This document shows, in pieces, positions 1 to 64,000 of a DNA stretch of 64,000 nt. Under the pieces are notes generated by a model. It saw nothing but the letters and a program-made list of their open reading frames with translations. It did not search any database and had not been told where the DNA came from. Source of the DNA: Methanobrevibacter sp. (GTDB lineage: Archaea > Methanobacteriota > Methanobacteria > Methanobacteriales > Methanobacteriaceae); contig NZ_SUTM01000003.1 in NCBI RefSeq assembly GCF_015062935.1, positions 62,001-126,000 on the forward strand. The letters run 5' to 3'. Positions within the stretch are counted from its first letter, which is position 1. Each line of letters opens with the position of its first letter. The translations under genes were made by a program, and so were the position numbers.

Positions 1-1
1 T

Positions 2-3000
2 GGAGCTGTTGCAACCTCTCCTAAAGTTATAGCACTCATTGAAGAGTGTATTTTTATAAATAACACTGGAGAAAACAGACATGTTTACAGCAACGGATTT
101 ACCGTGGCTCATGATACTGTTTTTGAAGTTAGCGATGTTAACTTAAAAGCGTCAACTGTTTCATATGGTAATGACTCAATAATCAAAGGTACAGCAGATC
201 CTGGTGTCAATATCTACACATTAGCAAACTTAACCGTTTCTGGTGAAAATGTCACCGCAGAAATTAAAAACAATGCATTTACCTATAATGCAGGTGTATT
301 GAATCATGGAAAACATACCGCTGTTTTAAACAATATTGTAGATATGAACAATAATACCTACTTGATGGACAGCATAAGCATAACTTTCAAAGTTAACCGT
401 ATAGGCATTGAATTAAATGTTTCTGTTGACAATATTACCTATGGTGAAACCCTGAACATCATTGAAACATTGCCTTCCACTGCTTCAGGTAGAATAAGTT
501 ATCAATTGAATGGAAAAGAATACACAAAAGATGAACTCGAATCATTGAAATTAGATGCAGGAAAATATAGCCTAGTAGCTACCTACAATAATGAAGATTA
601 CGCACCTTCATCTTCCACCATCAATTTTGAAGTATATAAAGCCAATCCGACCATTTCTGTAGAGGATGTGGAAGTAGAGGATAATGGTACCGTTATTGTA
701 AACATAAAAACAAATGTTCCATCAATCTATACAATAGAAATTGGAGATTACAAAACTGATAAATATGTTAACGGTAGCAGAGCTGTTGAAATAGATAAAA
801 TATTTGAACCTGGAACCTACACAATCAAAGTCACTTCACAGGAACGTGTAAACTACAAATCAAATTCCACTGAGGCTACTTTGAAAGTCACTAAAAATAT
901 TCCAGTAGTCACATTAAGTGCCTCCAATAAAGTCACATCTCCAAATGAGGCTATTGTCGGTGTTTCAGCTCCGGAAAATGCAGTAGGAAATATCACCTAC
1001 ACAATAACAGATTCAAATAAAAACATTGTTAAAACCCTAACCCAATCCTGCAGAGACGATTTAATCGTTTCCGATTTGGATGACGGAGACTATGAAATCA
1101 ATGCAATATTTGAAGGTGATGATTTATACTATTCAACCAGCAATATCAAAATGGCTCCATTATCCATTATGAGGTCCGCAAGTAATGTAAATATTCTCAG
1201 CGAGGATGAAGATGACTATGATGATGAATATTACTATCCATTCATATACCAGGAAGATGAAGATTCAGATTATGAATATTATGAAACCCTGGAAGAAGCA
1301 ATAGATGCGGCTTCATTAATGGGAGGAATCATTACAGTTAGAGGAGGAACCTATTATTACGAAGATGGAAACGCCGGTATTGATATTGAAGGGGAAGCTG
1401 AAATAACAATCAGAGCTTTTGCAGGCGAAGAGGTTATTTTTGACTGTCAACATGAAAGTGACTTCCTGTATTTAACATATGATACTGAAGTAGAGATAAT
1501 TGAGACAGCTCCACCTATTCCTATTATATATACCACAGAAGGACCTACAATTACACTTGAAAACATTACCGTAATCAACGGATATGCCAACAGTGATGGT
1601 GGAGTTATCGAAATGGATGCAGGTACTTTAACATTGCTGAACTGTAATTTCTACAATAACGAAGCTGAATATGGTGGAGTAATATATATCGGTTCAGTTA
1701 CTTCAGATCAGGATGCAGATGTCATTGCAGTTAACACTACATTTATAAACAATACTGCAAGATCTGAAGGTGGAGCAATCTATATTTCAGAAGGTCTTGA
1801 ACAGTTCGTATCCGCATCATTTTTAGGATGTACATTTTTAGACAACTACCAAGGTGAAGATGATGAGAGAACTATGAATTACTTTGCTGGTGATGCTGCT
1901 GATGAAATAGTTAAGAAAGCTTGTATATTTAACGCTAAGGATACAGTAACTTGGTCAATGGATAAAATCAACCAGACAGTAACTGTTATCGGTACATCTA
2001 CTGATGTCTTCGATTCAATCGTTTTATTGTACTTAGATCATATACCATTATACTCAATTTACAATAACGGTTCTCAAACATTTAATGTCACTTTCGAGGA
2101 TGTAATGGGCGGAAACTACACCATAGGTGTAATGAATGACCATGACTTAAATACATATATCTTTAAAGATGCTTCATTTGAAATGAGAGTGCCAAACTTC
2201 ATCATATCCGCAGATGAGGTATATGAAAACTTAACTGATGCTATTGGCAATGTTACAGATAAGGGTATTATTTATGCAAATGCAAATTATCATATTGATG
2301 AGAATATGGAAATTGACATTACCAAATCTTTCACACTTACCAATTTCAGAGACCGTATGGTTGTTTTCGATGGAAACAGCACAAATTGGTTCTTTACAGT
2401 GGCTGAAGGATGTAATGTTGTAATTGAAAACATTGAGTTTGTTGATGGAGGCATAAAAGATCATGCATCAATTGAAAATTACGGCAGTTTAACACTTAAA
2501 AACTGTACATTCACAGCTTTTGAAACCGAATCAATCATATACAATTCAGGTTCCTTAAATATAATAGACGGTGTATTTTCACTTAATTCCATTAATAATG
2601 CTATTGTTTTAAATGATGGAGAATTATTCATCGACGGAGCTGAATTCTCAAGCAATGTCATAAATACAAATTCTGTTGTGTACAACAATGGAAATGCAGA
2701 AATTGTTGCTTCCAATTTCACAGAAAACATCAATAATGGAAATGGTGGTGCAATATATAACAAAAATTCATTAACCATTAAAGACACAGTTTTCAATGAA
2801 AATGAAGGTATAAATGGCGGAGCTGTTTATAATGAAGGTACATTAGAAGTCTTAAACTCTACTTTTGAAGATAACACTGCAAACGGATATGGCGGTGCAA
2901 TTTTCAATGACGGTGAAGCAAACATAGCTAATTCATCATTTAGCGGAAGTTTCAGTGCAAAAGACGGAGGTGCCATTTACAATAATAATATGCTGATTGT

Positions 3001-6000
3001 GAATAATTCCACATTAGTTGCAAATACCGCAACAGGCAATGGTGGAGCAATCTACAACAACAAAACCTTGAAACTTGCAGAATCCTTCTTTGGAATTAAC
3101 TTCGCTTATGAGCTTGCAAACATTTACAATGCAGGCGATGTTCAAGAATTCGAGAGAAACACATTCGATTTCTATGATGTGATATTGTATGTACCGGATG
3201 GAGAATACGGCATTCCTACAACAATTACAGGCACACTTGATCCACAATTCAACATGGACCTTCAATTAACATTACCTGGATTTGTTAACTATAAAGACGC
3301 TAATGTCACAATTACAGACGGCATATTTGAATATAATACCGGCGTTTTACCAAAAGGCGCTTATGACGTTATATTAAATGAAGTCATTTATGATAAAAAC
3401 GGCAACGTTTATTATGGTGAATCAATTAGAGACAGGCTTATCGTAAATAAGGCGAATGTCTACATCAATCTGACTGTAGATGACCTGATTCTTAAAAATT
3501 CAGATATTGGTACCCCTGTTTTAAAAATCAACGCAAGTAAAAACGGAACATTCCAGCTTCTGTTCAATAATAGGCTTTCAACTTTCACTATTGCTGACAG
3601 TCAAGCTGAAATAACATTGGACAGTGTTGGAGAAGGAAACTACAGCGTAATGGTTGTCCGTGAAGGTGATGAAAACTATAACGATGCAGCAAACGGAACC
3701 ACATTCACTGTAAGCGAATATTTAGGCAATTTCATTGTCAACAGTACTGGTGCAAAATTCGACACATTAAATTTAGCTATTCAATTCTCTAGAAATGAAG
3801 ACATTATTTATGTAATGGAAGGAAATTACTCTGGTCCTGCTAATGTCGGACTGACTATTTCAGGCAAAAAATTAAGCATAATTCCAATAGGTGTTGTTGT
3901 ATTTGATGGAAGCTACACAAATTCAGGATTTTTGACTATTGATGAAAACAGTGATATTACCCTCGAGGATATTGTAATTTCTGGATTTAAAGATAGAGTT
4001 CTTCACAATAAAGGTAATTTGACTGTTGACGAATGTACTTTTGCCAATAACACTTTAGATTTGACAGGAATTATATATAGTGAAAATCCAAGTGGAAATT
4101 TAAAAATTGTTGAATCAGGATTTTATGACAATAAAGTATGTCAAATCATCTATAGTCGATCTAACATTATCATTAATGAAACTATATTTGAAAACAATAC
4201 ACCATTTTTAGTTTCTGGCGACCTGATTGAGATATTCTCAAGCTCTGTGAAAGTTATATCAACTGAATTTGTTGAAAACACATTTAAAGGCGCCGGTATT
4301 TTTCTTAACCGATGTACTGATGTTCACATTAATGCTGAATTTTACAATAACACTCTAGAGCAAGCCATTTTTTCATACTCCCATTACGGCTTAAATATTG
4401 AAAATTCCACATTCACAGGAAATACTTTTGACCATGCAATCTATTCAGAGAATAGCCAGAATACTCAAAATATTAAAGGTTCCACATTCACAGACAATAC
4501 TGTTAGAAATGTTGTTTATAGTGACGACGATAAACTATATGTTATTGGATCCACATTTTCTGCTAACACACTTTCAGGCAATGGTACATTATACCTCATA
4601 ACAAAAGATGTTACCATCGATGACTGTTTGTTTGCAGAGAACAAGGCAGACAACTATAGAAACATCTATAGTAGCTACAATCCGAAAATCTCCAATACAG
4701 TATTTGATGCTATAAACGTTGATTATAATGTTAGTGACATTGACTATGGACATACTGCAAAAATTAATGGTACTATTGACATAGGTACAAACTTCGACTT
4801 CAATGTCAATATAAACATTAACAACAATGTCATTTCAGTCTACGCAGTTGACAATAAATTCGCCTGCAGTTTAAGAGATTTAACAGGTGGAGACTATGAT
4901 GTGGTATTAAATGCACAAAACAGAGATTCAAACACATTTGTATTTAATCAAATAACCAAAACATTCACTGTAAATCGTATAGATCCTGGATTAAAAGTTA
5001 CAATATCCAATATTACTCAGGGTGAAAAATTAGAAGTTAATGCAACACTCATCAATAATGCTACCGATAAGATTCTCTATCAATTGGATGGAAAATGGTA
5101 TAACAAGACTCAGCTTGAAAATCTCACATTGACCCATGGTAACTATTTAGTTGCAGCATCATATGGTGGAAATAAAAACTACTATCCAGTTGGTATACCA
5201 ATTTATGTGGAAGTTGACAAAATCACTCCAAAAATAACTGTAAGTGATGTTGAAGTTGACTATGGTGAAGATATTAAAATTGATGTATCTGCTGATATTG
5301 CGGATTATTATACTGTATTTATAGACAATGGTTACAATGAATCAGTTTCATTATACGTTGATAATAATGCAATATTTACATTCTCAAGTGCAAACTTCAA
5401 ACCTGGTAGATATGAAATCAAAGTTTATAAATTTGAAACTGATGATTATAATGAAGCATTTGCCTATGCTAATTTAACAGTTAATAAAGCTAAAGGATTC
5501 TTCAATTTATCAAAAGATTTAATTACAGAGGGTGAAAATGCAACCATTAATGTGACAGTTCCGGTCAATGCATATGGAAACATTACATACAAGGTATATG
5601 ACAGCAATATGAATGTGGTTTACAATATCACACAATCCTGTCTGGAAAATCTTGTTGTTCCTGATTTGGCTGCTGGACAATATATTGTCACAGGTACTTA
5701 TGAAGGTGATGATTACTACACTGCTAACTCAATAGTCAATTCTAGCTTCATCTTCGTCAGAGGAATTGTAGATGTAAACATTACTGTATCCAATACAACT
5801 TATGGAGAAGATGTCACTGTTACTATTAACAGTAAAGTTGATGGTGACTATCTTGTTTATGTTGGAACTGAAAAGATGGTGGTTACTGTTATAAACGGTA
5901 CTGGAAATGTGTCTGTTTCTAATTTAACTGTTGGAAGTTATGCTGCTAATGTTACTATTGTTGATGGTAAATATTCAGCATTTAACGAAACAGTATTTAA

Positions 6001-9000
6001 CGTGACTCCTAAATCCGTTTCAGTTATTGTTTCTGTTGAAGATATTTTCTATGATGAGGATGCTGTTGTTTTCGTTTATGGTGAAGTTGACGGCGAATAC
6101 ATTGTAAGAGTATATGATCAGAATTACACTGTAAATGTTGTTGATGGTACCGGAAATATTACCCTTTATGATTTGGGTCTTGATAAAGATATTTTAGTTT
6201 CTGTAACAATTGTTAACGGTAACTACACTGCATATAATACCACAACATTTAACGTAAATAAATTCAGTACTCCAATTGAATTGGATGTCGCAACTGGAGA
6301 AAACAATGTGACAATGACTGTTACTGTTAATGATGCAGCAACCGGTCTTGTCAAATTCCAAGTAACTGGTCCAGAAGAATACACTCTCTATGTCGATGTA
6401 ATTGATGGTAAAGCAGTTCTTGAAGATATTCTTGAAACTGGTGATTATACAGTAATCGCAACCTATATGGGTGATTACAGACTTAATACTAACATCACTT
6501 ATGAGGATTTCACTATCAGAGGTCACATTAAGAAGGATACTCCTATTTCTGCTAGTGCTGAAGTGGTCGGATACAGAGTTACAGTGACTGTGAATGTTGA
6601 TGAAAATGCTACTGGATTTGTACGGTTAGCTGTTGGTGGTACTGTTGCTAATATTGAAGTAGTTGATGGTGTTGCAAAATTAACTACTAATTTACTTCCA
6701 AATAGTTACTTTGTTGATGTAACTTATCTTGGTGATGATGACTTCAATATGAACAGTACTAGTGTGTCATTTACTGTAACAGAAATTTCCAAGGAAAATA
6801 CCACTATCGATCTTAACATTATTGCTGGTGAAGACACTGCTTTAATTATAGTTGATTTGAATAAATCTGCAACTGGTTTGGTAAAATTCTATATGGTAGG
6901 TAAAGAAACCGGTGAAGAATATACTATGTACATGGACGTTATAGACGGTCATGTAGAAACATTTACCAACAGCATCGAACCTGGAAACTACACCGTAGTT
7001 GCAACATACATGGGTGATTCAGTATTCAACACCAACACTACATCCAAAGACGTTGAAATCCTCGGACACATAATGAAGGACACTCCAATTGATGTAACTG
7101 TTGAAACCAATGCAAATAGAGTCACATTAACTGTTAAAGTTGATGAAAACGCTACAGGATTTGTTGAGGTCAAATCTGGTCTCAGCGTATCCAATATTGC
7201 ATTAGAAAATGGTGAATCTACATTAACAATCACATTGCCTTACGGAAGCTACACATTAGATGTAACTTACCTCGGTGATGACAACTACAATAAAAACTCC
7301 ACCAAAGCAGAATTCACACTTGTAGAACCTGCTAAGGAAAATACTCCAATTTCATTAGACGTTGTGACTGATGAAAACAATGTAGAAATGACCATTAATG
7401 TTGATGAAGCTGCAACCGGCCTTGTCAAATTCCAAGTAACTGGTCCAGAAGAATACACACTCTATGCTGATGTTGTTAATGGTAAAGCGGTTCTTGAAGA
7501 TATTCTTGAAACTGGTGATTACAGAGTAATTGCAACATACATGGGAGACAGCAGGTTCAACACCAATATTACTTCTGAAGAGTTCACTATTGCAGGCCAT
7601 ATTAAAAAGGACACTCCTATTTCTGCTAGTGCTGATGTGACTGGTAACAGAGTTAAATTAACTGTTAAAGTTGATGAAAACGCTACAGGATTTGTAAAAT
7701 TGACTGTCGGTGGTACTGTTACTAATATTGAAGTGGATAATGGTATCGCAACATTAACAACTACCCTGGTGCCGGGCAGTTACTATGTTGATGTAACCTA
7801 TCTTGGTGATGATGACTACAATATGAACAAAACCTCTGTGACATTCACCATAGTTGAGGCTTCCAAGAAAAACACTCCTATTAATCTTGACATCGATGTT
7901 TATGAAGATGCTGCATTGGTTATGGTTGATGTGGATAAATCTGCAACAGGACTGGTTAAATTCTATATGGTAGGTAAAGAAACCGGTGAAGAATATACTA
8001 TGTACATGGACATTATAGACGGTCATGTAGAAACATTTACCAACAGCATCGAACCTGGAAACTACACCGTAGTTGCAACATACATAGGAGATTCAGTATT
8101 CAACACCAACACCACATCCAAAGACGTTGAAATCCTCGGACACGTAATGAAAGATACTCCAATCGACGTAGAAGTTGAAACCAATGCAAACAGAGTTACA
8201 TTAACTGTTAAAGTTAATGAAAACGCTACAGGATTTGTTGAAGTCAAATCTGGTCTCAGCGTATCCAATATTGCATTAGAAAATGGTGAATCTACATTAA
8301 CAATCACATTGCCTTACGGAAGCTACACATTAGATGTAACTTACCTCGGTGATGACAACTACAATAAAAACTCCACCAAAGCAGAATTCACACTTGTAGA
8401 ACCTGCTAAGGAAAATACTCCAATTTCATTAGACGTTGTGACTGAAGAAAACAGTGCGGTAATGACCGTTAATGTTGATGAAGCTGCAACCGGCCTTGTC
8501 AAATTCCAAGTAACCGGTGAAAAAGAATACACACTCTATGTCGATGTAATTGAGGGTCAAGCAGTTCTTGAAGATATTCTTGATACCGGCGATTACACAG
8601 TAGTTGCAACATATATGGGAGACAGCAGGTTCAACACCAATATTACTTCTGAAGAGTTCACTATCGTAGGCCACATTAAGAAGGATACTCCAATCACAGC
8701 ATCTGCTGTTGTGAATGGTAACAGGGTTACATTGACTGTAAACGTTGATGAAAACGCTACCGGATTTGTAAAAGTAACTGTTGGAAGTACTGTTACTAAT
8801 ATTGAAGTAGTTGACGGAACCGCAACACTAACAACTGTCTTGGTGCCAAACAGTTACTTTGTAGATGTAACTTACCTTGGTGATGACAACTACAATATGA
8901 ACAAAACCTCTGTGACATTCACTATAACAGATATTGCCAAGAAAAACACCCATATTGATCTTAACATTGATGTTTATGAAGATGCTGCATTGGTTATGGT

Positions 9001-12000
9001 TGATATAAACGAATCTGCAACAGGACTGGTTAAATTCTATATGGTAGGTAAAGAAACCGGTGAAGAATATACAATGTACATGGATGTTATAGACGGCCAT
9101 GTGGAAACCTTTACCAACAGCATCGAACCTGGAAACTACACCGTAGTTGCAACATACATGGGAGACTCAGTATTCAACACCAACACCACATCCAAAGACG
9201 TTGAAATCCTCGGACATCTCATGAAAGATACTCCAATCGATGTAGCCGTAGAAACCAATGCAAACAGAGTCACATTAACTGTTAAAGTTAATGAAAACGC
9301 TACAGGATTTGTTGAAGTCAAATCTGGCGTAAGCGTATCCAATATCGCATTGGAAAACGGCGAATCCACATTAACAATCACATTGCCTTACGGAAGCTAC
9401 ACATTGGACGTAACTTACCTCGGTGATGACAACTACAATAAAAACTCCACCAAAGCAGAATTCACACTTGTAGAACCTGCTAAGGAAAATACTCCAATTT
9501 CATTAGACGTTGTGAGTGAAGAAAACAATGTAGTAATGACAGTTACAGTAAATGAAGCTGCAACCGGCCTTATCAAATTCCAAGTAACCGGCGAAGAAGA
9601 ATACACTCTCTATGCCGATGTTGTCAATGGTGAAGCGGTTCTTGAAGATATTCTTGAAACCGGCGATTACACAGTAATTGCAACATACATGGGAGACAGC
9701 AGATTCAACACCAATATTACATCTCAAGAATTCACTATCGCAGGCCACATTAAGAAGGATACTCCAATCACAGCATCTGCTGTTGTGAATGGTAACAGAG
9801 TTACATTAACTGTAAATGTTGATGAAAACGCTACAGGATTTGTAAAACTAACTGTTGGAGGAACTGTTACCAATATTGAAGTACAAGATGGTGTCGCAAC
9901 ACTAACAACCGTATTGGTACCAAACAGTTACTTTGTAGATGTAACTTACCTTGGTGATGACAACTACAATATGAACAAAACCTCCGTGACATTCACTATA
10001 ACTGATGTCGCCAAGAAAAACACCAATATTGATCTTAACATTGATGTTTATGAAGACACCGCTCTGGTTATGGTTGATTTAAATAAAGCCGCAACCGGAC
10101 TGGTTAAATTCTATATGGTAGGTAAAGAAACCGGTGAAGAATATACTATGTACATGGACATTATAGACGGTCATGTGGAAACCTTTACCAACAGCATCGA
10201 ACCTGGAAACTACACCGTAGTTGCAACATACATGGGAGACTCAGTATTCAACACCAACACCACATCCAAAGACGTTGAAATCCTCGGACATCTCATGAAA
10301 GACACTCCAATCGACGTAGAAGTTGAAACCAATGAAAACAGAGTTACATTAACTGTTAAAGTTAATGAAAACGCTACAGGATTTGTTGAAGTCAAATCTG
10401 GCGTAAGCGTATCCAATATTGCATTAGAAAATGGTGAAGCTACATTAACAATCACCTTGCCTTACGGAAGCTACGCATTAGATGTAACTTACCTTGGTGA
10501 TGCAAACTACAATAAAAACTCCACCAAAGCAGAATTCACACTTGTAGAACCTGCTAAGGAAAACACTACAATTTCATTAGATATTGATACTGTAGAAAAC
10601 AATGTGACTATGACTGTTACTGTTGATGATACTGCAACCGGCCTTGTCAAATTCCAGATAACTGGTCCAGAAGAATACACTCTCTATGCAGATGTAATTA
10701 ACGGTAAAGCAGTTCTTGAATATGTTCTTTTAACTGGTGATTACACTGTAGTTGCAACATATATGGGAGATGACTGGTATAATACCAACATTACTTCTGA
10801 AGATTTCACTATCGTAGGCCATATTAAGAAGGACACTCCTATTTCTGCCCGTGCTGATGTGAGTGGAAACAGGGTTACATTGACTGTGAACGTTGATCAA
10901 AACGCTACAGGATTTGTAAAACTAACTGTTGGTGGTACTGTTACTAATATTGAAGTACAAGATGGTGTCGCAAAGCTAACAACTGTACTGGTACCAAACA
11001 GTTACTTTGTTGATGTAACTTACCTTGGTGATAACAACTACAATATGAACAGAACCTCTGTGACATTCACTATAACAGATATTACCAAGCAAAATACCGA
11101 TATTGATCTTAATATTGATGTTTATGAAGACACCGCTTTGGTTATGGTTGATATAAACGAATCTGCAACAGGACTGGTTAAATTGTATATGGTAGGTAAA
11201 GAAACCGGTGAAGAATATACAATGTACATGGACATTATAGACGGCCATGTGGAAACCTTTACCAACAGCATCGAACCTGGAAACTACACCGTAGTTGCAA
11301 CATACATGGGAGACTCAGTATTCAACACCAACACTACATCCAAAGACGTTGAAATCCTCGGACATGTAAAGAAAGATACACCAATCACAGCAGATGTTGT
11401 TGTTGATGGCAATAACGTGATGATTACAGTTACTGTTAATGAAAATGCTACAGGATTTGTTAAATTCACAACAAGTGGTAGCGACATATTTGCTGAAGTC
11501 AAAGATGGTAAAGCTATTGTAACTACTGTTCTTCCAGCCGGAAACTACACAGTCGTTGCAGCATACCTCGGTGATGAAGACTTTAATGGTAATGAAACTG
11601 TAATTTCATTTAGCGTAGCGGAGGGTGAAGAAACTGTTGTAAACATTACCGTTCCAAAAGACCTCAAGGAAGGAGATAATGCAACCGTTAAAGTTGAAAT
11701 CCCTGGTGCTACAGGAAACGTTACTGTTATTGTTGACGGAAAAGAAACTGTTATTGAACTGGTTAACGGCAGTGCTGAAGTTCCTATCAGCAATGTTTCT
11801 GGTGGTGAACACGATGTTGTTGTAATTTACTCAGGTGATGATAAACACGCTTCTGCTTATCAAGCATCTACATTTAATGTTGCTAAAAAACCTGAAAAAC
11901 GAGGTACTGAAATTTTAGCCAAAGACTTCACACAATATGCTTGCGAATACTATGAAGGCGAAAGAGGCAGAAATTTCACTTTCCAATTGGTTGATTTAAA

Positions 12001-12499
12001 CGGAACCTCACTTGCAAACAAAACAATCTACATCGGTTATAATGGAGTAATATTAAACAGAACAACTGATGCAAACGGTTATGCAAGTGTCCAGATTAAT
12101 CTGAAAAACGCAGGCCTCTACACATTTGTACTTGTATTCTTGGATGATGATAATTACAATGCATCTTTGGCTGTACAAAAAATAACCATTAACAAGAAAA
12201 CTACTTCAATAACTGCAAGTGCAAAAACATTTAAGGCAACTGCAAAAACCAAAAAATACACAGTGACTTTAAAAACCATCAAAGGAGCATCCATTGATGG
12301 AAAAACTTACTTGAAAGCAGGTAAAAAAGTCACATTGGTTATTAATGGAAGAATATACACTGCAAAAACCAATTCTAAAGGAAAAGCAACATTCAACATT
12401 AAATTGACCAAAAAAGGTATATTCACAGCTAAAATATCATTTGCTGGCGATGTAACCTACAAATCAACAACCAAAAAAGTAAAAATAACAATTAAATAG
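2..12499 (+). CDS. Giant adhesin-like protein (ALP), 5' end outside window
   Basis: The frame is open from base 2 with no stop, so at least 4165 residues are visible and the real start lies upstream; the GTG at 104 is only the first possible start in view. The protein is a secreted-type surface adhesin of the kind common in Methanobrevibacter. In order it shows Ig-like domains (to about 1170), a very acidic Asp/Glu/Tyr linker (about 1196-1300), right-handed beta-helix repeats with GGAIYN-like motifs (about 1270-3130 and 3720-4690) alternating with Ig-like segments, then a long Ig-like array (6269-11626). The end is a module with a DFTQYACEYY motif and a Lys/Thr-rich C-terminal domain ending in KVKITIK. 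NxT/NxS sequons are abundant. No C-terminal membrane anchor or LPXTG-like signal is seen. Function as host, protist or bacterial cell adhesin is inferred from the family. Confidence 0.9.
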   Translation, partial: GAVATSPKVIALIEECIFINNTGENRHVYSNGFTVAHDTVFEVSDVNLKASTVSYGNDSIIKGTADPGVNIYTLANLTVSGENVTAEIKNNAFTYNAGVLNHGKHTAVLNNIVDMNNNTYLMDSISITFKVNRIGIELNVSVDNITYGETLNIIETLPSTASGRISYQLNGKEYTKDELESLKLDAGKYSLVATYNNEDYAPSSSTINFEVYKANPTISVEDVEVEDNGTVIVNIKTNVPSIYTIEIGDYKTDKYVNGSRAVEIDKIFEPGTYTIKVTSQERVNYKSNSTEATLKVTKNIPVVTLSASNKVTSPNEAIVGVSAPENAVGNITYTITDSNKNIVKTLTQSCRDDLIVSDLDDGDYEINAIFEGDDLYYSTSNIKMAPLSIMRSASNVNILSEDEDDYDDEYYYPFIYQEDEDSDYEYYETLEEAIDAASLMGGIITVRGGTYYYEDGNAGIDIEGEAEITIRAFAGEEVIFDCQHESDFLYLTYDTEVEIIETAPPIPIIYTTEGPTITLENITVINGYANSDGGVIEMDAGTLTLLNCNFYNNEAEYGGVIYIGSVTSDQDADVIAVNTTFINNTARSEGGAIYISEGLEQFVSASFLGCTFLDNYQGEDDERTMNYFAGDAADEIVKKACIFNAKDTVTWSMDKINQTVTVIGTSTDVFDSIVLLYLDHIPLYSIYNNGSQTFNVTFEDVMGGNYTIGVMNDHDLNTYIFKDASFEMRVPNFIISADEVYENLTDAIGNVTDKGIIYANANYHIDENMEIDITKSFTLTNFRDRMVVFDGNSTNWFFTVAEGCNVVIENIEFVDGGIKDHASIENYGSLTLKNCTFTAFETESIIYNSGSLNIIDGVFSLNSINNAIVLNDGELFIDGAEFSSNVINTNSVVYNNGNAEIVASNFTENINNGNGGAIYNKNSLTIKDTVFNENEGINGGAVYNEGTLEVLNSTFEDNTANGYGGAIFNDGEANIANSSFSGSFSAKDGGAIYNNNMLIVNNSTLVANTATGNGGAIYNNKTLKLAESFFGINFAYELANIYNAGDVQEFERNTFDFYDVILYVPDGEYGIPTTITGTLDPQFNMDLQLTLPGFVNYKDANVTITDGIFEYNTGVLPKGAYDVILNEVIYDKNGNVYYGESIRDRLIVNKANVYINLTVDDLILKNSDIGTPVLKINASKNGTFQLLFNNRLSTFTIADSQAEITLDSVGEGNYSVMVVREGDENYNDAANGTTFTVSEYLGNFIVNSTGAKFDTLNLAIQFSRNEDIIYVMEGNYSGPANVGLTISGKKLSIIPIGVVVFDGSYTNSGFLTIDENSDITLEDIVISGFKDRVLHNKGNLTVDECTFANNTLDLTGIIYSENPSGNLKIVESGFYDNKVCQIIYSRSNIIINETIFENNTPFLVSGDLIEIFSSSVKVISTEFVENTFKGAGIFLNRCTDVHINAEFYNNTLEQAIFSYSHYGLNIENSTFTGNTFDHAIYSENSQNTQNIKGSTFTDNTVRNVVYSDDDKLYVIGSTFSANTLSGNGTLYLITKDVTIDDCLFAENKADNYRNIYSSYNPKISNTVFDAINVDYNVSDIDYGHTAKINGTIDIGTNFDFNVNININNNVISVYAVDNKFACSLRDLTGGDYDVVLNAQNRDSNTFVFNQITKTFTVNRIDPGLKVTISNITQGEKLEVNATLINNATDKILYQLDGKWYNKTQLENLTLTHGNYLVAASYGGNKNYYPVGIPIYVEVDKITPKITVSDVEVDYGEDIKIDVSADIADYYTVFIDNGYNESVSLYVDNNAIFTFSSANFKPGRYEIKVYKFETDDYNEAFAYANLTVNKAKGFFNLSKDLITEGENATINVTVPVNAYGNITYKVYDSNMNVVYNITQSCLENLVVPDLAAGQYIVTGTYEGDDYYTANSIVNSSFIFVRGIVDVNITVSNTTYGEDVTVTINSKVDGDYLVYVGTEKMVVTVINGTGNVSVSNLTVGSYAANVTIVDGKYSAFNETVFNVTPKSVSVIVSVEDIFYDEDAVVFVYGEVDGEYIVRVYDQNYTVNVVDGTGNITLYDLGLDKDILVSVTIVNGNYTAYNTTTFNVNKFSTPIELDVATGENNVTMTVTVNDAATGLVKFQVTGPEEYTLYVDVIDGKAVLEDILETGDYTVIATYMGDYRLNTNITYEDFTIRGHIKKDTPISASAEVVGYRVTVTVNVDENATGFVRLAVGGTVANIEVVDGVAKLTTNLLPNSYFVDVTYLGDDDFNMNSTSVSFTVTEISKENTTIDLNIIAGEDTALIIVDLNKSATGLVKFYMVGKETGEEYTMYMDVIDGHVETFTNSIEPGNYTVVATYMGDSVFNTNTTSKDVEILGHIMKDTPIDVTVETNANRVTLTVKVDENATGFVEVKSGLSVSNIALENGESTLTITLPYGSYTLDVTYLGDDNYNKNSTKAEFTLVEPAKENTPISLDVVTDENNVEMTINVDEAATGLVKFQVTGPEEYTLYADVVNGKAVLEDILETGDYRVIATYMGDSRFNTNITSEEFTIAGHIKKDTPISASADVTGNRVKLTVKVDENATGFVKLTVGGTVTNIEVDNGIATLTTTLVPGSYYVDVTYLGDDDYNMNKTSVTFTIVEASKKNTPINLDIDVYEDAALVMVDVDKSATGLVKFYMVGKETGEEYTMYMDIIDGHVETFTNSIEPGNYTVVATYIGDSVFNTNTTSKDVEILGHVMKDTPIDVEVETNANRVTLTVKVNENATGFVEVKSGLSVSNIALENGESTLTITLPYGSYTLDVTYLGDDNYNKNSTKAEFTLVEPAKENTPISLDVVTEENSAVMTVNVDEAATGLVKFQVTGEKEYTLYVDVIEGQAVLEDILDTGDYTVVATYMGDSRFNTNITSEEFTIVGHIKKDTPITASAVVNGNRVTLTVNVDENATGFVKVTVGSTVTNIEVVDGTATLTTVLVPNSYFVDVTYLGDDNYNMNKTSVTFTITDIAKKNTHIDLNIDVYEDAALVMVDINESATGLVKFYMVGKETGEEYTMYMDVIDGHVETFTNSIEPGNYTVVATYMGDSVFNTNTTSKDVEILGHLMKDTPIDVAVETNANRVTLTVKVNENATGFVEVKSGVSVSNIALENGESTLTITLPYGSYTLDVTYLGDDNYNKNSTKAEFTLVEPAKENTPISLDVVSEENNVVMTVTVNEAATGLIKFQVTGEEEYTLYADVVNGEAVLEDILETGDYTVIATYMGDSRFNTNITSQEFTIAGHIKKDTPITASAVVNGNRVTLTVNVDENATGFVKLTVGGTVTNIEVQDGVATLTTVLVPNSYFVDVTYLGDDNYNMNKTSVTFTITDVAKKNTNIDLNIDVYEDTALVMVDLNKAATGLVKFYMVGKETGEEYTMYMDIIDGHVETFTNSIEPGNYTVVATYMGDSVFNTNTTSKDVEILGHLMKDTPIDVEVETNENRVTLTVKVNENATGFVEVKSGVSVSNIALENGEATLTITLPYGSYALDVTYLGDANYNKNSTKAEFTLVEPAKENTTISLDIDTVENNVTMTVTVDDTATGLVKFQITGPEEYTLYADVINGKAVLEYVLLTGDYTVVATYMGDDWYNTNITSEDFTIVGHIKKDTPISARADVSGNRVTLTVNVDQNATGFVKLTVGGTVTNIEVQDGVAKLTTVLVPNSYFVDVTYLGDNNYNMNRTSVTFTITDITKQNTDIDLNIDVYEDTALVMVDINESATGLVKLYMVGKETGEEYTMYMDIIDGHVETFTNSIEPGNYTVVATYMGDSVFNTNTTSKDVEILGHVKKDTPITADVVVDGNNVMITVTVNENATGFVKFTTSGSDIFAEVKDGKAIVTTVLPAGNYTVVAAYLGDEDFNGNETVISFSVAEGEETVVNITVPKDLKEGDNATVKVEIPGATGNVTVIVDGKETVIELVNGSAEVPISNVSGGEHDVVVIYSGDDKHASAYQASTFNVAKKPEKRGTEILAKDFTQYACEYYEGERGRNFTFQLVDLNGTSLANKTIYIGYNGVILNRTTDANGYASVQINLKNAGLYTFVLVFLDDDNYNASLAVQKITINKKTTSITASAKTFKATAKTKKYTVTLKTIKGASIDGKTYLKAGKKVTLVINGRIYTAKTNSKGKATFNIKLTKKGIFTAKISFAGDVTYKSTTKKVKITIK
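6269..11377 (+). repeat. 1074-bp in-frame tandem array of four-Ig-domain modules
   Basis: Within the giant ALP a 358-residue module of four Ig-like domains repeats with an exact period of 1074 bp. Units begin at 6269, 7343, 8417, 9491 and 10565. In the first unit the domains start at 6269, 6539, 6800 and 7082 (90, 87, 94 and 87 residues). The fifth unit has the first three domains; its fourth (11378-11626) is a diverged version. The third domain carries the KETGEEYTMYMD motif and is almost unchanged at DNA level between copies. No insertion or deletion separates the copies, which suggests recent amplification or ongoing gene conversion. Confidence 0.95.
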
Positions 12500-12531
12500 A
12501 AGAGATCACTTTCTCTTCTAACTTTTTTTTT
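12498..12531 (+). terminator. Hairpin and T-run after giant ALP
   Basis: AGAAGAGA (12498-12505) pairs with TCTCTTCT (12512-12519), followed by nine T residues from 12523. The left arm overlaps the TAG stop codon. The second ALP gene ends with the same two arms. Confidence 0.75.
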
Positions 12532-12703
12532 AAGATTTATTTTTTGAATTAGTAATATTTAATCTGATTTTTTAAATTTCACCGGGTTTTCGGCCCAATA
12601 ATAATATACATATATATTGCTTCGTTGATAAATATTGTATTGTATATTTGATTTAATTTAATTTTATTGAAATGGAGTTATTATTTTTCATTAAAATTGA
12701 ACA

Positions 12704-12755
12704 TTATAAATATCTAGCATGTAAAATCATGTTTTTTTTTTCATAATATGGAGAT
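12704..12755 (+). promoter_or_regulatory. Promoter and ribosome binding site of second ALP
   Basis: A TATA-like TTATAAATAT lies at 12704-12713 and a Shine-Dalgarno GGAGAT at 12750-12755, five bases before the ATG at 12761. The 260-bp gap upstream (12500-12760) is otherwise AT-rich with no gene; a small GC-richer patch near 12581-12597 has no clear role. Confidence 0.55.
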
Positions 12756-12760
12756 TTAAT

Positions 12761-15700
12761 ATGAAGGTTAAAAAAACAATAATCTTGCTGACGCTTGTCG
12801 TTTTTCTCGTAAGCCTTGCAAATGTATATGCAGGTGAAATGGATGATGCACTGGCAAGTGAAGATGCAAGTCAAATCGAGGTGTCCTCAACAGTCGAGGA
12901 TAACCTCCAGGCAAGCGAAGAAAATGCTATAGTGGAACAAACAGGTAATCACTATGCAGATAAACTTTCAAGCTCAGGGGAATTTGATGAGCTTCAAAAA
13001 TTAATTGATAATGCTTCAGACAATGGCATAATCAATCTTGAGCATAATTACACCTACGCAGTAGGTACAGACACTATAACTGAGGGAATAAGTATAAGCA
13101 AGAACTTAACAATCAACGGTAACGGATTTGCAATAGACGCACAGGGCAAATCAAGGATCTTCAATATTGACGGCGGCACAAATGTGCTTTTAAACAATAT
13201 CATATTCACAAACGGATTCACTGAGGGCAACGGTGGAGCAATACTTGCATACGGTAACGTGAATATTGCCAGGTCCAGTTTCATCAACAACACTGCCGTT
13301 GACGGTGGAGCAGTTGAGAGTTTCAACGCTAAAATGACTATTTCAGAGTCATACTTCACCTCCAACAATGCAACAGAGTATGGTGGGGCAATCTATAACT
13401 TCAATAGTGACGTTGAGCTGAGTGATTTATATTTTGAAGACAACTATGCAACACAGTACGGTGGAGCAATATATAATTTCCGTGGAAATGTCAATGTTAC
13501 ACAATCACAGTTCACCCGCAATGCTGCCGGCAGTAAGGGCGGTGCAGTCTTAAATTCCTTTGGCAGTGTAAACATTGCTGATGCAAACTTCAGCGAAAAC
13601 ACTGCAGCTGAAGGTGGTGCAGTTTACTTCGCTAGTGCGGATAATGTGACAAATTGTAATTTTATTAATAACACTGCAGGTAAATCCGGCGGAGCAGTAT
13701 ATGTTGATGAGGTTTACAATGCTTCTAAAATCGACTCAACATTCATTGACAACCATGCAAATAACGGTGGAGCAATATACTTCAACGGAGGAATAAGCAA
13801 TGTCACAATCGGCGGAATTTATATAGGCAATGTTGCTCAAAGAGGCGGAGGTGCGATATTTGTGCGTGGAAAATCCATGAACAACAATTTCACTGCTGAT
13901 TTTATAGCTAATGAAGCAAGAGCTGCCAGCGGAGGAGCAATATTCATTTATAATCAGGCTGACAACAACACATTTGAAGGCAGTTACTGGGACAATTACG
14001 CTATCTACGGTGGAGCAATCTTTTTCTACAACAAGGCAAACAGTAATGTGTTTAACAGCGAATTTACAAATAACACTGCTAAATCCTGCGGTGGTGCAAT
14101 CTTTTTCTACAACACTACTGATGGAAATAACTTTACAGGTGATTTTACTGCTAACAATGCTTTAGGTGAGGTTGATGAGAGTGTTGGAAACGGTGGTGCA
14201 ATAACATTTAAGGACACTTCATCCAACAGCATATTCACATGTGACTTTATAAACAACACTGCTAATTTGAACGGCGGGGGCGTAAACTATCGCCAAACTC
14301 CATACAACATTACATTCAACAGCAATTTCATAAACAACACTTCCCCTAGAGGCGGAGGAGTTAATTTCTTCGAAACATTTGAAAATGTAATATTCAATGG
14401 TGATTTCATTGGAAACTCCGCAGTCAAAGGTGGTGCAATCGCTGCTGTTGACGGTATTATTGACTGTGTTATATTCAGCGATAACCGTGCTGAAGAAGGT
14501 GGTGCAGTTTACATTAACGGTACCGGTCAAGTGTCAGACTGTATTTTCACCAACAATACTGCAACTGATGAGTATAGTGGTGGAGGTGCCGTCTACATCG
14601 GTTCAGGTAAGGTGACTAACAGCATTTTCATATCCAACAGGGCAACCAGTGCCGGCAGTCTTGGAGGCGCAGTATTAATTAAAAATTCAGCTAATGTGAC
14701 TGGCTGCAGCTTTGAAGATAACTTCGCAGGCTTTGGCGGAGCTGTCGCAGATGAATTTAATGTTAATGTGAATAATTGTGATTTCACAGCTAACCGAGCA
14801 TCAGTTGAGGGCGGTGCTCTCTATATGGGTTCAGGTAATATTGTAAATTCCAATTTCGCCAACAACAATGCAAGTGATGAGGATAGTGAAGGTGACGGTG
14901 GTGCTGTTTACGTTGACCGCAATGTTACTGTGGTAAATTGTAATTTCACAGGCAATAAAGCTTATAGGGGTTCTGCAATTTACTTCTGGGTTATTGGGGA
15001 TTTCAAATACGTCAGGTCCATTTCCCATTCTACTTTCCTGAACAATAGGGCAAGTATTGATTCTTTATCTCCATTTACTTTAACAGTCAATGAAAATAAT
15101 ATTGAAATCGCTTTTGAGGGTTACGACAACCTTTTAAATGCAATACTGTCCAGAAAGATGAGTGATGTCAACATCACAAACGTTACCTACTGGGGAGCTA
15201 ATGGTGTTGAAAACACAGGGGATGCCACCATTGTGCCTGCCATGTTATATACTGAAGCAGGTCAGAACGTCACAGTTTCAGGTCTTGTTAACTGTGAGCC
15301 TCTAAATCTCAGTGCAGTTACAAATGGGGAAGGCAAAATTGTTTTAAATATTAGCGCAGAGGATAATTATTTCCTCACTGTTCGCCACGACGCAGATTCA
15401 TACTACTCTGAAGGTGAAAAAACATTCACAAACATAGCTTTCAATGTGAATGTTGTCTCTCAGACAACCTCAAACAGGACTGTTAACCTTACTGCAGAAT
15501 CCAATATTTTAAGTGAAGTCATGCCTGGTAACTTGGTATTTATATTGCCGAACGGCACTCAGATTAATGCGACTTACGGCGGTAACGGTACCTGGTGGGC
15601 AATGCATACATTCGATGAATGTGCGGTTTACAAAGTCAATGCAAGCTATGTCGGACTGGACAATGTAGCTGTTAGGAATGCGACTGTTACTGTTTTAAAA

Positions 15701-16555
15701 GCACTTTCTAAATTTTCAGATGTTGTCGTAATGGGTGGTAATGTTACACTGACTTTGTGTGATGAGAACGGAAATCCGATTTCAGGCACAAATATTACAT
15801 ATGCTATAGACGGCGTTTCAAATGCTACTGTCAGTGACGATAACGGATCATTTGTTATTGTTGCAGCTTCCGGAGCTGAAATATTTGTCGATTATGCAGG
15901 CAGTGATGATTATGTCGGGTCTAATATTACAATTAAATTGACTACTCCTCAAAGACAGTCTACAGTTATTGTAGGAGAAGACTTTACACAGTACGCCTGT
16001 GACTATTATGTCGGTGAGAGAGGTAAAAACTTCACAGTACAGCTTACAGATGTGGATGGTAATCCTCTATCAAATAAAACAGTTTATATCGGCTATAACG
16101 GCGTGACCTTAAACAGAACAACCGATGCAAACGGTTTTGCAAATGTTCAGATTAACCTCAAAAACGCAGGTCTTTACACATTTGTTGTTGTATTTTTAGA
16201 TGATAATGACTACAACGCATCCATGAAAGTATTTAAAGTAACTATCAACAAGAAACCTACTTCAATTTCTGCAAGTGCAAAGACTTTCAAGGTCAGTGCA
16301 AAAACCAAAAAATACACAGTTACTTTAAAAACCATTAAAGGAGCATCCATTGATGGTAAAACATACCTTGCATCAGGTAAAAAAGTAACTTTAAAAGTCA
16401 ACGGCAAAACCTATACTGCAAAAACAAATGCCAAAGGTCAGGCAACATTCAGCATTAAAATAACCAAAAAAGGCAAATTCACAGCAGTAATCAAGTATGC
16501 TGGTGACAATACATACAAATCAGCATCCAAAAAAGTTAAAATAACAATCAAATAG
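12761..16555 (+). CDS. Secreted adhesin-like protein with beta-helix repeats
   Basis: This 1264-residue protein starts with a clear signal peptide (Lys-rich start, hydrophobic core about residues 7-20, likely cleavage after the VYA near residue 24). Residues about 75-750 are Pmp-like right-handed beta-helix repeats built on GGAIYN/GGAVY and FxxNxA motifs. Ig-like domains follow, then the DFTQYACDYY module and the Lys/Thr-rich C-terminal domain ending KVKITIK, both shared closely with the giant ALP upstream. It is exported through Sec and probably held at the pseudomurein surface, but no transmembrane anchor is visible. It has its own promoter and terminator, so it need not be co-transcribed with its neighbour. 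Its ligand is unknown. Confidence 0.92.
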   Translation: MKVKKTIILLTLVVFLVSLANVYAGEMDDALASEDASQIEVSSTVEDNLQASEENAIVEQTGNHYADKLSSSGEFDELQKLIDNASDNGIINLEHNYTYAVGTDTITEGISISKNLTINGNGFAIDAQGKSRIFNIDGGTNVLLNNIIFTNGFTEGNGGAILAYGNVNIARSSFINNTAVDGGAVESFNAKMTISESYFTSNNATEYGGAIYNFNSDVELSDLYFEDNYATQYGGAIYNFRGNVNVTQSQFTRNAAGSKGGAVLNSFGSVNIADANFSENTAAEGGAVYFASADNVTNCNFINNTAGKSGGAVYVDEVYNASKIDSTFIDNHANNGGAIYFNGGISNVTIGGIYIGNVAQRGGGAIFVRGKSMNNNFTADFIANEARAASGGAIFIYNQADNNTFEGSYWDNYAIYGGAIFFYNKANSNVFNSEFTNNTAKSCGGAIFFYNTTDGNNFTGDFTANNALGEVDESVGNGGAITFKDTSSNSIFTCDFINNTANLNGGGVNYRQTPYNITFNSNFINNTSPRGGGVNFFETFENVIFNGDFIGNSAVKGGAIAAVDGIIDCVIFSDNRAEEGGAVYINGTGQVSDCIFTNNTATDEYSGGGAVYIGSGKVTNSIFISNRATSAGSLGGAVLIKNSANVTGCSFEDNFAGFGGAVADEFNVNVNNCDFTANRASVEGGALYMGSGNIVNSNFANNNASDEDSEGDGGAVYVDRNVTVVNCNFTGNKAYRGSAIYFWVIGDFKYVRSISHSTFLNNRASIDSLSPFTLTVNENNIEIAFEGYDNLLNAILSRKMSDVNITNVTYWGANGVENTGDATIVPAMLYTEAGQNVTVSGLVNCEPLNLSAVTNGEGKIVLNISAEDNYFLTVRHDADSYYSEGEKTFTNIAFNVNVVSQTTSNRTVNLTAESNILSEVMPGNLVFILPNGTQINATYGGNGTWWAMHTFDECAVYKVNASYVGLDNVAVRNATVTVLKALSKFSDVVVMGGNVTLTLCDENGNPISGTNITYAIDGVSNATVSDDNGSFVIVAASGAEIFVDYAGSDDYVGSNITIKLTTPQRQSTVIVGEDFTQYACDYYVGERGKNFTVQLTDVDGNPLSNKTVYIGYNGVTLNRTTDANGFANVQINLKNAGLYTFVVVFLDDNDYNASMKVFKVTINKKPTSISASAKTFKVSAKTKKYTVTLKTIKGASIDGKTYLASGKKVTLKVNGKTYTAKTNAKGQATFSIKITKKGKFTAVIKYAGDNTYKSASKKVKITIK

Positions 16556-16587
16556 AAGAGACCCTATTCTCTTCTAAACTTTTTTTA
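16554..16587 (+). terminator. Hairpin and T-run after second ALP
   Basis: AGAAGAGA (16554-16561) pairs with TCTCTTCT (16568-16575), followed by a T-run (16580-16587). The arms are identical to those of the terminator at 12498 and again overlap the stop codon. Confidence 0.75.
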
Positions 16588-16684
16588 TTTTAAAGTGTCG
16601 ACAGATTATTTTGATAGTGCCAGGATTTTTTCTTATTTTTCTTGGACATATTTTACTTTAACGTTAACGTTTCGGTTTTTCAGG

Positions 16685-17004
16685 ATGATTTTTTACGAGG
16701 ATATATATCACGACCTAAAAACTAGTCGGGTTTTGATGGATAATAACACATCTGAGGAAAGTAAACACATCTCTGAGGCACATAAAAGCACTATTGAAAG
16801 TTTAAACTATGCTAGAGAGGATTTAGATATTGCCTATTCTAAGTTGAAAGAGACTAACTCTAAGTTAGATAAGACAAACTACGAATTGGATAAGACAAAC
16901 TCCAAGTTAGATAAGACTAATTCTGATTTAGACAAGGCAAACGAAAAATTCGTGATTTGGAAGCTGAAGTGAAAAGGTTGACTGAAGAATTGAATTCTAA
17001 ATAG
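16685..17004 (+). pseudogene. Small coiled-coil protein gene with a one-base frameshift
   Basis: From ATG 16685 (MIFYEDIYHD start) the frame encodes a helical protein with four tandem heptads of the form SKLDKTN (about 16858-16942), and stops at 16972. At the five-A run near 16945-16949 the reading frame appears to slip: adding one A lets translation continue as IRDLEAEV and KRLTEELNSK to a TAG at 17002-17004, keeping coiled-coil character. This is either a real frameshift or a homopolymer error. The open frame also extends upstream to a GTG at 16595, but this part is hydrophobic with no clear ribosome site. A partial second copy of the 5' end lies at 17119-17235. The function is unknown; the gene sits directly after two ALP genes. 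Confidence 0.6.
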
Positions 17005-17178
17005 ATTGTTAATTTTAGAAGGTTATGTTTAACTCCTTAAATATCTTTTTTCGAAAGTTATTTTTCATTTAACTTGAAAATTCTGAAAGTGTTGTCCTTT
17101 TATTTTAATTGAATCCTACTTTTTTATTATTTCCTTCAATGTAATTTACTTTAACGTTGACGTTTCTGTTTTTTTAAT

Positions 17179-17235
17179 ATGATTTTTTATGAGGATATAT
17201 ATCACAGACTTAAAACAAGCCAAGTTTTAACATAG
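17179..17235 (+). pseudogene. Truncated second copy of the coiled-coil gene start
   Basis: ATG 17179 begins MIFYEDIYHRLKTSQVLT followed by TAG at 17233, closely matching the first residues of the coiled-coil gene at 16685. The similarity extends upstream: TACTTTAACGTTGACGTTTC at about 17147 matches TACTTTAACGTTAACGTTTC at about 16654. The rest of the gene is absent, so this is a duplicated and truncated remnant. The remainder of 17005-17257 is AT-rich and shows no gene. Confidence 0.6.
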
Positions 17236-17257
17236 CGGATGTTAAAGTACTTTAAAA

Positions 17258-17653
17258 TCAGTTATCCCATTTTGAAAAGTACCATTTTCCATCAATCTTT
17301 TCAAAATCAACTGTGGTATCCAATGTCCATTTGCCGTTCATACCATAAACCTTAGCGGTTAATGTGACATCAGCAATCAATGTCGGCCTTTCATCATCAT
17401 CCCATAGAATTGTCGGATCAATGATTTCAGATTTATAATAATTCAGAGTTCCATCCATAATTTCACCTATGAACTCCTGTTTAGTCTGCTTTTTGCCTGA
17501 CATATGGATAAGCTCATATTTTTCAGTTAAAATCTCGTTCAGCTTAGCTTCATCCTTATCAATCAATGCCTGCTGAAATTCCATAAACCTATCAATAATC
17601 TCACTGTCAACATCTGAAAATGATTTTTTAGAAATAAGTTCTACATCTGACAT
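17258..17653 (-). CDS. NTF2-like / DUF4440 family protein
   Basis: This 131-residue protein has the cone-shaped alpha+beta NTF2-like pattern: an N-terminal helix (IIDRFMEFQQALIDKDEAKLNEI), then strands around YELIHMSG, a TKQEFIGEIMDG helix and C-terminal strands ending DGKWYFSKWDN. Family members range from small ketosteroid-isomerase-like enzymes to ligand-binding proteins, so no substrate can be named. It is cytosolic and diverges from nadE across about 65 bp, which must hold both promoters. Confidence 0.7.
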   Translation of the reverse strand: MSDVELISKKSFSDVDSEIIDRFMEFQQALIDKDEAKLNEILTEKYELIHMSGKKQTKQEFIGEIMDGTLNYYKSEIIDPTILWDDDERPTLIADVTLTAKVYGMNGKWTLDTTVDFEKIDGKWYFSKWDN

Positions 17654-17718
17654 AATATAATTTATTAATTAATAAGTACATATTATTTTATGTATAAATG
17701 ATTTAAGTTGGTGAAACT

Positions 17719-18507
17719 ATTAGCATAATTCCAGATATAGACTTAGAAAAAACAAAAATAAACCTAGTTGAATTCATCAAATCCAAAGTCAGCGAGTCAA
17801 AAACTGATGGAATTGTCGTTGGTTTGAGTGGAGGAATTGATTCTACCCTTTCAGCATATCTGGCTTGCGAAGCATTGGGAAAAGAGAATGTATTTGGACT
17901 TGTATTGCCATCCGCTACAACACCAACTGAAGATACAGAGCATGGCATTAAAATAGCGCAAAATTTAGGAATCGATTATAAAGAAATAGCTATTGACGGC
18001 ATTTTAAATGAGTTTTTATCAATGACACAACTGGAAGAAAATGCCTTGGCTATCGGCAACCTTAAGGCTAGAATCAGAATGTCAATCATTTATTATTATG
18101 CAAATCAGAAAAATTACCTGGTCAGTGGAACAGGCAATAAAAGCGAAATTCTAATCGGTTATTTTACAAAACATGGAGATGGCGCATGTGACATGGAACC
18201 GATTGGAGATTTGTACAAAATTGAAGTTTTCAAATTAAGTGAATATTTAGGCATTTCCGAAGCAATCCTTGAAAAGCCTCCCCGTGCAGGCCTGTGGAAC
18301 GGTCAAACCGATGAGGATGAAATTGGAATGAGCTATGATTTACTTGACCAGATTCTTTATTTATATACGGAAAAAGATTTAAAAGATACTGAAATAGCTG
18401 AAAAGTTAGATATATCAGTTGATGACGTTGATATGATTATTACAAAGATTATTAGGAGCGAGCACAAAAGTAAAGTTCCTGAAAGCCCTAAAAAAACAAT
18501 ATTATGA
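17719..18507 (+). CDS. nadE: NH3-dependent NAD+ synthetase
   Basis: NadE amidates nicotinate adenine dinucleotide with ammonia and ATP, the last step of NAD synthesis. The PP-loop [12 protein letters not shown] lies near residue 37, with the expected [26 protein letters not shown] and [13 protein letters not shown] motifs. From 17719 the product is 262 residues, a normal family length. The homologous N-terminus ([11 protein letters not shown]) begins just after a TAA at 17704 and has no ATG, GTG or TTG; the first standard start in frame is TTG 17824, inside the PP-loop. ATT 17719 or ATA 17725 after a GGTGA at 17710-17714 is therefore the likely initiator. leuS follows 10 bp downstream, suggesting one operon. 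Confidence 0.88.
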
Positions 18508-18517
18508 TGGTGATTTA

Positions 18518-21373
18518 GTGAGCGAAAATATAGAAAAGAAATGGCAGAAAAAATGGGCAGATGCAAAATTATTTGAATCAAACCCTGATGAACGAGAAAA
18601 ACTATTCATTACAGTAGCATTTCCATACCCAAGCGGAGCTATGCATATAGGTCACGGACGTACCTACACTGTACCTGATGTTTATGCAAGATTTAAAAGA
18701 ATGGAAGGATACAATGTACTGTTCCCGATGGCATGGCACGTTACAGGAGCTCCCGTTATTGGAATTGCTGACAGGATTAAAAGAAAAGACCCTTGGACCT
18801 TAGATTTATATGAAAGAGTCCACGGAGTTCCAAAAGAAACCTTGCCACAATTAGAAGACCCTGAATTTATTGTAAAATACTTCTCAACCGAATATCATGA
18901 AGTAATGGAAGATATGGGTTATTCAATTGACTGGAGAAGGGAATTCAGAACAATCGATCCGACATATAAAAAATTCATAGAATGGCAAATAACCACATTA
19001 TATGAAAAAGGATTAGTTCAAAAAGGAGAACACCCTGTAAAATACTGTCCGAACTGTGACAATCCTGTCGGAGACCACGACCTGCTTGAAGGAGAAGGAG
19101 TAGGGGTAAATGAACTTACACTTTTAAAATTCAAAATTGACGATAAAGTTTTAGTAACCGCTACCCTCAGACCTGAAACCATCGTCGGAGCAACAAACAT
19201 CTGGTTAAACCCTGATGTGGAATATGTTCTTGTCAATGCAGAAGGAGAAAAATGGGTAATTACAAAAGAAGCTCACTACAACTTATCCAATCAAATAAAA
19301 GATTTGGACATCATTGAAGAAATTGATCCTAATGATTTAATAGGTAAAATGGCAACAAACCCATTTACAGGCGATGAATTGCCAATTTTCCCAGCAAGCT
19401 TTGTAAGTGCATCATACGGAAGCGGAGTCGTATTTTCCGAACCTGCTGATGCACCGGCAGACTACATTGCACTTCAAGACTTAAAAAATAACGATGAATT
19501 AATTGCAAAATACCATCTGGAAGGAATTGTCGAAAATGTTGAACCGATTCCAGTATGTACCCTTAAGGGATACGGTGAAATTCCGGCTGCAGATATCATC
19601 GAAAGATTAGGAATTACTGACCAGAACGATGAAAAGTTACATGAAGCTACCAATGAACTGTACAAAGCACAGCACAGTAAAGGTAAAATCATAGACTCCA
19701 TTCCGGAATTCGGTGGAATGAAAGTTCGTTTTGCCCGTGAAGAGTTAAAAGAAAAACTTATTGCAGACAATATGGCAACAATCATGTATGACTTTGCTGA
19801 AAGGCCGGTGGTGTGCAGATGCGGTAACAACTGTGTTGTTAAAATCATGGACGACCAATGGTTCATGAAATACGGTAACGAAGAATGGACTGAAAAGACA
19901 TTGAAAGTTCTTGAAGGCGAAACAATCATTCCAAAAGAACTCAAAAGCAATTTCGAATACTACATTAACTGGTTGGATGATTGGGCATGTTCCAGAAAAG
20001 TCGGACTTGGAACAAGAATGCCTTGGGACAATCAATGGTTAATTGAACCTCTAACAGACTCAACAATCTACATGTCATATTATTCCATTGCAAAATATCT
20101 AAGAGACATGAATCCTGAGGATTTGAACAGAGCATTCTTTGATAAAGTATTGTTAAACAAGGATTCCGGAGACATTACCGTACCTGCAGACAAGGTTAAA
20201 GAAATCCAAGACGAATTTAACTATTGGTACCCTCTTGACTGGAGATTATCTGCAAAAGACCTTGTAGGAAACCACTTAAGCTTTTTAATGTTTACCCACA
20301 GTGCAATTTATCCTGAAGACAAATGGCCAAAAGGAACCGTAGTCTTTGGAATGGGTCTTTTGGAAGGAAATAAAATGTCTTCCTCAAAAGGAAATGTAAT
20401 TCTCCTAAAAGATGCAATTCGCGATTACACAGCTGATGTTGTAAGACTCTTCCTGATGGCTTCAGCCGAACCATGGCAAGACTTTGACTGGAGGGAAAAA
20501 GAAGTTCTTGGAACCAAAAGAAGACTTGAATGGTTTAGGGAATTTGCAGCTAAAGTTGAAGAAATCAAAGGTTCCAAACTAGACTTAAGCAACATTGAAG
20601 AAGTCGAGCTAACAAGAACAATTGATTTATGGATGATTAGTCAGTTAAATGAACATGTTAAAAAATCAACAGAAGCTTTAGAAGTCTTCCAGACAAGACA
20701 GGCTTTACAGGATTCACTGTTCCTGCTTAAAAAAGATGTGGATCATTACTTATACAGGGTCAAACATTTACTTGACGCACAGGACCCTGCAATCATATAT
20801 GTTCTGTCAACTGTGCTTGAAGCATGGATCAGGCTCCTGGCACCATTTACTCCGCACACTTCAGAAGAGTTATGGAGCACTTATGGCGGAGAAGGATTTG
20901 TAAGTGAAGCTGCATGGCCTGTAGCTGACGAGACAAAAGTAAGTCCTGAAATCGAAAAATCAGAAGCCCTGGTTGAAAACACCATTAAGGATATTGCACA
21001 TATCAAACAGATGGTTGGGGACGAAATCGAAAAAGTCCATATTTACCTTGCTCCTGATTGGAAATGGGACTTGTACAAAATTGCCGATGAAGTTGGAAAA
21101 CCTGATATCGGTCAGATAATGGGCAGAGCTATCGCAGCTAATATTTACGATGACAAAAAAGAAATAGCAATGGTGGCTAAAAAAATCGGTAAAGAAATTA
21201 CAAAAACAAGATACATCGGTAAAATCGATGAGGAAGCTATTTTAACTGATGCACTTGACTACATCAAAGAAGAATGTGGAAATGAAGTAATAATACACAC
21301 CGATGATTCTTACGACCCACAGAATAAGGCAAGAAACGCAATGCCATACAAACCAGCTATTTTTATGGAATAA
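18518..21373 (+). CDS. leuS: Leucyl-tRNA synthetase, archaeal type
   Basis: LeuS charges tRNA-Leu in the cytosol. The 951-residue protein has the class I signature HIGH at residues 43-46 and KMSSSK at 619-624. The CP1 editing insertion sits between them ([16 protein letters not shown] is its threonine-rich region), and an anticodon-binding domain and archaeal C-terminal extension follow. GTG 18518 is chosen as start because GGTGATT lies just before it and nadE ends 10 bp upstream. The length is that of archaeal/eukaryotic-type LeuRS. Confidence 0.97.
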
Positions 21374-21394
21374 TTAACTTTATTCCACTTTTTT
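21367..21394 (+). terminator. Terminator after leuS
   Basis: GGAATAA (21367-21373, overlapping the stop codon) pairs with TTATTCC (21380-21386), followed by T6 (21389-21394). Confidence 0.7.
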
Positions 21395-21420
21395 ATTTTA
21401 GAAATTGGAATTATAATTTT

Positions 21421-23313
21421 TCAGGAGTTATCTTTTAAAATCAATACAGTCATATCGTCGAACTGTTCTGTGCCTTTAGAGAACTCGTCGATTTTATCAA
21501 ACAGCAAATCAATCTGATTATAATCGTTATTGTTAAAGAAGTCTATAAGGTTCTCTTCGCCATACATTTTATCGTCAATACTTGTTGCATCAGTTATTCC
21601 ATCAGTAAAGACTACAAGTTCACTTGAAAATGGAATTTCCTCACTGACAAATTCAAAGTCTTCCATAACTCCCAGAACCAATCCGTTGTTAACTTCCAAT
21701 AACCTAAATTCCCCATTATCTTTAATTAATGGAGGATTATGTCCTGCATTTGAAAATGTTATGGTTTTTTCGTTTTTATTATAAATTCCCAGCCACAATG
21801 TTATAAACATCATTTCAGGATTATTCTCACATAACTGATTGTTGAGCATATATAATACTCTTGAAGGGTCTCTTTCATTTTTAATTATCTGCCTTGCTAC
21901 TTCCTGAGTAATGACTGCAAGTAATGCTGCAGGAACACCCTTGCCTGATGCATCACCAATTATAAGAGCCAAATTATCTTCATCCAGCATATAGTAATCA
22001 AAAAAGTCTCCACCAACCTCCTTAGCCGGTCTGGAAGAACCTTCAACGATGAAATTATCAGTTTCTATAGCCTCTGTTGGAAGCCTTGCCGCCTGGATTG
22101 TGGTAGCAATATCAAGTTCGGCCTTGATACGCTCCTTTTCACCTTCAATTTGTGCAATATTATCAATATAGCGATTATTATAATTAATCAAATCAGTGTA
22201 ACTTCTGGCCAAAACCCCAACTTCGGTAGGTTCATCCAGATAATCAGAATATACCTTTACCAAACCGTCTGACTCGATTTTTTCACCTTCACTGACAAAA
22301 TCTTCAATTTGGGAAAAGTCCAGCATAGGTCTGATAGCTTGTTTTTCAACAACCCTTAAAACTGCAAGTGAAGGAATCATGAACAGCAAAAGTAAGATAT
22401 CTGTAAGTATAAATGTTGAAATTACTATTTCCATAAAACTTAACGGCAGAAAGTCATCAACAGCCATTATCAGCACCTGGTCAAATGCCAGTATGACACT
22501 AATCATCAGCATGAAAAAGATTGAAAGCAGAAAGATGTTCATAATCTTTTCCGGAATGGAATCATCCCGTATCGGAGATATTTTAGATGTAAACGGCTCA
22601 AATAGACAAATGCCAATTAAAATAATATATACAACTGTCTGAATAATACAAAAAATACTGTTTTCAGAAATGCTGAAAGGGTCTAAAAGGTCAAATATTA
22701 CTGAAAAAATCAGCAAATAAAATGCAATCTTGAAAAAGTTCATGCTGATTTTCTTTTTAGAAGTTTTAGGAACATAGACAAAATCAATTTTCTTTGAAAG
22801 CCACATGCCTATAATTCCAACAACAAATGATGAATTGATATAGTTTAAAAAGTATCTAATACCAATTGTGGCATTCTCATAACCCACACTTGAATAAAGC
22901 AGAGAATATATATTTTGATGAATAGATGAGTATAACAATCCTGTTCCGACTACAATGGCTAGAAACAGCAAAAAGTTTGAAGTACTGTTTAATCTAGGTT
23001 TTGTAATTTGAGACCTTTTTCTATAATCTTTATACCATAGCTTAAAACCTAAATAAGATACGAAAAAACCTACAATATTAGAAAAAACAGCAAAATCAAC
23101 TGGATAACCTCTAATAAAATCTGAAATCAGGTTTCCAAAAGAAGCCCCCAATGCACCATATGGGCCGAAAAGCATACCTGAAATTAAAAGCGTACCTATA
23201 TGGCCATTTATTCCCTGACTGACATTTCTGGAAGAGGACAAATAAAAAAATCCTAAATTAATCAGGACCATTAAAATAAACGGAATAAATATTTTTTTTA
23301 TTTTATCATTCAT
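21421..23313 (-). CDS. Membrane PP2C-type (SpoIIE/RsbU) serine phosphatase
   Basis: The 630-residue protein has about eight membrane segments in residues 10-310 (the first part, with GTLLISGMLFGPYGALGASF, resembles a substrate-sensing membrane module). A linker follows (about 330-390), then a RsbU/SpoIIE-type PP2C domain begins near residue 400 (ELDIATTIQAARLP). Metal-binding aspartates are visible in GGDFFDYY, GDASGKG and VVFTDGITD, so the enzyme should be active. In bacteria such enzymes dephosphorylate anti-sigma-factor antagonists; archaea lack that sigma system, and no STAS or anti-sigma kinase partner is seen nearby, so the target is unknown. It converges on leuS. Confidence 0.85.
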   Translation of the reverse strand: MNDKIKKIFIPFILMVLINLGFFYLSSSRNVSQGINGHIGTLLISGMLFGPYGALGASFGNLISDFIRGYPVDFAVFSNIVGFFVSYLGFKLWYKDYRKRSQITKPRLNSTSNFLLFLAIVVGTGLLYSSIHQNIYSLLYSSVGYENATIGIRYFLNYINSSFVVGIIGMWLSKKIDFVYVPKTSKKKISMNFFKIAFYLLIFSVIFDLLDPFSISENSIFCIIQTVVYIILIGICLFEPFTSKISPIRDDSIPEKIMNIFLLSIFFMLMISVILAFDQVLIMAVDDFLPLSFMEIVISTFILTDILLLLFMIPSLAVLRVVEKQAIRPMLDFSQIEDFVSEGEKIESDGLVKVYSDYLDEPTEVGVLARSYTDLINYNNRYIDNIAQIEGEKERIKAELDIATTIQAARLPTEAIETDNFIVEGSSRPAKEVGGDFFDYYMLDEDNLALIIGDASGKGVPAALLAVITQEVARQIIKNERDPSRVLYMLNNQLCENNPEMMFITLWLGIYNKNEKTITFSNAGHNPPLIKDNGEFRLLEVNNGLVLGVMEDFEFVSEEIPFSSELVVFTDGITDATSIDDKMYGEENLIDFFNNNDYNQIDLLFDKIDEFSKGTEQFDDMTVLILKDNS

Positions 23314-23493
23314 TATTTCACTGTTTTACTAATTTTTAAAAACATTCTAATTTAGTTAATAATTCCACCCATCAATGAAAAAATTTTAATTAAGTATAAT
23401 TATTACTGTTAAATTTATTTTTTTTCCATAAAATAATTTTTTAAACATTGAAATATAATAATTAAATATAGAAAAACCCTCCGGTGACATTAC

Positions 23494-24351
23494 ATGGGCA
23501 AATCATTTATTGCAAAAATTGAAGAAAAGATTTTGAAATTTACAAAACCTGATTATATGACTTCACAGGAAAAAATAGATTCATATCTACTTGAAAAATC
23601 AGAAAAACCTGAAGAGACTGTGAAATCCTCTTTTAAAAGCACAGATTTTAATGGAATGCAAGTCTTTACCTTTGGAGAGAAGAAATCTAAAAACACCATT
23701 CTTTTCATTCATGGCGGAGCATATGTGAATGAAATTAATTATCAGCACTTCATTTTCTGCAGTTTAATGTCAAAAAGACTTGATGCATATGTACTTGCAC
23801 CTGTATATCCTCTTGCGCCGTTACATGAAGCGGAAGAAAGTTATGAAAAAATTACAGACCTGTATAAACATATGCTTGATTTTGACTCAAATATTACTTT
23901 AATGGGCGATTCTGCCGGAGGAGGATTTATTTTATCATTCTGTCAGTTCATCAAAACAATCAGCCTTCCCCAGCCGGAACATATCATTACATTTTCCCCA
24001 TGGGTTGACATTTCAATGAGCAATTCACCCTATGATGATGAAGACGATCCAATTCTCGGAGAAATCGGCCTTAGAGAAATCGGCAAATCATGGGCGGGAA
24101 AACTGGACACCCGGGATTATAAAGTCAGCCCGCTTTTTGGTGATGTATCAAATCAGGCCCCCACACTTATTTTTGCAGGAGATAGCGAAATATTTTATAA
24201 GGACATCAGGTTATATGTTGAAAAACTTAAAAAAAGCGATGTTGACGTTAGATTCATAACAGGCGAAGGACTCTTCCACATCTATCCCCTTTTCCCTATA
24301 CCTGAGGCAAAAAAAGCGTTTAAAGAAATAAAAAAAGAGATAATGGGTTAA
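23494..24351 (+). CDS. Alpha/beta hydrolase, hormone-sensitive lipase-type esterase
   Basis: This 285-residue protein has the HSL-family oxyanion motif HGGAYV (residues 73-78) and nucleophile motif GDSAGG (138-143, Ser140). A likely acid Asp lies in FAGDSE and a likely His in EGLFHIYP. It should hydrolyse small carboxyl esters in the cytosol; the natural substrate is unknown. Its stop codon directly abuts the stop codon of the convergent acyltransferase. An O-acetyl metabolism link between the two genes is possible but only inferred. Confidence 0.85.
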   Translation: MGKSFIAKIEEKILKFTKPDYMTSQEKIDSYLLEKSEKPEETVKSSFKSTDFNGMQVFTFGEKKSKNTILFIHGGAYVNEINYQHFIFCSLMSKRLDAYVLAPVYPLAPLHEAEESYEKITDLYKHMLDFDSNITLMGDSAGGGFILSFCQFIKTISLPQPEHIITFSPWVDISMSNSPYDDEDDPILGEIGLREIGKSWAGKLDTRDYKVSPLFGDVSNQAPTLIFAGDSEIFYKDIRLYVEKLKKSDVDVRFITGEGLFHIYPLFPIPEAKKAFKEIKKEIMG

Positions 24352-25395
24352 TTATCTCATATACAATACAAATTTACCAAGTCTTGGGATTCTATAGATA
24401 ATAACTGCCGCAGCATAACTGAATACTACTAATAAAACCCAAAGAATTAAAGCTTTAACAGGTTCTGTGAACGGTAAATAAACAATGAATGGCAATAATG
24501 GGAATCTGAATAAGTTATGTATCAGAAATACTGCAAATGAATATTTGGATAAAAATTGAACACCCTTATAAGCCTTGACTGTTTTCATTCTTGAACATAA
24601 CTCAAATAATGCAAATGAACCGGTCAAAATGAATGGGAATTCATACCAGAGGAAAAAGTTATATCCTCTTAAAAATGCATAGTACTGGAATCCTACACAA
24701 ATCAGGAATGAAACGATAGCTAAAAGCGCCATACTTTTAGAGGAATATTTCTTGAAGTAATCTTTTTTAACCAGATATCCTAAAAGGATGTATATTCCAT
24801 AAACTCCTCCACTGAAACCGAGACAGTATTGAATATTCACATTTTGAATACCGTTCATGTCTAATAATGTTGTAATGAATGGAAGCATGAATGCTAAAAG
24901 AGCAAATACTATTGTTGCATTGTTAATTGTTTTAGTATCATAATGTTTAAGGGCACTTGTTACGAATGGAATTGAAAGATACATTCCAATAATCATCGGC
25001 ATATACCACATATGGGAATAGAACAAGTTTCCAGCTTCTGAAGGATTTACAGCATCATAGAATACTGTAATGAACTGTAAACTAAGAGCATACATAGCAG
25101 ACCAGATTACGGTAACTATAATTAAATCCCTTACATTTTTTGTCCAGAATCTTTTAACCTTCTCATCATCATAAGTCCTGTCCAACAACAGATAACCTGT
25201 AATCATTAAAAAGAATGGAACACCAATACGTCCAATAAATAATGCAACGAATTCAAAAATTCTTGAAGTAAGTGTGAAATTTAGAATAGCATCAGAAGAG
25301 ATTATAAAAATACCATCAGATGCATGAACAAACAATACGGTTAAAATTGCTATTGCACGTACCAGATCAATCCACTGAATTCTAGTTTTACTCAT
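24352..25395 (-). CDS. Acyltransferase 3 family membrane protein
   Basis: The 347-residue protein has about ten hydrophobic segments and the family start WIDLVRAIAILTVLFVHASDG, with the conserved His in VHAS. Acyltransferase-3 proteins move acetyl or similar groups to surface glycans (OatA/WecH type). In this organism pseudomurein, a glycoprotein or a surface polysaccharide are the plausible acceptors, but the sequence does not say which. Confidence 0.85.
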   Translation of the reverse strand: MSKTRIQWIDLVRAIAILTVLFVHASDGIFIISSDAILNFTLTSRIFEFVALFIGRIGVPFFLMITGYLLLDRTYDDEKVKRFWTKNVRDLIIVTVIWSAMYALSLQFITVFYDAVNPSEAGNLFYSHMWYMPMIIGMYLSIPFVTSALKHYDTKTINNATIVFALLAFMLPFITTLLDMNGIQNVNIQYCLGFSGGVYGIYILLGYLVKKDYFKKYSSKSMALLAIVSFLICVGFQYYAFLRGYNFFLWYEFPFILTGSFALFELCSRMKTVKAYKGVQFLSKYSFAVFLIHNLFRFPLLPFIVYLPFTEPVKALILWVLLVVFSYAAAVIIYRIPRLGKFVLYMR

Positions 25396-25507
25396 TAATT
25401 TTCACCAAAATTATATTACAATAGTTAATATTATGTTTTTCTAAAAATAAATATTTTGAAAAAAATAAGATACAATGGAAAAAAAATTGGATAAAAATTA
25501 AAAAAAG

Positions 25508-26239
25508 TTATAATTTTCTAGCAAATACAAGATATCCGCTATGACCGACCATACGGGTTTTTGGCCTTACTCCCTGAGTTCTGACCTCCAAACCCCTCTC
25601 CAGGATTTCAATGATATCAATATCATAAAATCCTAATTTCTTGGCAATCCTATAAGATATTTCAGCCTGGTCAATATACGGAGCATAGACACATAGCCAT
25701 CCGCCAACATTCAATGATTCCTGAACATCTTCAAATATTTCAAACGGTTTCGGCAAATCAAGAAAAACCAAATCAATGTTGTCCTCATCAATTCCGTCCT
25801 TAATGTTTTGATTTTTAACAGTGATGTTGGTAATTCCAAATTTTTCAATGTTTTTGCTTGCAACCTCAGCAAAGTCTTCCCTAATTTCATATGTGAAAAC
25901 TTCACCTTCCGGACCAACGACATTTCCGAAATTAAGGGCTATGGCGCCGGCACCGGTTCCGGCATCAACTACGCGTGATCCTGCACCCAAACCTGTATGG
26001 GCTAAAACCTGTCCTATGTCCTTTTGAAGAAGTATTGAACAGCGCCTGTCCATTATGTCTATGAAATCGTTAATGTTAGGTTTCATGATTTTAAATGTGT
26101 GGTCAAGATGGCTTTTAACCTCATCGCCAACTTCAGCATTATCCAATACATCGGCTTTGACAATGCCCAAGTCACTTTGAAATTCCTCTCCAGGTTTTAA
26201 AACATACTTTTTACCACGTTCATCTAAAATCATCTTCAT
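25508..26239 (-). CDS. trmI: tRNA (adenine-N1)-methyltransferase, TrmI family
   Basis: The 243-residue protein has the small N-terminal beta domain typical of TrmI and a Rossmann methyltransferase domain with the SAM motif VVDAGTGAGAIAL (near residue 90), a Glu in TYEIRED and the catalytic-site motif LVFLDLPKP. It methylates A58 (in some archaea also A57) in the T-loop of tRNA. htpX lies 8 bp upstream on the same strand, so the two are probably co-transcribed. Confidence 0.88.
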   Translation of the reverse strand: MKMILDERGKKYVLKPGEEFQSDLGIVKADVLDNAEVGDEVKSHLDHTFKIMKPNINDFIDIMDRRCSILLQKDIGQVLAHTGLGAGSRVVDAGTGAGAIALNFGNVVGPEGEVFTYEIREDFAEVASKNIEKFGITNITVKNQNIKDGIDEDNIDLVFLDLPKPFEIFEDVQESLNVGGWLCVYAPYIDQAEISYRIAKKLGFYDIDIIEILERGLEVRTQGVRPKTRMVGHSGYLVFARKL

Positions 26240-26247
26240 ATTTACAC

Positions 26248-27207
26248 CTAATTTTCTAATTCTGCTAATCTTTTTACTCTTTTTAATGAATCTGGGTGAG
26301 TGGAGAATAATTCCATAAGCCCATTTTTCTTGGAAATTTTAACATCTGAATTAGCTAATCTTCTCAGTTCCTCATCAGTTATTTTTCCGTCTCCGTCAAA
26401 GTCGATTTGCTGGAAATCAGTGACATCGTTTCTGGCATTATTCACGTCATTTACAAAGAATGCCCTGTTGGTGTTTACCTCATCAATTGTTTCCTTGCTG
26501 CATCTTGCTGCACCGTAGGATAATTTGTATAATGCGGACACCAATGCTGCCGGACGGTTTCCAAATTCGACACTGGCCTCATCGGCATAGTATTCACGGG
26601 TTCTTGAAATGAACAATACCAGTAACTGTCCTACCAAGTAGAACACATAACCTAAAATTCCGATTATGAAACCGCCTCCATTCTCACTATCTCCTGAAAA
26701 CATGAAAGATAATGCAATGTAATAACAAATCATTGGAATAACACTAACGGCTGCAGTCACTGCCATGTCATTATGTTTTATATGACCCATTTCATGACCC
26801 AATACTGCCCTTAGCTCATCATAGTCAAGCAAACCTAAAATCGGACGAGTAATAGCAATATGACCGCTTCTGCTTGTTCTACCATAAGCAAATGCATTTG
26901 GAATATTGATTTCAGATAATCCTATTTCCGGTTTAGGAACACCAGCTTCCTGAGCAAGTTCGGCAATCATCTTATGAATATGAGGCGCTTCCGCTTCGGA
27001 CAAAGGCCTTACATTCATAGAACTTTTAACCAATGATGGTCCAAACCAATACTGTAAAAATACGATTACTAAGCTCACACCGGCGTATAGTCTCCAAGTA
27101 CCTACTCCCAAATATTGAGCAACTAGAAATATTAGGAAGTAGATTATTGAAAACATTAAAACAGATGTGAGAATCATTCTTAATCTAAGTTTCCATGTGC
27201 CTCTCAT
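26248..27207 (-). CDS. htpX: HtpX-like membrane zinc protease with an EF-hand insertion
   Basis: This M48-family protease (319 residues) has two N-terminal membrane segments (about 13-30 and 41-56), the zinc motif HEMGH (138-142), further membrane segments (about 151-170 and 181-201), the downstream zinc Glu near YYADEAS and the C-terminal STHP motif (302-305). It should degrade damaged membrane proteins. Residues 269-280 form a complete canonical EF-hand loop (DFDGDGKITDEE), just before STHP. ATG 27207 is preferred over GTG 27216 because AAAGGTG lies six bases before it. It diverges from rfcS. Confidence 0.92.
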   Translation of the reverse strand: MRGTWKLRLRMILTSVLMFSIIYFLIFLVAQYLGVGTWRLYAGVSLVIVFLQYWFGPSLVKSSMNVRPLSEAEAPHIHKMIAELAQEAGVPKPEIGLSEINIPNAFAYGRTSRSGHIAITRPILGLLDYDELRAVLGHEMGHIKHNDMAVTAAVSVIPMICYYIALSFMFSGDSENGGGFIIGILGYVFYLVGQLLVLFISRTREYYADEASVEFGNRPAALVSALYKLSYGAARCSKETIDEVNTNRAFFVNDVNNARNDVTDFQQIDFDGDGKITDEELRRLANSDVKISKKNGLMELFSTHPDSLKRVKRLAELEN

Positions 27208-27355
27208 TTTTAACACCTTTAAATTTTGAAAATATTACTAATCAAATGCTCGCTTTAATTATATATTTATAACTTTTCATATAATAAAAAAGTTAATCAA
27301 AAAATAATTTAATTACATAATACATAAATGTTACTAGTAAAAAAATGGTGATTAA

Positions 27356-28303
27356 ATGAGCGGACCATGGGTAGAAAAATATAGACCACAAAAGTTAGAA
27401 GACATTGTAGGACAAAAACAAATCATTACCAGACTTGAAAAATATGTAGGCGAAGGAAGTATGCCTAACTTAATGTTTACAGGACCTGCAGGTGTTGGAA
27501 AAACAACAACTGCACTTGCACTTGCAAAATCAATTTTAGGAGAATACTGGAGAAACAATTTCTTAGAATTGAATGCATCCGATGCCAGAGGAATTGATAC
27601 AGTAAGAGAACGTATTAAAGGTTTCTGTAGATTGAAACCTGTTGGTGCTCCATTTAGAATAATATTCCTGGATGAAGTAGACAACATGACAAAAGATGCT
27701 CAGCACGCTTTAAGACGTGAAATGGAAATGTATACAAAAACCGCTTCATTTATTCTTTCTTGTAATTACTCATCAAAAATCATCGATCCTATTCAGTCAA
27801 GATGTGCAATATTCAGATTCGCACCTATAAAAGGCGAAGAAATAGCTGAAAGATTGAAATTCATCTGCGAAAGCGAAGGTTTCGAATATGATGAAAAAGG
27901 TATTGAAACTATTGTTTATTTTGCTGAAGGAGATATGAGGAAATCAGTTAATGTCTTACAGGCGGCAACTTCAGAAGGTGAAGTAGTTAGCGAAGAATCA
28001 GTTTATGAAGTAGTTTCAAAAGCAAAACCTCAGGAAATTTCCAATATGATTAATAAGGCTCTTGTAGGTGACTTTTTAGCGGCCAGAACATTGTTAAGAG
28101 AAACTATGGTTTTACAGGGTACCAGCGGAGAGGACATGGTTACTCAAATTTATCAGGAAGTCTCCAAAAGAGTTGTTGAAGGCAAAATGGAACCTGACTT
28201 TTACATACAATTAATAGAATCAATCGCAGACTGTGACTTTAGAATAAGAGAAGGAGCAAACCCAAGAATACAGCTTGAAGCTCTCCTAACCAAATTCATT
28301 TAA
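27356..28303 (+). CDS. rfcS: Replication factor C small subunit
   Basis: This AAA+ clamp-loader subunit (315 residues) loads the PCNA sliding clamp. It has the RFC box (WVEKYRP), Walker [10 protein letters not shown] (43-51), Walker B FLDEVD (about 103-108), sensor 1 SCNYSSKI and the SRC arginine-finger motif ([10 protein letters not shown]). The start has GGTGAT four bases upstream. rfcL follows 9 bp downstream, forming the standard archaeal clamp-loader operon. Confidence 0.97.
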
Positions 28304-28312
28304 GGTATAGAA

Positions 28313-29818
28313 ATGTTATGGACTGACAAATACCGACCGCAAACCTTGGATGAAGTGGTAGGTAATAATAAAGAGAAAAAAATAATCCTAGATTGGGTTG
28401 GAAACTGGAAAAACGGCAATCCTCAAAAGCCCCTTCTTTTAGTTGGACCACCGGGAATTGGAAAAACAACACTTGCACTTGTAATCGCTAAGGAGTTTTC
28501 AGAACATATTGAACTTAATGCAAGTGATAAACGTTCACAGGATGCTATCAAAAGTACCATTGGAGAGTCATCCTCATCAAGATCCCTGTTCGGAGACGAA
28601 TACAAACTGATTATAATGGACGAAGTGGACGGTATTCACGGAACCAATGACCGTGGAGGAGTAAGGGCCATTGGAGAAATTATTAAAAATTCCAAACATC
28701 CAATGATACTGATGGCTAATGACTTCTATTCAAAACGTTTGCAATCCATTAAACCGAAATGTACTGTTATCAAAATGCCTAAAATCAGAAGTCCAAGTAT
28801 CAGAAAGGCATTAAAGGAAATCGCAGAAAAAGAAGAAATTAAAGCTAATCCAAAAGCACTTGACCTGATTGCTAAAAAATCAAATGGTGACATGCGTTCT
28901 GCAATAAATACCCTCCAGGCTTTAGCTGACAAGGACATTGTGCTGGAGCCAAAAGATGTTGAAAATCTGCGTACCAAAGACGACAGATCAGACATATTCA
29001 ATGCAATAACAGGCGTTTTAAAAAGTAAAAATCCTGTGCATGTAAGGGAAGCTTTAAGGGTTGACGAAGACCCTACACTGGTTATGGAATATATTGCGGA
29101 AAACATTCCGAGAGAATACACCAACAAAAATGAAATCAAAAAGGCATATGAAAACATAGCTAAAGCTGATTTATATTTCGGAAGAGCAAGAAGCAGCAGG
29201 AATTACGGTTACTGGAGATATGCAAGTGACTTTATGGGAATTGGAGTAAGTTCTTCCAAAAAAGAAACCTATAAAAAATTCTCCAAAATACAAACCCCTA
29301 CAATTTTCACATTAATGGGACGTAACAGAGGCAAAAGAAACTTAAGGGATGGAATTGCAGAAAAGATGTTTGAAAAAATGCACATTTCACATGCTGTTGC
29401 AATTTCAATGTTTCCATACCTTGAAATCATGTTCCAGAATGACGAACTTGCATGGGAAATTTCTGACTTTTTAGAATTGGAAGAAAACGAAATAAAAAGA
29501 TTCAGGAAAAAGAAAATCCCTAAAAAAGTCATAACCAAAATGGAAAAACAAAAAGCTCAAATGAGAGTTGAAGAGAGGGACAAGAGGTTTGAAGAGCTTC
29601 AAAATCAAATGATGGCCATGCCTGAAGAGATTGTTGAAGAGACTCAAGAAGAAGCGCTTCCATTTGAAATAGATGGAATCAGCGAAGAACATGCTGTTGA
29701 AGAAGCTCCTGTTGAGGAAGAACCAAAAGAAGAAGTTATTGAAGAACCTAAAAAAGAAGATAAAGAAGAAAAATCTAAAAAGAAAACTGATAAACAGGTG
29801 TCTCTTTTTAGTTTTTAA
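28313..29818 (+). CDS. rfcL: Replication factor C large subunit
   Basis: The 501-residue large clamp-loader subunit has WTDKYRP, Walker [10 protein letters not shown] and Walker B IMDEVDG. A lid and collar domain follow, then a Lys/Glu-rich tail ending in QVSLFSF, a likely PCNA-interacting (PIP) motif at the extreme C-terminus. It pairs with the rfcS product in a hetero-pentamer. AAGG lies just upstream of ATG 28313. Its stop overlaps the convergent unknown gene by four bases. Confidence 0.96.
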
Positions 29819-30504
29819 TTTTTATTTTTTAATTTAATTTCAATGAACTCGGATGCGCTAACCACATTCTCACGGAACTGGGGAGCAACATCCTCTAAAA
29901 ATTCCGAAAATGAATTGGCCAAATCATTATCATTTTCTTTTTCAATTAATTCCTGACCATCCATTTCTAAAAATGAATTAATCCATTCCAGTGAAACATT
30001 AGCTAAAGGATATATTTCATTTTCATCATTGACTAGATTTAAGCCTTCACCGTTGAAAATTCCTTCAAAGATTGAATTAACTTTATCATCCAAGATTAAC
30101 GGATTGACTTTTAAATCGTAATCTCCTTCATAAACCAGTTTAACACCATATTTTCTGGTATAGGGCTCAAGAAGCAATTCGCATAGGAAATTGTCTTCAG
30201 GCATCAGTATTGTAGAGTTTGGTTTAATTTCCAATGTCAATAGCTTGGCTGATCTGGAGCATATTTTTTGAAATAGGCTGTTTCTGACTATTTCGATATC
30301 AGGATACTGTTTATAAAATGTTTTTTCACGTGCTCTTGAAAACTTGGAAAACCTTAAAGAATTGATATAAATTTTTTGGGGAGTGTATGAAATAAAACGG
30401 GTATCTACTCCAATTATTTTTAAGTATTTCAATACATCCTTTTTAGATGTTGAAAATTTCTCTTCTTCAGAAGCCAATCCTGAAATATCAAACATTAAAT
30501 CCAT
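29815..30504 (-). CDS. Uncharacterised 229-residue protein
   Basis: I do not recognise this protein. It is soluble, mixed alpha/beta and rather acidic, with basic patches in the first third ([18 protein letters not shown]) and a central region with strand-turn-helix character ([30 protein letters not shown]). It has no signal peptide or membrane segment. It lies one base downstream of aroE on the same strand (stop-to-start gap at 30505), so it is probably co-transcribed with aroE. A nucleic-acid or tRNA-modification role would be a guess. Confidence 0.75.
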
Positions 30505-30505
30505 A

Positions 30506-31351
30506 TTATCTTCCCAAATATTGTTTTAAAGCATCTTCCATTACATCTATCGGAGGTTGCCTGCCAGTCCATATCCTAAAGCTTTCAGCTCCCTGGTAAA
30601 GTAACATCTTAATTCCATAAACCGGTTTGGCTCCGGCTTTAATGGCTTCCTTTAAAAGTAATGTTTCATGAGGATTGTAAACTGCATCAAAAACAACTAA
30701 ATCATCATGCATATCTTCAGATGTGGCAACTGACCCCTCAACATTAGGATGCATGCCCAGAGGAGTTGTGTTGACCAGAATATCCGCATCATTTAAACAG
30801 CTGGAAATTTCAGAAATTGAATCTGCATTAACATCACTGATTAAACCGGATGCCAAAACATCACCCGCCAGCCTTTTAGACTTGTCCACATTCCTGTTCA
30901 GTATTGTTATTGAACCTGCCCCATATTTTGCAAGGTAAAAGGATATTGCTCTTGAAGCGCCTCCCGCACCTGCAACTACAATATTCTTACCTTTAACTGA
31001 ACTGACCTCTTCAATAGCTTTTATAGCCCCTATTCCATCGGTATTGTAACCTTTTAGATTTTTAAAATCTATTGTGTTTACGGCACCTATCAATTCTGCA
31101 ACTTCATCAAGTTCCTCCAAATACTGCATCACATCAATTTTATGAGGAATTGTTACATTGAAACCTTTGATATTTAATGATTGTGCACCGTTAATTGCTG
31201 ATTTTAAATTTGAAGGATTGACATCAAAAGCAACATAAGCATAATCCATGTTCAATGCTTTAAATGCTGCATTATGCATCGGCGGTGAAAAGCTATGTTC
31301 CACAGGATGACCTATCAAACCTACGATATTTGTACTGCCTTTAATATTCAT
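30506..31351 (-). CDS. aroE: Shikimate dehydrogenase
   Basis: AroE reduces 3-dehydroshikimate to shikimate with NADPH in aromatic amino acid synthesis. The 281-residue protein has the substrate-binding start GLIGHPVEHSFSPPMHN, the catalytic-region motif FNVTIPHK, EVAELIGAVNT, the NADP-binding GAGGASRAI loop with NRN after the next strand, and the C-terminal GAESFRIWTG. The length is normal. It diverges from hisS across 186 bp. Confidence 0.96.
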   Translation of the reverse strand: MNIKGSTNIVGLIGHPVEHSFSPPMHNAAFKALNMDYAYVAFDVNPSNLKSAINGAQSLNIKGFNVTIPHKIDVMQYLEELDEVAELIGAVNTIDFKNLKGYNTDGIGAIKAIEEVSSVKGKNIVVAGAGGASRAISFYLAKYGAGSITILNRNVDKSKRLAGDVLASGLISDVNADSISEISSCLNDADILVNTTPLGMHPNVEGSVATSEDMHDDLVVFDAVYNPHETLLLKEAIKAGAKPVYGIKMLLYQGAESFRIWTGRQPPIDVMEDALKQYLGR

Positions 31352-31471
31352 ATAATTATAGTTGATTGATATAATACTAAAAACTTTTCAGTTTCCATAG
31401 GACATTACTTAAAAAATAAGTCTGAATTTTTCATATCCCCTTCAACAAAACCTCCGAAAAGTGTCGCCAAC

Positions 31472-31485
31472 AAAAGATTATATAA
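31472..31485 (+). promoter_or_regulatory. Probable promoter of hisS operon
   Basis: A purine-rich AAAAGA next to TTATATAA (31478-31485) fits an archaeal BRE-TATA pair. Transcription would start near 31508, about 30 bases before the hisS ATG, which also has the ribosome site AGGAGAG. Confidence 0.5.
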
Positions 31486-31537
31486 CATCTAAAAAACATA
31501 TTTTAATTATAATAAATTTATTCATAGGAGAGCTAAA

Positions 31538-32833
31538 ATGGAATTTACACGACCAAGAGGTACAAGAGATTTCTTATTTGATGAAATGAGACAGAGAAAA
31601 AAAGCTGAAGGTACCTTAAGAAACATATTCGAAAATTACGGTTATCAGGAAATCAAAACACCTTTATTTGAAGAATTGAAATTATTTACAACCAAATCCG
31701 GAGAAGAAATTGTAAATCAATTATACAATTTTAAAGACAAATCAGACAGAGATTTAACTTTAAGACCAGAGATTACTGCTCCGGTTGCAAGATTATATTT
31801 AAATGAGCTTGAAAAGACATCTGCAAAACCTATCAAGCTTTATTATTATGGAAGCTGCTTTAGATATGAAAGACCTCAAAAAGGAAGATTCAGACAATTC
31901 TGGCAATTCGGCTGTGAACTGATTGGAGCCAAAACTCCTCAGGGCGAAGCTGAAGTCATAGCACTTTGTACAGATGCAATCAACGCTTTGGGAATTACAA
32001 CCGCCGACGTTAATGTAAACCATCTCGGAATCATAAGAGGCCTATTCAAGCACTTTGACATCACACAGGAAACCCAAAGGGAAATAATGGTCGTCATAGA
32101 CAAAGGAGATAAAGATTTATTAATCGAATCCCTAAGCGGAGACAATCCTGTAATCGACAATTCCGAATTAAATCAAATACTTTTAAAGCTTATTGATTTA
32201 GTCGGAGACAAATCCATATTAAGTGATGTTGAAGAATTGATTGCACCATATGAAGAACCTAAAGAAGCTCTTGAAGAATTAAAAGAACTGATTACACTTC
32301 TAGAATCATTTAAAGTTGAAAACTATACCCTTAACCTCGGTGTTGCAAGAGGACTTGACTACTACACAGGAATCGTGTTTGAGATATATGTTCCGGAACT
32401 TGGAGCCCAAAAGCAAATCTGCGGAGGAGGATCATACAGCCTCGTTAAATTATTCGGAGGCCAGGAAGTAGAATCAACAGGATTTGCACTTGGTTTTGAC
32501 AGGCTTATGAATGCAATTGAAGAGCTCACCGACAATGAAGAATTGCCTTCACACTTAGACGTTTATGTTGCTCCAATATCCGACAGCGTAAGGCCAAAAG
32601 CCTATGAAATTACCCAGGAGCTAAGAAAAAATGACATCAAGGTAGATGTTGATTTAAACGGAAAGAAATTCAAAAAGCTTATGAATTATGCTGACAAAAT
32701 CAAAGTTCCGAAAATGATTATCATCGGTGAAAATGATTTGAAAGAAAACAAGGTCACAGTTAAGGATATGGTCAGCGGAGAACAGGAACTGGTTGACATT
32801 AACGACATAGTGACCTGCATCAAAGGGGAATAA
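31538..32833 (+). CDS. hisS: Histidyl-tRNA synthetase
   Basis: HisS charges tRNA-His. The 431-residue class II enzyme has the start PRGTRDFLFDEM, motif 2 FRYERPQKGRFRQFWQFG, the histidine-specific LGVARGLDYYTG and CGGGSYSLVKLFGG, and a C-terminal anticodon-binding domain. AGGAGAGC lies six bases before the ATG. It heads a run of four plus-strand genes with tiny gaps (hisI, PIN-KH ATPase, TIM barrel). Confidence 0.97.
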   Translation: MEFTRPRGTRDFLFDEMRQRKKAEGTLRNIFENYGYQEIKTPLFEELKLFTTKSGEEIVNQLYNFKDKSDRDLTLRPEITAPVARLYLNELEKTSAKPIKLYYYGSCFRYERPQKGRFRQFWQFGCELIGAKTPQGEAEVIALCTDAINALGITTADVNVNHLGIIRGLFKHFDITQETQREIMVVIDKGDKDLLIESLSGDNPVIDNSELNQILLKLIDLVGDKSILSDVEELIAPYEEPKEALEELKELITLLESFKVENYTLNLGVARGLDYYTGIVFEIYVPELGAQKQICGGGSYSLVKLFGGQEVESTGFALGFDRLMNAIEELTDNEELPSHLDVYVAPISDSVRPKAYEITQELRKNDIKVDVDLNGKKFKKLMNYADKIKVPKMIIIGENDLKENKVTVKDMVSGEQELVDINDIVTCIKGE

Positions 32834-32836
32834 AAA

Positions 32837-33244
32837 ATGGAAATTAACTTCAGACATGAAATAAACGGCGTTAAAGTTATAACCGCAGTGGCCCAGGATG
32901 CTGATACCAATCAGATTTTGATGCTCGCCAATATGAACAAAGAGGCACTGATTAAAACCATACAAACAGGCAAGGCACATTACTGGAGCACATCAAGAAA
33001 CCAGTTATGGCTTAAAGGTGAAAGCTCCGGCCATTTTCAGGAAGTTAAGGAAATACTGGTTGACTGCGACATGGACGCTGTTGTCCTAAAAATCAAACAA
33101 ACAGGTGCTGCCTGTCATGAAGGATATCTTTCATGCTTTTTTAGAAAAATCAACACCGAAAATGAAATCGATATTGACGATTTGAAGGATGACGATTTAG
33201 AGATAATTTTAGAAAGACTTGTAAACCCCGATGACGTGTATTAA
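32837..33244 (+). CDS. hisI: Phosphoribosyl-AMP cyclohydrolase
   Basis: HisI opens the purine ring of PR-AMP in the third step of histidine synthesis. The 135-residue protein shows the [19 protein letters not shown] active-site region, the metal-binding DCDMDAV and the GAACHEG cysteine/histidine motif. It contains only the HisI domain, with no HisE fusion. It lies 3 bp after hisS, with GGGG as ribosome site. Confidence 0.96.
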
Positions 33245-33245
33245 A

Positions 33246-35090
33246 ATGAAATGTATAGTACCAGACACAAGTGCAGTTATAATTGGTGCAGTAAGCGAAC
33301 TGATTGAAAATGGAGATTTTGACTATCCGGAAATAATTGTGCCCGAAGCAGTAGTCTGTGAGTTAGAACATCAGGCTAATGCCAACAGGGCCGAAGGAAG
33401 AAAAGGATTGGAAGAACTTAAAAAACTTCAGGAAATGCAGGAAGACGGTGAGTTGGCAATCAGCTTTAAAGGCAAACGTCCTACCAATTATGATATCAGA
33501 TATGCCAAAAGCGGAGAAATAGACAGCATCATCAGAGACCTTGCAAGATCAGAATTTGCAACATTGCTTACAAATGACAAGGTTCAGGCCGAAGTGGCAA
33601 AGGCACAGGGAATTCCGGTTCATTATTTCAAACAGACATATACAGAAATTCCCCTTTCCATAGAACGCTTATTTGACAGTGAAACAATGTCAGTTCATCT
33701 AAAGGAACACGTTGCTCCAATGGCTAAAAAAGGAACTCCTGGCCATATTGAGTTTGTTAAACTGGAAAACAAACCATATTCATATTCACAACTTTCAGAT
33801 ATTGTTGAAGAGATTCTTGAAAAAGCAAAAAATGATCCGAAGACTTATCTTGAATCAGATATGGAAGGTTCATTCGTTGTTCAGTCAAGGGAGTACAGGA
33901 TTTCAATTGCATATCCCCCTTTTGCCGAAGCTCTGGAAATTACTGCAGTCAAACCTGTGGCAAACATCAGCTTGGACGAATATAACCTTTCAGACAAATT
34001 ACTGGAAAGAATCAGAACCAGCGCTGAAGGAATATTGATTTCAGGTTCACCGGGAGCAGGTAAATCCACATTTGTTCAGGCAATCGCCAAATACTACTCT
34101 TCAAAATTGAATAAGATTGTTAAAACAATGGAATCACCAAGAGACCTGCAGCTGCCGGATGAAATTACCCAATATGCTCCACTTGAAGGAAGCATGGAAA
34201 ATACTGCTGACGTGTTACTGCTTGTAAGACCAGATTACACTATATATGACGAACTCAGGAAAAATACCGATTTCAACATATTTGCAGACATGAGACTTGC
34301 AGGGGTAGGAATGATTGGAGTCGTCCATGCAACACGTCCGATAGATGCAATTCAGAGAATCGCTTCAAGGGTTGAACTTGGAGTAATTCCATCAATCGTG
34401 GATACAAGCATTTATATTGAAAACGGTAAAGTTACAAGCGTTTATGAAACAAAAATGACCGTTAAAGTTCCAACCGGTATGAAAGAAGCAGACCTTGCAA
34501 GACCGGTAATTGAAGTAAGGGACTTTGAAACCGGCGAGCTTAAAAATGAAATTTACACTTACGGTGAACAGACCATTGTAATGGATATGAATCTGGTAAA
34601 CGGAACATCAACCGGTGAAAAACAAAAATCTTCCGTTGACATCATTGCCGAAGCGGAAATTTTAAGAAAAATAAAAAGAATCCTTCCTAAAAAAGCCAAA
34701 GTTGAAGTTGAAGTAATCTCTCCCGACAGAGCAAACATTTACATTCCGGATCAATACGTTCCAAAAATTATCGGTAAAAATGGAAAGAGAATTGCCGAGA
34801 TTGAACGTGATATCGGAATAAGCCTTGGAGTGGAAATCATTGATGAAAAACCTGTTGATAAAACTCCATTTGAAATAGACATCACACATACCAGAAAACA
34901 GATGATTTTGGAATTGGGAAGAGAAAACGGAAGACAGAACTTTGATATCCTTATTGACGGAGAGTATCTGCTTACAGCCACTACCTCCAAAAAAGGAGAA
35001 ATTAAAATTAAAAACGGAATTGAATTGTCCGATATCATCTTGGACGCTATTGAGATGGGATTGGAAATTACAGCAGTTAGAAAACAGTGA
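33246..35090 (+). CDS. PIN-domain / KH-domain ATPase
   Basis: This 614-residue protein of the archaeal PIN-ATPase-KH family has an N-terminal PIN domain (PDTSAVI start; acidic residues in EAVVCELE and TLLTNDK), a PilT/VirB11-like ATPase with Walker A GSPGAGKST (near residue 269) and a KH RNA-binding motif (VPKIIGKNGKRIAEIERDIG). Such a layout suggests an ATP-driven RNA-processing or quality-control factor, but no member's exact role is known to me. ATG 33246 is chosen because it begins right after the hisI stop and fits the PIN start; an in-frame ATG at 33231 would overlap hisI. Confidence 0.88.
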   Translation: MKCIVPDTSAVIIGAVSELIENGDFDYPEIIVPEAVVCELEHQANANRAEGRKGLEELKKLQEMQEDGELAISFKGKRPTNYDIRYAKSGEIDSIIRDLARSEFATLLTNDKVQAEVAKAQGIPVHYFKQTYTEIPLSIERLFDSETMSVHLKEHVAPMAKKGTPGHIEFVKLENKPYSYSQLSDIVEEILEKAKNDPKTYLESDMEGSFVVQSREYRISIAYPPFAEALEITAVKPVANISLDEYNLSDKLLERIRTSAEGILISGSPGAGKSTFVQAIAKYYSSKLNKIVKTMESPRDLQLPDEITQYAPLEGSMENTADVLLLVRPDYTIYDELRKNTDFNIFADMRLAGVGMIGVVHATRPIDAIQRIASRVELGVIPSIVDTSIYIENGKVTSVYETKMTVKVPTGMKEADLARPVIEVRDFETGELKNEIYTYGEQTIVMDMNLVNGTSTGEKQKSSVDIIAEAEILRKIKRILPKKAKVEVEVISPDRANIYIPDQYVPKIIGKNGKRIAEIERDIGISLGVEIIDEKPVDKTPFEIDITHTRKQMILELGRENGRQNFDILIDGEYLLTATTSKKGEIKIKNGIELSDIILDAIEMGLEITAVRKQ

Positions 35091-35094
35091 TAAT

Positions 35095-35850
35095 ATGAAA
35101 ATTGGTGCATCATCTCTTGCAGGAATAGACAGACCTTTAGAAGACACATTGGAATTTATTGAAAATTTAGGAATTGAATACACTGAATTGGTACATCAGT
35201 TTCCAACAGAAGAGTTTGACACAGATATTTTAGAAAGCTATAACCTCAAATACAGTATCCATGCTCCTTTTATGGATGTCAATATTGCATCCCTTCAGGA
35301 AAAAAGCAGACTGAATTCAATTAAGCAAATAAAAAATTCAATTGATTTGGCAAATAAGATTAACGCTGAAGCGGTTGTTGTGCATCCTGGGCTGGCTTCC
35401 TATTTACCTAGAAAATATTTCCTCAAAGAGGTCTATGACTGCGTAAGAAAATCAAGTGAAGAACTTAGGGATTATTCAAATGATTTGGGCGTTTTGACAA
35501 CCCTGGAAAACATGCCTACTTTTGAGTCCATGATTTATTATGACATCAATGATTTGAATGATTTGTTAGTATCACTTGACATGGCAATGACATTGGACAT
35601 CGGTCATGCAAACCATGCAGGATATGCCGCAGACGAGATGATTTTTGATTCAATTAAACACATACATATCCATGATAATTTTGGTGATGATGACTCACAC
35701 CTTGCATTAGGTGAAGGCTCTATTGCATTAAATGATATAGTCAATACTTTAGAGGAAAAAAATTTTGATGGCATCTATATCATCGAAGTAAATGATTACG
35801 ATTCCATAAAAAATAGTTATGAATATATGAAGAAAAACTTTAAAATTTAA
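35095..35850 (+). CDS. Xylose isomerase-like TIM barrel protein
   Basis: The 251-residue protein belongs to the sugar-phosphate isomerase / AP endonuclease 2 superfamily. The barrel strands carry likely metal ligands: SIHAPF, VVHPGL, TLENMP, LDIGHAN, IHIHDNFGDDDSHLALGEG and IIEVN. It could be a sugar isomerase or an endonuclease IV-like enzyme; the short length and GEG motif do not separate these. ATG 35095 follows the PIN-ATPase stop by four bases. The reading frame is open further upstream only because it overlaps the previous gene. Confidence 0.82.
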   Translation: MKIGASSLAGIDRPLEDTLEFIENLGIEYTELVHQFPTEEFDTDILESYNLKYSIHAPFMDVNIASLQEKSRLNSIKQIKNSIDLANKINAEAVVVHPGLASYLPRKYFLKEVYDCVRKSSEELRDYSNDLGVLTTLENMPTFESMIYYDINDLNDLLVSLDMAMTLDIGHANHAGYAADEMIFDSIKHIHIHDNFGDDDSHLALGEGSIALNDIVNTLEEKNFDGIYIIEVNDYDSIKNSYEYMKKNFKI

Positions 35851-35877
35851 ATTAAAGAAGTTTTTTTTCTTTAATTT
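35849..35877. terminator. Inverted repeat between convergent genes
   Basis: An 11-bp stem, AAATTAAAGAA (35849-35859) with TTCTTTAATTT (35867-35877), sits at the junction of two convergent genes and overlaps the last codons of hef. It may stop transcription from both sides. Confidence 0.4.
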
Positions 35878-38170
35878 CTTTATTGAAATACAAATACTCA
35901 GATTCAACTACTTTTCTTATATTTTTAGCAGTTTTTTCACCAATACCATCAACTTCCTGAAGCTCACTTTCAGAAACGTTAAGGACCTTTTCAACACTGC
36001 CGAAATGCTGAAGCAAATTTTTGGCATTTACAGGACCAATGTTAGGCAGAGATTCTACAATAAACAACTGTTGTTCCCATAAACTTACCGGTTTTTTATC
36101 TGTTCTAATCTGAATAGGAGTTTTTTCACCAGTCTGTTCACGAACAGCAATTCTTTTTATCATAGCAGCAGTATCTTCAGAGTTTCTTGTAGGAATAATA
36201 CTAATACCAAAATCAATCGCTATCGCCGCAATAGTTCCCCTTACAGCATTCGGATGAATCATACCGTTGTAAATGTCATCCCCCTCTAAAATTAGAATCG
36301 GACGTTTAAACTCTTCAGACAATTCACGGGCTTGTTTGAATAATCTTTTGTCAATTATGGAGTCAACAAAATCCTTTGCTGTTTTTCTCTCAATTACAAC
36401 TTCATCACTGACCTGATAGTCTCCAACAGCCATGGACCTAACTTTAACATCCATTTCCATTTCAGACAAATGCCTAATTACCTTGGAATTGCCCTCTCTA
36501 GAATCAGCGAAAACAACAGTTTTTGATTTTTCGACCTTTGGTCTTTCAATTACTTTAATTTTTTTCTGGTCTTCCATTCTCTCAACTGCAGACGCATTAA
36601 GCTCTTCCAAAACTTTCGGATCAATTAACTGATATTTCATTTTTTCTTCTTTTCTTACACTGGACCAGTAATAGGCTTCATCTCTTGTACCGTTGGTAAT
36701 CAGGACTTTGACACGGCCGGTTCTTTTACGTCCGGTCCTACCTCTTCTCTGAATCATACGAACTTCAGATGGAACCGGCTCATATAAAACAACCAAATCA
36801 ACAGCAGGAATGTCAATACCCTCTTCGGCAACACTTGTTGATAAAAGCACGTCATATTCTCCCATTCTGAATGATTTTATGATTGCTTTTTGTTCTTTTT
36901 GAGTGAGTCCTTTTTTACCGTCCTTTGCAGCCTGACCGAAGAATTTTGCAGATTTGATTCCCTCTTTTTCAAGTTTTTCATGAATCATTTCGAGAGTGTC
37001 CCTGTACTGAGTGAAAACAATGATTTTGGATGATTTTTCATCCTTACCGCTTACACGGTCGGACTGGAGTTTGGTCTGACCGTCACCAGTTCCAAGTTCT
37101 TTTTTCAAAATATTTGTTACTTCCCTGAGTTTTGGATGTTCCCATCCATGCCTTTCAGCATCACGAGCCATTTTAACAGCTCTTCCGAAATTATCATCCC
37201 ACATTAGAGATTTAGCCGCTTTTGTTTTCTTTTTTCGTAAACGGGCAATATATTTGTTGAATGTTTGAATACCCTGGGTTTCAATCAGTTCCTGGGAATG
37301 CTGAATATTGATTACAGCACTTAAAATTGAGATTGCCTGGAACAGGTCTTTGTCAGGGTTGACGGATCTTGCAATCTCTCCCTGAATTCTTCCTCTTGCT
37401 TTAAGGATATCGACTTTGCCTACAGAAACTGTTCTTATAATGCCCATATTTTTTAAAGCTTTTAATCTGACTTTTAAGGCCTTATCAACATATTTCTTGA
37501 TTTTTTCAAGTTCACTGCTCATCTTAACTCTAACCCAGTCGATTTCAACAGGATTAAAGTATGGTCTGACATCATGGTCATCTTCAGTTTTGACAACAAT
37601 GTTCTGGATATAAAGGTTTTCACACACTTCCTTGATTTTTGCCTTGTCTGATCCGGGAGACGCTGTCAGGCCTAAAATTAAATTGTAATTGGATTCCTGA
37701 ACGTAACGGGAAGCCAAATATACATAGGAATAGGCACCGACCCCATGATGGCACTCATCAAAGACAATGAGAGAAACATTGCATAAATCATATCGGCCAT
37801 TTAATAGATCAGATTCAACTGTTTGAGGAGTTGCGGAAATAATTCTAGACTCTTCCCATCTTTTAACTCTCTCATCAGTTTTTATGGCACCTGTAATGGA
37901 AGTGCATGGAAGGGTTAAAAATTCCTTAAAACTGTCTTCATGTTGAATGGCTAAAGGTTTTGATGGTGAGAGAACTAAAACTTTTGAATTTTTAACTTTC
38001 TGAAGCCTGTCTGCAGCTACAAGTATTGCAATAATAGTTTTACCTAATGCAGTAGGTGCAACAACCATCGTATTTCCTTTTTTTAATACATCCCCCGCTA
38101 AAATCTGCTGATACAATCTAGCCTCAATAGAATCTTTCTTAATCAAAGGATGTGAAATATAATTAGCCAT
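35852..38170 (-). CDS. hef: Hef fork-structure helicase-nuclease
   Basis: Hef processes stalled replication forks in archaea and is related to FANCM and XPF. The 772-residue protein has an SF2 helicase half (P-loop APTALGKT at 38-45, DECH box, TQYRD, QRRGRTGR) and an XPF-type nuclease half with VVFADSREGN and the catalytic ERKTAKDF motif. A tandem helix-hairpin-helix end (LPNIGPVNAKNLLQHFG) follows. All key motifs are intact, so both helicase and nuclease should work. It is transcribed away from the regulated oxidase-like gene at 38381. Confidence 0.96.
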   Translation of the reverse strand: MANYISHPLIKKDSIEARLYQQILAGDVLKKGNTMVVAPTALGKTIIAILVAADRLQKVKNSKVLVLSPSKPLAIQHEDSFKEFLTLPCTSITGAIKTDERVKRWEESRIISATPQTVESDLLNGRYDLCNVSLIVFDECHHGVGAYSYVYLASRYVQESNYNLILGLTASPGSDKAKIKEVCENLYIQNIVVKTEDDHDVRPYFNPVEIDWVRVKMSSELEKIKKYVDKALKVRLKALKNMGIIRTVSVGKVDILKARGRIQGEIARSVNPDKDLFQAISILSAVINIQHSQELIETQGIQTFNKYIARLRKKKTKAAKSLMWDDNFGRAVKMARDAERHGWEHPKLREVTNILKKELGTGDGQTKLQSDRVSGKDEKSSKIIVFTQYRDTLEMIHEKLEKEGIKSAKFFGQAAKDGKKGLTQKEQKAIIKSFRMGEYDVLLSTSVAEEGIDIPAVDLVVLYEPVPSEVRMIQRRGRTGRKRTGRVKVLITNGTRDEAYYWSSVRKEEKMKYQLIDPKVLEELNASAVERMEDQKKIKVIERPKVEKSKTVVFADSREGNSKVIRHLSEMEMDVKVRSMAVGDYQVSDEVVIERKTAKDFVDSIIDKRLFKQARELSEEFKRPILILEGDDIYNGMIHPNAVRGTIAAIAIDFGISIIPTRNSEDTAAMIKRIAVREQTGEKTPIQIRTDKKPVSLWEQQLFIVESLPNIGPVNAKNLLQHFGSVEKVLNVSESELQEVDGIGEKTAKNIRKVVESEYLYFNKEIKEKKLL

Positions 38171-38284
38171 AATTCAACCTTCAAACTTAAATGAATATAA
38201 AATGAGTTTACCAATAACCCTTACTATCATATTAATTTTTTCTATTTATAAAAGATTAGTGAGAGCATATGATAAGTAATCCCA

Positions 38285-38319
38285 GTTACCAACAGGTTAC
38301 TTAGTTACCTGTTAGTTAC
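38285..38319. promoter_or_regulatory. Four-site GTTAC operator
   Basis: GTTAC occurs at 38285, 38296, 38304 and 38315 (spacings 11, 8 and 11). Inside this lies the inverted repeat AACAGGT (38291-38297) and ACCTGTT (38307-38313). It sits immediately upstream of the TATA box of the gene at 38381, where a repressor or activator would act. Confidence 0.65.
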
Positions 38320-38327
38320 AAAAAACC

Positions 38328-38373
38328 TTTATATACCTTGAAATAAACTATAAACAACAAACTATTAGGAGAT
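38328..38373 (+). promoter_or_regulatory. TATA box and ribosome site of PPOX-like gene
   Basis: TTTATATA (38328-38335) follows a purine-rich BRE-like stretch, and GGAGA (about 38370-38374) precedes the ATG at 38381. Transcription is expected to begin near 38358. Confidence 0.65.
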
Positions 38374-38380
38374 AGAAAAA

Positions 38381-38782
38381 ATGAGTGATGTAATAAATTT
38401 TTTAAAAGAAAACTCTTTAATATATTTAGCAACCAGTGGACTTGACGGAAACGCAAAAGTAAGACCAATTCTCTTTTACTTTGATGAAGATGAAAAACCA
38501 TACTTCTGTACCGCAAACACCAAACCAATGTTTAAAGAATTAGATGCAAACCCTAACTGTGAAATAACAGTTGCAACCCCTGAATTCGCATGGTTAAGAA
38601 TTGCAGGTAAAGTTGAATTCACTGATTCTATAGAGTTAAAACAAAAAGTAATCGACTCAAATGAACTTGTAAAAGCATTATATGAAACTGCTGAGAATCC
38701 AACATTTGAAGTATTTACAGTCTCAGGAAAAGCAACTATTGCTGATTTCTCAGGAAATCCACCTAAAACATACGACTTATAA
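38381..38782 (+). CDS. Pyridoxamine 5'-phosphate oxidase-like flavoprotein
   Basis: The 133-residue protein has the split-barrel flavin-binding fold of the PPOX family: a start helix (VINFLKENSLIYLATSG), the strand pair KVRPILFYFDEDEKPYFCTA, then ELDANPNCEITV and AWLRIAGKVEF. Members bind FMN or F420 and are often small reductases or redox-stress proteins; true PdxH activity is unlikely at this length. Its promoter carries a strong symmetric operator, so it is probably switched by a dedicated regulator not found in this window. Its 3' end overlaps the convergent Mur ligase by six bases. Confidence 0.85.
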   Translation: MSDVINFLKENSLIYLATSGLDGNAKVRPILFYFDEDEKPYFCTANTKPMFKELDANPNCEITVATPEFAWLRIAGKVEFTDSIELKQKVIDSNELVKALYETAENPTFEVFTVSGKATIADFSGNPPKTYDL

Positions 38783-40285
38783 ATCAAAGATTAAAGATTT
38801 GTATTTGGTAGCAGCTTCACCAATAGCTATTACCATTTCACAATCTAAATTTAAAGCCTTTTTAATACCATCCCTAACCTGATTTTTAGATGCACCCATT
38901 GTTCCTGTTTTTGTAAAATCACTTACATAATTTAAAAATATCCTGTCATTCAATTTAGGATTTTCAGTGAGTTTTTCAGAGGCAATCTTTTGGGATGCTG
39001 TGGATGCAGGAACTATGAATTTAGAGAATTTCAAAACACTGTTGAAAATGTCCAAATCACCCTTGTATCCTGATTCGGATGAAACTGTTATAACAGTAGT
39101 AAAGTCACCATGCAATTTTTTAAATTCCTTTAAGACTGTTTCAACACCTGCGGGGTTATGAGCAAAGTCAACAAATATGTCCTTACCTTTAACTTGAGCG
39201 ACTTCCTCCATTCTACCGCTGACACCTGTAAAACTTGCAATAGATGGCAATATCTTATCGTAAGGTAAATCTAAAAATTTGTGAGCCGCAATAATGACTC
39301 CAGTAATATTATAAACATTATGTAGACCATCCACACCCATTTTAACTGTCAATTTCTCTGTAGGAGTGTGCAAGTCAAAAGTCCTGTTAGGCAAATCTAC
39401 ATTGGTTGCAATATAATCCACCTGAGGGGTTGTAACTCCGCATTGGCAGAAGTAATATCCGCATCCTGAAATGATTTCCTTAACTGCGATTTCACGACCG
39501 CATACACATTCTTTCATACCTATTGAATCCGGAAGTTCGTCTACACCGAATGTTATGACCTCACCTTTAAAGTCAAGTTCACGCAACAGTCCAACTATTG
39601 TAGGGTCATGTGCATTAACAACCAATTGTCCTATTCCCAATTCCTTAATGAATTCCGCTTTAACATTAGCATAATCCATGAAGCTTCCAAGATCTCTTAA
39701 ATGGTCCGGAGTGATGTTGGTAATTAAACCTCCTGACATGGATGTGTTTTTTACAATTTTTCCGACAGTGCCCGGAACTCCAAAGGTTCCTACCTCCAGA
39801 ATTCCCACATCGCCATTTAATCTTGACTGCAGGATAGGAATATATTCGGCATTGCCCTGCATGCCTTCCAAATCATGTTCACATGGTTTGATTCCGTTAT
39901 CATAAGCTATTTTTTTGAGAAGAGTTGTTGAAGTTGTCTTACCGTTGGTTCCGGTTATTCCAAATACCGGCTTTTCAGGCTGAATCATATCAATAACTTC
40001 ATCAATTCCTAAAATAGGTTTATCACAGTTTTTCAATACATCAGAATCCTTAGGCAAACTTGCAGGAGGAATTATAATATCGGACTTTTCGAAAAATTTA
40101 TCGGGAGTCTTTCCATAGTACACTTCAATGTCATATCCTTCAAGGGCATTTGCAAACCGGCAGTCTTTTTTGAATGACAAATCTGTCCCAATTACGTTAT
40201 AGCCTCTTTGTTTTAAAATTCTTGCTATTAAATTTCCGTTTGCGCCGCAAACACCAATAACTCCAAAGGTCTTATTTTTATTCAT
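38777..40285 (-). CDS. Mur ligase family protein with MurT-like cysteine cluster
   Basis: This 502-residue ATP-dependent amide ligase is probably part of pseudomurein peptide synthesis. It has a nucleotide-like N-terminal domain (GVCGANGN), the ligase P-loop GITGTNGKTT (109-118), NITPDHLRDLG and the C-terminal FAHNPAG motif. Residues 260-282 hold Cys260, 262, 275, 280 and 282 (CVCG, then GCGYYFCQCG), resembling the zinc-ribbon insertion of bacterial MurT. ATG 40285 is chosen because GGGAG lies just before it; an in-frame ATG at 40306 would overlap the upstream gene further. It overlaps the preceding Mur ligase by eight bases, so the two are translationally coupled. Confidence 0.85.
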   Translation of the reverse strand: MNKNKTFGVIGVCGANGNLIARILKQRGYNVIGTDLSFKKDCRFANALEGYDIEVYYGKTPDKFFEKSDIIIPPASLPKDSDVLKNCDKPILGIDEVIDMIQPEKPVFGITGTNGKTTSTTLLKKIAYDNGIKPCEHDLEGMQGNAEYIPILQSRLNGDVGILEVGTFGVPGTVGKIVKNTSMSGGLITNITPDHLRDLGSFMDYANVKAEFIKELGIGQLVVNAHDPTIVGLLRELDFKGEVITFGVDELPDSIGMKECVCGREIAVKEIISGCGYYFCQCGVTTPQVDYIATNVDLPNRTFDLHTPTEKLTVKMGVDGLHNVYNITGVIIAAHKFLDLPYDKILPSIASFTGVSGRMEEVAQVKGKDIFVDFAHNPAGVETVLKEFKKLHGDFTTVITVSSESGYKGDLDIFNSVLKFSKFIVPASTASQKIASEKLTENPKLNDRIFLNYVSDFTKTGTMGASKNQVRDGIKKALNLDCEMVIAIGEAATKYKSLIFDL

Positions 40286-41663
40286 ATTTTTTACTCCCTT
40301 CTTCAAGCCCCTTCATAATCTTATCGACTGTAGTTAGCCTGTCATATGCTATAAGCGGTCCCATATGGAGAATTATATCTCCAGGTTCGGAATATTTGAA
40401 GGTTTCACATGCTGCGATTTCAATGTTTTCCACAGCCACCTTTTCAATTTTTGGATTGGTTATTGCATCTAAAATCTCCTGAGCAGCTTCCATTTCTACT
40501 TCCTGTGTAACTTCGTTAAATCCACTAGCAATAACTGTCTTAATGTCATATCCACTTACTAACTGACCAACTTCAGCCTTGTCTCTAACGGACAATGTAT
40601 CAAAATGATCTAAGAATAACACTACACTTTCATCCTTGAAATAATCCAAGGTGATTTTCATTCCATCATACAAGAATGCAGAATCAAGAATTACTTTTCT
40701 GCCATTGTAATCGCCGACATCTTCCATGTGTGCAGGCAGTCCTTTAAATACGGTTAAGGCATCAATAATATCTTCCTTAGCAACTCCGTATGTCAGGGCA
40801 ACAGCTGATGCCGCAACAGAATTTTCAAAGAAGTAGCTCATCATATTGAACGGAGTTGTGAATTCCACATCTTTTGATTTGATTGTTAATGATTTATCTC
40901 CAACTGTTCCCTTGAAGTCAACATCCTCATCAAGAGCATAGAAAATTGCATCATCCCTAACGCTTTCGATAATGTCACGACAGGAATTATTGGCTATGAA
41001 TGTTTCACTCATTGCCTGTAAAACCAATTTACGTTGCTGGTATTTTTCAAGGGAGCCTCCAAATTCAGACAGGTGGTCTTCTGCTATGTTGGTTAAAAGA
41101 CCAATTTTAATATCCAGCCTGTCCAAAAGGCCTATAGTACCATGAGGAAGTTCAAAAATAGCTATATCACAGTCCTGTGCTTTACCTTTAACAATTCCAT
41201 CGATAATAGCTTCTGAAACCAAGTTGTTTACTAAAGATGAACATGACCATACCTTATAACCAGCCTGCTTGAAGAGGCTTGTAGTTATGAATGTAGTGGT
41301 TGTTTTACCCATGGTTCCGGTAATTCCGATAATGTCTACCGGAATCAAATCATTAACAGTTTTTGAGAATTCTTCATTGGTTAAAACTTTTAATTCTGAA
41401 TTTTTTACTTTTTGAGCTATTGGAGCTGATTCAGGTAATGTCGGAGGCATGTAAACCGCATCGAAGCCATCAACAGAAGGGTCTTTATTTGCTAAATCCA
41501 GAGTAACTCCTTCTTTTTCCATTTCAATTAAACTTCTTTGAAATTCTATTTTAAATTCTGAAATGTCTTTTAAATCAGTTATAACAACTTGATGGCCCAA
41601 ATAATTTAGCAATCTTGCAACAGGCCTACTTGCATTTCCAGCACCAACAACTAAATAATTCAT
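40278..41663 (-). CDS. Mur ligase family protein, probable pseudomurein synthesis
   Basis: The 461-residue ligase has an N-terminal Rossmann-like domain (VVGAGNASRPVARLL), the P-loop GITGTMGKTT (113-122, with Met where Asn is usual), LTNIAEDHLSEFGG and a C-terminal ligase domain (VILDSAFLYDGMKITLDYF). It is diverged from bacterial MurC-F and from its downstream neighbour; together they probably add amino acids to the pseudomurein peptide. The start has AGGAAGA just upstream. The order in which the two enzymes act cannot be read from sequence. Confidence 0.83.
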   Translation of the reverse strand: MNYLVVGAGNASRPVARLLNYLGHQVVITDLKDISEFKIEFQRSLIEMEKEGVTLDLANKDPSVDGFDAVYMPPTLPESAPIAQKVKNSELKVLTNEEFSKTVNDLIPVDIIGITGTMGKTTTTFITTSLFKQAGYKVWSCSSLVNNLVSEAIIDGIVKGKAQDCDIAIFELPHGTIGLLDRLDIKIGLLTNIAEDHLSEFGGSLEKYQQRKLVLQAMSETFIANNSCRDIIESVRDDAIFYALDEDVDFKGTVGDKSLTIKSKDVEFTTPFNMMSYFFENSVAASAVALTYGVAKEDIIDALTVFKGLPAHMEDVGDYNGRKVILDSAFLYDGMKITLDYFKDESVVLFLDHFDTLSVRDKAEVGQLVSGYDIKTVIASGFNEVTQEVEMEAAQEILDAITNPKIEKVAVENIEIAACETFKYSEPGDIILHMGPLIAYDRLTTVDKIMKGLEEGSKKYE

Positions 41664-41785
41664 AAAAAGTCTTCCTCACAATTTATTAGTTTAATTTATA
41701 GTTTTTATTTAATTTAAAGTTTTAATTAAAAAAAATTTTATTCGAATTTGTCAGTTAAATTTAAAAAAAAAGAATATTAAAAACC

Positions 41786-42973
41786 TTATTCGAATTGAAT
41801 AAGATTTTCTACATCATTATAAACAACATCAAGTCCACACATTGATGGAACATAATTTGCTGCTTTTGCAGAGTTTACACCAATTACCTCAAAGCCCATC
41901 TCTTCAATAGGTGCCACAACCATACAGGTGTCACATACAACATTTCCACCTGCGGATTCGATTATTTCTGTGTAACCCATTCTGTCAGCAGTTGCCTTTA
42001 CGCTAACTGATGTGCAAATCCACAATTTGTTTTTTATTGTTTTACCTTGTACGATACCAGCTACTTGTTTAATTTCTTCAAGTGATGCATGAGGACATCC
42101 TAAACAAATAAGGTCAGGTTCTTTATCTGTTGTTGTTAATTTCTGGCGGGTTTCTTGGATTTCCTTGTCTGAAATGAACATTATATCTTCAATTTCACCA
42201 CTGTCAATTAAATTGGCTTCAGGAGTAACATCCTCCACGTGGTAAAGTGCAACAGATCCTGATGAAGCAAGAGCCGCACCAAGGGTTTTCAAATCGTTGT
42301 TGTTTGGAGTGTTTTGAAGTTTGAAGTAAGGCACTCCTCCACCGACAAATTTACCGATAATGTAGCCTAACGCTCCAAAATCAGCGCCTTTCAATTCAGT
42401 TGTTACATTAACAACAAGATTTGCCTGCCTATTTTCCTCTAAATGAAAACCATATAATGGAGTTTTACCTACAATAGCTGCTGCAAGAGCTGCAGGGCCT
42501 CCCTCACGGTTTGTTCTAGCACCAATTACAGAATTAACATAAGCAACGGCTGAAGATTCTGACCAGGAAACATGGTCCCTGAATCTTGGAACATTACCTA
42601 CCAGATATGGTGTACAGGTACATGTTTTAGATATTCCGAGATTTGCATATGCATCTACAATCTGATTTTGCTTAATTGCAAAGTCCTTTGGAAACCCTAA
42701 TTTTTCCCAGTTGTCCAAATCTGTTCCAGGAGGATTGAGTGAAGCATTAATAGTAGCTTTTCCAGACCCATCAAGAGCCAAATCTTCAAGATACTCTAAA
42801 CCGGCATCCCCAATAGTTTTGTAAGAAACTCCAGAAACCTGTGCAGAAGTAATGTCAACCAATTTGGAAGCTCCATAGATATCTCCTAAAGCAACAAGAA
42901 TATCCATGCTTTTCCTAATAGTTTCACCGAACTCTCCATCACACATTTGCTGTTCTTCGTTTGTTAAAAACAT
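41786..42973 (-). CDS. Aconitase X, phosphomevalonate dehydratase large subunit
   Basis: The 395-residue protein matches the aconitase-X (former DUF521) family: [21 protein letters not shown] start, [62 protein letters not shown] and CDTCMVV with iron-sulfur-type cysteines. In the archaeal mevalonate pathway this subunit dehydrates 5-phosphomevalonate toward isoprenoid lipids, with a small DUF126 subunit that is not in this window. ATG 42973 is preferred (GGTGAT just upstream, one base after the preceding stop); ATG 42985 would overlap that gene. Confidence 0.9.
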
Positions 42974-42974
42974 G

Positions 42975-44309
42975 TTAATCACCATTTAATTGATATTCAA
43001 CCATTTCATCAACAATATGCAGGAAGTTATCCTTGCTTTCATATGGTATCATAGCACCGGCAGCAATATCGTGACCGCCTCCAGTACCCCCAAAATTATT
43101 TGAAGAATCTTTTAAGGCCTTTCCTAAATTAACGCCTTTTGCAACCATATCCCTTGTGGTTCTGCCTGAAATTTTAATATCCTTATGAAGACGTGACATT
43201 CCAATAACCGGTTTGGAATCATCCAATATCTCAACTGACAATCCAATACTTGCAATAGTTCCCATTACAGATTTCAATACCTTGTCTTCACTATACAAAT
43301 ACTGAATTGAATTTAACTGTTGAGCACCTTCCTTTTTAATCCATTCAAGACCTTTGACAATCTGGTCACGGTATTGGCGTTGCAGTCTTAAGGCGGCATC
43401 CAAAGCCTGGTCTTTTTCACCTAAAGCAATACTTAAACCCAAGCCCTGTTTTTTATTTTTACCGCAAGCATCGAGAATATAAGAGAATTCTTCCAAATCA
43501 CGTAACATAGGCACCTGTTTTGCAACAGTGTAACAGTCACCGAAAATATCAGGATTAATAGTAATCAGCGCATCTTTTAGCAAATCTTTTTCTTCATCTT
43601 CCAAATCTGTGAATTTAATTCCGTAAGATAAATTCATCTTCTCTAAAAATTCACGGGCACCGTCAAAGTCACCGCTTATTCCAGGAAGAGGAGGTGAAAA
43701 AGTATAAGCTAAAGATTTAAAAATCGGTTCAGTTGATTTGGAAACAATCTTTAAGCCTTCATGAATTTCCAGATTACCACTTTCAAGGGCATCATCAAGG
43801 ATTAGTTTATTAACACCAGTGAATCCGCCTTGTCCTTGCATATCACCAAATGCTCCAACCAGAGCATAATAAGCCAAATGTTTTTTATCCAAATCACGAA
43901 TGGCCAAATAAGCTGAGCCCGCACCACATAAATCTTTACTACCGTCAACACCGAAAAGGTGAGGGTTGATGTGGACGACATTGCTCTCACTTTCAGTATC
44001 GTCTACCTGATGGTGATCTGCAACGATGACATCATGTTTATAAGTGTTAAATTCCTTTATAAATGGACTTCCCATATCTGAGAAGATAAATAAATCATAC
44101 TTTTCACTTCTAAGCTGATTTACCATATCTTCTTTTAGACGTGGGACAATTGTAGTATGGAATTGAATATTTTCCTCAGCCAAAGCATTAGCTATAACAG
44201 CGGCTGCGGAAATTCCATCAGCATCGTTATGAGAAATTAATCTTATAACTGAATCATTTTCCATATGCTCCTTGAGCATACGTGTAGCTTCACTAGCTCT
44301 ATTTAACAA
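42975..44309 (-). CDS. DHH-family phosphoesterase / RecJ-like nuclease
   Basis: The protein has the DHH signatures [20 protein letters not shown] and VADHHQVD and a C-terminal DHHA1-type [16 protein letters not shown]. It is the archaeal RecJ-like exonuclease group that works with the replisome (GINS-associated nuclease), acting on single-stranded DNA or short RNA. The start is uncertain: the frame is open to GTG 44363, but that would overlap rpsO by 65 bases. TTG 44309 (444 residues) or ATG 44279 fit better. It lies at the rpsO 3' end, the usual archaeal context for this gene. Confidence 0.87.
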
Positions 44310-44697
44310 GGAGTGCTGCTTCTCTTGGATTATATCTCCAACCTTCTGGTAATCTACCTTCACTTACATAGTAAGAAGCTAATCTTCTGATTCTTGATTC
44401 GATGATAGTTAAACCTCTTTTTGAGTGTAAGTCTTTAGGGTTTTCTTCTAAGTGATCTCTGATGTTTACTGCTCTTTTGATTAAGTTTAATAAGTCTTCT
44501 GGGTATTCTCCAGCTTGACCGTTTCTTCTTAAGATTTCAGTAATTCTTTCACCAGTTACATCTTTAACAGATGGAATTCCGTATTGGTCTCTTAATACAA
44601 TACCGATTTCGGAAGTACTTTTACCTTCTCTGTTAAATTTTAAAATCATTTCTTCAATTTCTTCATCACTATAAGTTACCCATTCTGGTCTTGCCAT
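44299..44697 (-). CDS. rpsO: 30S ribosomal protein S15
   Basis: This is the 132-residue archaeal form of S15 with an extended N-terminus ([18 protein letters not shown]) and the RNA-binding core ([29 protein letters not shown]). It binds 16S rRNA at the platform. GAGGTTT lies upstream of the ATG. It overlaps the start of the RecJ-like gene and follows the XTP pyrophosphatase gene by about 50 bases. Confidence 0.98.
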
Positions 44698-44750
44698 AAT
44701 ATAAACCTCTTTAAATTTTTTAAATCTTAAATAAGCCCAATTAAGTTAAA

Positions 44751-45302
44751 CTATTCTCTAGAAGAATACCATTTTATGAATTTTTCTAAAGAATTTTTTC
44801 TATGTGAAAATTGGTTTTTTTCATCAGTTGTCAGTTCCCCAAAGGTCTTACCTTCACTAGGAACATAGAAAATCGGATCAAAAGCAAATCCTAAATCTCC
44901 CCTTTCTTCAACTGCGATTTCACCTGACACCTTGCCTAAAAAAGTCTTGGGCTCAGAATTGGGGGCACAGTACCCAATAACTGACCTGAATTCGGCATAA
45001 CGGTCATTTGAATCTGCTAATAACTTTAAAATTCCCTGATTTCCAATAGTATCCTGAACATAATGAGAATACACTCCAGGAAATCCATTCAAAGCTTTAA
45101 TGAATAAACCAGCATCTTCAACAATCACAGGACAGTCAAGTTCATGACAAGCATATTTTGCGCCTGATATGGCCACTTCCTCAAGAGTTCCCTGAGGTTC
45201 TGTGTAACCTAAATCAATATGCTTCAAGTTAATGTCATAATCTTTGAAAATGTTCTCTGCTTCTTTAACTTTATGTTCGTTACCAGTTATAAATGTTATC
45301 AT
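44751..45302 (-). CDS. XTP/dITP pyrophosphatase, RdgB/HAM1 family
   Basis: The 183-residue enzyme removes non-canonical purine triphosphates (ITP, dITP, XTP) from the nucleotide pool. The motifs [50 protein letters not shown] and [14 protein letters not shown] are complete. Little untranslated leader is apparent: TATAATAAAA lies about 30 bases before the ATG, so the mRNA may be nearly leaderless. It heads the rpsO-recJ group. Confidence 0.95.
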
Positions 45303-45470
45303 ATCTTTTAAATATGAAATTAATTTTTATTATAGATGTTGGTAAAAAGTATGAAATGAAAAAAATTTCAGTACTTCTTATCCTTAATTAATTTTTATCT
45401 CAACCAACAATTAAATTAGGGTTACTAAACTGAAATGAGATAATAATTGAAAGCAAAATCGATTTAAAAT

Positions 45471-45509
45471 AACCCAAATTTTCATTAATATAACCCAAAA
45501 TTATGGGTT
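45471..45509. repeat. AACCCA direct and inverted repeats
   Basis: AACCCAAA occurs at 45471 and again at 45492, 21 bases apart (two helical turns), and TGGGTT at 45504-45509 is the inverse, giving a six-bp hairpin with the second copy. It lies between the XTP pyrophosphatase promoter region and the end of the DUF4062 gene, so it may be an operator or a terminator. Confidence 0.45.
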
Positions 45510-45532
45510 GATATGAGTCATTGAATAATTAA

Positions 45533-46954
45533 TTACTTAATACCAACATCAGAAATTATTTTAAAAATATTTATTCTTCCATTTTTAGATTTTATTACAA
45601 AATTCTCTTCTTCTAATTTATTTAAATCTCGTATTGCAGTGTTTCTAGATACATTAAACATTTTTTGATACTGTGAAATAGTAATTTGGGATTTTTCACT
45701 TCTTAAAAATTTAATTTGCCTATCATTTAAACCATTTGAATAATTAAGGATATAATTACTTTTAAATACTACTTTAAAAAAATCATTATTTTCAAAAAAA
45801 TCAGGTTCATCCAAACCATGATTTTTCATCAAATCTCTCATTTGCTTAATTCCCCTACCCACATGCTCCATATATATTGTATTAGAAAAAATATTACAAA
45901 TATTGGCGTTTCTATGAATTGGTTCATTTTCTTCAAAATTATAAATATTTAATGGATATTTTAAACGTCCTGGACTTTTTACTTCAATTCTATCTGGATA
46001 AATATAAAAATTAACTGATGCTGAAGATATAGTATAATCTCTATGTGCTAAAGCATTCACTAACGCTTCACGTATAGCATTGAATGGATATTCATGAGAA
46101 GTATATCTATGAAAACCTTTTACTTCTGAAATATGGCGAGTATGTTTAAAGAAAAATTCTTCGCATTCCTTCAATACTTTAATTAATGAAGTGTTTGAAA
46201 CATTTTTTTCAAATTTTTTAAATCCACTATCATCAAAAAAATGAACCATTTTTACTTCATGAGGAATATTAAATTTAGATAAATCTTTAGCAAAAAATAA
46301 TGCCCCTGCAACATTCAATTTAAACTCGCCATTATAATATTCACCTGCATTAATTGTTGATAATGCATTAACTAGTCCTTTTTCATCTCTTAAATTTTTA
46401 ATAGGACTATAGTCCACACTATTAAAAAACATTTCAACAGCTTCCATATCGACATCATCACATGAAGAGTCAAGTAACAATTCAGAATCATAAGCCCTAT
46501 AATTAATCAAATTCTTTTCTAAAAAATCACATAAACTTCTTCTAACTTCAAAATATAATTCATATTTGTCTTTGAAAGTTTGATAGCTATGTTCATCTTT
46601 TATTTTTTCAATGAAAGTATTGACATTATCTTCCCTGAATTTAACATCTTTAAGGAATATTAACACGTCATTGTGAGCCTTATTGAAGAGATTATATTCG
46701 TATTCTGTTGCAGATATTCCAGATTCCGAAATATTCCCATAATCAGAACCAATCAAACCTATATACACATCTGAATTAACCACCTCATGAGAATATAGTT
46801 CAACAGGAGTTTTACCTGAAGCAGATGTTTCTTCAAATGAAAATACCTCAAAAAACCTATTTAGTACATAATCCTGTTCGATTTCGCGTTTAACAAACTC
46901 ACGTTCGTTTTCAAATTCCTGTTGGTTACTGCTTAAGAAAATTTTAAATTTCAT
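45533..46954 (-). CDS. DUF4062 - GHKL ATPase - winged-helix fusion protein
   Basis: The 473-residue protein has three parts. Residues 1-105 match DUF4062 (KIFLSSNQQEFENERE, VYIGLIGSDYG, SATEYEYN). Residues about 190-400 match the RecG-like/Schlafen-associated ATPase region, with a GHKL N-box EALVNALAHRDY (296-307), SPGRLKYP and HVGRGIKQM. Residues about 405-465 form a winged helix (FNVSRNTAIRDLNKLEE). The usual AlbA/Schlafen N-terminal domain is absent and DUF4062 takes its place. It stands alone, is AT-richer than its neighbours and has AAAGGTT as ribosome site. DUF4062 and related GHKL proteins occur in defence-type or regulatory contexts, so a role in phage or stress response is possible but unproven. 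Confidence 0.82.
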   Translation of the reverse strand: MKFKIFLSSNQQEFENEREFVKREIEQDYVLNRFFEVFSFEETSASGKTPVELYSHEVVNSDVYIGLIGSDYGNISESGISATEYEYNLFNKAHNDVLIFLKDVKFREDNVNTFIEKIKDEHSYQTFKDKYELYFEVRRSLCDFLEKNLINYRAYDSELLLDSSCDDVDMEAVEMFFNSVDYSPIKNLRDEKGLVNALSTINAGEYYNGEFKLNVAGALFFAKDLSKFNIPHEVKMVHFFDDSGFKKFEKNVSNTSLIKVLKECEEFFFKHTRHISEVKGFHRYTSHEYPFNAIREALVNALAHRDYTISSASVNFYIYPDRIEVKSPGRLKYPLNIYNFEENEPIHRNANICNIFSNTIYMEHVGRGIKQMRDLMKNHGLDEPDFFENNDFFKVVFKSNYILNYSNGLNDRQIKFLRSEKSQITISQYQKMFNVSRNTAIRDLNKLEEENFVIKSKNGRINIFKIISDVGIK

Positions 46955-47118
46955 GATAAAACCTTTAAAGCTAAATTAATTGATAATAATTAGTTTAATT
47001 TAATATTTAAAGGTTTTTAAATTGTTATTTTAATTAAAAATTGATTTTAAATCGTTTTATTGTAGTCACTTAGAAAAATTGTCCTCAAATTGTAAAATTG
47101 ATTTCATTTAGAAGACAA

Positions 47119-48717
<1,599 letters not shown>

Positions 48718-48796
48718 CTAAAAAATTTAATTAACTATATATTAATATTTAAAAATATAAAAATATTTTTTTAATTCAAAAAACAAAAGTGAAAAC

Positions 48797-49300
48797 ATGG
48801 GATTTTATAGTGCTAATACTCTTGAGCAGAAAAGAGTGAAACAATTAACTGGAGACATTAACATTCATGATATGTTTAAAAACGAATGTAATGCAAGAGG
48901 AATACCTATTTACAATGCATACAACATTCAAAAAAGACTGATTCATGAAGTTGAACAAGAAGAACTTGTAGGAGTCGACAATGTCGATGCAAGATTAATG
49001 GAACTATTGGAAGAAAGGGGAAAAAACAAGGTCACACACAGATATGTGGATTTTGTATCTAGAGAAGACAGCGCCTCCAAAGGAGTAGTTCCTGCAATGC
49101 CAGAACAAGAAGAGAAGCTTCCTCCAAAAGAACAAATTAAAATTCCGCCTAGGGCAAGAGACGGGAAAACATTTAAAACAGATGATGAACTTCCTGAAAT
49201 GGAAATGTTAAAGAAAATCATGCTCCAGAATAAAAAGATTATTAATCAGAACAAGATTATTATAGATTTATTGAAAAAACAGGGTGAAAACAATGATTGA
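48797..49300 (+). CDS. Uncharacterised protein with C-terminal coiled coil
   Basis: I do not recognise this 167-residue protein. The first 70 residues look globular (NIHDMFKNECNARGIPIYN). A Pro/Lys/Glu-rich linker follows (about 100-130), then a Lys/Ile/Asn-rich helix (KKIMLQNKKIINQNKIIIDLLKKQ) likely to form a coiled coil. No membrane or export signal is seen. It overlaps the start of cobT by eight bases, so the two are probably translated together, but a link to cobamide synthesis is only suggested by that. Confidence 0.75.
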   Translation: MGFYSANTLEQKRVKQLTGDINIHDMFKNECNARGIPIYNAYNIQKRLIHEVEQEELVGVDNVDARLMELLEERGKNKVTHRYVDFVSREDSASKGVVPAMPEQEEKLPPKEQIKIPPRARDGKTFKTDDELPEMEMLKKIMLQNKKIINQNKIIIDLLKKQGENND

Positions 49301-50360
49301 AGGAATTAAAACTTACGGATCAAGTGAATTAACTGAAAAATTACAGGAATGTGATGATCCAGTATTTTTACTTACAATTGGAACAACTGAAACCTCATTA
49401 ATCGATGGAATTTCAGGTGCTGGACCTTCAGCTGATTTAACAGAATATACTCCCGCTTCAGATGTTGAATTTATGGTATTGGGCGAAGTCAGATGTTGTG
49501 AAGCCCCTGCCGAAACTGTTGTGGGCGATGCGGCTGCACCTACACCTGCAAGACTTACAAAAGCAGCACTTCAACTTTCAAATATCCCATTCGTTATTGT
49601 TGATGCAGGTTCTAAAATCAAACCTGATGTGGAATATGTAAACCTTGGAAAGGAATACGGAAGAGACATAAGAACCGGAAAAGGTGTTTTGAATCCTTTA
49701 GAAATATTTGAAAACGCTAAAGATTTAGGTGCTGAATTATCAAGAAGACATGAAATGCTTCTCATAGGTGAAAGCATAGCTGCAGGAACTACAACTGCAT
49801 TGGGAGTCTTAAGGGCACTTGGATATGATGCTAATGAAAAAGTAAGCGGAAGCATGCCGCATAATCCTCATGACATGAAAACAGAAGTTGTAAATGAAGG
49901 ACTGAAAAATGCCGGCCTTGACCCTGAAACAGACGATATTGATGCAATGCAGGCAATCGGTGCAGTGGGAGATCCTACACTTCCTGCAATAGCCGGAATA
50001 GTTCTGGGCTCTGACATTCCTATTATTCTGGCAGGCGGAACTCAAATGGCTGCCGCATGTGCTATCATCAAATCCATCCAGCCTAGCTTTGACTTTTCAA
50101 GAATTAACCTAGCCACTACAGTCTTTGTTGCAGGCGATGAAACTGCAGATTTATTCGGAATATTAAAACAGATTGATGATAACATTACCGTTAATGTTGT
50201 AGACCCGAAATTCGAAGAGTCAGAACATGAAGGGTTAAGAAATTACCTAAAAGGATTTGTTAAAGAAGGTGCAGGTGCCGGAGGTGCAATGTACAGTGCA
50301 CTTGCTTTAGGAAATTCTCAGGAAAAACTTAGAAAGAAAATAGAAAAAGTTTGCAGATAG
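49293..50360 (+). CDS. cobT: Nicotinate-nucleotide-dimethylbenzimidazole phosphoribosyltransferase-like
   Basis: The 355-residue protein matches the archaeal CobT-like family that makes the alpha-ribotide of the lower cobamide ligand. Motifs seen are LTIGTTETSLIDGISGAGPSADLT, EAPAETVVGDAAAPTPARLTKAAL, LLIGESIAAGTTTALGVL and VLGSDIPIILAGGTQMAAACAI. In methanogens the base may be 5-hydroxybenzimidazole or another. ATG 49293 is preferred over GTG 49284 because GGTGA lies six bases before it. A terminator follows directly. Confidence 0.88.
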   Translation: MIEGIKTYGSSELTEKLQECDDPVFLLTIGTTETSLIDGISGAGPSADLTEYTPASDVEFMVLGEVRCCEAPAETVVGDAAAPTPARLTKAALQLSNIPFVIVDAGSKIKPDVEYVNLGKEYGRDIRTGKGVLNPLEIFENAKDLGAELSRRHEMLLIGESIAAGTTTALGVLRALGYDANEKVSGSMPHNPHDMKTEVVNEGLKNAGLDPETDDIDAMQAIGAVGDPTLPAIAGIVLGSDIPIILAGGTQMAAACAIIKSIQPSFDFSRINLATTVFVAGDETADLFGILKQIDDNITVNVVDPKFEESEHEGLRNYLKGFVKEGAGAGGAMYSALALGNSQEKLRKKIEKVCR

Positions 50361-50384
50361 AGATTTTTATCTCTACTTTTTTTT
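50358..50384 (+). terminator. Terminator after cobT
   Basis: TAGAGAT (50358-50364, overlapping the stop codon) pairs with ATCTCTA (50369-50375), followed by eight T residues. Confidence 0.8.
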
Positions 50385-50444
50385 AATTTACAACCCACCA
50401 CAACTTTACAATTTTGAACATTACCAACATAATGCAAAGAATTA

Positions 50445-51229
50445 TTGTACAATACCATTGAAATTTTTCAATTAGATTATTACTTTGACAATGAAACAAA
50501 AGAAATCTATAAATTAAATGAAAGCATTAATCTTCCGTTAGAAGTTACAGTCTACACTGATTCACAAACTATTACACAAAAATTGGTTAACGATGTTGCA
50601 ACCTTTAACATTAAGCCTGGGGCCGGTGACGAGGTAGTTTATGCAAAAATCGACAATCAGATATTGAACCTGAATGTGCATTCAAATTATACCACTCTGA
50701 TTGTAAATGATTTTACAAAATATTATAAAACCAGCAAAAAATTATCTGTTAAATTAATAGACGGAAATAATAAAGGCATTGCTGATGAAAAGGTATCTAT
50801 CGTAATGGCAGGTAAAACCTATACTTCAACCACCAACAAAACGGAATAGCTACTTTTAGTATTAAGGATACTCCTAATACTTTCAATATAAAAGTTGTTT
50901 ACAAAGGAAATGAAAATTATACAGCGACTACAAAGACCATAAAAGTTAAAGTAGTTAAACCAACCATTAAAGCTTCAAAAACTACAATACGTAAAAAAGG
51001 AAAATTTGTTGTTACATTTAAGGATGCAAATAAAAAAGTAATAAAAAATGTTAGAGTTAAATTCAAAATCAACGGTAAAACATATTACAAAACAACAAAC
51101 AGCAAAGGACAGGCAAAACTTACTATTAACCTGAAAGCAAATAAAAAATATACCGTTAAAGTAGGTTTCAAGTAAACTAAAACTTATGGAACCACTACCT
51201 TAACTAAAAAAATTAAAGTAATTAAATAA
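50445..51229 (+). pseudogene. Decayed C-terminal remnant of an adhesin-like protein
   Basis: The region encodes an ALP-type C-terminus: an Ig-like segment, the NDFTKYYKTSKKLSVKL motif, then a Lys/Thr-rich domain with GKTYYKTTNSKGQAKLTINL. It is broken at least twice. At about 50838-50843 one A is missing (NKT then stop at 50849; with one more A it reads NKNGIATFSIKDT). At 51173 a TAA interrupts the last strand before TKTYGTTTLTKKIKVIK and the natural stop at 51227-51229. There is no signal peptide or clear start (only a TTG at 50445), so the 5' part has also been lost. An 11-bp-stem terminator still follows. Confidence 0.82.
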
Positions 51230-51263
51230 TCAATTATCATACGATAATTGATTTTCTTTTTTT
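51228..51263. terminator. Strong hairpin terminator after ALP remnant
   Basis: AATCAATTATC (51228-51238) pairs perfectly with GATAATTGATT (51243-51253), a four-base loop between them, followed by a T-rich run to 51263. It may also serve the convergent uppP gene. Confidence 0.75.
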
Positions 51264-51279
51264 AAATTCAATTCAATAT

Positions 51280-52116
51280 CTAGAATATATGGGCAACTGA
51301 GCCTATAAATACCACTATACCAACTATCCAGCAGTAAAAAGCAAAGATATCCAAACTTCTGTTTTTAATTAAATCCAACATCCATTTGATAGCCATATAT
51401 CCTGCTATGACTGATGCAATAAAACCTAAAATTACAGGTAAAAAGTTTACATCAAGTGCTGAACCAATGTCAGATACCTGCACTATGAATGCACCAAAAA
51501 TTGCCGGAATAGCGAGTATGAAACTGAATTTAGCGGCAAATTCTTTATCCAATCCAATTGTAAGACCTGCTGCTATTGTAGTACCTGAACGTGAAAGACC
51601 CGGCAATATTGCACATGCCTGACCTAATCCCATCCATATAGCTTCTTTTTTGGAAATATTATTCATATTAACCCTACCACTAGCCATTCTTTGAGATAAA
51701 TAAAGAATAGTACCGGTTACAAATAAAAAGAATGCAGGAACATACAATCCACCTGAAAAAAACAGCTCATCAATTGCATCTTCGAAAAACAATCCCACTA
51801 TACCAACTGGAATTGTAGCTAAAATTACATACCATGCAAGTCTTTTATATGGGTCTGAATAGAAGCCCTCTTTAAACCTGCCACGAATAATGTCCTGAAT
51901 ACTTAAAATCCAAGCACTAATCATTTTAATGATGTCGTACCTGAAGAACCATATAACTGCAATCAGGGTTCCCAAATGAAGAAAAGTATCGAAAGCAAGA
52001 GAGCTTTCAACACCTAAGATATGTTGGATAAAAACCAAATGCGCCGAACTACTAACCGGTAAAAATTCAGTTAATCCCTGAACAATACCGATTATAATTC
52101 CCTGAAATATATCCAT
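51280..52116 (-). CDS. uppP: Undecaprenyl-diphosphatase family protein (BacA/UppP)
   Basis: The 278-residue membrane protein has the two active-site signatures GLTEFLPVSSSAHLV and PGLSRSGTT and about eight membrane segments. It recycles polyprenyl diphosphate carrier to the monophosphate; in this archaeon the carrier would serve pseudomurein or glycoprotein precursors. It lies 12 bp downstream of ilvE on the same strand and has GGTGTGAT as ribosome site. It converges on the ALP remnant. Confidence 0.95.
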   Translation of the reverse strand: MDIFQGIIIGIVQGLTEFLPVSSSAHLVFIQHILGVESSLAFDTFLHLGTLIAVIWFFRYDIIKMISAWILSIQDIIRGRFKEGFYSDPYKRLAWYVILATIPVGIVGLFFEDAIDELFFSGGLYVPAFFLFVTGTILYLSQRMASGRVNMNNISKKEAIWMGLGQACAILPGLSRSGTTIAAGLTIGLDKEFAAKFSFILAIPAIFGAFIVQVSDIGSALDVNFLPVILGFIASVIAGYMAIKWMLDLIKNRSLDIFAFYCWIVGIVVFIGSVAHIF

Positions 52117-52128
52117 ACATCACACCGC

Positions 52129-53052
52129 TTAAATATAACTTAACCAGTCGTATTTATCTTCAACTTTAGCTTCAACAATATCAAAGAAAGTTTTTTGTAA
52201 TTTTTCAGCAACTGGGCCTCTTTTTCCAATACCAATTTGTCTGTGATCGATAGAACGAATTGGAGTTACTTCAGCTGCGGTACCTGTAAAGAACACTTCG
52301 TCAGCAGAATATAATCTTTCTCTTGAAATAACTTCTTCAACAACTTCATAACCTAAGTCACGGGCAACAGTCATGATGGAATCTCTTGTAATACCTTTAA
52401 GGTTGGAGGAAGACATTGCAGGAGTGAACAGTTTTTCCCCTTCAACAAGGAATATGTTTTCTCCACTACCTTCGGAAACGTGTCCTTCATAATCGAGCAT
52501 GATTGCTTCATCATATCCATGTTCAATAGCTTCAAGTTTTGCCAGTTGTGAGTTCATATAGTTTGCACCACATTTAGCAAGAGCAGGGAAAGTGTCCGGT
52601 GCAGGTTTTCTCCAAGAGGATACACCAATATCTACACCATTTGCCATACCTTCTTCTCCTAAATATGATCCCCATTCCCATGCAGCAATAACTACATTAA
52701 CAGGACAGTTTAAAGGATTTACACCTAATTCTCCATATCCTCTAAATACAATAGGACGTATGTAACAGCCGTCAAGGTCATTTATACGTACGGTTTCTAG
52801 AATTGCTTCTTCAATTTCTTCCTGAGTGAAAGGAATATCGATTTTATAGATTTTTGCTGAGTCGAATAAACGTTGTACATGTTCTTTTAAACGGAAAACT
52901 GCAACTCCATTTTCATTTTTGTATGCTCTAATACCTTCAAAAACGCTTGTACCATAATGTACAACGTGAGAAAGTACATGAATATTTGCATCTTTCCAGT
53001 CTACCATGTTTCCGTCTATCCATATTTTACTTGCTGTATCATCCCATGCCAT
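52129..53052 (-). CDS. ilvE: Branched-chain amino acid aminotransferase
   Basis: The 307-residue fold-type IV PLP enzyme makes leucine, isoleucine and valine from their keto acids. It has [49 protein letters not shown] with the PLP lysine region, [21 protein letters not shown] and [14 protein letters not shown]. The length is normal. It is transcribed away from tRNA-Val and leads into uppP. Confidence 0.95.
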
Positions 53053-53137
53053 TTTATCACATCATATTTTTAATGATAATTATTATGTAATTATTGTTTA
53101 ATATATTTTTTTTATAGGACATAGGAAAAAAGCAAAA

Positions 53138-53149
53138 ATATATATAATA
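53138..53149 (+). promoter_or_regulatory. TATA box of tRNA-Val
   Basis: ATATATATAATA (53138-53149) lies about 25-30 bases before the first base of the tRNA, the normal archaeal TATA position. An AAAA purine stretch precedes it. Confidence 0.6.
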
Positions 53150-53172
53150 GTAAATTCATAATACTATTTGTT

Positions 53173-53244
53173 GGTTCCGTGGTCTAGTGGTATGATACCT
53201 CCCTTACAAGGAGGGGATCACGAGTTCGAGTCTCGTCGGAACCA
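53173..53244 (+). tRNA. tRNA-Val (anticodon TAC)
   Basis: The cloverleaf closes fully: acceptor GGTTCCG (53173-53179) with CGGAACC (53237-53243), anticodon stem CCTCC/GGAGG with loop CTTACAA, and T-arm around GTTCGAGTC. The anticodon is TAC (valine). The discriminator is A and CCA is not encoded. A T-rich run follows directly. The remaining gap to mtd (53245-53508) holds only AT-rich DNA and the mtd promoter. Confidence 0.95.
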
Positions 53245-53508
53245 CTGTTTTTTCTATTTTTAAAAATTTTATTAAATTCTTATTAATACTGTAATAGTTT
53301 TAATTCATTATTATTTTAGAAATGCTTTTATTTGTAATGATTTATCATAGTATTACTTACAAAAATAACTCCTTTTAACTATTTAAAAAAAATAATTACT
53401 TTAAAAAGTCTTTAAATTAAGATATAGACATTACATTGAAATTTTCAAATAATAAAATTTAAATAGTTTCTAAATTAAAATTTTAATTACAAAAAAGGAG
53501 ATTAAAAT

Positions 53509-54336
53509 ATGGTAGTTAAAATTGCTATTATTAAAAGTGGTAATATTGGTACTTCACCAGTAATTGACCTATTGTTAGACGAAAGAGCAGACAGACCAAA
53601 CATCGATGTTAGAACCTTTGGATCTGGAGCAAAAATGAACCCAGAACAAGTAGAAGACGTTGTACCTAAAATAGACGCTTTCGAACCTGACTTCGCAATC
53701 TTCATTAGCCCAAACCCAGGAGCACCTGGTCCAGCTAAAGCAAGAGAATTATTATCTGAAAAAGACATCCCTGCTATTATCGTTGGTGACGCACCTGGTA
53801 AAGGTAAAAAAGATGAAATGGACGAACAAGGTCTCGGTTACATCATCGTTATGTCCGACCCAATGATCGGTGCAAAAAGAGAATGGTTAGACCCAACTGA
53901 AATGGCTATTTTCAACTCCGACATCTTAAAAGTACTCGCTGAAACCGGTGCTTTAAGATTAGTCCAAAAAACCATTGACGGTGTTATTGCTCAAGCAGAA
54001 GCTGGAGAAATCGAATTACCTAAACTCATCATTACTGCTGAAAAAGCTGCAGAAGCTGGTGGATTCGCAAACCCATACGCAAAAGCAAAAGCTATTGCTG
54101 CATACGAAATGGCTGGATCCGTTGCTAACTTAGACATGAAAGGTTGTTTCATGACCAAAGGTTACGAAAACTTCATCCCATTAGTTGCTGCTGCTCACGA
54201 AATTGCTGCATGTGCTGCTAAATTAGCACAAGAAGCAAGAGACATCGAAAAAGCAAATGATACTGTTTTAAGAACCCCTCACATGAAAGAAGGAAACCCA
54301 GGTTGTAAAACAGATTTAATTTCAAAACCAGAATAA
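53509..54336 (+). CDS. mtd: F420-dependent methylene-tetrahydromethanopterin dehydrogenase
   Basis: Mtd oxidises or reduces methylene-H4MPT with coenzyme F420 in the central methanogenesis pathway. The 275-residue protein is unmistakable: VVKIAIIKSGNIGTSPVIDLLLDERADR, FISPNPGAPGPAKARELL, VIVGDAPGKGKKDEMDEQGLGYII, and the C-terminal HEIAACAAKLAQEARD and TPHMKEGNPGC. AAAAAAGGAG lies just before the ATG. Codon use is biased toward preferred codons, as expected for a highly expressed gene. Confidence 0.99.
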   Translation: MVVKIAIIKSGNIGTSPVIDLLLDERADRPNIDVRTFGSGAKMNPEQVEDVVPKIDAFEPDFAIFISPNPGAPGPAKARELLSEKDIPAIIVGDAPGKGKKDEMDEQGLGYIIVMSDPMIGAKREWLDPTEMAIFNSDILKVLAETGALRLVQKTIDGVIAQAEAGEIELPKLIITAEKAAEAGGFANPYAKAKAIAAYEMAGSVANLDMKGCFMTKGYENFIPLVAAAHEIAACAAKLAQEARDIEKANDTVLRTPHMKEGNPGCKTDLISKPE

Positions 54337-54375
54337 GTAGCATCCTTGCTACTTTCATTTTTTTATTTTTTAAAC
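54336..54375 (+). terminator. Terminator after mtd
   Basis: AGTAGCA (54336-54342) pairs with TGCTACT (54347-54353) around a TCCT loop, followed by T-rich sequence (TTTCATTTTTTT). Confidence 0.8.
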
Positions 54376-54488
54376 CATCCCAAAATCAGATAATATCAGT
54401 TAAGTCCTTATTTTAGAATATCTATTTTTCAATCTGACAGTTTAATTAAATATTAAAAAAAAGTAAAAAAAGATAATAGCTAAATAAG

Positions 54489-55067
54489 TTATAATGTTCC
54501 TTTTGTAGAAGGAATTTGATCATGTTCTATTTTTATTGCATCTTTTAAAGATTTGGCGAATGCCTTAAAAATAGCTTCAGCCTTATGGTGGTCATTTGCA
54601 CCTTCAACAGTACCGTAAATATTAATTTTAGCACTTGACGCAAATGATTCGAAAAAGTGAATTACAATATCAGAGGTCATGTCCCCAATTTTTTCATTTT
54701 TAAAATTGAGATTCATATTGCAATAACTGCGTCCACTGATATCGATTGCAATTGTAGCTACAGATTCATCCATAGGAACGATGGCATGAGCCATTCTTTT
54801 AATTCCCTTCTTATCACCGATAGCTTCGCTAAATGCTTCACCAAGCAATATTCCAACATCCTCAATAGTGTGGTGATCATCAATTTCAATGTCTCCGACA
54901 GCCTGAACGTCTAAATCAATCATACTATGCTTGGAAAAGGACTCGAGCATGTGATTAAAAAAGTTCACACCTGTGGAAATGTTATAATTTCCTATTCCGT
55001 CCAAATCCATTTTTATACTGATGTCTGTTTCTGAAGTTTTTCTTGAAACGTTTGAAATTCTTGTCAT
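54489..55067 (-). CDS. hisB: Imidazoleglycerol-phosphate dehydratase
   Basis: HisB catalyses the sixth step of histidine synthesis. The 192-residue protein has [68 protein letters not shown], carrying the manganese-binding histidines. It is a HisB-dehydratase-only form without the phosphatase domain. It follows the ferredoxin gene by 38 bases on the same strand. Confidence 0.97.
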
Positions 55068-55105
55068 ATTATACCTGTCTTTAAATTGATTTTACCTTCA
55101 AGCAT

Positions 55106-55306
55106 TTACCCATCTTGTCCAGGACGTATGATTTTAATGCAGTTTGTAGGACATTTCATTGCACATAGTGTACAAACATGACAATATCTTAAGTCCAATA
55201 TACGTGCAACGTTAGTAATTTTCCAAATTTTAGCAGCTTTGGGACAAATCTCCTCACATTTACCACATGCAATACATTTATCCTCATCGACTAAAATTTG
55301 CAACAT
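55106..55306 (-). CDS. Two-[4Fe-4S] ferredoxin
   Basis: The 66-residue protein has two cluster motifs, CIACGKCEEICP and CHVCTLCAMKCP. It is a small cytosolic electron carrier. It lies 10 bases downstream of the ModE-like regulator gene on the same strand. The partner enzyme is not apparent from the context. Confidence 0.93.
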   Translation of the reverse strand: MLQILVDEDKCIACGKCEEICPKAAKIWKITNVARILDLRYCHVCTLCAMKCPTNCIKIIRPGQDG

Positions 55307-55316
55307 ATAATCACCA

Positions 55317-56009
55317 TTATAATTTTAAAGTAGCAACAGACATTGCTTTAAATCCGAGATAGACTTCTTTTCCAATATTCAGATTTAATTCTTTTTCAGC
55401 AGATACGGTTATATCACAGCATAACTCTACTCCGCCAACATTCACTTTAACGCGAATTATTTCACCATTAAGTCTCATTTCAACAATTTGACCTTTGAGA
55501 ATATTACGAATGCTTGAAGTCTGTGGCTCCAACATTAGAAAGATATTATCATAACTAATTAAAGCCAGCAATTTATCTCCCAAATTATAATTTCTATTTA
55601 ATGGAGCATTGATTTCAAAATCCTCCATCTTAATAGTCATTACGCCTTTAGTTTCATTAATATTGACTATTTCCGCTTCAATTTCATTAACATCTTTATG
55701 AAGCTCCATAATCGCATTAATTTTTTTACATTCTTTCAAAATAGAATATCCTTCTTCAGTAAGGGTAGTTCCACCACCCCCACCTTTTCCACCTTTAGTT
55801 GTACTAACAATTTTTACATTAAGTGTTGATTCAATTTTTTCAATGTAATTTAATGCAGTCCTATAGGAAACATTAACGTCCTTTGCTGCATCAGTTAAAG
55901 AACCAGTGCCTAATATGGACTCTAATAACTGATATTTTTTACTGTCAAGTAAAAAAGAGTTTCCATCTACATTGATTTTATATTCAACACCTGCACTCAC
56001 ATCAGCCAT
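55317..56009 (-). CDS. ModE-like transcriptional regulator with MOP/TOBE domains
   Basis: The 230-residue protein has an N-terminal winged helix (GSLTDAAKDVNVSYRTALNYIEKIE) with the glycine-rich wing GGKGGGGGTTLTEEG typical of ModE. Two TOBE/MOP-like segments that bind molybdate or tungstate follow (about 110-165 and 168-230). It probably controls Mo/W uptake or Mo/W enzyme genes such as formylmethanofuran dehydrogenase. No modABC genes are in this window. ATG 56009 is preferred because GGGGGAT lies seven bases upstream; an earlier in-frame ATG exists at 56024. Confidence 0.88.
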   Translation of the reverse strand: MADVSAGVEYKINVDGNSFLLDSKKYQLLESILGTGSLTDAAKDVNVSYRTALNYIEKIESTLNVKIVSTTKGGKGGGGGTTLTEEGYSILKECKKINAIMELHKDVNEIEAEIVNINETKGVMTIKMEDFEINAPLNRNYNLGDKLLALISYDNIFLMLEPQTSSIRNILKGQIVEMRLNGEIIRVKVNVGGVELCCDITVSAEKELNLNIGKEVYLGFKAMSVATLKL

Positions 56010-56075
56010 TATATAATCCCCCAATCATATAATATGATTAATTCTATATTTTTTATAATTTAAATAACTTTTCAA

Positions 56076-57638
56076 TTAGTTATTTCTAAATTCTATCTTT
56101 TCAACAAAGTTTAACAGTTTATTAACTATTTTAGAAAGAGGGCCCAACTTAGATGAATATTCCCTTAAAGTCTCGATATCATCCTTTGTGAAAAATTTAA
56201 CTAAAATTAAAGCAAAGAAATAAACAATCATGCACACAAATATTCCAGGGAATAAAAACAAGGTAGTTTTAGGAATGAAAAGACCTGCAATACCCATAAT
56301 AGCGGAAGCAACTATAATTTTAACTACCGGCAATGTTGGAGCCTTTGTTTCTGTTAATTTAAATACAAAGTAAACGCAAGGAACCATCATTACAAAACAG
56401 GCTATGGTAGTTGCTAAAGCACCACCTGCAATACCCATATCAGGAACAAGCATCCAGCTGAAAATTCCGGTAATAATTGATCCGACTATCAGAATATACA
56501 TAGGAATTCTAGGATTTCCAATTCCCTGAATAATACTGGTGGAAATTGAAAATATTGAATAGAATGTCATACCTATAGCCAATATTGCTAAAGCGGATGC
56601 TCCTGCAACGTAGGCAGGGTCTTTGAAATAAAGTAATCTTAAAGTAGGAGTAGCGAAAAGAGCTAAACCGATACACATTGGAACTACAAACAACAATGAA
56701 ATCTTATAAGATTCGCCGACATACTTTTGAAGAGCAGGAATGTCATGAACCTTGAACGCTTCGGATGAAGCCGGAAGGATTGTTGTTGCAACAGAAATAG
56801 AAATCATTAAAGGCAGTCTTGAAATAGGATCAGCAGCTGCAAAAAATCCGACATCCTGGAAAGTTAAAAATTTACCCATAGCTATTGTACAAATATTATA
56901 AATCAGCATTTCAGCAATAGCTGTGATGATAACCGGAATGGAGAATTTGACCAGTGTGAACGCCAATTCCAATTCATCACGGCGTGTGAAAACAAAATCT
57001 TCACTAGGTTTTGGAATATATTTTGGCATGTACACCTTAAAAATATAAATTGCAGCAACAGCAGCAAGAGAATAACCTATAACAGTACCCCATAGAGCCC
57101 CGACAGTGGAAAACCCTATTAAAACAAATGCAGTTGCACACAAAATCATTCCTAATTGCTCAACCGCACGGGTGTATACAATATATTCCATTTTATATAC
57201 TCCCTGAAATGCGCCTCTGAATGCACCTACAATAACACTGAACGGAGTAATCAAACCAACAATCTGCAATGGAATCAATGCAAGAGGTTTTCCCAAATAA
57301 TCATAAGCCAACCATGGAGAAACAACGAAAATCATCAGAATTCCCAGAAATATCCCCAGAAATACCATGATTTTTAAGGCCGTGTATATGGTATGCCTTG
57401 CCATGTCATGCTCATTGACTGCTTCATATTCTGCGACATACTTGGCAATAGCCGGAGGAAGTCCCCCCGCAGCGAGAGTCTGGAATATTCCTTGGAAAGG
57501 CAAGGTAATTCCCAAAACACCGTAAGCGGTAGGTCCTAACAGTGTAGCCATTAAAAAACGATAAAGATAACCGCCTATACGGAAAATGATATTTCCAATA
57601 AAAATTATTAAACTCCCACGTACTAACTTATTGCCCAT
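56076..57638 (-). CDS. Polysaccharide flippase (Wzx/MurJ-like MATE superfamily)
   Basis: The 520-residue membrane protein has about 14 hydrophobic segments and the flippase start LVRGSLIIFIGNIIFRIGGYLYRFLMATLLGPTAYG. It should move a lipid-linked sugar or pseudomurein precursor across the membrane. It resembles SpoVB/MurJ-like and Wzx proteins. Its neighbours (ModE-like regulator, iron-sulfur flavoprotein) give no hint of the substrate; uppP 4 kb away and the Mur ligases 15 kb away make a cell-wall role plausible. Confidence 0.85.
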   Translation of the reverse strand: MGNKLVRGSLIIFIGNIIFRIGGYLYRFLMATLLGPTAYGVLGITLPFQGIFQTLAAGGLPPAIAKYVAEYEAVNEHDMARHTIYTALKIMVFLGIFLGILMIFVVSPWLAYDYLGKPLALIPLQIVGLITPFSVIVGAFRGAFQGVYKMEYIVYTRAVEQLGMILCATAFVLIGFSTVGALWGTVIGYSLAAVAAIYIFKVYMPKYIPKPSEDFVFTRRDELELAFTLVKFSIPVIITAIAEMLIYNICTIAMGKFLTFQDVGFFAAADPISRLPLMISISVATTILPASSEAFKVHDIPALQKYVGESYKISLLFVVPMCIGLALFATPTLRLLYFKDPAYVAGASALAILAIGMTFYSIFSISTSIIQGIGNPRIPMYILIVGSIITGIFSWMLVPDMGIAGGALATTIACFVMMVPCVYFVFKLTETKAPTLPVVKIIVASAIMGIAGLFIPKTTLFLFPGIFVCMIVYFFALILVKFFTKDDIETLREYSSKLGPLSKIVNKLLNFVEKIEFRNN

Positions 57639-57687
57639 AATATACCTTTAAAAAGTAGTTATTATAAATATAAATTGATTTTAGTAT

Positions 57688-58272
57688 TTAAATATACTTA
57701 TTTAAAAAATTTTTAAATTCATGTAAAGTCCTGTCCAATGACTCCATACCGTAATCATCCTCTTTAATATCTTCTATGGAATCATTTGACCAGAAAGAAG
57801 CCCCCAAATTTGAACCGAATGGTCCTCCACTAACAGGAATAATACCATGTATCATGAAATATGTAATATTTTTTAGATGGGCGAAATCCTGACCTCCTGT
57901 CCTGTCACCGCCAACTGCAATGCTCATTCCAATTTTACCTCGAAGCAGATTATAGTCAATCGCCTCCAATGCCCTGGTTCTATCCATAATAGCTGCCAGG
58001 TTACTGCTTATACCTCCGCTTTGAACAGGAGTGGCTAAAATAAGGCCGTCTGCTTCCTGAAGACCTTCATATACCTCAAGCATATCATCTTCGATAATAC
58101 ACTTTTTATGCTCCAAACAGTAATCGCAATGCATACAAGGTTTTATGCTCTTAGCCTGACAGGTAAAAATTTCTGTTTCAAAACCGTCATTTTCCAGCTT
58201 ATCCAATGCATTATTTAAAACATATGCTGTAGTATTGTTTCGCGGACTAGCGCAAATTCCAAAAACTTTCAT
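57688..58272 (-). CDS. Iron-sulfur flavoprotein, NADPH-dependent FMN reductase family
   Basis: The 194-residue protein starts MKVFGICASPRNNTTAY (FMN-binding SPR motif) and has CMHCDYCLEHKKC, the CX2CX2CX5C spacing of the methanogen iron-sulfur flavoprotein (Isf) family. TPVQSGGISSNLAAIMDRT and AVGGDRTGGQ follow. Isf proteins take electrons from ferredoxin and are linked to O2 or H2O2 reduction. The frame is open upstream to 58533, but that part would overlap the divergent coiled-coil gene and lacks family similarity. Confidence 0.9.
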   Translation of the reverse strand: MKVFGICASPRNNTTAYVLNNALDKLENDGFETEIFTCQAKSIKPCMHCDYCLEHKKCIIEDDMLEVYEGLQEADGLILATPVQSGGISSNLAAIMDRTRALEAIDYNLLRGKIGMSIAVGGDRTGGQDFAHLKNITYFMIHGIIPVSGGPFGSNLGASFWSNDSIEDIKEDDYGMESLDRTLHEFKNFLNKYI

Positions 58273-58450
58273 GAGAATACTTTGTAATAGCCTTTTTAAA
58301 TATTTTAAGAATAGAACTTGCGGATTTTTAAACGAATAGGCAAACGTAAAGTAATACTTATTTCCAAGACCTTGTTCTAAGTTAAAACAGGAAAAGTTTA
58401 GGTAAGGTTTATAATAAAAAAAGTACAAACAGTAATGTGAGGATTTAAAA

Positions 58451-59305
58451 ATGAAAGTGGGTAAAGGTATTGTAAAAAAATATTCAAGGGAATATAACAG
58501 AACATTAAAAAACGGTGAACGCAAAAAGTACACTACAGAACAGATTCAAATAACAGTACCAAAAAACGAAGACATTTATGAAAACAAAGAAGAAGTACTC
58601 ATTATTCCTCAAGACGAAATTGAAAACTTTAAAAATTTAGAAAAAGAAAACGAATCATTAAAAATAGCTAATTATTTACATGTTGAGGAAGTGAAGGAAT
58701 TGGAAGGACAGCTAGAAGAAAATTTAAACCCATCAACTTTAGAATTTCAAAATGAAATTGAAAATTTAAAAGCGGAAATCGCACAAAAGAACAGTGATTT
58801 AGAGGAGATGGAAAATAAATTTAAATCCTTGCACCAAGATAACCTCAATGAACTGAAACATGAAAATAATTTAATTAAAGATAAGCATTCCAAACTAATA
58901 ATTGAGAATGAGAACCTCAAAACCAAATTCGTCAATATAAAAACCGAAAACGAAAACCTCAAAACCAAATACACCAGCATAAAAGAGGAAAATAAAAACC
59001 TAAAAACCAAATGCTCCACTTTAAAAGAAGAACACACCTCAATAAAAGAAAGCTATAATCAAGTAAGCAGTAAATATGATCAGCTGAAACAGGAAAATCT
59101 CAACACTAAAACCAGTTATGCTGAAATGTATGAGCTTAACGAAGATTTAGAAAAGGATTATGACAACCTTCGCATTGAATACAATGATTTGGTTGATAAA
59201 TACAACGCTTTAGAAGAAGAGCTATATAACATTAAAAATACAAGGTCACATGATGAATATATAGCCAATAAAGTTAAAGAATTTATTTTAAAAAGTAGAA
59301 GTTAA
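58451..59305 (+). CDS. Long coiled-coil protein with 14-residue repeats
   Basis: The 284-residue protein has a short basic N-terminal domain (MKVGKGIVKKYSREYNRTL, residues 1-50, strand-rich) and then continuous coiled coil (about 55-265). Residues about 150-200 contain three to four copies of a 14-residue double-heptad unit of the form ENENLKTKYTSIK. No membrane segment or signal peptide is seen. I do not recognise the family; a structural, DNA-organising or scaffold role is possible. It diverges from the Isf gene across about 180 bp. Confidence 0.8.
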   Translation: MKVGKGIVKKYSREYNRTLKNGERKKYTTEQIQITVPKNEDIYENKEEVLIIPQDEIENFKNLEKENESLKIANYLHVEEVKELEGQLEENLNPSTLEFQNEIENLKAEIAQKNSDLEEMENKFKSLHQDNLNELKHENNLIKDKHSKLIIENENLKTKFVNIKTENENLKTKYTSIKEENKNLKTKCSTLKEEHTSIKESYNQVSSKYDQLKQENLNTKTSYAEMYELNEDLEKDYDNLRIEYNDLVDKYNALEEELYNIKNTRSHDEYIANKVKEFILKSRS

Positions 59306-59307
59306 AT

Positions 59308-59344
59308 TTCTCAAGCCTAAAAAAGCTAGAGAATATTTTTTTTA
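59308..59344. terminator. Terminator after coiled-coil gene
   Basis: TTCTC (59308-59312) pairs with GAGAA (59329-59333), with inner AGC/GCT pairing, followed by a T-run. It lies between convergent genes. Confidence 0.55.
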
Positions 59345-59347
59345 ATA

Positions 59348-59629
59348 TTATAAAGTTTTATAGTCATCCTGAAATTCAGGATTCCATCTTTTTAATCCAG
59401 GAATGAACATTGCTGTAATACCTGTAGCTTGAGTTTCAGCAAGTCTAGGATTTTTTGCCATCATCTCTTTTGTTTTTCTAACAATCATTTCATTAAGAGT
59501 TATATCTGGCTCAGTGTATTCTCCATTTTGAAAACAATCAATGCAAAATTCAGGATTTAGACTTCCATCTTTGTTAGTTCCATAATCTTCCTTAACGATT
59601 GGTCTACCACATGAATTACAAAATCCCAT
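59348..59629 (-). CDS. Small zinc-ribbon protein
   Basis: The 93-residue protein has an N-terminal treble-cysteine zinc ribbon (CNSCGRP, then CIDCFQNG) of the putative zinc-ribbon (zf-ribbon_2 type) family and a helical tail. ATG 59629 is preferred because AAGGTG lies six bases before it. The role is unknown; it follows fae-hps on the same strand after a 50-bp gap. Confidence 0.8.
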   Translation of the reverse strand: MGFCNSCGRPIVKEDYGTNKDGSLNPEFCIDCFQNGEYTEPDITLNEMIVRKTKEMMAKNPRLAETQATGITAMFIPGLKRWNPEFQDDYKTL

Positions 59630-59679
59630 AATAAACACCTTAAAAAAAAATAGAGGTAAATTAGAAATAATCTAATTTA

Positions 59680-60930
59680 CTAGTTGTCTTTCACTTCAAT
59701 ATTTTCATCTTCATCCATAGCAAGTCTCATGTTGTCTGGATCTGGGTCAAAGTGTTCTAAGAAGTCTTGAGCAGCTCTTCTTACATCTCTTGAACCAATG
59801 ATGTATCTACCTGCAATAATGATGTTTGCACCTTTGCCGATAGCTTCTTCAACATTTGTAGGTTTAATACCTCCAGCAACAGCAACAAGACCTTTTTTAC
59901 CAAGGACTTCTTTAATATCTTTAATATTACCCCATTCGGTCATGTCACCAGTATCTTCACCATGTTCTGCTCTGTATGATTCCATGTCAACATTTCTGTG
60001 TAATAAAACAATGTCTGGTTTTAAATCATCTGGAAGTAAAGCTAATTTATCAGCAAATCCGTCAACGTTCATCATATCAAGGATGGAATAAATACCTTGT
60101 TTTTGAGTTTCGTGGATTGCTTTAGCAATAGATTCAATAGTACCTAAACCGGAAATAGCTACTGCATCTGCAGTTTCATCAGCAGCCATTTTAACTTCAA
60201 CACGGCCAACATCTAAAGTTTTTAAGTCAGCAATGATGAATGCATCAGGACGTAAAGCTCTGATTTTACCGATAATTCCAACACCGAATTTTTTGACAAG
60301 TGGAGTACCTGCTTCGAGAAGGATTCTGTCATTGTCAGGCAATTCTGAAATAATTCTTTCCATTGCAGCTTCATTATCAAGGTCAAGTGCAACTTGTAAG
60401 TATGGTGGTGACCAAAGTTTTTTGACTTTGAATCCCATAATTGGGTGAGTTCCACGGTCTTTTTCTGCAAGGACTTTATCGATTGATGGGTAACCTTCCA
60501 TTGCTCTTCTGATAGCTAATTTGGTTGCTCCATAGTTGTACTGATAAATTTTCCTGTAATCTTCTGCAGAAGGATCAATGAATACACTAACATTAATTAC
60601 AATATCTTCAACAATATCTTTTGGAATGTATCCGTCTTCAACTGCATCAGCTACTGCTCTTGCAACAGCAGTTTGTGCAGGTCCAAATATTTTACTTGCA
60701 TCATCTAAATCTCCAACAGTTACTTTAGGAATAATTAAAGTAGCTGGTTTGGTCATTAGATTAGGTCTAATTACACTAGTTAGTGGAGTGTGTCCTACTG
60801 AGAGGTTAGATAAACCATTAGCGAAAGCTTGGCCAACAGGTCCAAATTTATCACCAATTAATAAATCAACGTGTGCTAATTCAGGGCCATCTCCAATAAG
60901 AGCTTCTCCTATTCTATACATTGGGTCCAT
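59680..60930 (-). CDS. Fae-Hps fusion: formaldehyde-activating enzyme and hexulose-phosphate synthase
   Basis: This 416-residue bifunctional enzyme has Fae (about 1-165; [20 protein letters not shown] with the key His, [15 protein letters not shown]) and Hps (about 170-400; [47 protein letters not shown]). In archaea without the oxidative pentose phosphate pathway it makes ribulose-5-phosphate for nucleotides by running the RuMP reactions in reverse and catches the released formaldehyde on H4MPT. ATG 60930 has GGAGG seven bases upstream. Confidence 0.96.
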
Positions 60931-60987
60931 TAAATTTCCTCCGTAATATAATAACAATTTATAGTATATTTTTATTTGTAAATATAA

Positions 60988-62811
60988 TTATTGGAAATTA
61001 ATCCTTCTTGAGATATTTTTTGGTAAAGGTAATTTTCTGAAAGGTTTACCTTCACATTTTTCATTGATTTCAGCTATTAACTCATCGACTGTCATGTCAA
61101 CCTTTTCACCAGTTTCACGTACGGTTACTTGGAATTTACCGGATTCAGCTTCTTTATCACCGACAACGAAGATGTATGGAATCCATTCTTGGGATGCATT
61201 TCTGATTTTTTTACCTACACTTTCATCCCTGTCATCGACATCCACACGGATGTTTGAAGCGTTGATTTTTTGATATAATTCTTCTGCAAATTCCTCATGT
61301 GCCTCTCCGACAGTAATAATTCTAGCCTGAATAGGACTTAACCAGGTTGGTAACATTGGAGCCCTTTCATTGATTTCAATAGCTGTTTTTTCAAGCATTG
61401 CGCATAAAACCCTTTCAATACTTCCGGTTGGTGAAGTGTGCAGGATTGTAGGATTGTGCTGTTTGCCGTCTTCTCCCAAGTAAGTAATGTCAAATCTTTT
61501 ACCACTTTCAACATCTATTTGAACTGTAGGGTTTTCAATTGGACGTCCTAATGCGTCAATGTTTGCTAAATCTATTTTACATACCCAGTAATGGTGTCTT
61601 TCAGGTAAAATTTCTAAAAGAATTGGTTTGTTGAATTTACGGGCAATTTCATACATCCATTGTTCATTTTCATCGAAGAAGTCTTGGGTTGCTCTGAAAA
61701 TTACTTCGAAATCTAAATTCAAGTCCACACCGGTTTGCATACACATGTCGGTTTGCTGGGAAAACTCATCCAAGGATGAAGGTACATCAGTACAGAATGA
61801 GTGGCAATCAGGCATGGTGAATGCTCTTAATCTTTTAAGACCAACAACTTCACCTTTTTTCTCATAACGGAAACTGTATCTGGTTAATTCGAAAATTTTA
61901 GCAGGGAAGTTTTTCCAGGTCAAGTAGGAATCGGACATTAATCTGAATGCGCCGAAACAAGCTGCAAATCTAAGCATTAAATTCTTTTTGGTGTCGGTTC
62001 TGTATTGTCTTTCACCGAATTTGTAAGCGTGCTCGTAAATTGCCTGGTTGTCCAAATCATAGAAGATTGGAGTTTCTACAGGCATTGCTCCACGCTCAAC
62101 AGTTAAGTCATAAACATAATCCGCAAGCAAATCTCTGATTAATTTTCCTTTAGGATACCATCTTAGGTTTCCGACATCAGATGCAGGTTCATAGTCACAG
62201 ATTTCCTTTTCTCTCATTATTTTAACGTGAGGAGGTTCGCCTTCATCAGATGCTCCACGACCAAGTTCATAATCAACCAATTGCTTGAATGCATGATTAT
62301 CAAAATCAAAGTCATCAATTTCAGTAATTTTGTCTCCTTCAAGAATTTGCCATTTGGAAGGTTTCCTTTCTACTTTTACTTCTTCCTTATCGGCAGTGAT
62401 TGTTCTTGAAAGTTCACTTAATGGGTGACCTTTACAGGAAATTTCAAATGCCTTATACCATCCGAAAGGTACCCTTTTAACATTTAAGTTTTCAGCTAAA
62501 AGTGCTTCTTCTGTATCTTTTAAGATTTGGATAGCAACTTTTGGAGATCCTAATGAAGAAGATAAGTGAGCATAAGGATATAATACGATATTTTCTGCTT
62601 TAACTTGTTCATTAGTTTTTATAACTTCGCTAACTAAGTTCTTAACGATACCTTCTGGATTATCTTCATCTTCTTTTTCAACACTTGTAAATACTACTAA
62701 AGAATCATCAAAGGAACCTTCATGTAAAGCTTCATCGATTTCTTCAGCTACAGGTGTTTTATTTTTTACATTATAATTTAAATAATCAGAATGGATTAAT
62801 AAAATTCTCAT
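60988..62811 (-). CDS. thrS: Threonyl-tRNA synthetase, archaeal type
   Basis: The 607-residue class II enzyme has the archaeal DTD-like editing domain (about 1-140, starting [14 protein letters not shown]), a catalytic domain with [26 protein letters not shown] and [17 protein letters not shown], and an anticodon-binding end ([22 protein letters not shown]). GGTGGT lies just before the ATG. It diverges from the amidase gene across 164 bp. Confidence 0.97.
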
Positions 62812-62975
62812 TATACCACCATATATTATGATATAAATTTTAGTTTTAATGTTATATAAAAATAGCTAATTAATACATTAAATTAAAATTTTACAACATT
62901 TTTTAAAAATTTTTAGCTTAGATTCCCATGGCAAAAAAACAATTAATTAATATGATATAACTACAATGTATTATT

Positions 62976-64000
62976 ATGAGAATAATATTAGCAGGAACCG
63001 GTAGTGCAGTTGGAAAAACAACAATAGCTACAGGAATAATGAAAGCGTTAAGCGAAAAATATAATGTGCAGCCGTTCAAAGTTGGACCTGATTACATTGA
63101 CCCGTCTTACCACACATTAGCTACTGGAAACACCTCCAGAAACCTGGATTCATTTTTTATGAAAGAAGGACAGGTTAGAGATTCCTACCTTAAGGCAATG
63201 TGCGATAAAGATATTGCAGTTATCGAAGGTGTTCGAGGATTATACGAAGGAATTGATTCCGTTAATGATATTGGAAGTACCGCTTCAATTGCCAAATCAC
63301 TTAAGGCTCCAGTTATTCTGATAATTAATTCAAGAAGTCTCGTTAAAAGTGCTGCCGCATTGGTTTTGGGTTTCAAGGCATTGGATCCAGAAATTAATAT
63401 TGCCGGTGTTATTCTCAACAAGGTTAAAAATAAAGCTCATTTTGAAAAAACCAAACGTTCCATTGAAGAGATAACAAACACCGAAGTGATTGGTGGAATA
63501 ACAAGAGACGATAAAATATCTATTGAACAAAGACATTTAGGTCTTGTTCCTGCTGTAGAAAGAGAAAATTCTCTTAAATATATTGACATTTGGTCAGAGG
63601 TCATCAAAAACTCAATTGATTTGGACAGATTGGTTGAAATTGCAAAAACAGCACCCAAATTAACATCAGACATCATTCCTATCTGGAACAAAATCAATAA
63701 GCAGCCTGTCAAAATCGGTGTTGCATTTGATGAAGTTTTTAATTTTTATTATAAGGAAAATATAGAATCACTTGAAGCGAACAATGCAAAGGTTGTCTAT
63801 TTTTCACCGTTGAAAGATGAAGGGTTGCCTGATGTTGACGGACTATACATTGGTGGAGGATATCCTGAGCTGTTTTCAAAACAGCTCAGTGAAAATGAAA
63901 ACATGCTTAAGCAAATCAAGCAGTTCCACCTGGAAAACAGACCTATTTTTGCCGAATGCGGCGGTTTAATGTATCTTATGAATTCCATCCATGATGACAG
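62976..64000 (+). CDS. Ni-sirohydrochlorin / cobyrinate a,c-diamide synthase, 3' end outside window
   Basis: The frame is open from ATG 62976 to the right edge (341 residues visible). It has the P-loop [10 protein letters not shown] (residues 7-16), [38 protein letters not shown] and a glutamine amidotransferase-like domain with [14 protein letters not shown] and the nucleophile Cys in [10 protein letters not shown]. The enzyme amidates the a and c side chains either of Ni-sirohydrochlorin (CfbB, coenzyme F430 synthesis) or of cobyrinate (CbiA). CfbB is likely in a methanogen, but the visible part cannot decide. Confidence 0.93.

Follow-up and report, generated by a model that had tools for sequence, protein, structure and literature searches.

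A nested four-domain unit in the putative stalk of a giant Methanobrevibacter adhesin-like protein, with probable exchange of stalk segments among related species

The 64,000-nt stretch of Methanobrevibacter DNA analyzed here (the window; C3:62001-126000 of a 2.50-Mb, 44-contig assembly labelled G000) carries part of a gene for a giant protein that contains a long tandem array of Ig-like domains. An earlier note, made from the sequence alone, had described this array as an exact repeat of 1074 bp and had attributed it to amplification of a four-domain unit with gene conversion, with copy-number variation as a likely consequence. By ORF and frame reading, the gene is a full open frame of 5369 aa on the + strand. 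The Big_3_5 profile (PF16640) matches the whole protein in 21 stretches (E = 1.4e-169; 551.6 bits against a curated cut-off of 35.5), the region before the array matches Beta_helix (PF13229) weakly (E = 2.4e-5; 24.5 bits, below the cut-off of 25.9), and the N terminus is signal-peptide-like as judged by eye alone. The 10 named relative loci all belong to Methanobrevibacter records, of which three derive from goat gut samples, and the pseudomurein gene pMurD1 is present in the same window. With its Big/Ig-like repeats, its weakly matched right-handed β-helix, and its Methanobrevibacter host, the protein fits the class of adhesin-like proteins (ALPs).

The array, at 6263–11371, comprises 4.75 copies of an exact 1074-bp (358-aa) unit and is followed by a terminal domain, T (Table 1). 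An offset scan over positions 3001–16000 bears out the exact spacing: 8 of the 2900 offsets between 100 and 2999 gave any 300-nt stretch above 60% identity, with the peaks at 1074 and 2148 reaching 0.97 and the half-unit offsets of 531 and 543, alone or summed with 1074 or 2148, reaching 0.67–0.71. The array is missing from the TRF output, in which no period exceeds 500. Unit starts had previously been counted from 6269, which describes the identical array in a phase 6 nt later than the domain starts used here. Each unit is a quartet of Big_3_5 domains, A, B, A′, and B′, of 90, 87, 94, and 87 aa, respectively. For domains one, two, three, and four places apart (lags 1–4), mean amino acid identity is 0.35, 0.52, 0.36, and 0.84, respectively, in agreement with the proposal that the quartet is the amplified unit. 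Since identity at lag 2 exceeds that at lags 1 and 3 but falls below that at lag 4, the quartet goes back in turn to a pair that was duplicated and then diverged, making it a dimer of dimers in which A is related to A′ and B to B′. The description of the unit as four different Ig-like domains is thus correct in number, but the four form two related pairs. Of the five units whose starts the earlier note gave, units 1–4 are full quartets and unit 5 lacks a B′ copy, its fourth place being taken by T. That T might be a decayed B′ was considered and rejected, because the amino acid identity of T is 0.40–0.41 to B′1–4 but 0.78 to the domain that ends the array of another species, G055.

Table 1. Features of the ALP gene within the window
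Feature	Position	Strand	Basis and remarks
Pre-array part of ALP frame in window	2..6262	+	ORF; aa ~1205-3291; frame start ~3.6 kb upstream of window
Low-dS segment, window part	2..3589	+	aa ~751-2400 (resolution 150 aa); sliding dS 0.04-0.14 to G054, 0.02-0.22 to G012
Unit 1: A1 6263-6532, B1 6533-6793, A′1 6794-7075, B′1 7076-7336	6263..7336	+	Domain calling
Unit 2: A2, B2, A′2, B′2	7337..8410	+	Domain calling; AlphaFold2 model
Unit 3: A3, B3, A′3, B′3	8411..9484	+	Domain calling
Unit 4: A4, B4, A′4, B′4	9485..10558	+	Domain calling
Unit 5, three domains only: A5, B5, A′5	10559..11371	+	Domain calling and G055 comparison
Terminal domain T, in the fifth B′ place	11372..11632	+	0.78 aa identity to the domain ending the G055 array
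Post-array C-terminal region, 288 aa + stop	11633..12499	+	First 82 aa 0.79 identical to G055
Longest exact repeat, 203 bp, B′1 into A2	7169..7371	+	Second copy starts at 8243

As had been noted, DNA similarity between units is greatest in the third and fourth domains: identity is 0.88–0.95 for A′ (units 1–5) and 0.92–0.96 for B′ (units 1–4), against 0.79–0.90 for A and 0.76–0.92 for B. The DNA homogeneity of the array as a whole, reported as strong, is moderate: identity is 0.84–0.92 among units 1–4 over 1074 nt and 0.82–0.88 between these and the first 813 nt of unit 5. Every unit differs from every other, and exact repeats reach 203 bp at most. In amino acids, unit 2 is 84, 88, and 89% identical to units 1, 3, and 4, and 72% identical to unit 5 taken together with T. 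Synonymous divergence (dS) between units is 0.10–0.33 for B′1–4, 0.15–0.46 for A′, 0.21–0.87 for A, and 0.26–0.83 for B, and with values of 0.10–0.87 the array is no fresh expansion. The synonymous comparison that the earlier note had called for separates only one of the two domain types cleanly: dS between A and A′ of one unit, at 1.74 to beyond measure, lies far above the unit-to-unit values, but that between B and B′ of units 1–4 (0.63–1.28) overlaps the unit-to-unit maximum for B (0.83). Runs of identical sites between units are longer than in shuffled data (global p = 0.0005; pairs 1–2 and 2–3 strongest by longest run), in a test that assumes even rates along the unit although the A–B half diverges faster.

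The quartet is older than the G000 species. Matches to the array at E = 1e-30 occur in 17 of 67 genomes of the same genus and in 17 of 138 genomes of the family, in 1 of its 17 genera. In addition to G000, four relatives have complete quartet arrays with the same domain order and near-equal spacing; five copies are found in G000, G012, and G060 and four in G054 and G014, counting a last quartet that is partial or changed (in G054, domains of other types occupy its third and fourth places). These counts are differences between species, as one genome per species was compared. In the four other arrays, identity is 0.35–0.36 at lag 1, 0.52–0.55 at lag 2, 0.35–0.36 at lag 3, and 0.73–0.77 at lag 4, and neighboring domains are 0.24–0.46 identical across all five. 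Most of the other matching genomes have an array that stops at a contig end or a run of N, and some of the matches are other genes. The array starts at aa 3247–3311 of the frame in G000, G054, G014, G059, G011, G028, G037, G015, and G003; the frames of G012, G060, and G050 lack a 5′ end, cut by the stretch or the contig, and in G040 the frame that contains the array start opens late in the gene. A second gene of G060 is an array of A–B pairs, with a lag-2 identity of 0.70 and neighbors at 0.38.

Homogenization within arrays was assessed from trees of 37 A–B and 29 A′–B′ pairs, with rows excluded if they were shorter than 70 aa or if the best domain model did not fit the place. Several loci (G003 C27, G060 C18, G055, G000 C18, G046, G028 C30, G053, and two short G037 ORFs) were left out before the counts. 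In the A–B tree, first units fall into two cross-species clades, G014/G028/G060/G011 (100/100) and G000/G054/G040/G012 (99/93). The A′–B′ tree contains single-array clades for G054 units 1–3 (99/99), G059 units 1–2 (99/99), and G037 units 1–2 (100/99), that is, for 3 of the 9 arrays represented by at least two rows; the five G000 rows are intermixed with unit 1 of G012 and unit 1 of G040, and G014, G060, and G011 have first pairs that cluster by position (100/99).

For A′–B′, the median dS is 0.24 for the 11 pairs of later units from the same species, 0.45 for the 16 pairs that combine a first unit with a later one, and 0.60–0.63 between species. The corresponding medians for A–B are 0.41 (23 pairs), 0.59 (23 pairs), and 0.54–0.60. 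The medians leave out G054 unit 4 for A–B, G000 unit 5 and G012 unit 5 for A′–B′, and G040 unit 1, where the contig starts inside the array; leaving out the last shifts them by at most 0.01. The within- versus between-species contrast for A′–B′ has a shuffle p of 0.0005, with the relatedness of rows ignored. The row nearest by dS comes from the same species in 12 of 24 cases for A′–B′ and in 8 of 33 for A–B. Single units are shared across species: unit 2 of G012 resembles unit 2 of G014 (dS 0.07 for A′–B′ and 0.15 for A–B), unit 3 of G012 resembles unit 4 of G060 (A′–B′ dS 0.17), and A4 of G000 is identical at synonymous sites to one G040 unit. On the medians and nearest-row counts, A′–B′ pairs are therefore on average more alike within arrays, A–B pairs hardly so, and single units cross species. 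Homogenization, for which gene conversion had been proposed, is thus partly supported, and for the A′–B′ half: the lower dS within species and the three single-array clades speak for it, whereas the small share of arrays that form such clades and the nearest-row counts do not.

Exchange between species, which had no part in the earlier picture, is indicated both for gene segments and for whole arrays. Core dS, taken from two genes (leuS and thrS) that are partly truncated in G055 and G037, is 0.49 between G000 and G055 (partial genes in the latter), 0.88 between G000 and G054, and 1.01 between G000 and G012, a genome rated 8% contaminated. Against these values, a segment of the ALP gene before the array has low dS to both G054 and G012 (Table 1), and the first A–B pair of G000 differs from that of G054 by a dS of 0.13. 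Genes beside the ALP gene on the same G054 and G012 contigs are at a dS of 1.49–1.94 from G000, which argues against mis-binning of these contigs. The ALP genes of G015 and G003 differ by a dS of 0.00–0.09 in 19 of 22 sliding segments and 0.23–0.30 in the other three, against a core dS of 1.77; mis-binning is possible for this pair because both contigs are short. The comparison suggests that recombination has swapped parts of the stalk between species.

The nearest species to G000 by core dS, G055, carries a different array at the same place. Its pre-array region is orthologous to that of G000 (dS 0.12–0.43 in 21 of 22 segments and 1.01 in the last), and the similarity resumes behind the array, where T and the last array domain of G055 have a dS of 0.55 and the 82 aa that follow a dS of 0.40. 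Between these flanks lie two copies plus one domain of another four-domain unit, of 1059 bp, with an identity of 0.80 at lag 4 and of 0.42–0.45 at lags 1–3. Sequence comparison points to replacement of the array between orthologous flanks, in one direction or the other; A B A′ B′ is the commoner array type among relatives.

We consider it likely that the array forms the stalk of this giant, probably secreted ALP, with the quartet as its recombination unit, subject to unequal exchange and conversion within and between species. An ancestral A–B pair of Ig-like domains would have been duplicated and diverged to give A B A′ B′, and the quartet would then have become a unit of homologous recombination. 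Unequal exchange would gain or lose whole 1074-bp blocks, and gene conversion would even out units within an array, chiefly in the A′–B′ half. The first A–B pair, located at the edge, would mostly escape conversion and so stay orthologous across species, and the same recombination, acting between species of the genus, would reshuffle gene segments. Such a gene would encode a rod made of 20 β-sandwich domains that sets the distance of the N-terminal β-helix region from the cell.

Purifying selection on the protein could also have held an old quartet array alike with little recombination between units. The low dN/dS between units (0.05–0.45, T excluded), the nearly constant unit number of 4–5, and the many units whose closest counterpart lies in another species, outside their own array, would all fit such a history. 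Selection at the protein level, however, leaves dS unlowered, and A′–B′ dS is 0.18–0.39 inside G000 or G054 but at its lowest 0.53, with a median of 0.79, between the two; together with the exact 203-bp repeat, these values lead us to regard selection alone as quite unlikely. A possibility with more in its favor, if still a doubtful one, is that the array was not amplified in this lineage but was acquired in one piece from a different species, and has been diverging since. The dS of the first A–B pair to G054, far below the core value, the different array of the nearest species between orthologous flanks, and the synonymous identity of A4 with a G040 unit are what such an import would leave behind. 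Apart from single units, though, the internal units match no one donor, the A′–B′ median to G054 being as high as given above, and import is compatible with later homogenization.

Collapse or multiplication of units during assembly is very improbable. The genome is a draft and arrays elsewhere often stop at contig ends, but the array holds no identical unit pair and no exact repeat beyond 203 bp, and its frame stays open throughout on a contig of 164 kb; the exact count may still be off.

An AlphaFold2 model of unit 2 contains four β-sandwich domains of seven strands each. With a mean pLDDT of 85.6 and a pTM of 0.37, the domains are well supported and the angles between them are not. A search of solved structures by sequence returned none at E = 0.01. 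The best 50 of 258 Foldseek matches at E = 0.001 are general Ig/FN3-type multi-domain chains (TMq 0.19–0.35) and include the tandem repeat of a large adhesion protein (6xi3). Ig-like domains are about 4 nm long, and at this length one unit would span about 16 nm and a rod of 20 domains some 80 nm. A stalk role is suggested by the ALP family, as repeats of the archaeal Big domain (ABD) in ALPs of Methanobrevibacter and Methanosphaera have been proposed to extend their range (PMC11532034).

Known ALPs are likewise giant surface proteins with a β-helix and Ig-like Big domains, some of them Big3 (PF16640) in Pfam; the portions of these reports consulted describe repeats per single domain with an average similarity, without higher-order units, homogenization, or cross-species exchange (PMC11532034, PMC2812497). 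In its working, the G000 array appears nearest to the bacterial Periscope-type stalk, albeit with a higher-order unit. Periscope Proteins share long tandem stalk repeats, high DNA identity, and recombination proposed to vary length, but in the examples consulted the repeat is a single domain (in SasG, the E-G5 pair) and neighbors are nearly identical, which is described as breaking the rule that neighbors share less than 50% identity (PMC8201768, PMC9704523; the rule in PMC8201768). The word "archaea" is absent from both texts. Periscope repeat number differs among strains, and the quartet arrays compared here have 4 or 5 units depending on the species. The G000 array does have repeats of more than 50 residues with at least 80% identity (unit 2 against units 1, 3, and 4), as Periscope Proteins do, but not their highly similar adjacent domains; with a four-domain unit and unlike neighbors, it obeys the 50% rule yet keeps DNA homology at the level of the unit. 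The super-repeats of titin, a eukaryotic muscle protein unlike an archaeal ALP, similarly arrange Ig-type domains in higher-order units in which neighbors are unlike and same-phase domains alike. Low neighbor identity in titin has been linked to shorter-lived misfolds (PMC4660218). Somewhat speculatively, and with a probability that we put well on the low side, the quartet might reconcile two demands, in that DNA homology at 1074-bp intervals would permit length change and cross-species swaps while neighbors below 50% identity would avoid swapped misfolds; on this view, four-domain units would have arisen at least two times at the same place in the gene (A B A′ B′ and the G055 quartet).

Other ALP loci of the genus (in G000, G004, G008, G060, and G003) contain DNA-homogeneous tandem repeats, some of them checked as Big-type domains, with units of the length of about one (82–89 aa), two (168–179 aa), or three (256–268 aa) domains. 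The survey covered 65 ORFs of at least 600 aa (30 in 16 G000 loci, 20 in 12 G004 loci, and 15 in 8 G008 loci), at loci taken from the array-query matches or from among the Big_3_5 matches listed rather than from whole genomes. Genus-wide avoidance of identical neighbors was rejected: two single-domain arrays of G008, L117 and L118, have neighbors that are on average 0.90 and 0.93 identical, and the neighbor rule is therefore not binding there. Nested duplication may have yielded the quartet as a side effect. Literature searches for higher-order repeats, concerted evolution, and adhesins gave nothing on methanogens among the matches listed (titles and starts of abstracts), and one for Methanobrevibacter adhesin-like tandem-repeat recombination gave only a synthetic-biology review, which is no proof of absence in either case. 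The locus adds an archaeal example in which the putative stalk of a surface protein is built on a higher-order repeat and adhesin genes show signs of recombination within and between methanogen species, and the genus, which holds both quartet arrays with unlike neighbors and single-domain arrays with near-identical ones, provides a natural test of the unlike-neighbor rule. ALPs have also been proposed as a route to vaccines against rumen methanogens (PMC2812497), and which domains species share or swap affects the choice of target.

Upstream of the ALP gene, in divergent orientation, lie two genes for TetR-type regulators (PF00440). For eleven G000 ORFs farther upstream, the stretches from other species contain no match that covers 70% of the ORF. 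Among viral contigs, one stretch matched a pattern and none encodes a relative. Of the 12 genomes searched, 10 contain the nearer TetR-type gene and 9 the farther one, with an upstream reach of only 0.6 kb in G028 and 0.2 kb in G059 and a G003 stretch that ends before the farther gene. The regulators and the adhesin may form one travelling module.

In other species, the adhesin-like protein (ALP) is accompanied by the TetR-type regulator pair, the gene nearer to the ALP being found in 10 of the 12 genomes searched and the farther gene in 9 of the 12. The between-species dS of these regulator genes is 0.08–0.64, and most values for the two-gene core (leuS and thrS) are higher.

Neighboring features of the ALP
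Feature	Position	Relation to ALP
TetR-type regulator gene pair	L001 (ALP locus):952-2182, about 3.8-5 kb left of window start	divergent
Second, shorter ALP-like gene, 1264 aa	window 12761-16555	directly after

The shorter ALP-like gene matches Chlam_PMP repeats (1.4e-28) as well as CarboxypepD_reg; its Big_3_5 and Big_1 matches fall below the respective cut-offs.

About 3000 aa of the 5369-aa ALP is common to genomes G015 and G003 (loci L048 and L050), with a dS of 0.00–0.09 in 19 of 22 windows; the core dS of G015 vs G003 is 1.77. This low dS may reflect either recent transfer or mis-binned short contigs.

Other repeat lengths were also observed. The C18 ALP of the genome under study (G000; locus L002) carries a 516-bp two-domain repeat within a 3432-aa frame, with an amino acid identity of 0.77 between domains two places apart and 0.41 between neighbors. 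In G008, two frames (L117 and L118) contain 264-bp single-domain repeats, with an identity of 0.90–0.93 between neighbors, on which a 792-bp three-domain period is superimposed.

What the first reader, a model, noticed from the sequence alone, without database searches (positions are those of the whole stretch)
45533..46954. DUF4062 replaces the Schlafen/AlbA domain in a GHKL-ATPase-HTH protein
DUF4062 (1-105), a GHKL-type ATPase region with EALVNALAHRDY, and a winged helix are joined in one solitary, AT-rich gene between housekeeping operons. The normal AlbA_2 partner domain is missing. This is the best candidate here for an undescribed defence or stress-sensing system acting alone.
Basis: partly seen in the sequence, partly recalled or inferred. 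Interest (0 to 1): 0.6.

Follow-up and report, generated by a model that had tools for sequence, protein, structure and literature searches.

The report
NADase-type defence gene in a methanogen
A methane-producing gut archaeon carries a single gene that joins a predicted NAD-destroying killer domain to the sensor half normally found on another antiviral protein, so it is most likely a stand-alone virus-defence gene built by swapping the weapon on a known chassis.

Summary
The 473-aa ORF at 45533-46954 (-) is DUF4062 + HATPase_c_4 (GHKL) + winged HTH, with no AlbA_2 domain. The genome is Methanobrevibacter-like. Profile comparison shows residues ~139/153-464 are homologous end to end to the C-terminal part of Schlafen-AlbA_2/GHKL/wHTH proteins, and only the N-terminus differs: a clean effector swap. 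DUF4062 was recently shown to be a TIR-like NADase used in the anti-phage system Swarozyc (PMC13174449), and our profile matches that solved structure (E=9e-10). The catalytic Glu column (E86) and the GHKL motifs are invariant in 34 full-length relatives. The family is accessory. Most relatives have an empty kae1-rdgB site of ~45 bp, while others carry pseudogenes or remnants. Elsewhere the family is horizontally transferred: 100% gene identity against 80% kae1 identity, inside islands with Avs2, Avs4, PifA, an AbiJ-type gene and a tyrosine recombinase. 'Solitary' holds for the gene's position, but the genome has two paralogues. 'Undescribed' is too strong: both modules are known from defence, and what appears new is their combination. 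Verdict: new variant of a known kind.

The parts
45533..46954 (-). whole gene: DUF4062 (TIR-like) - linker - GHKL ATPase - winged HTH protein, 473 aa
46541..46954 (-). residues 1-138: TIR-like effector region (Pfam DUF4062 at residues 4-88 = 46691-46945), in place of AlbA_2
   Evidence: Pfam E=1.4e-17; profile match to KpSwz (PDB 10wc) E=9.4e-10 over profile positions 2-146; model matches TIR and NDT-like folds
46697..46699 (-). codon of E86, predicted catalytic glutamate (motif SATEYEY, residues 81-87)
   Evidence: invariant in 34 relatives; aligned to the column that reads A in the deposited KpSwz chain, the E97A mutant of PMC13174449
46019..46540 (-). residues 139-312: linker region plus GHKL N-box, shared with AlbA_2-GHKL-wHTH proteins
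   Evidence: hhalign P 99.95-100% from residue 139 or 153 onward
46034..46069 (-). GHKL N-box EALVNALAHRDY, residues 296-307 (E296, N300, H304 invariant)
45764..46018 (-). HATPase_c_4, residues 313-397 (P328-G329, R348-N349, G368 invariant)
   Evidence: Pfam E=1.1e-19
45575..45715 (-). winged helix-turn-helix, residues 414-460, DeoR-like TAxRDLxxL recognition helix
   Evidence: Pfam HTH_11 E=1.2e-7, HTH_DeoR 9e-5; fastest-changing domain
46999..47018 (-). AAAAACCTTTAAATATTAAA, promoter-like (archaeal TATA-type) element about 45-64 nt before the ATG, conserved in the two other copies at this site
   Evidence: upstream comparison; function inferred
45303..47118 (.). accessory insertion between kae1-bud32 and rdgB; empty site in relatives is about 45 bp

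Best explanation
A single-gene, abortive-infection-type antiviral defence protein. The N-terminal DUF4062 domain is a TIR-like NAD+ hydrolase that is silent in uninfected cells. The C-terminal linker-GHKL-wHTH part is the sensor and switch inherited from the Schlafen (AlbA_2)-GHKL-wHTH defence architecture: it detects an infection cue (nucleic acid or a viral protein, unknown), binds ATP, changes shape or oligomerises, and so brings TIR-like domains together to destroy NAD+ and stop the infected cell before the virus is released. Shown here: domain content, the clean N-terminal swap, invariant active-site columns, purifying selection, mobility, defence-island company of relatives. Inferred: NADase activity (by homology to KpSwz and TEP1), ATP switch, trigger, cell shutdown.
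For: DUF4062 is a demonstrated NADase and anti-phage effector requiring one Glu (PMC13174449). The family profile matches that protein's solved chain (E=9.4e-10). S81, E84, E86, Y72, G73, S8, R18 are invariant in 34 relatives, one on a Legionella plasmid. The AlphaFold model (pLDDT 84) matches the GHKL protein 3lmm, then TIR-STING and other TIR domains. The C-terminal part is homologous to AlbA_2-GHKL-wHTH proteins (P 99.95-100%), a class reported as Schlafen RNases linked to BREX in at least 1017 taxa (PMC12839542). Patchy: 50 of 152 genomes of the phylum match. Same-site empty, truncated and remnant states. Horizontal transfer: 6.1-kb block with the gene at 100% between genomes whose kae1 is 80% identical. 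Neighbours of relatives: PifA, Avs2, Avs4, AbiJ_NTD4 type, integrase; type I and IIG restriction, bSEFIR, TIR, candidate defence genes. No conserved partner gene.
Against: No biochemical or infection data. The window copy itself lies between housekeeping genes, with no defence gene beside it. The N-terminal fold is as close to nucleotide N-glycosidases (BcmB, DNPH1) as to TIR domains, so the substrate is not certain. The wHTH keeps a DeoR-like recognition helix and some relatives share a conserved upstream block, which would also fit a transcription regulator. The neighbour analysis had no matched control set.
Confidence: 0.62

Rival explanations
1. Same architecture and defence role, but the effector cleaves nucleotides (dNMP, CMP or another nucleoside phosphate) instead of NAD+, starving viral replication.
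For: In the fold search the model's N-terminal domain matches the CMP N-glycosidase BcmB (TM 0.71-0.74 by target length) and DNPH1/RCL (0.57-0.62) as well as TIR domains (0.58-0.63). DUF4062 is described as distantly similar to both TIR and nucleoside 2-deoxyribosyltransferase domains.
Against: The two DUF4062 enzymes shown to be active (KpSwz, TEP1) cleave NAD(P)+; sequence similarity is to KpSwz.
Confidence: 0.15
2. A transcription regulator: the TIR/NDT-like domain senses a nucleotide or NAD state and the wHTH controls its own gene or others; not a killing system.
For: DeoR-like recognition helix TAxRDLxxL. A block TTATTATCATTTCAAGTGTA is kept upstream in most of the related clade.
Against: Catalytic Glu invariant rather than drifting; no conserved target operon; patchy, decaying, transferred with defence genes; wHTH is the least conserved domain by dN.
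Confidence: 0.13
3. A selfish stabilisation module of mobile elements (addiction-like) without a role against viruses.
For: Found beside plasmid partition genes in Legionella and beside tyrosine recombinases in six archaeal loci.
Against: No antitoxin partner; repeated clean loss at the kae1-rdgB site without trace of a partner; company of known anti-phage systems.
Confidence: 0.07
4. A housekeeping or core gene of the kae1-rdgB-rpsO operon.
For: Same strand and position within a conserved gene row.
Against: kae1 is found in 64 of 67 genus genomes, but the gene is intact at this site in only 2 of 31 genomes read there; 19 have an empty site of about 45 bp.
Confidence: 0.01

Closest known systems
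Swarozyc (KpSwz; DUF4062 TIR-like NADase, PDB 10wc, PMC13174449)
   Same: Same N-terminal effector domain with the catalytic Glu column conserved; single gene; relatives sit in defence islands.
   Different: KpSwz has a short stalk and a portal-binding HTH/winged auxiliary domain (326-residue chain); here a linker-GHKL-wHTH part that our profile does not match in KpSwz. Host is an archaeon.
Prokaryotic Schlafen proteins, SLFN_AlbA_2 - GHKL (HATPase_c_4) - wHTH (PMC12839542; structure of a relative 3lmm)
   Same: Homologous from residue 139/153 to the end, including the GHKL N-box and wHTH.
   Different: AlbA_2 RNase domain absent; TIR-like domain in its place.
Avs2 (AVAST) with an N-terminal DUF4062, seen here beside one copy (L035:2619-6830)
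   Same: Same type of N-terminal DUF4062 effector.
   Different: Avs2 uses a STAND ATPase and large sensor; none here.
pAgo-associated SIR2/PNTD proteins in PADLOC
   Same: PADLOC profiles match residues 160-436, i.e. the shared linker-GHKL part (E 5e-13 to 1e-8).
   Different: N-terminal effector is SIR2, or the module is part of an Argonaute system; no Argonaute gene is seen next to the window gene.

Membership tests
Swarozyc | DUF4062 TIR-like domain with catalytic Glu | tested here: met
Swarozyc | C-terminal stalk and portal-binding HTH/winged auxiliary domain of the KpSwz type | tested here: not met
   profile matches KpSwz only at chain residues 5-156; C-terminus is GHKL-wHTH
Swarozyc | NAD+ hydrolysis triggered by a phage portal; abortive infection | not testable with these tools
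   needs bench work
Prokaryotic Schlafen (AlbA_2-GHKL-wHTH) | SLFN_AlbA_2 (PF04326) nuclease domain | tested here: not met
   absent in the window protein and not among families found in the 34 relatives
Prokaryotic Schlafen (AlbA_2-GHKL-wHTH) | HATPase_c_4 followed by winged HTH, with the same linker | tested here: met
AVAST/Avs2 | STAND NTPase core | tested here: not met
   no STAND or AAA match in Pfam
pAgo-linked SIR2/PNTD system | SIR2 domain and Argonaute partner | tested here: not met
   no SIR2 match; neighbouring ORFs are housekeeping genes by reading
Anti-phage defence gene in general | accessory, mobile, clustered with known defence genes | tested here: met
   for relatives, while the window copy has no defence neighbour
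Anti-phage defence gene in general | protects against a virus | not testable with these tools
   no infection data

The most novel reading that the evidence does not exclude
The linker-GHKL-wHTH part is a general plug-in sensor of prokaryotic immunity that takes different N-terminal weapons (Schlafen RNase, SIR2, and here a TIR-like NADase), comparable to STAND ATPases with exchangeable effectors. The archaeal DUF4062 branch is then a distinct, single-gene NAD-depletion system of methanogens.
Probability: 0.4. Interest if true: 0.65.

Novelty: new variant of a known kind. Interest (0 to 1): 0.5.

Why it matters
If correct, it links two separately described antiviral families through a shared chassis, predicts that the poorly understood GHKL-wHTH half is the sensor, and gives a defined test: move the effector between the two. 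It would also add a single-gene, NAD-depletion-type defence to methanogens, an ecologically important group; the archaeal defence survey read here does not mention DUF4062 or TIR.

Tried and rejected
The genome-contig scan with the single sequence gave only two loci, both at the same site. The viral-contig scan with the alignment found only two partial GHKL relatives without the DUF4062 part, and phage records matched only the GHKL-wHTH part, so there is no sign that viruses carry the full architecture. Apparent 2830-3724 aa reading frames in G011 and G034 are artefacts of masked N runs. The AAC3-I match (5hmn) in the PDB search is treated as chance. PADLOC 'pAgo' hits were considered as membership of an Argonaute system and rejected: they match only the shared linker-GHKL part. 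Rfam found no RNA in 41000-51000. The Schlafen preprint cited in PMC12839542 (doi 10.1101/2025.07.24.666596) is not held, so its data were not read. No matched control was made for the share of defence genes among neighbours.

Full report
WHAT IS THERE. Pfam assigns DUF4062 (residues 4-88, E=1.4e-17), HATPase_c_4 (313-397, E=1.1e-19) and a winged HTH (414-460, E=1.2e-7), and no AlbA_2. The gene has 27% GC in a 35% GC window and lies on the same strand between kae1-bud32 and rdgB-rpsO-recJ-like genes. The closest named records are uncultured Methanobrevibacter MAGs, so the host is a Methanobrevibacter-like methanogen. The same genome has two paralogues: C5 (61% identical, intact) and C29 (44%, with a TAA just before the HTH).

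THE SWAP IS REAL. Of 34 full-length relatives aligned (33 from Methanobacteriaceae genomes, one from a Legionella anisa plasmid), all have DUF4062 and HATPase_c_4. Profile-profile comparison against AlbA_2-GHKL-wHTH proteins aligns residues 139-464 (P=99.95%) and, with AlbA_2 versions from the same archaeal family, residues 153-464 (P=100%, E=2e-45). The alignment starts just after the DUF4062 region on one side and just after AlbA_2 on the other. AlbA_2 was confirmed by Pfam in those three archaeal proteins and in three bacterial plasmid proteins. So the C-terminal two thirds is common property and only the N-terminal domain has been exchanged.

WHAT THE N-TERMINUS IS. DUF4062 was shown in 2026 to be a TIR-like NADase: KpSwz (Swarozyc) cleaves NAD+ when a phage portal protein binds it and protects E. 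coli by abortive infection, and human TEP1 does the same chemistry in the vault (PMC13174449). Our family profile finds the KpSwz chain at E=9.4e-10. The column of E86 in the motif SATEYEY reads A in the deposited KpSwz chain, which fits the E97A mutant used for that structure; this equivalence is inferred from the alignment. E86, E84, S81, Y72, G73, R18 and S8 are invariant in all 34 sequences. The AlphaFold model (mean pLDDT 84, pTM 0.56; the relative placing of domains is uncertain) is matched first by the AlbA_2-GHKL-HTH protein 3lmm, then by TIR-STING, TIR domains and nucleotide N-glycosidases.

SELECTION. Pairwise dN/dS is 0.05-0.13 across intact copies. The wHTH has the highest dN (for example 0.45 against 0.16 in the TIR part, window versus G082), though dS is saturated in several pairs. 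A faster C-terminus fits a recognition part but does not prove it.

ACCESSORY AND DECAYING AT THIS SITE. kae1 is present in 64 of 67 genus genomes. At the kae1-rdgB site 31 genomes could be read or partly read. Intact gene: 2 (this genome and G082 = RUG11987, which form a clade in the tree, support 92/82). Pseudogene with an internal stop and truncation at residue 283: 1 (G069 = RGIG4535). Empty, about 30-75 bp: 19. Clear 3'-end remnants: 2 (L055, L056). Only the upstream insertion flank left: 2 (L063, L080). Other genes: 3 (L059, L061, L070). Contig end: 2. Over the phylum 50 of 152 genomes match, many by fragments.

MOBILE, IN DEFENCE COMPANY. G003 and G015 share a 6.1-kb block at 99.3% containing the gene (100% identical), a KAP NTPase and a tyrosine recombinase, while their kae1 genes are only 80% identical. 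The C5 copy of this genome is 97% identical to the copy in G017 against 79% for kae1. In those islands the neighbours are PifA (E=6e-77), Avs2 carrying its own DUF4062 (E=6e-227), Avs4 (E=0), an AbiJ_NTD4 protein and a phage integrase. Across other loci, neighbours include type I and type IIG restriction genes, bSEFIR, TIR, nucleotidyltransferase and candidate defence genes, but also housekeeping genes. No single partner is conserved. This fits a one-gene system that travels with others.

MECHANISM. The best-supported reading is a sensor-switch-effector protein: wHTH and linker recognise an infection cue, GHKL binds ATP and switches or oligomerises, and the TIR-like domain depletes NAD+. Prokaryotic Schlafen proteins with the same chassis (described there as RNase, minimal histidine kinase, wHTH) are reported to be linked to BREX in at least 1017 taxa and to act as suicide RNases (PMC12839542). 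PADLOC profiles for SIR2-PNTD proteins match the same linker-GHKL part, and a pAgo survey lists SIR2 fused to Schlafen (PMC6299218). These suggest, without proving, that the chassis accepts several effectors. Activity, trigger and the role of ATP are inferences.

KNOWN OR NEW. It is neither a Swarozyc member in the strict sense (its auxiliary domain test is not met) nor a Schlafen protein (AlbA_2 not met). It works like both. No paper found in the library describes the combination, but the supplement of PMC13174449, which lists DUF4062 architectures, could not be read, so the architecture may already be tabulated there. Hence 'new variant of a known kind', with moderate interest.

Noticed in passing
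L032:9752-11203 (own genome, contig C29): A second paralogue has a premature TAA at about residue 418, just before the wHTH, so this copy is probably broken or makes a protein without HTH.
   Followed up: partly
upstream of L031, L033, L133, L135, L136, L034, L137, L138 copies (about 40-80 nt before ATG): A block TTATTATCATTTCAAGTGTA is nearly unchanged in most copies of the C5-type clade; possible operator or promoter part. The window copy has a different conserved block, AAAAACCTTTAAATATTAAA.
   Followed up: partly
L035:2619-6830: An Avs2-type protein with its own N-terminal DUF4062 lies two genes from a DUF4062-GHKL-wHTH gene: two predicted NADase effectors in one island.
   Followed up: partly
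L185:980-2203: A GHKL protein whose N-terminal half keeps the tail of the TIR-like region but has no Pfam DUF4062 match and no visible SxTExE motif; perhaps an inactive-effector variant.
   Followed up: no
kae1-rdgB gap in L059, L061, L070: The same intergenic gap holds other genes in other species (an antisense SpoIIM-like membrane protein, an adhesin-like protein), so the site tolerates varied insertions.
   Followed up: partly
L165:7989-9492 (Legionella hackeliae plasmid): The Legionella version is annotated as two overlapping genes, DUF4062 and ATP-binding protein; either a frameshift or a split form. The L. anisa copy is one piece, next to partition genes.
   Followed up: no
window 2-12499 and 12761-16555: Very large open frames starting with signal- or adhesin-like sequence, typical of Methanobrevibacter surface proteins.
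   Followed up: no
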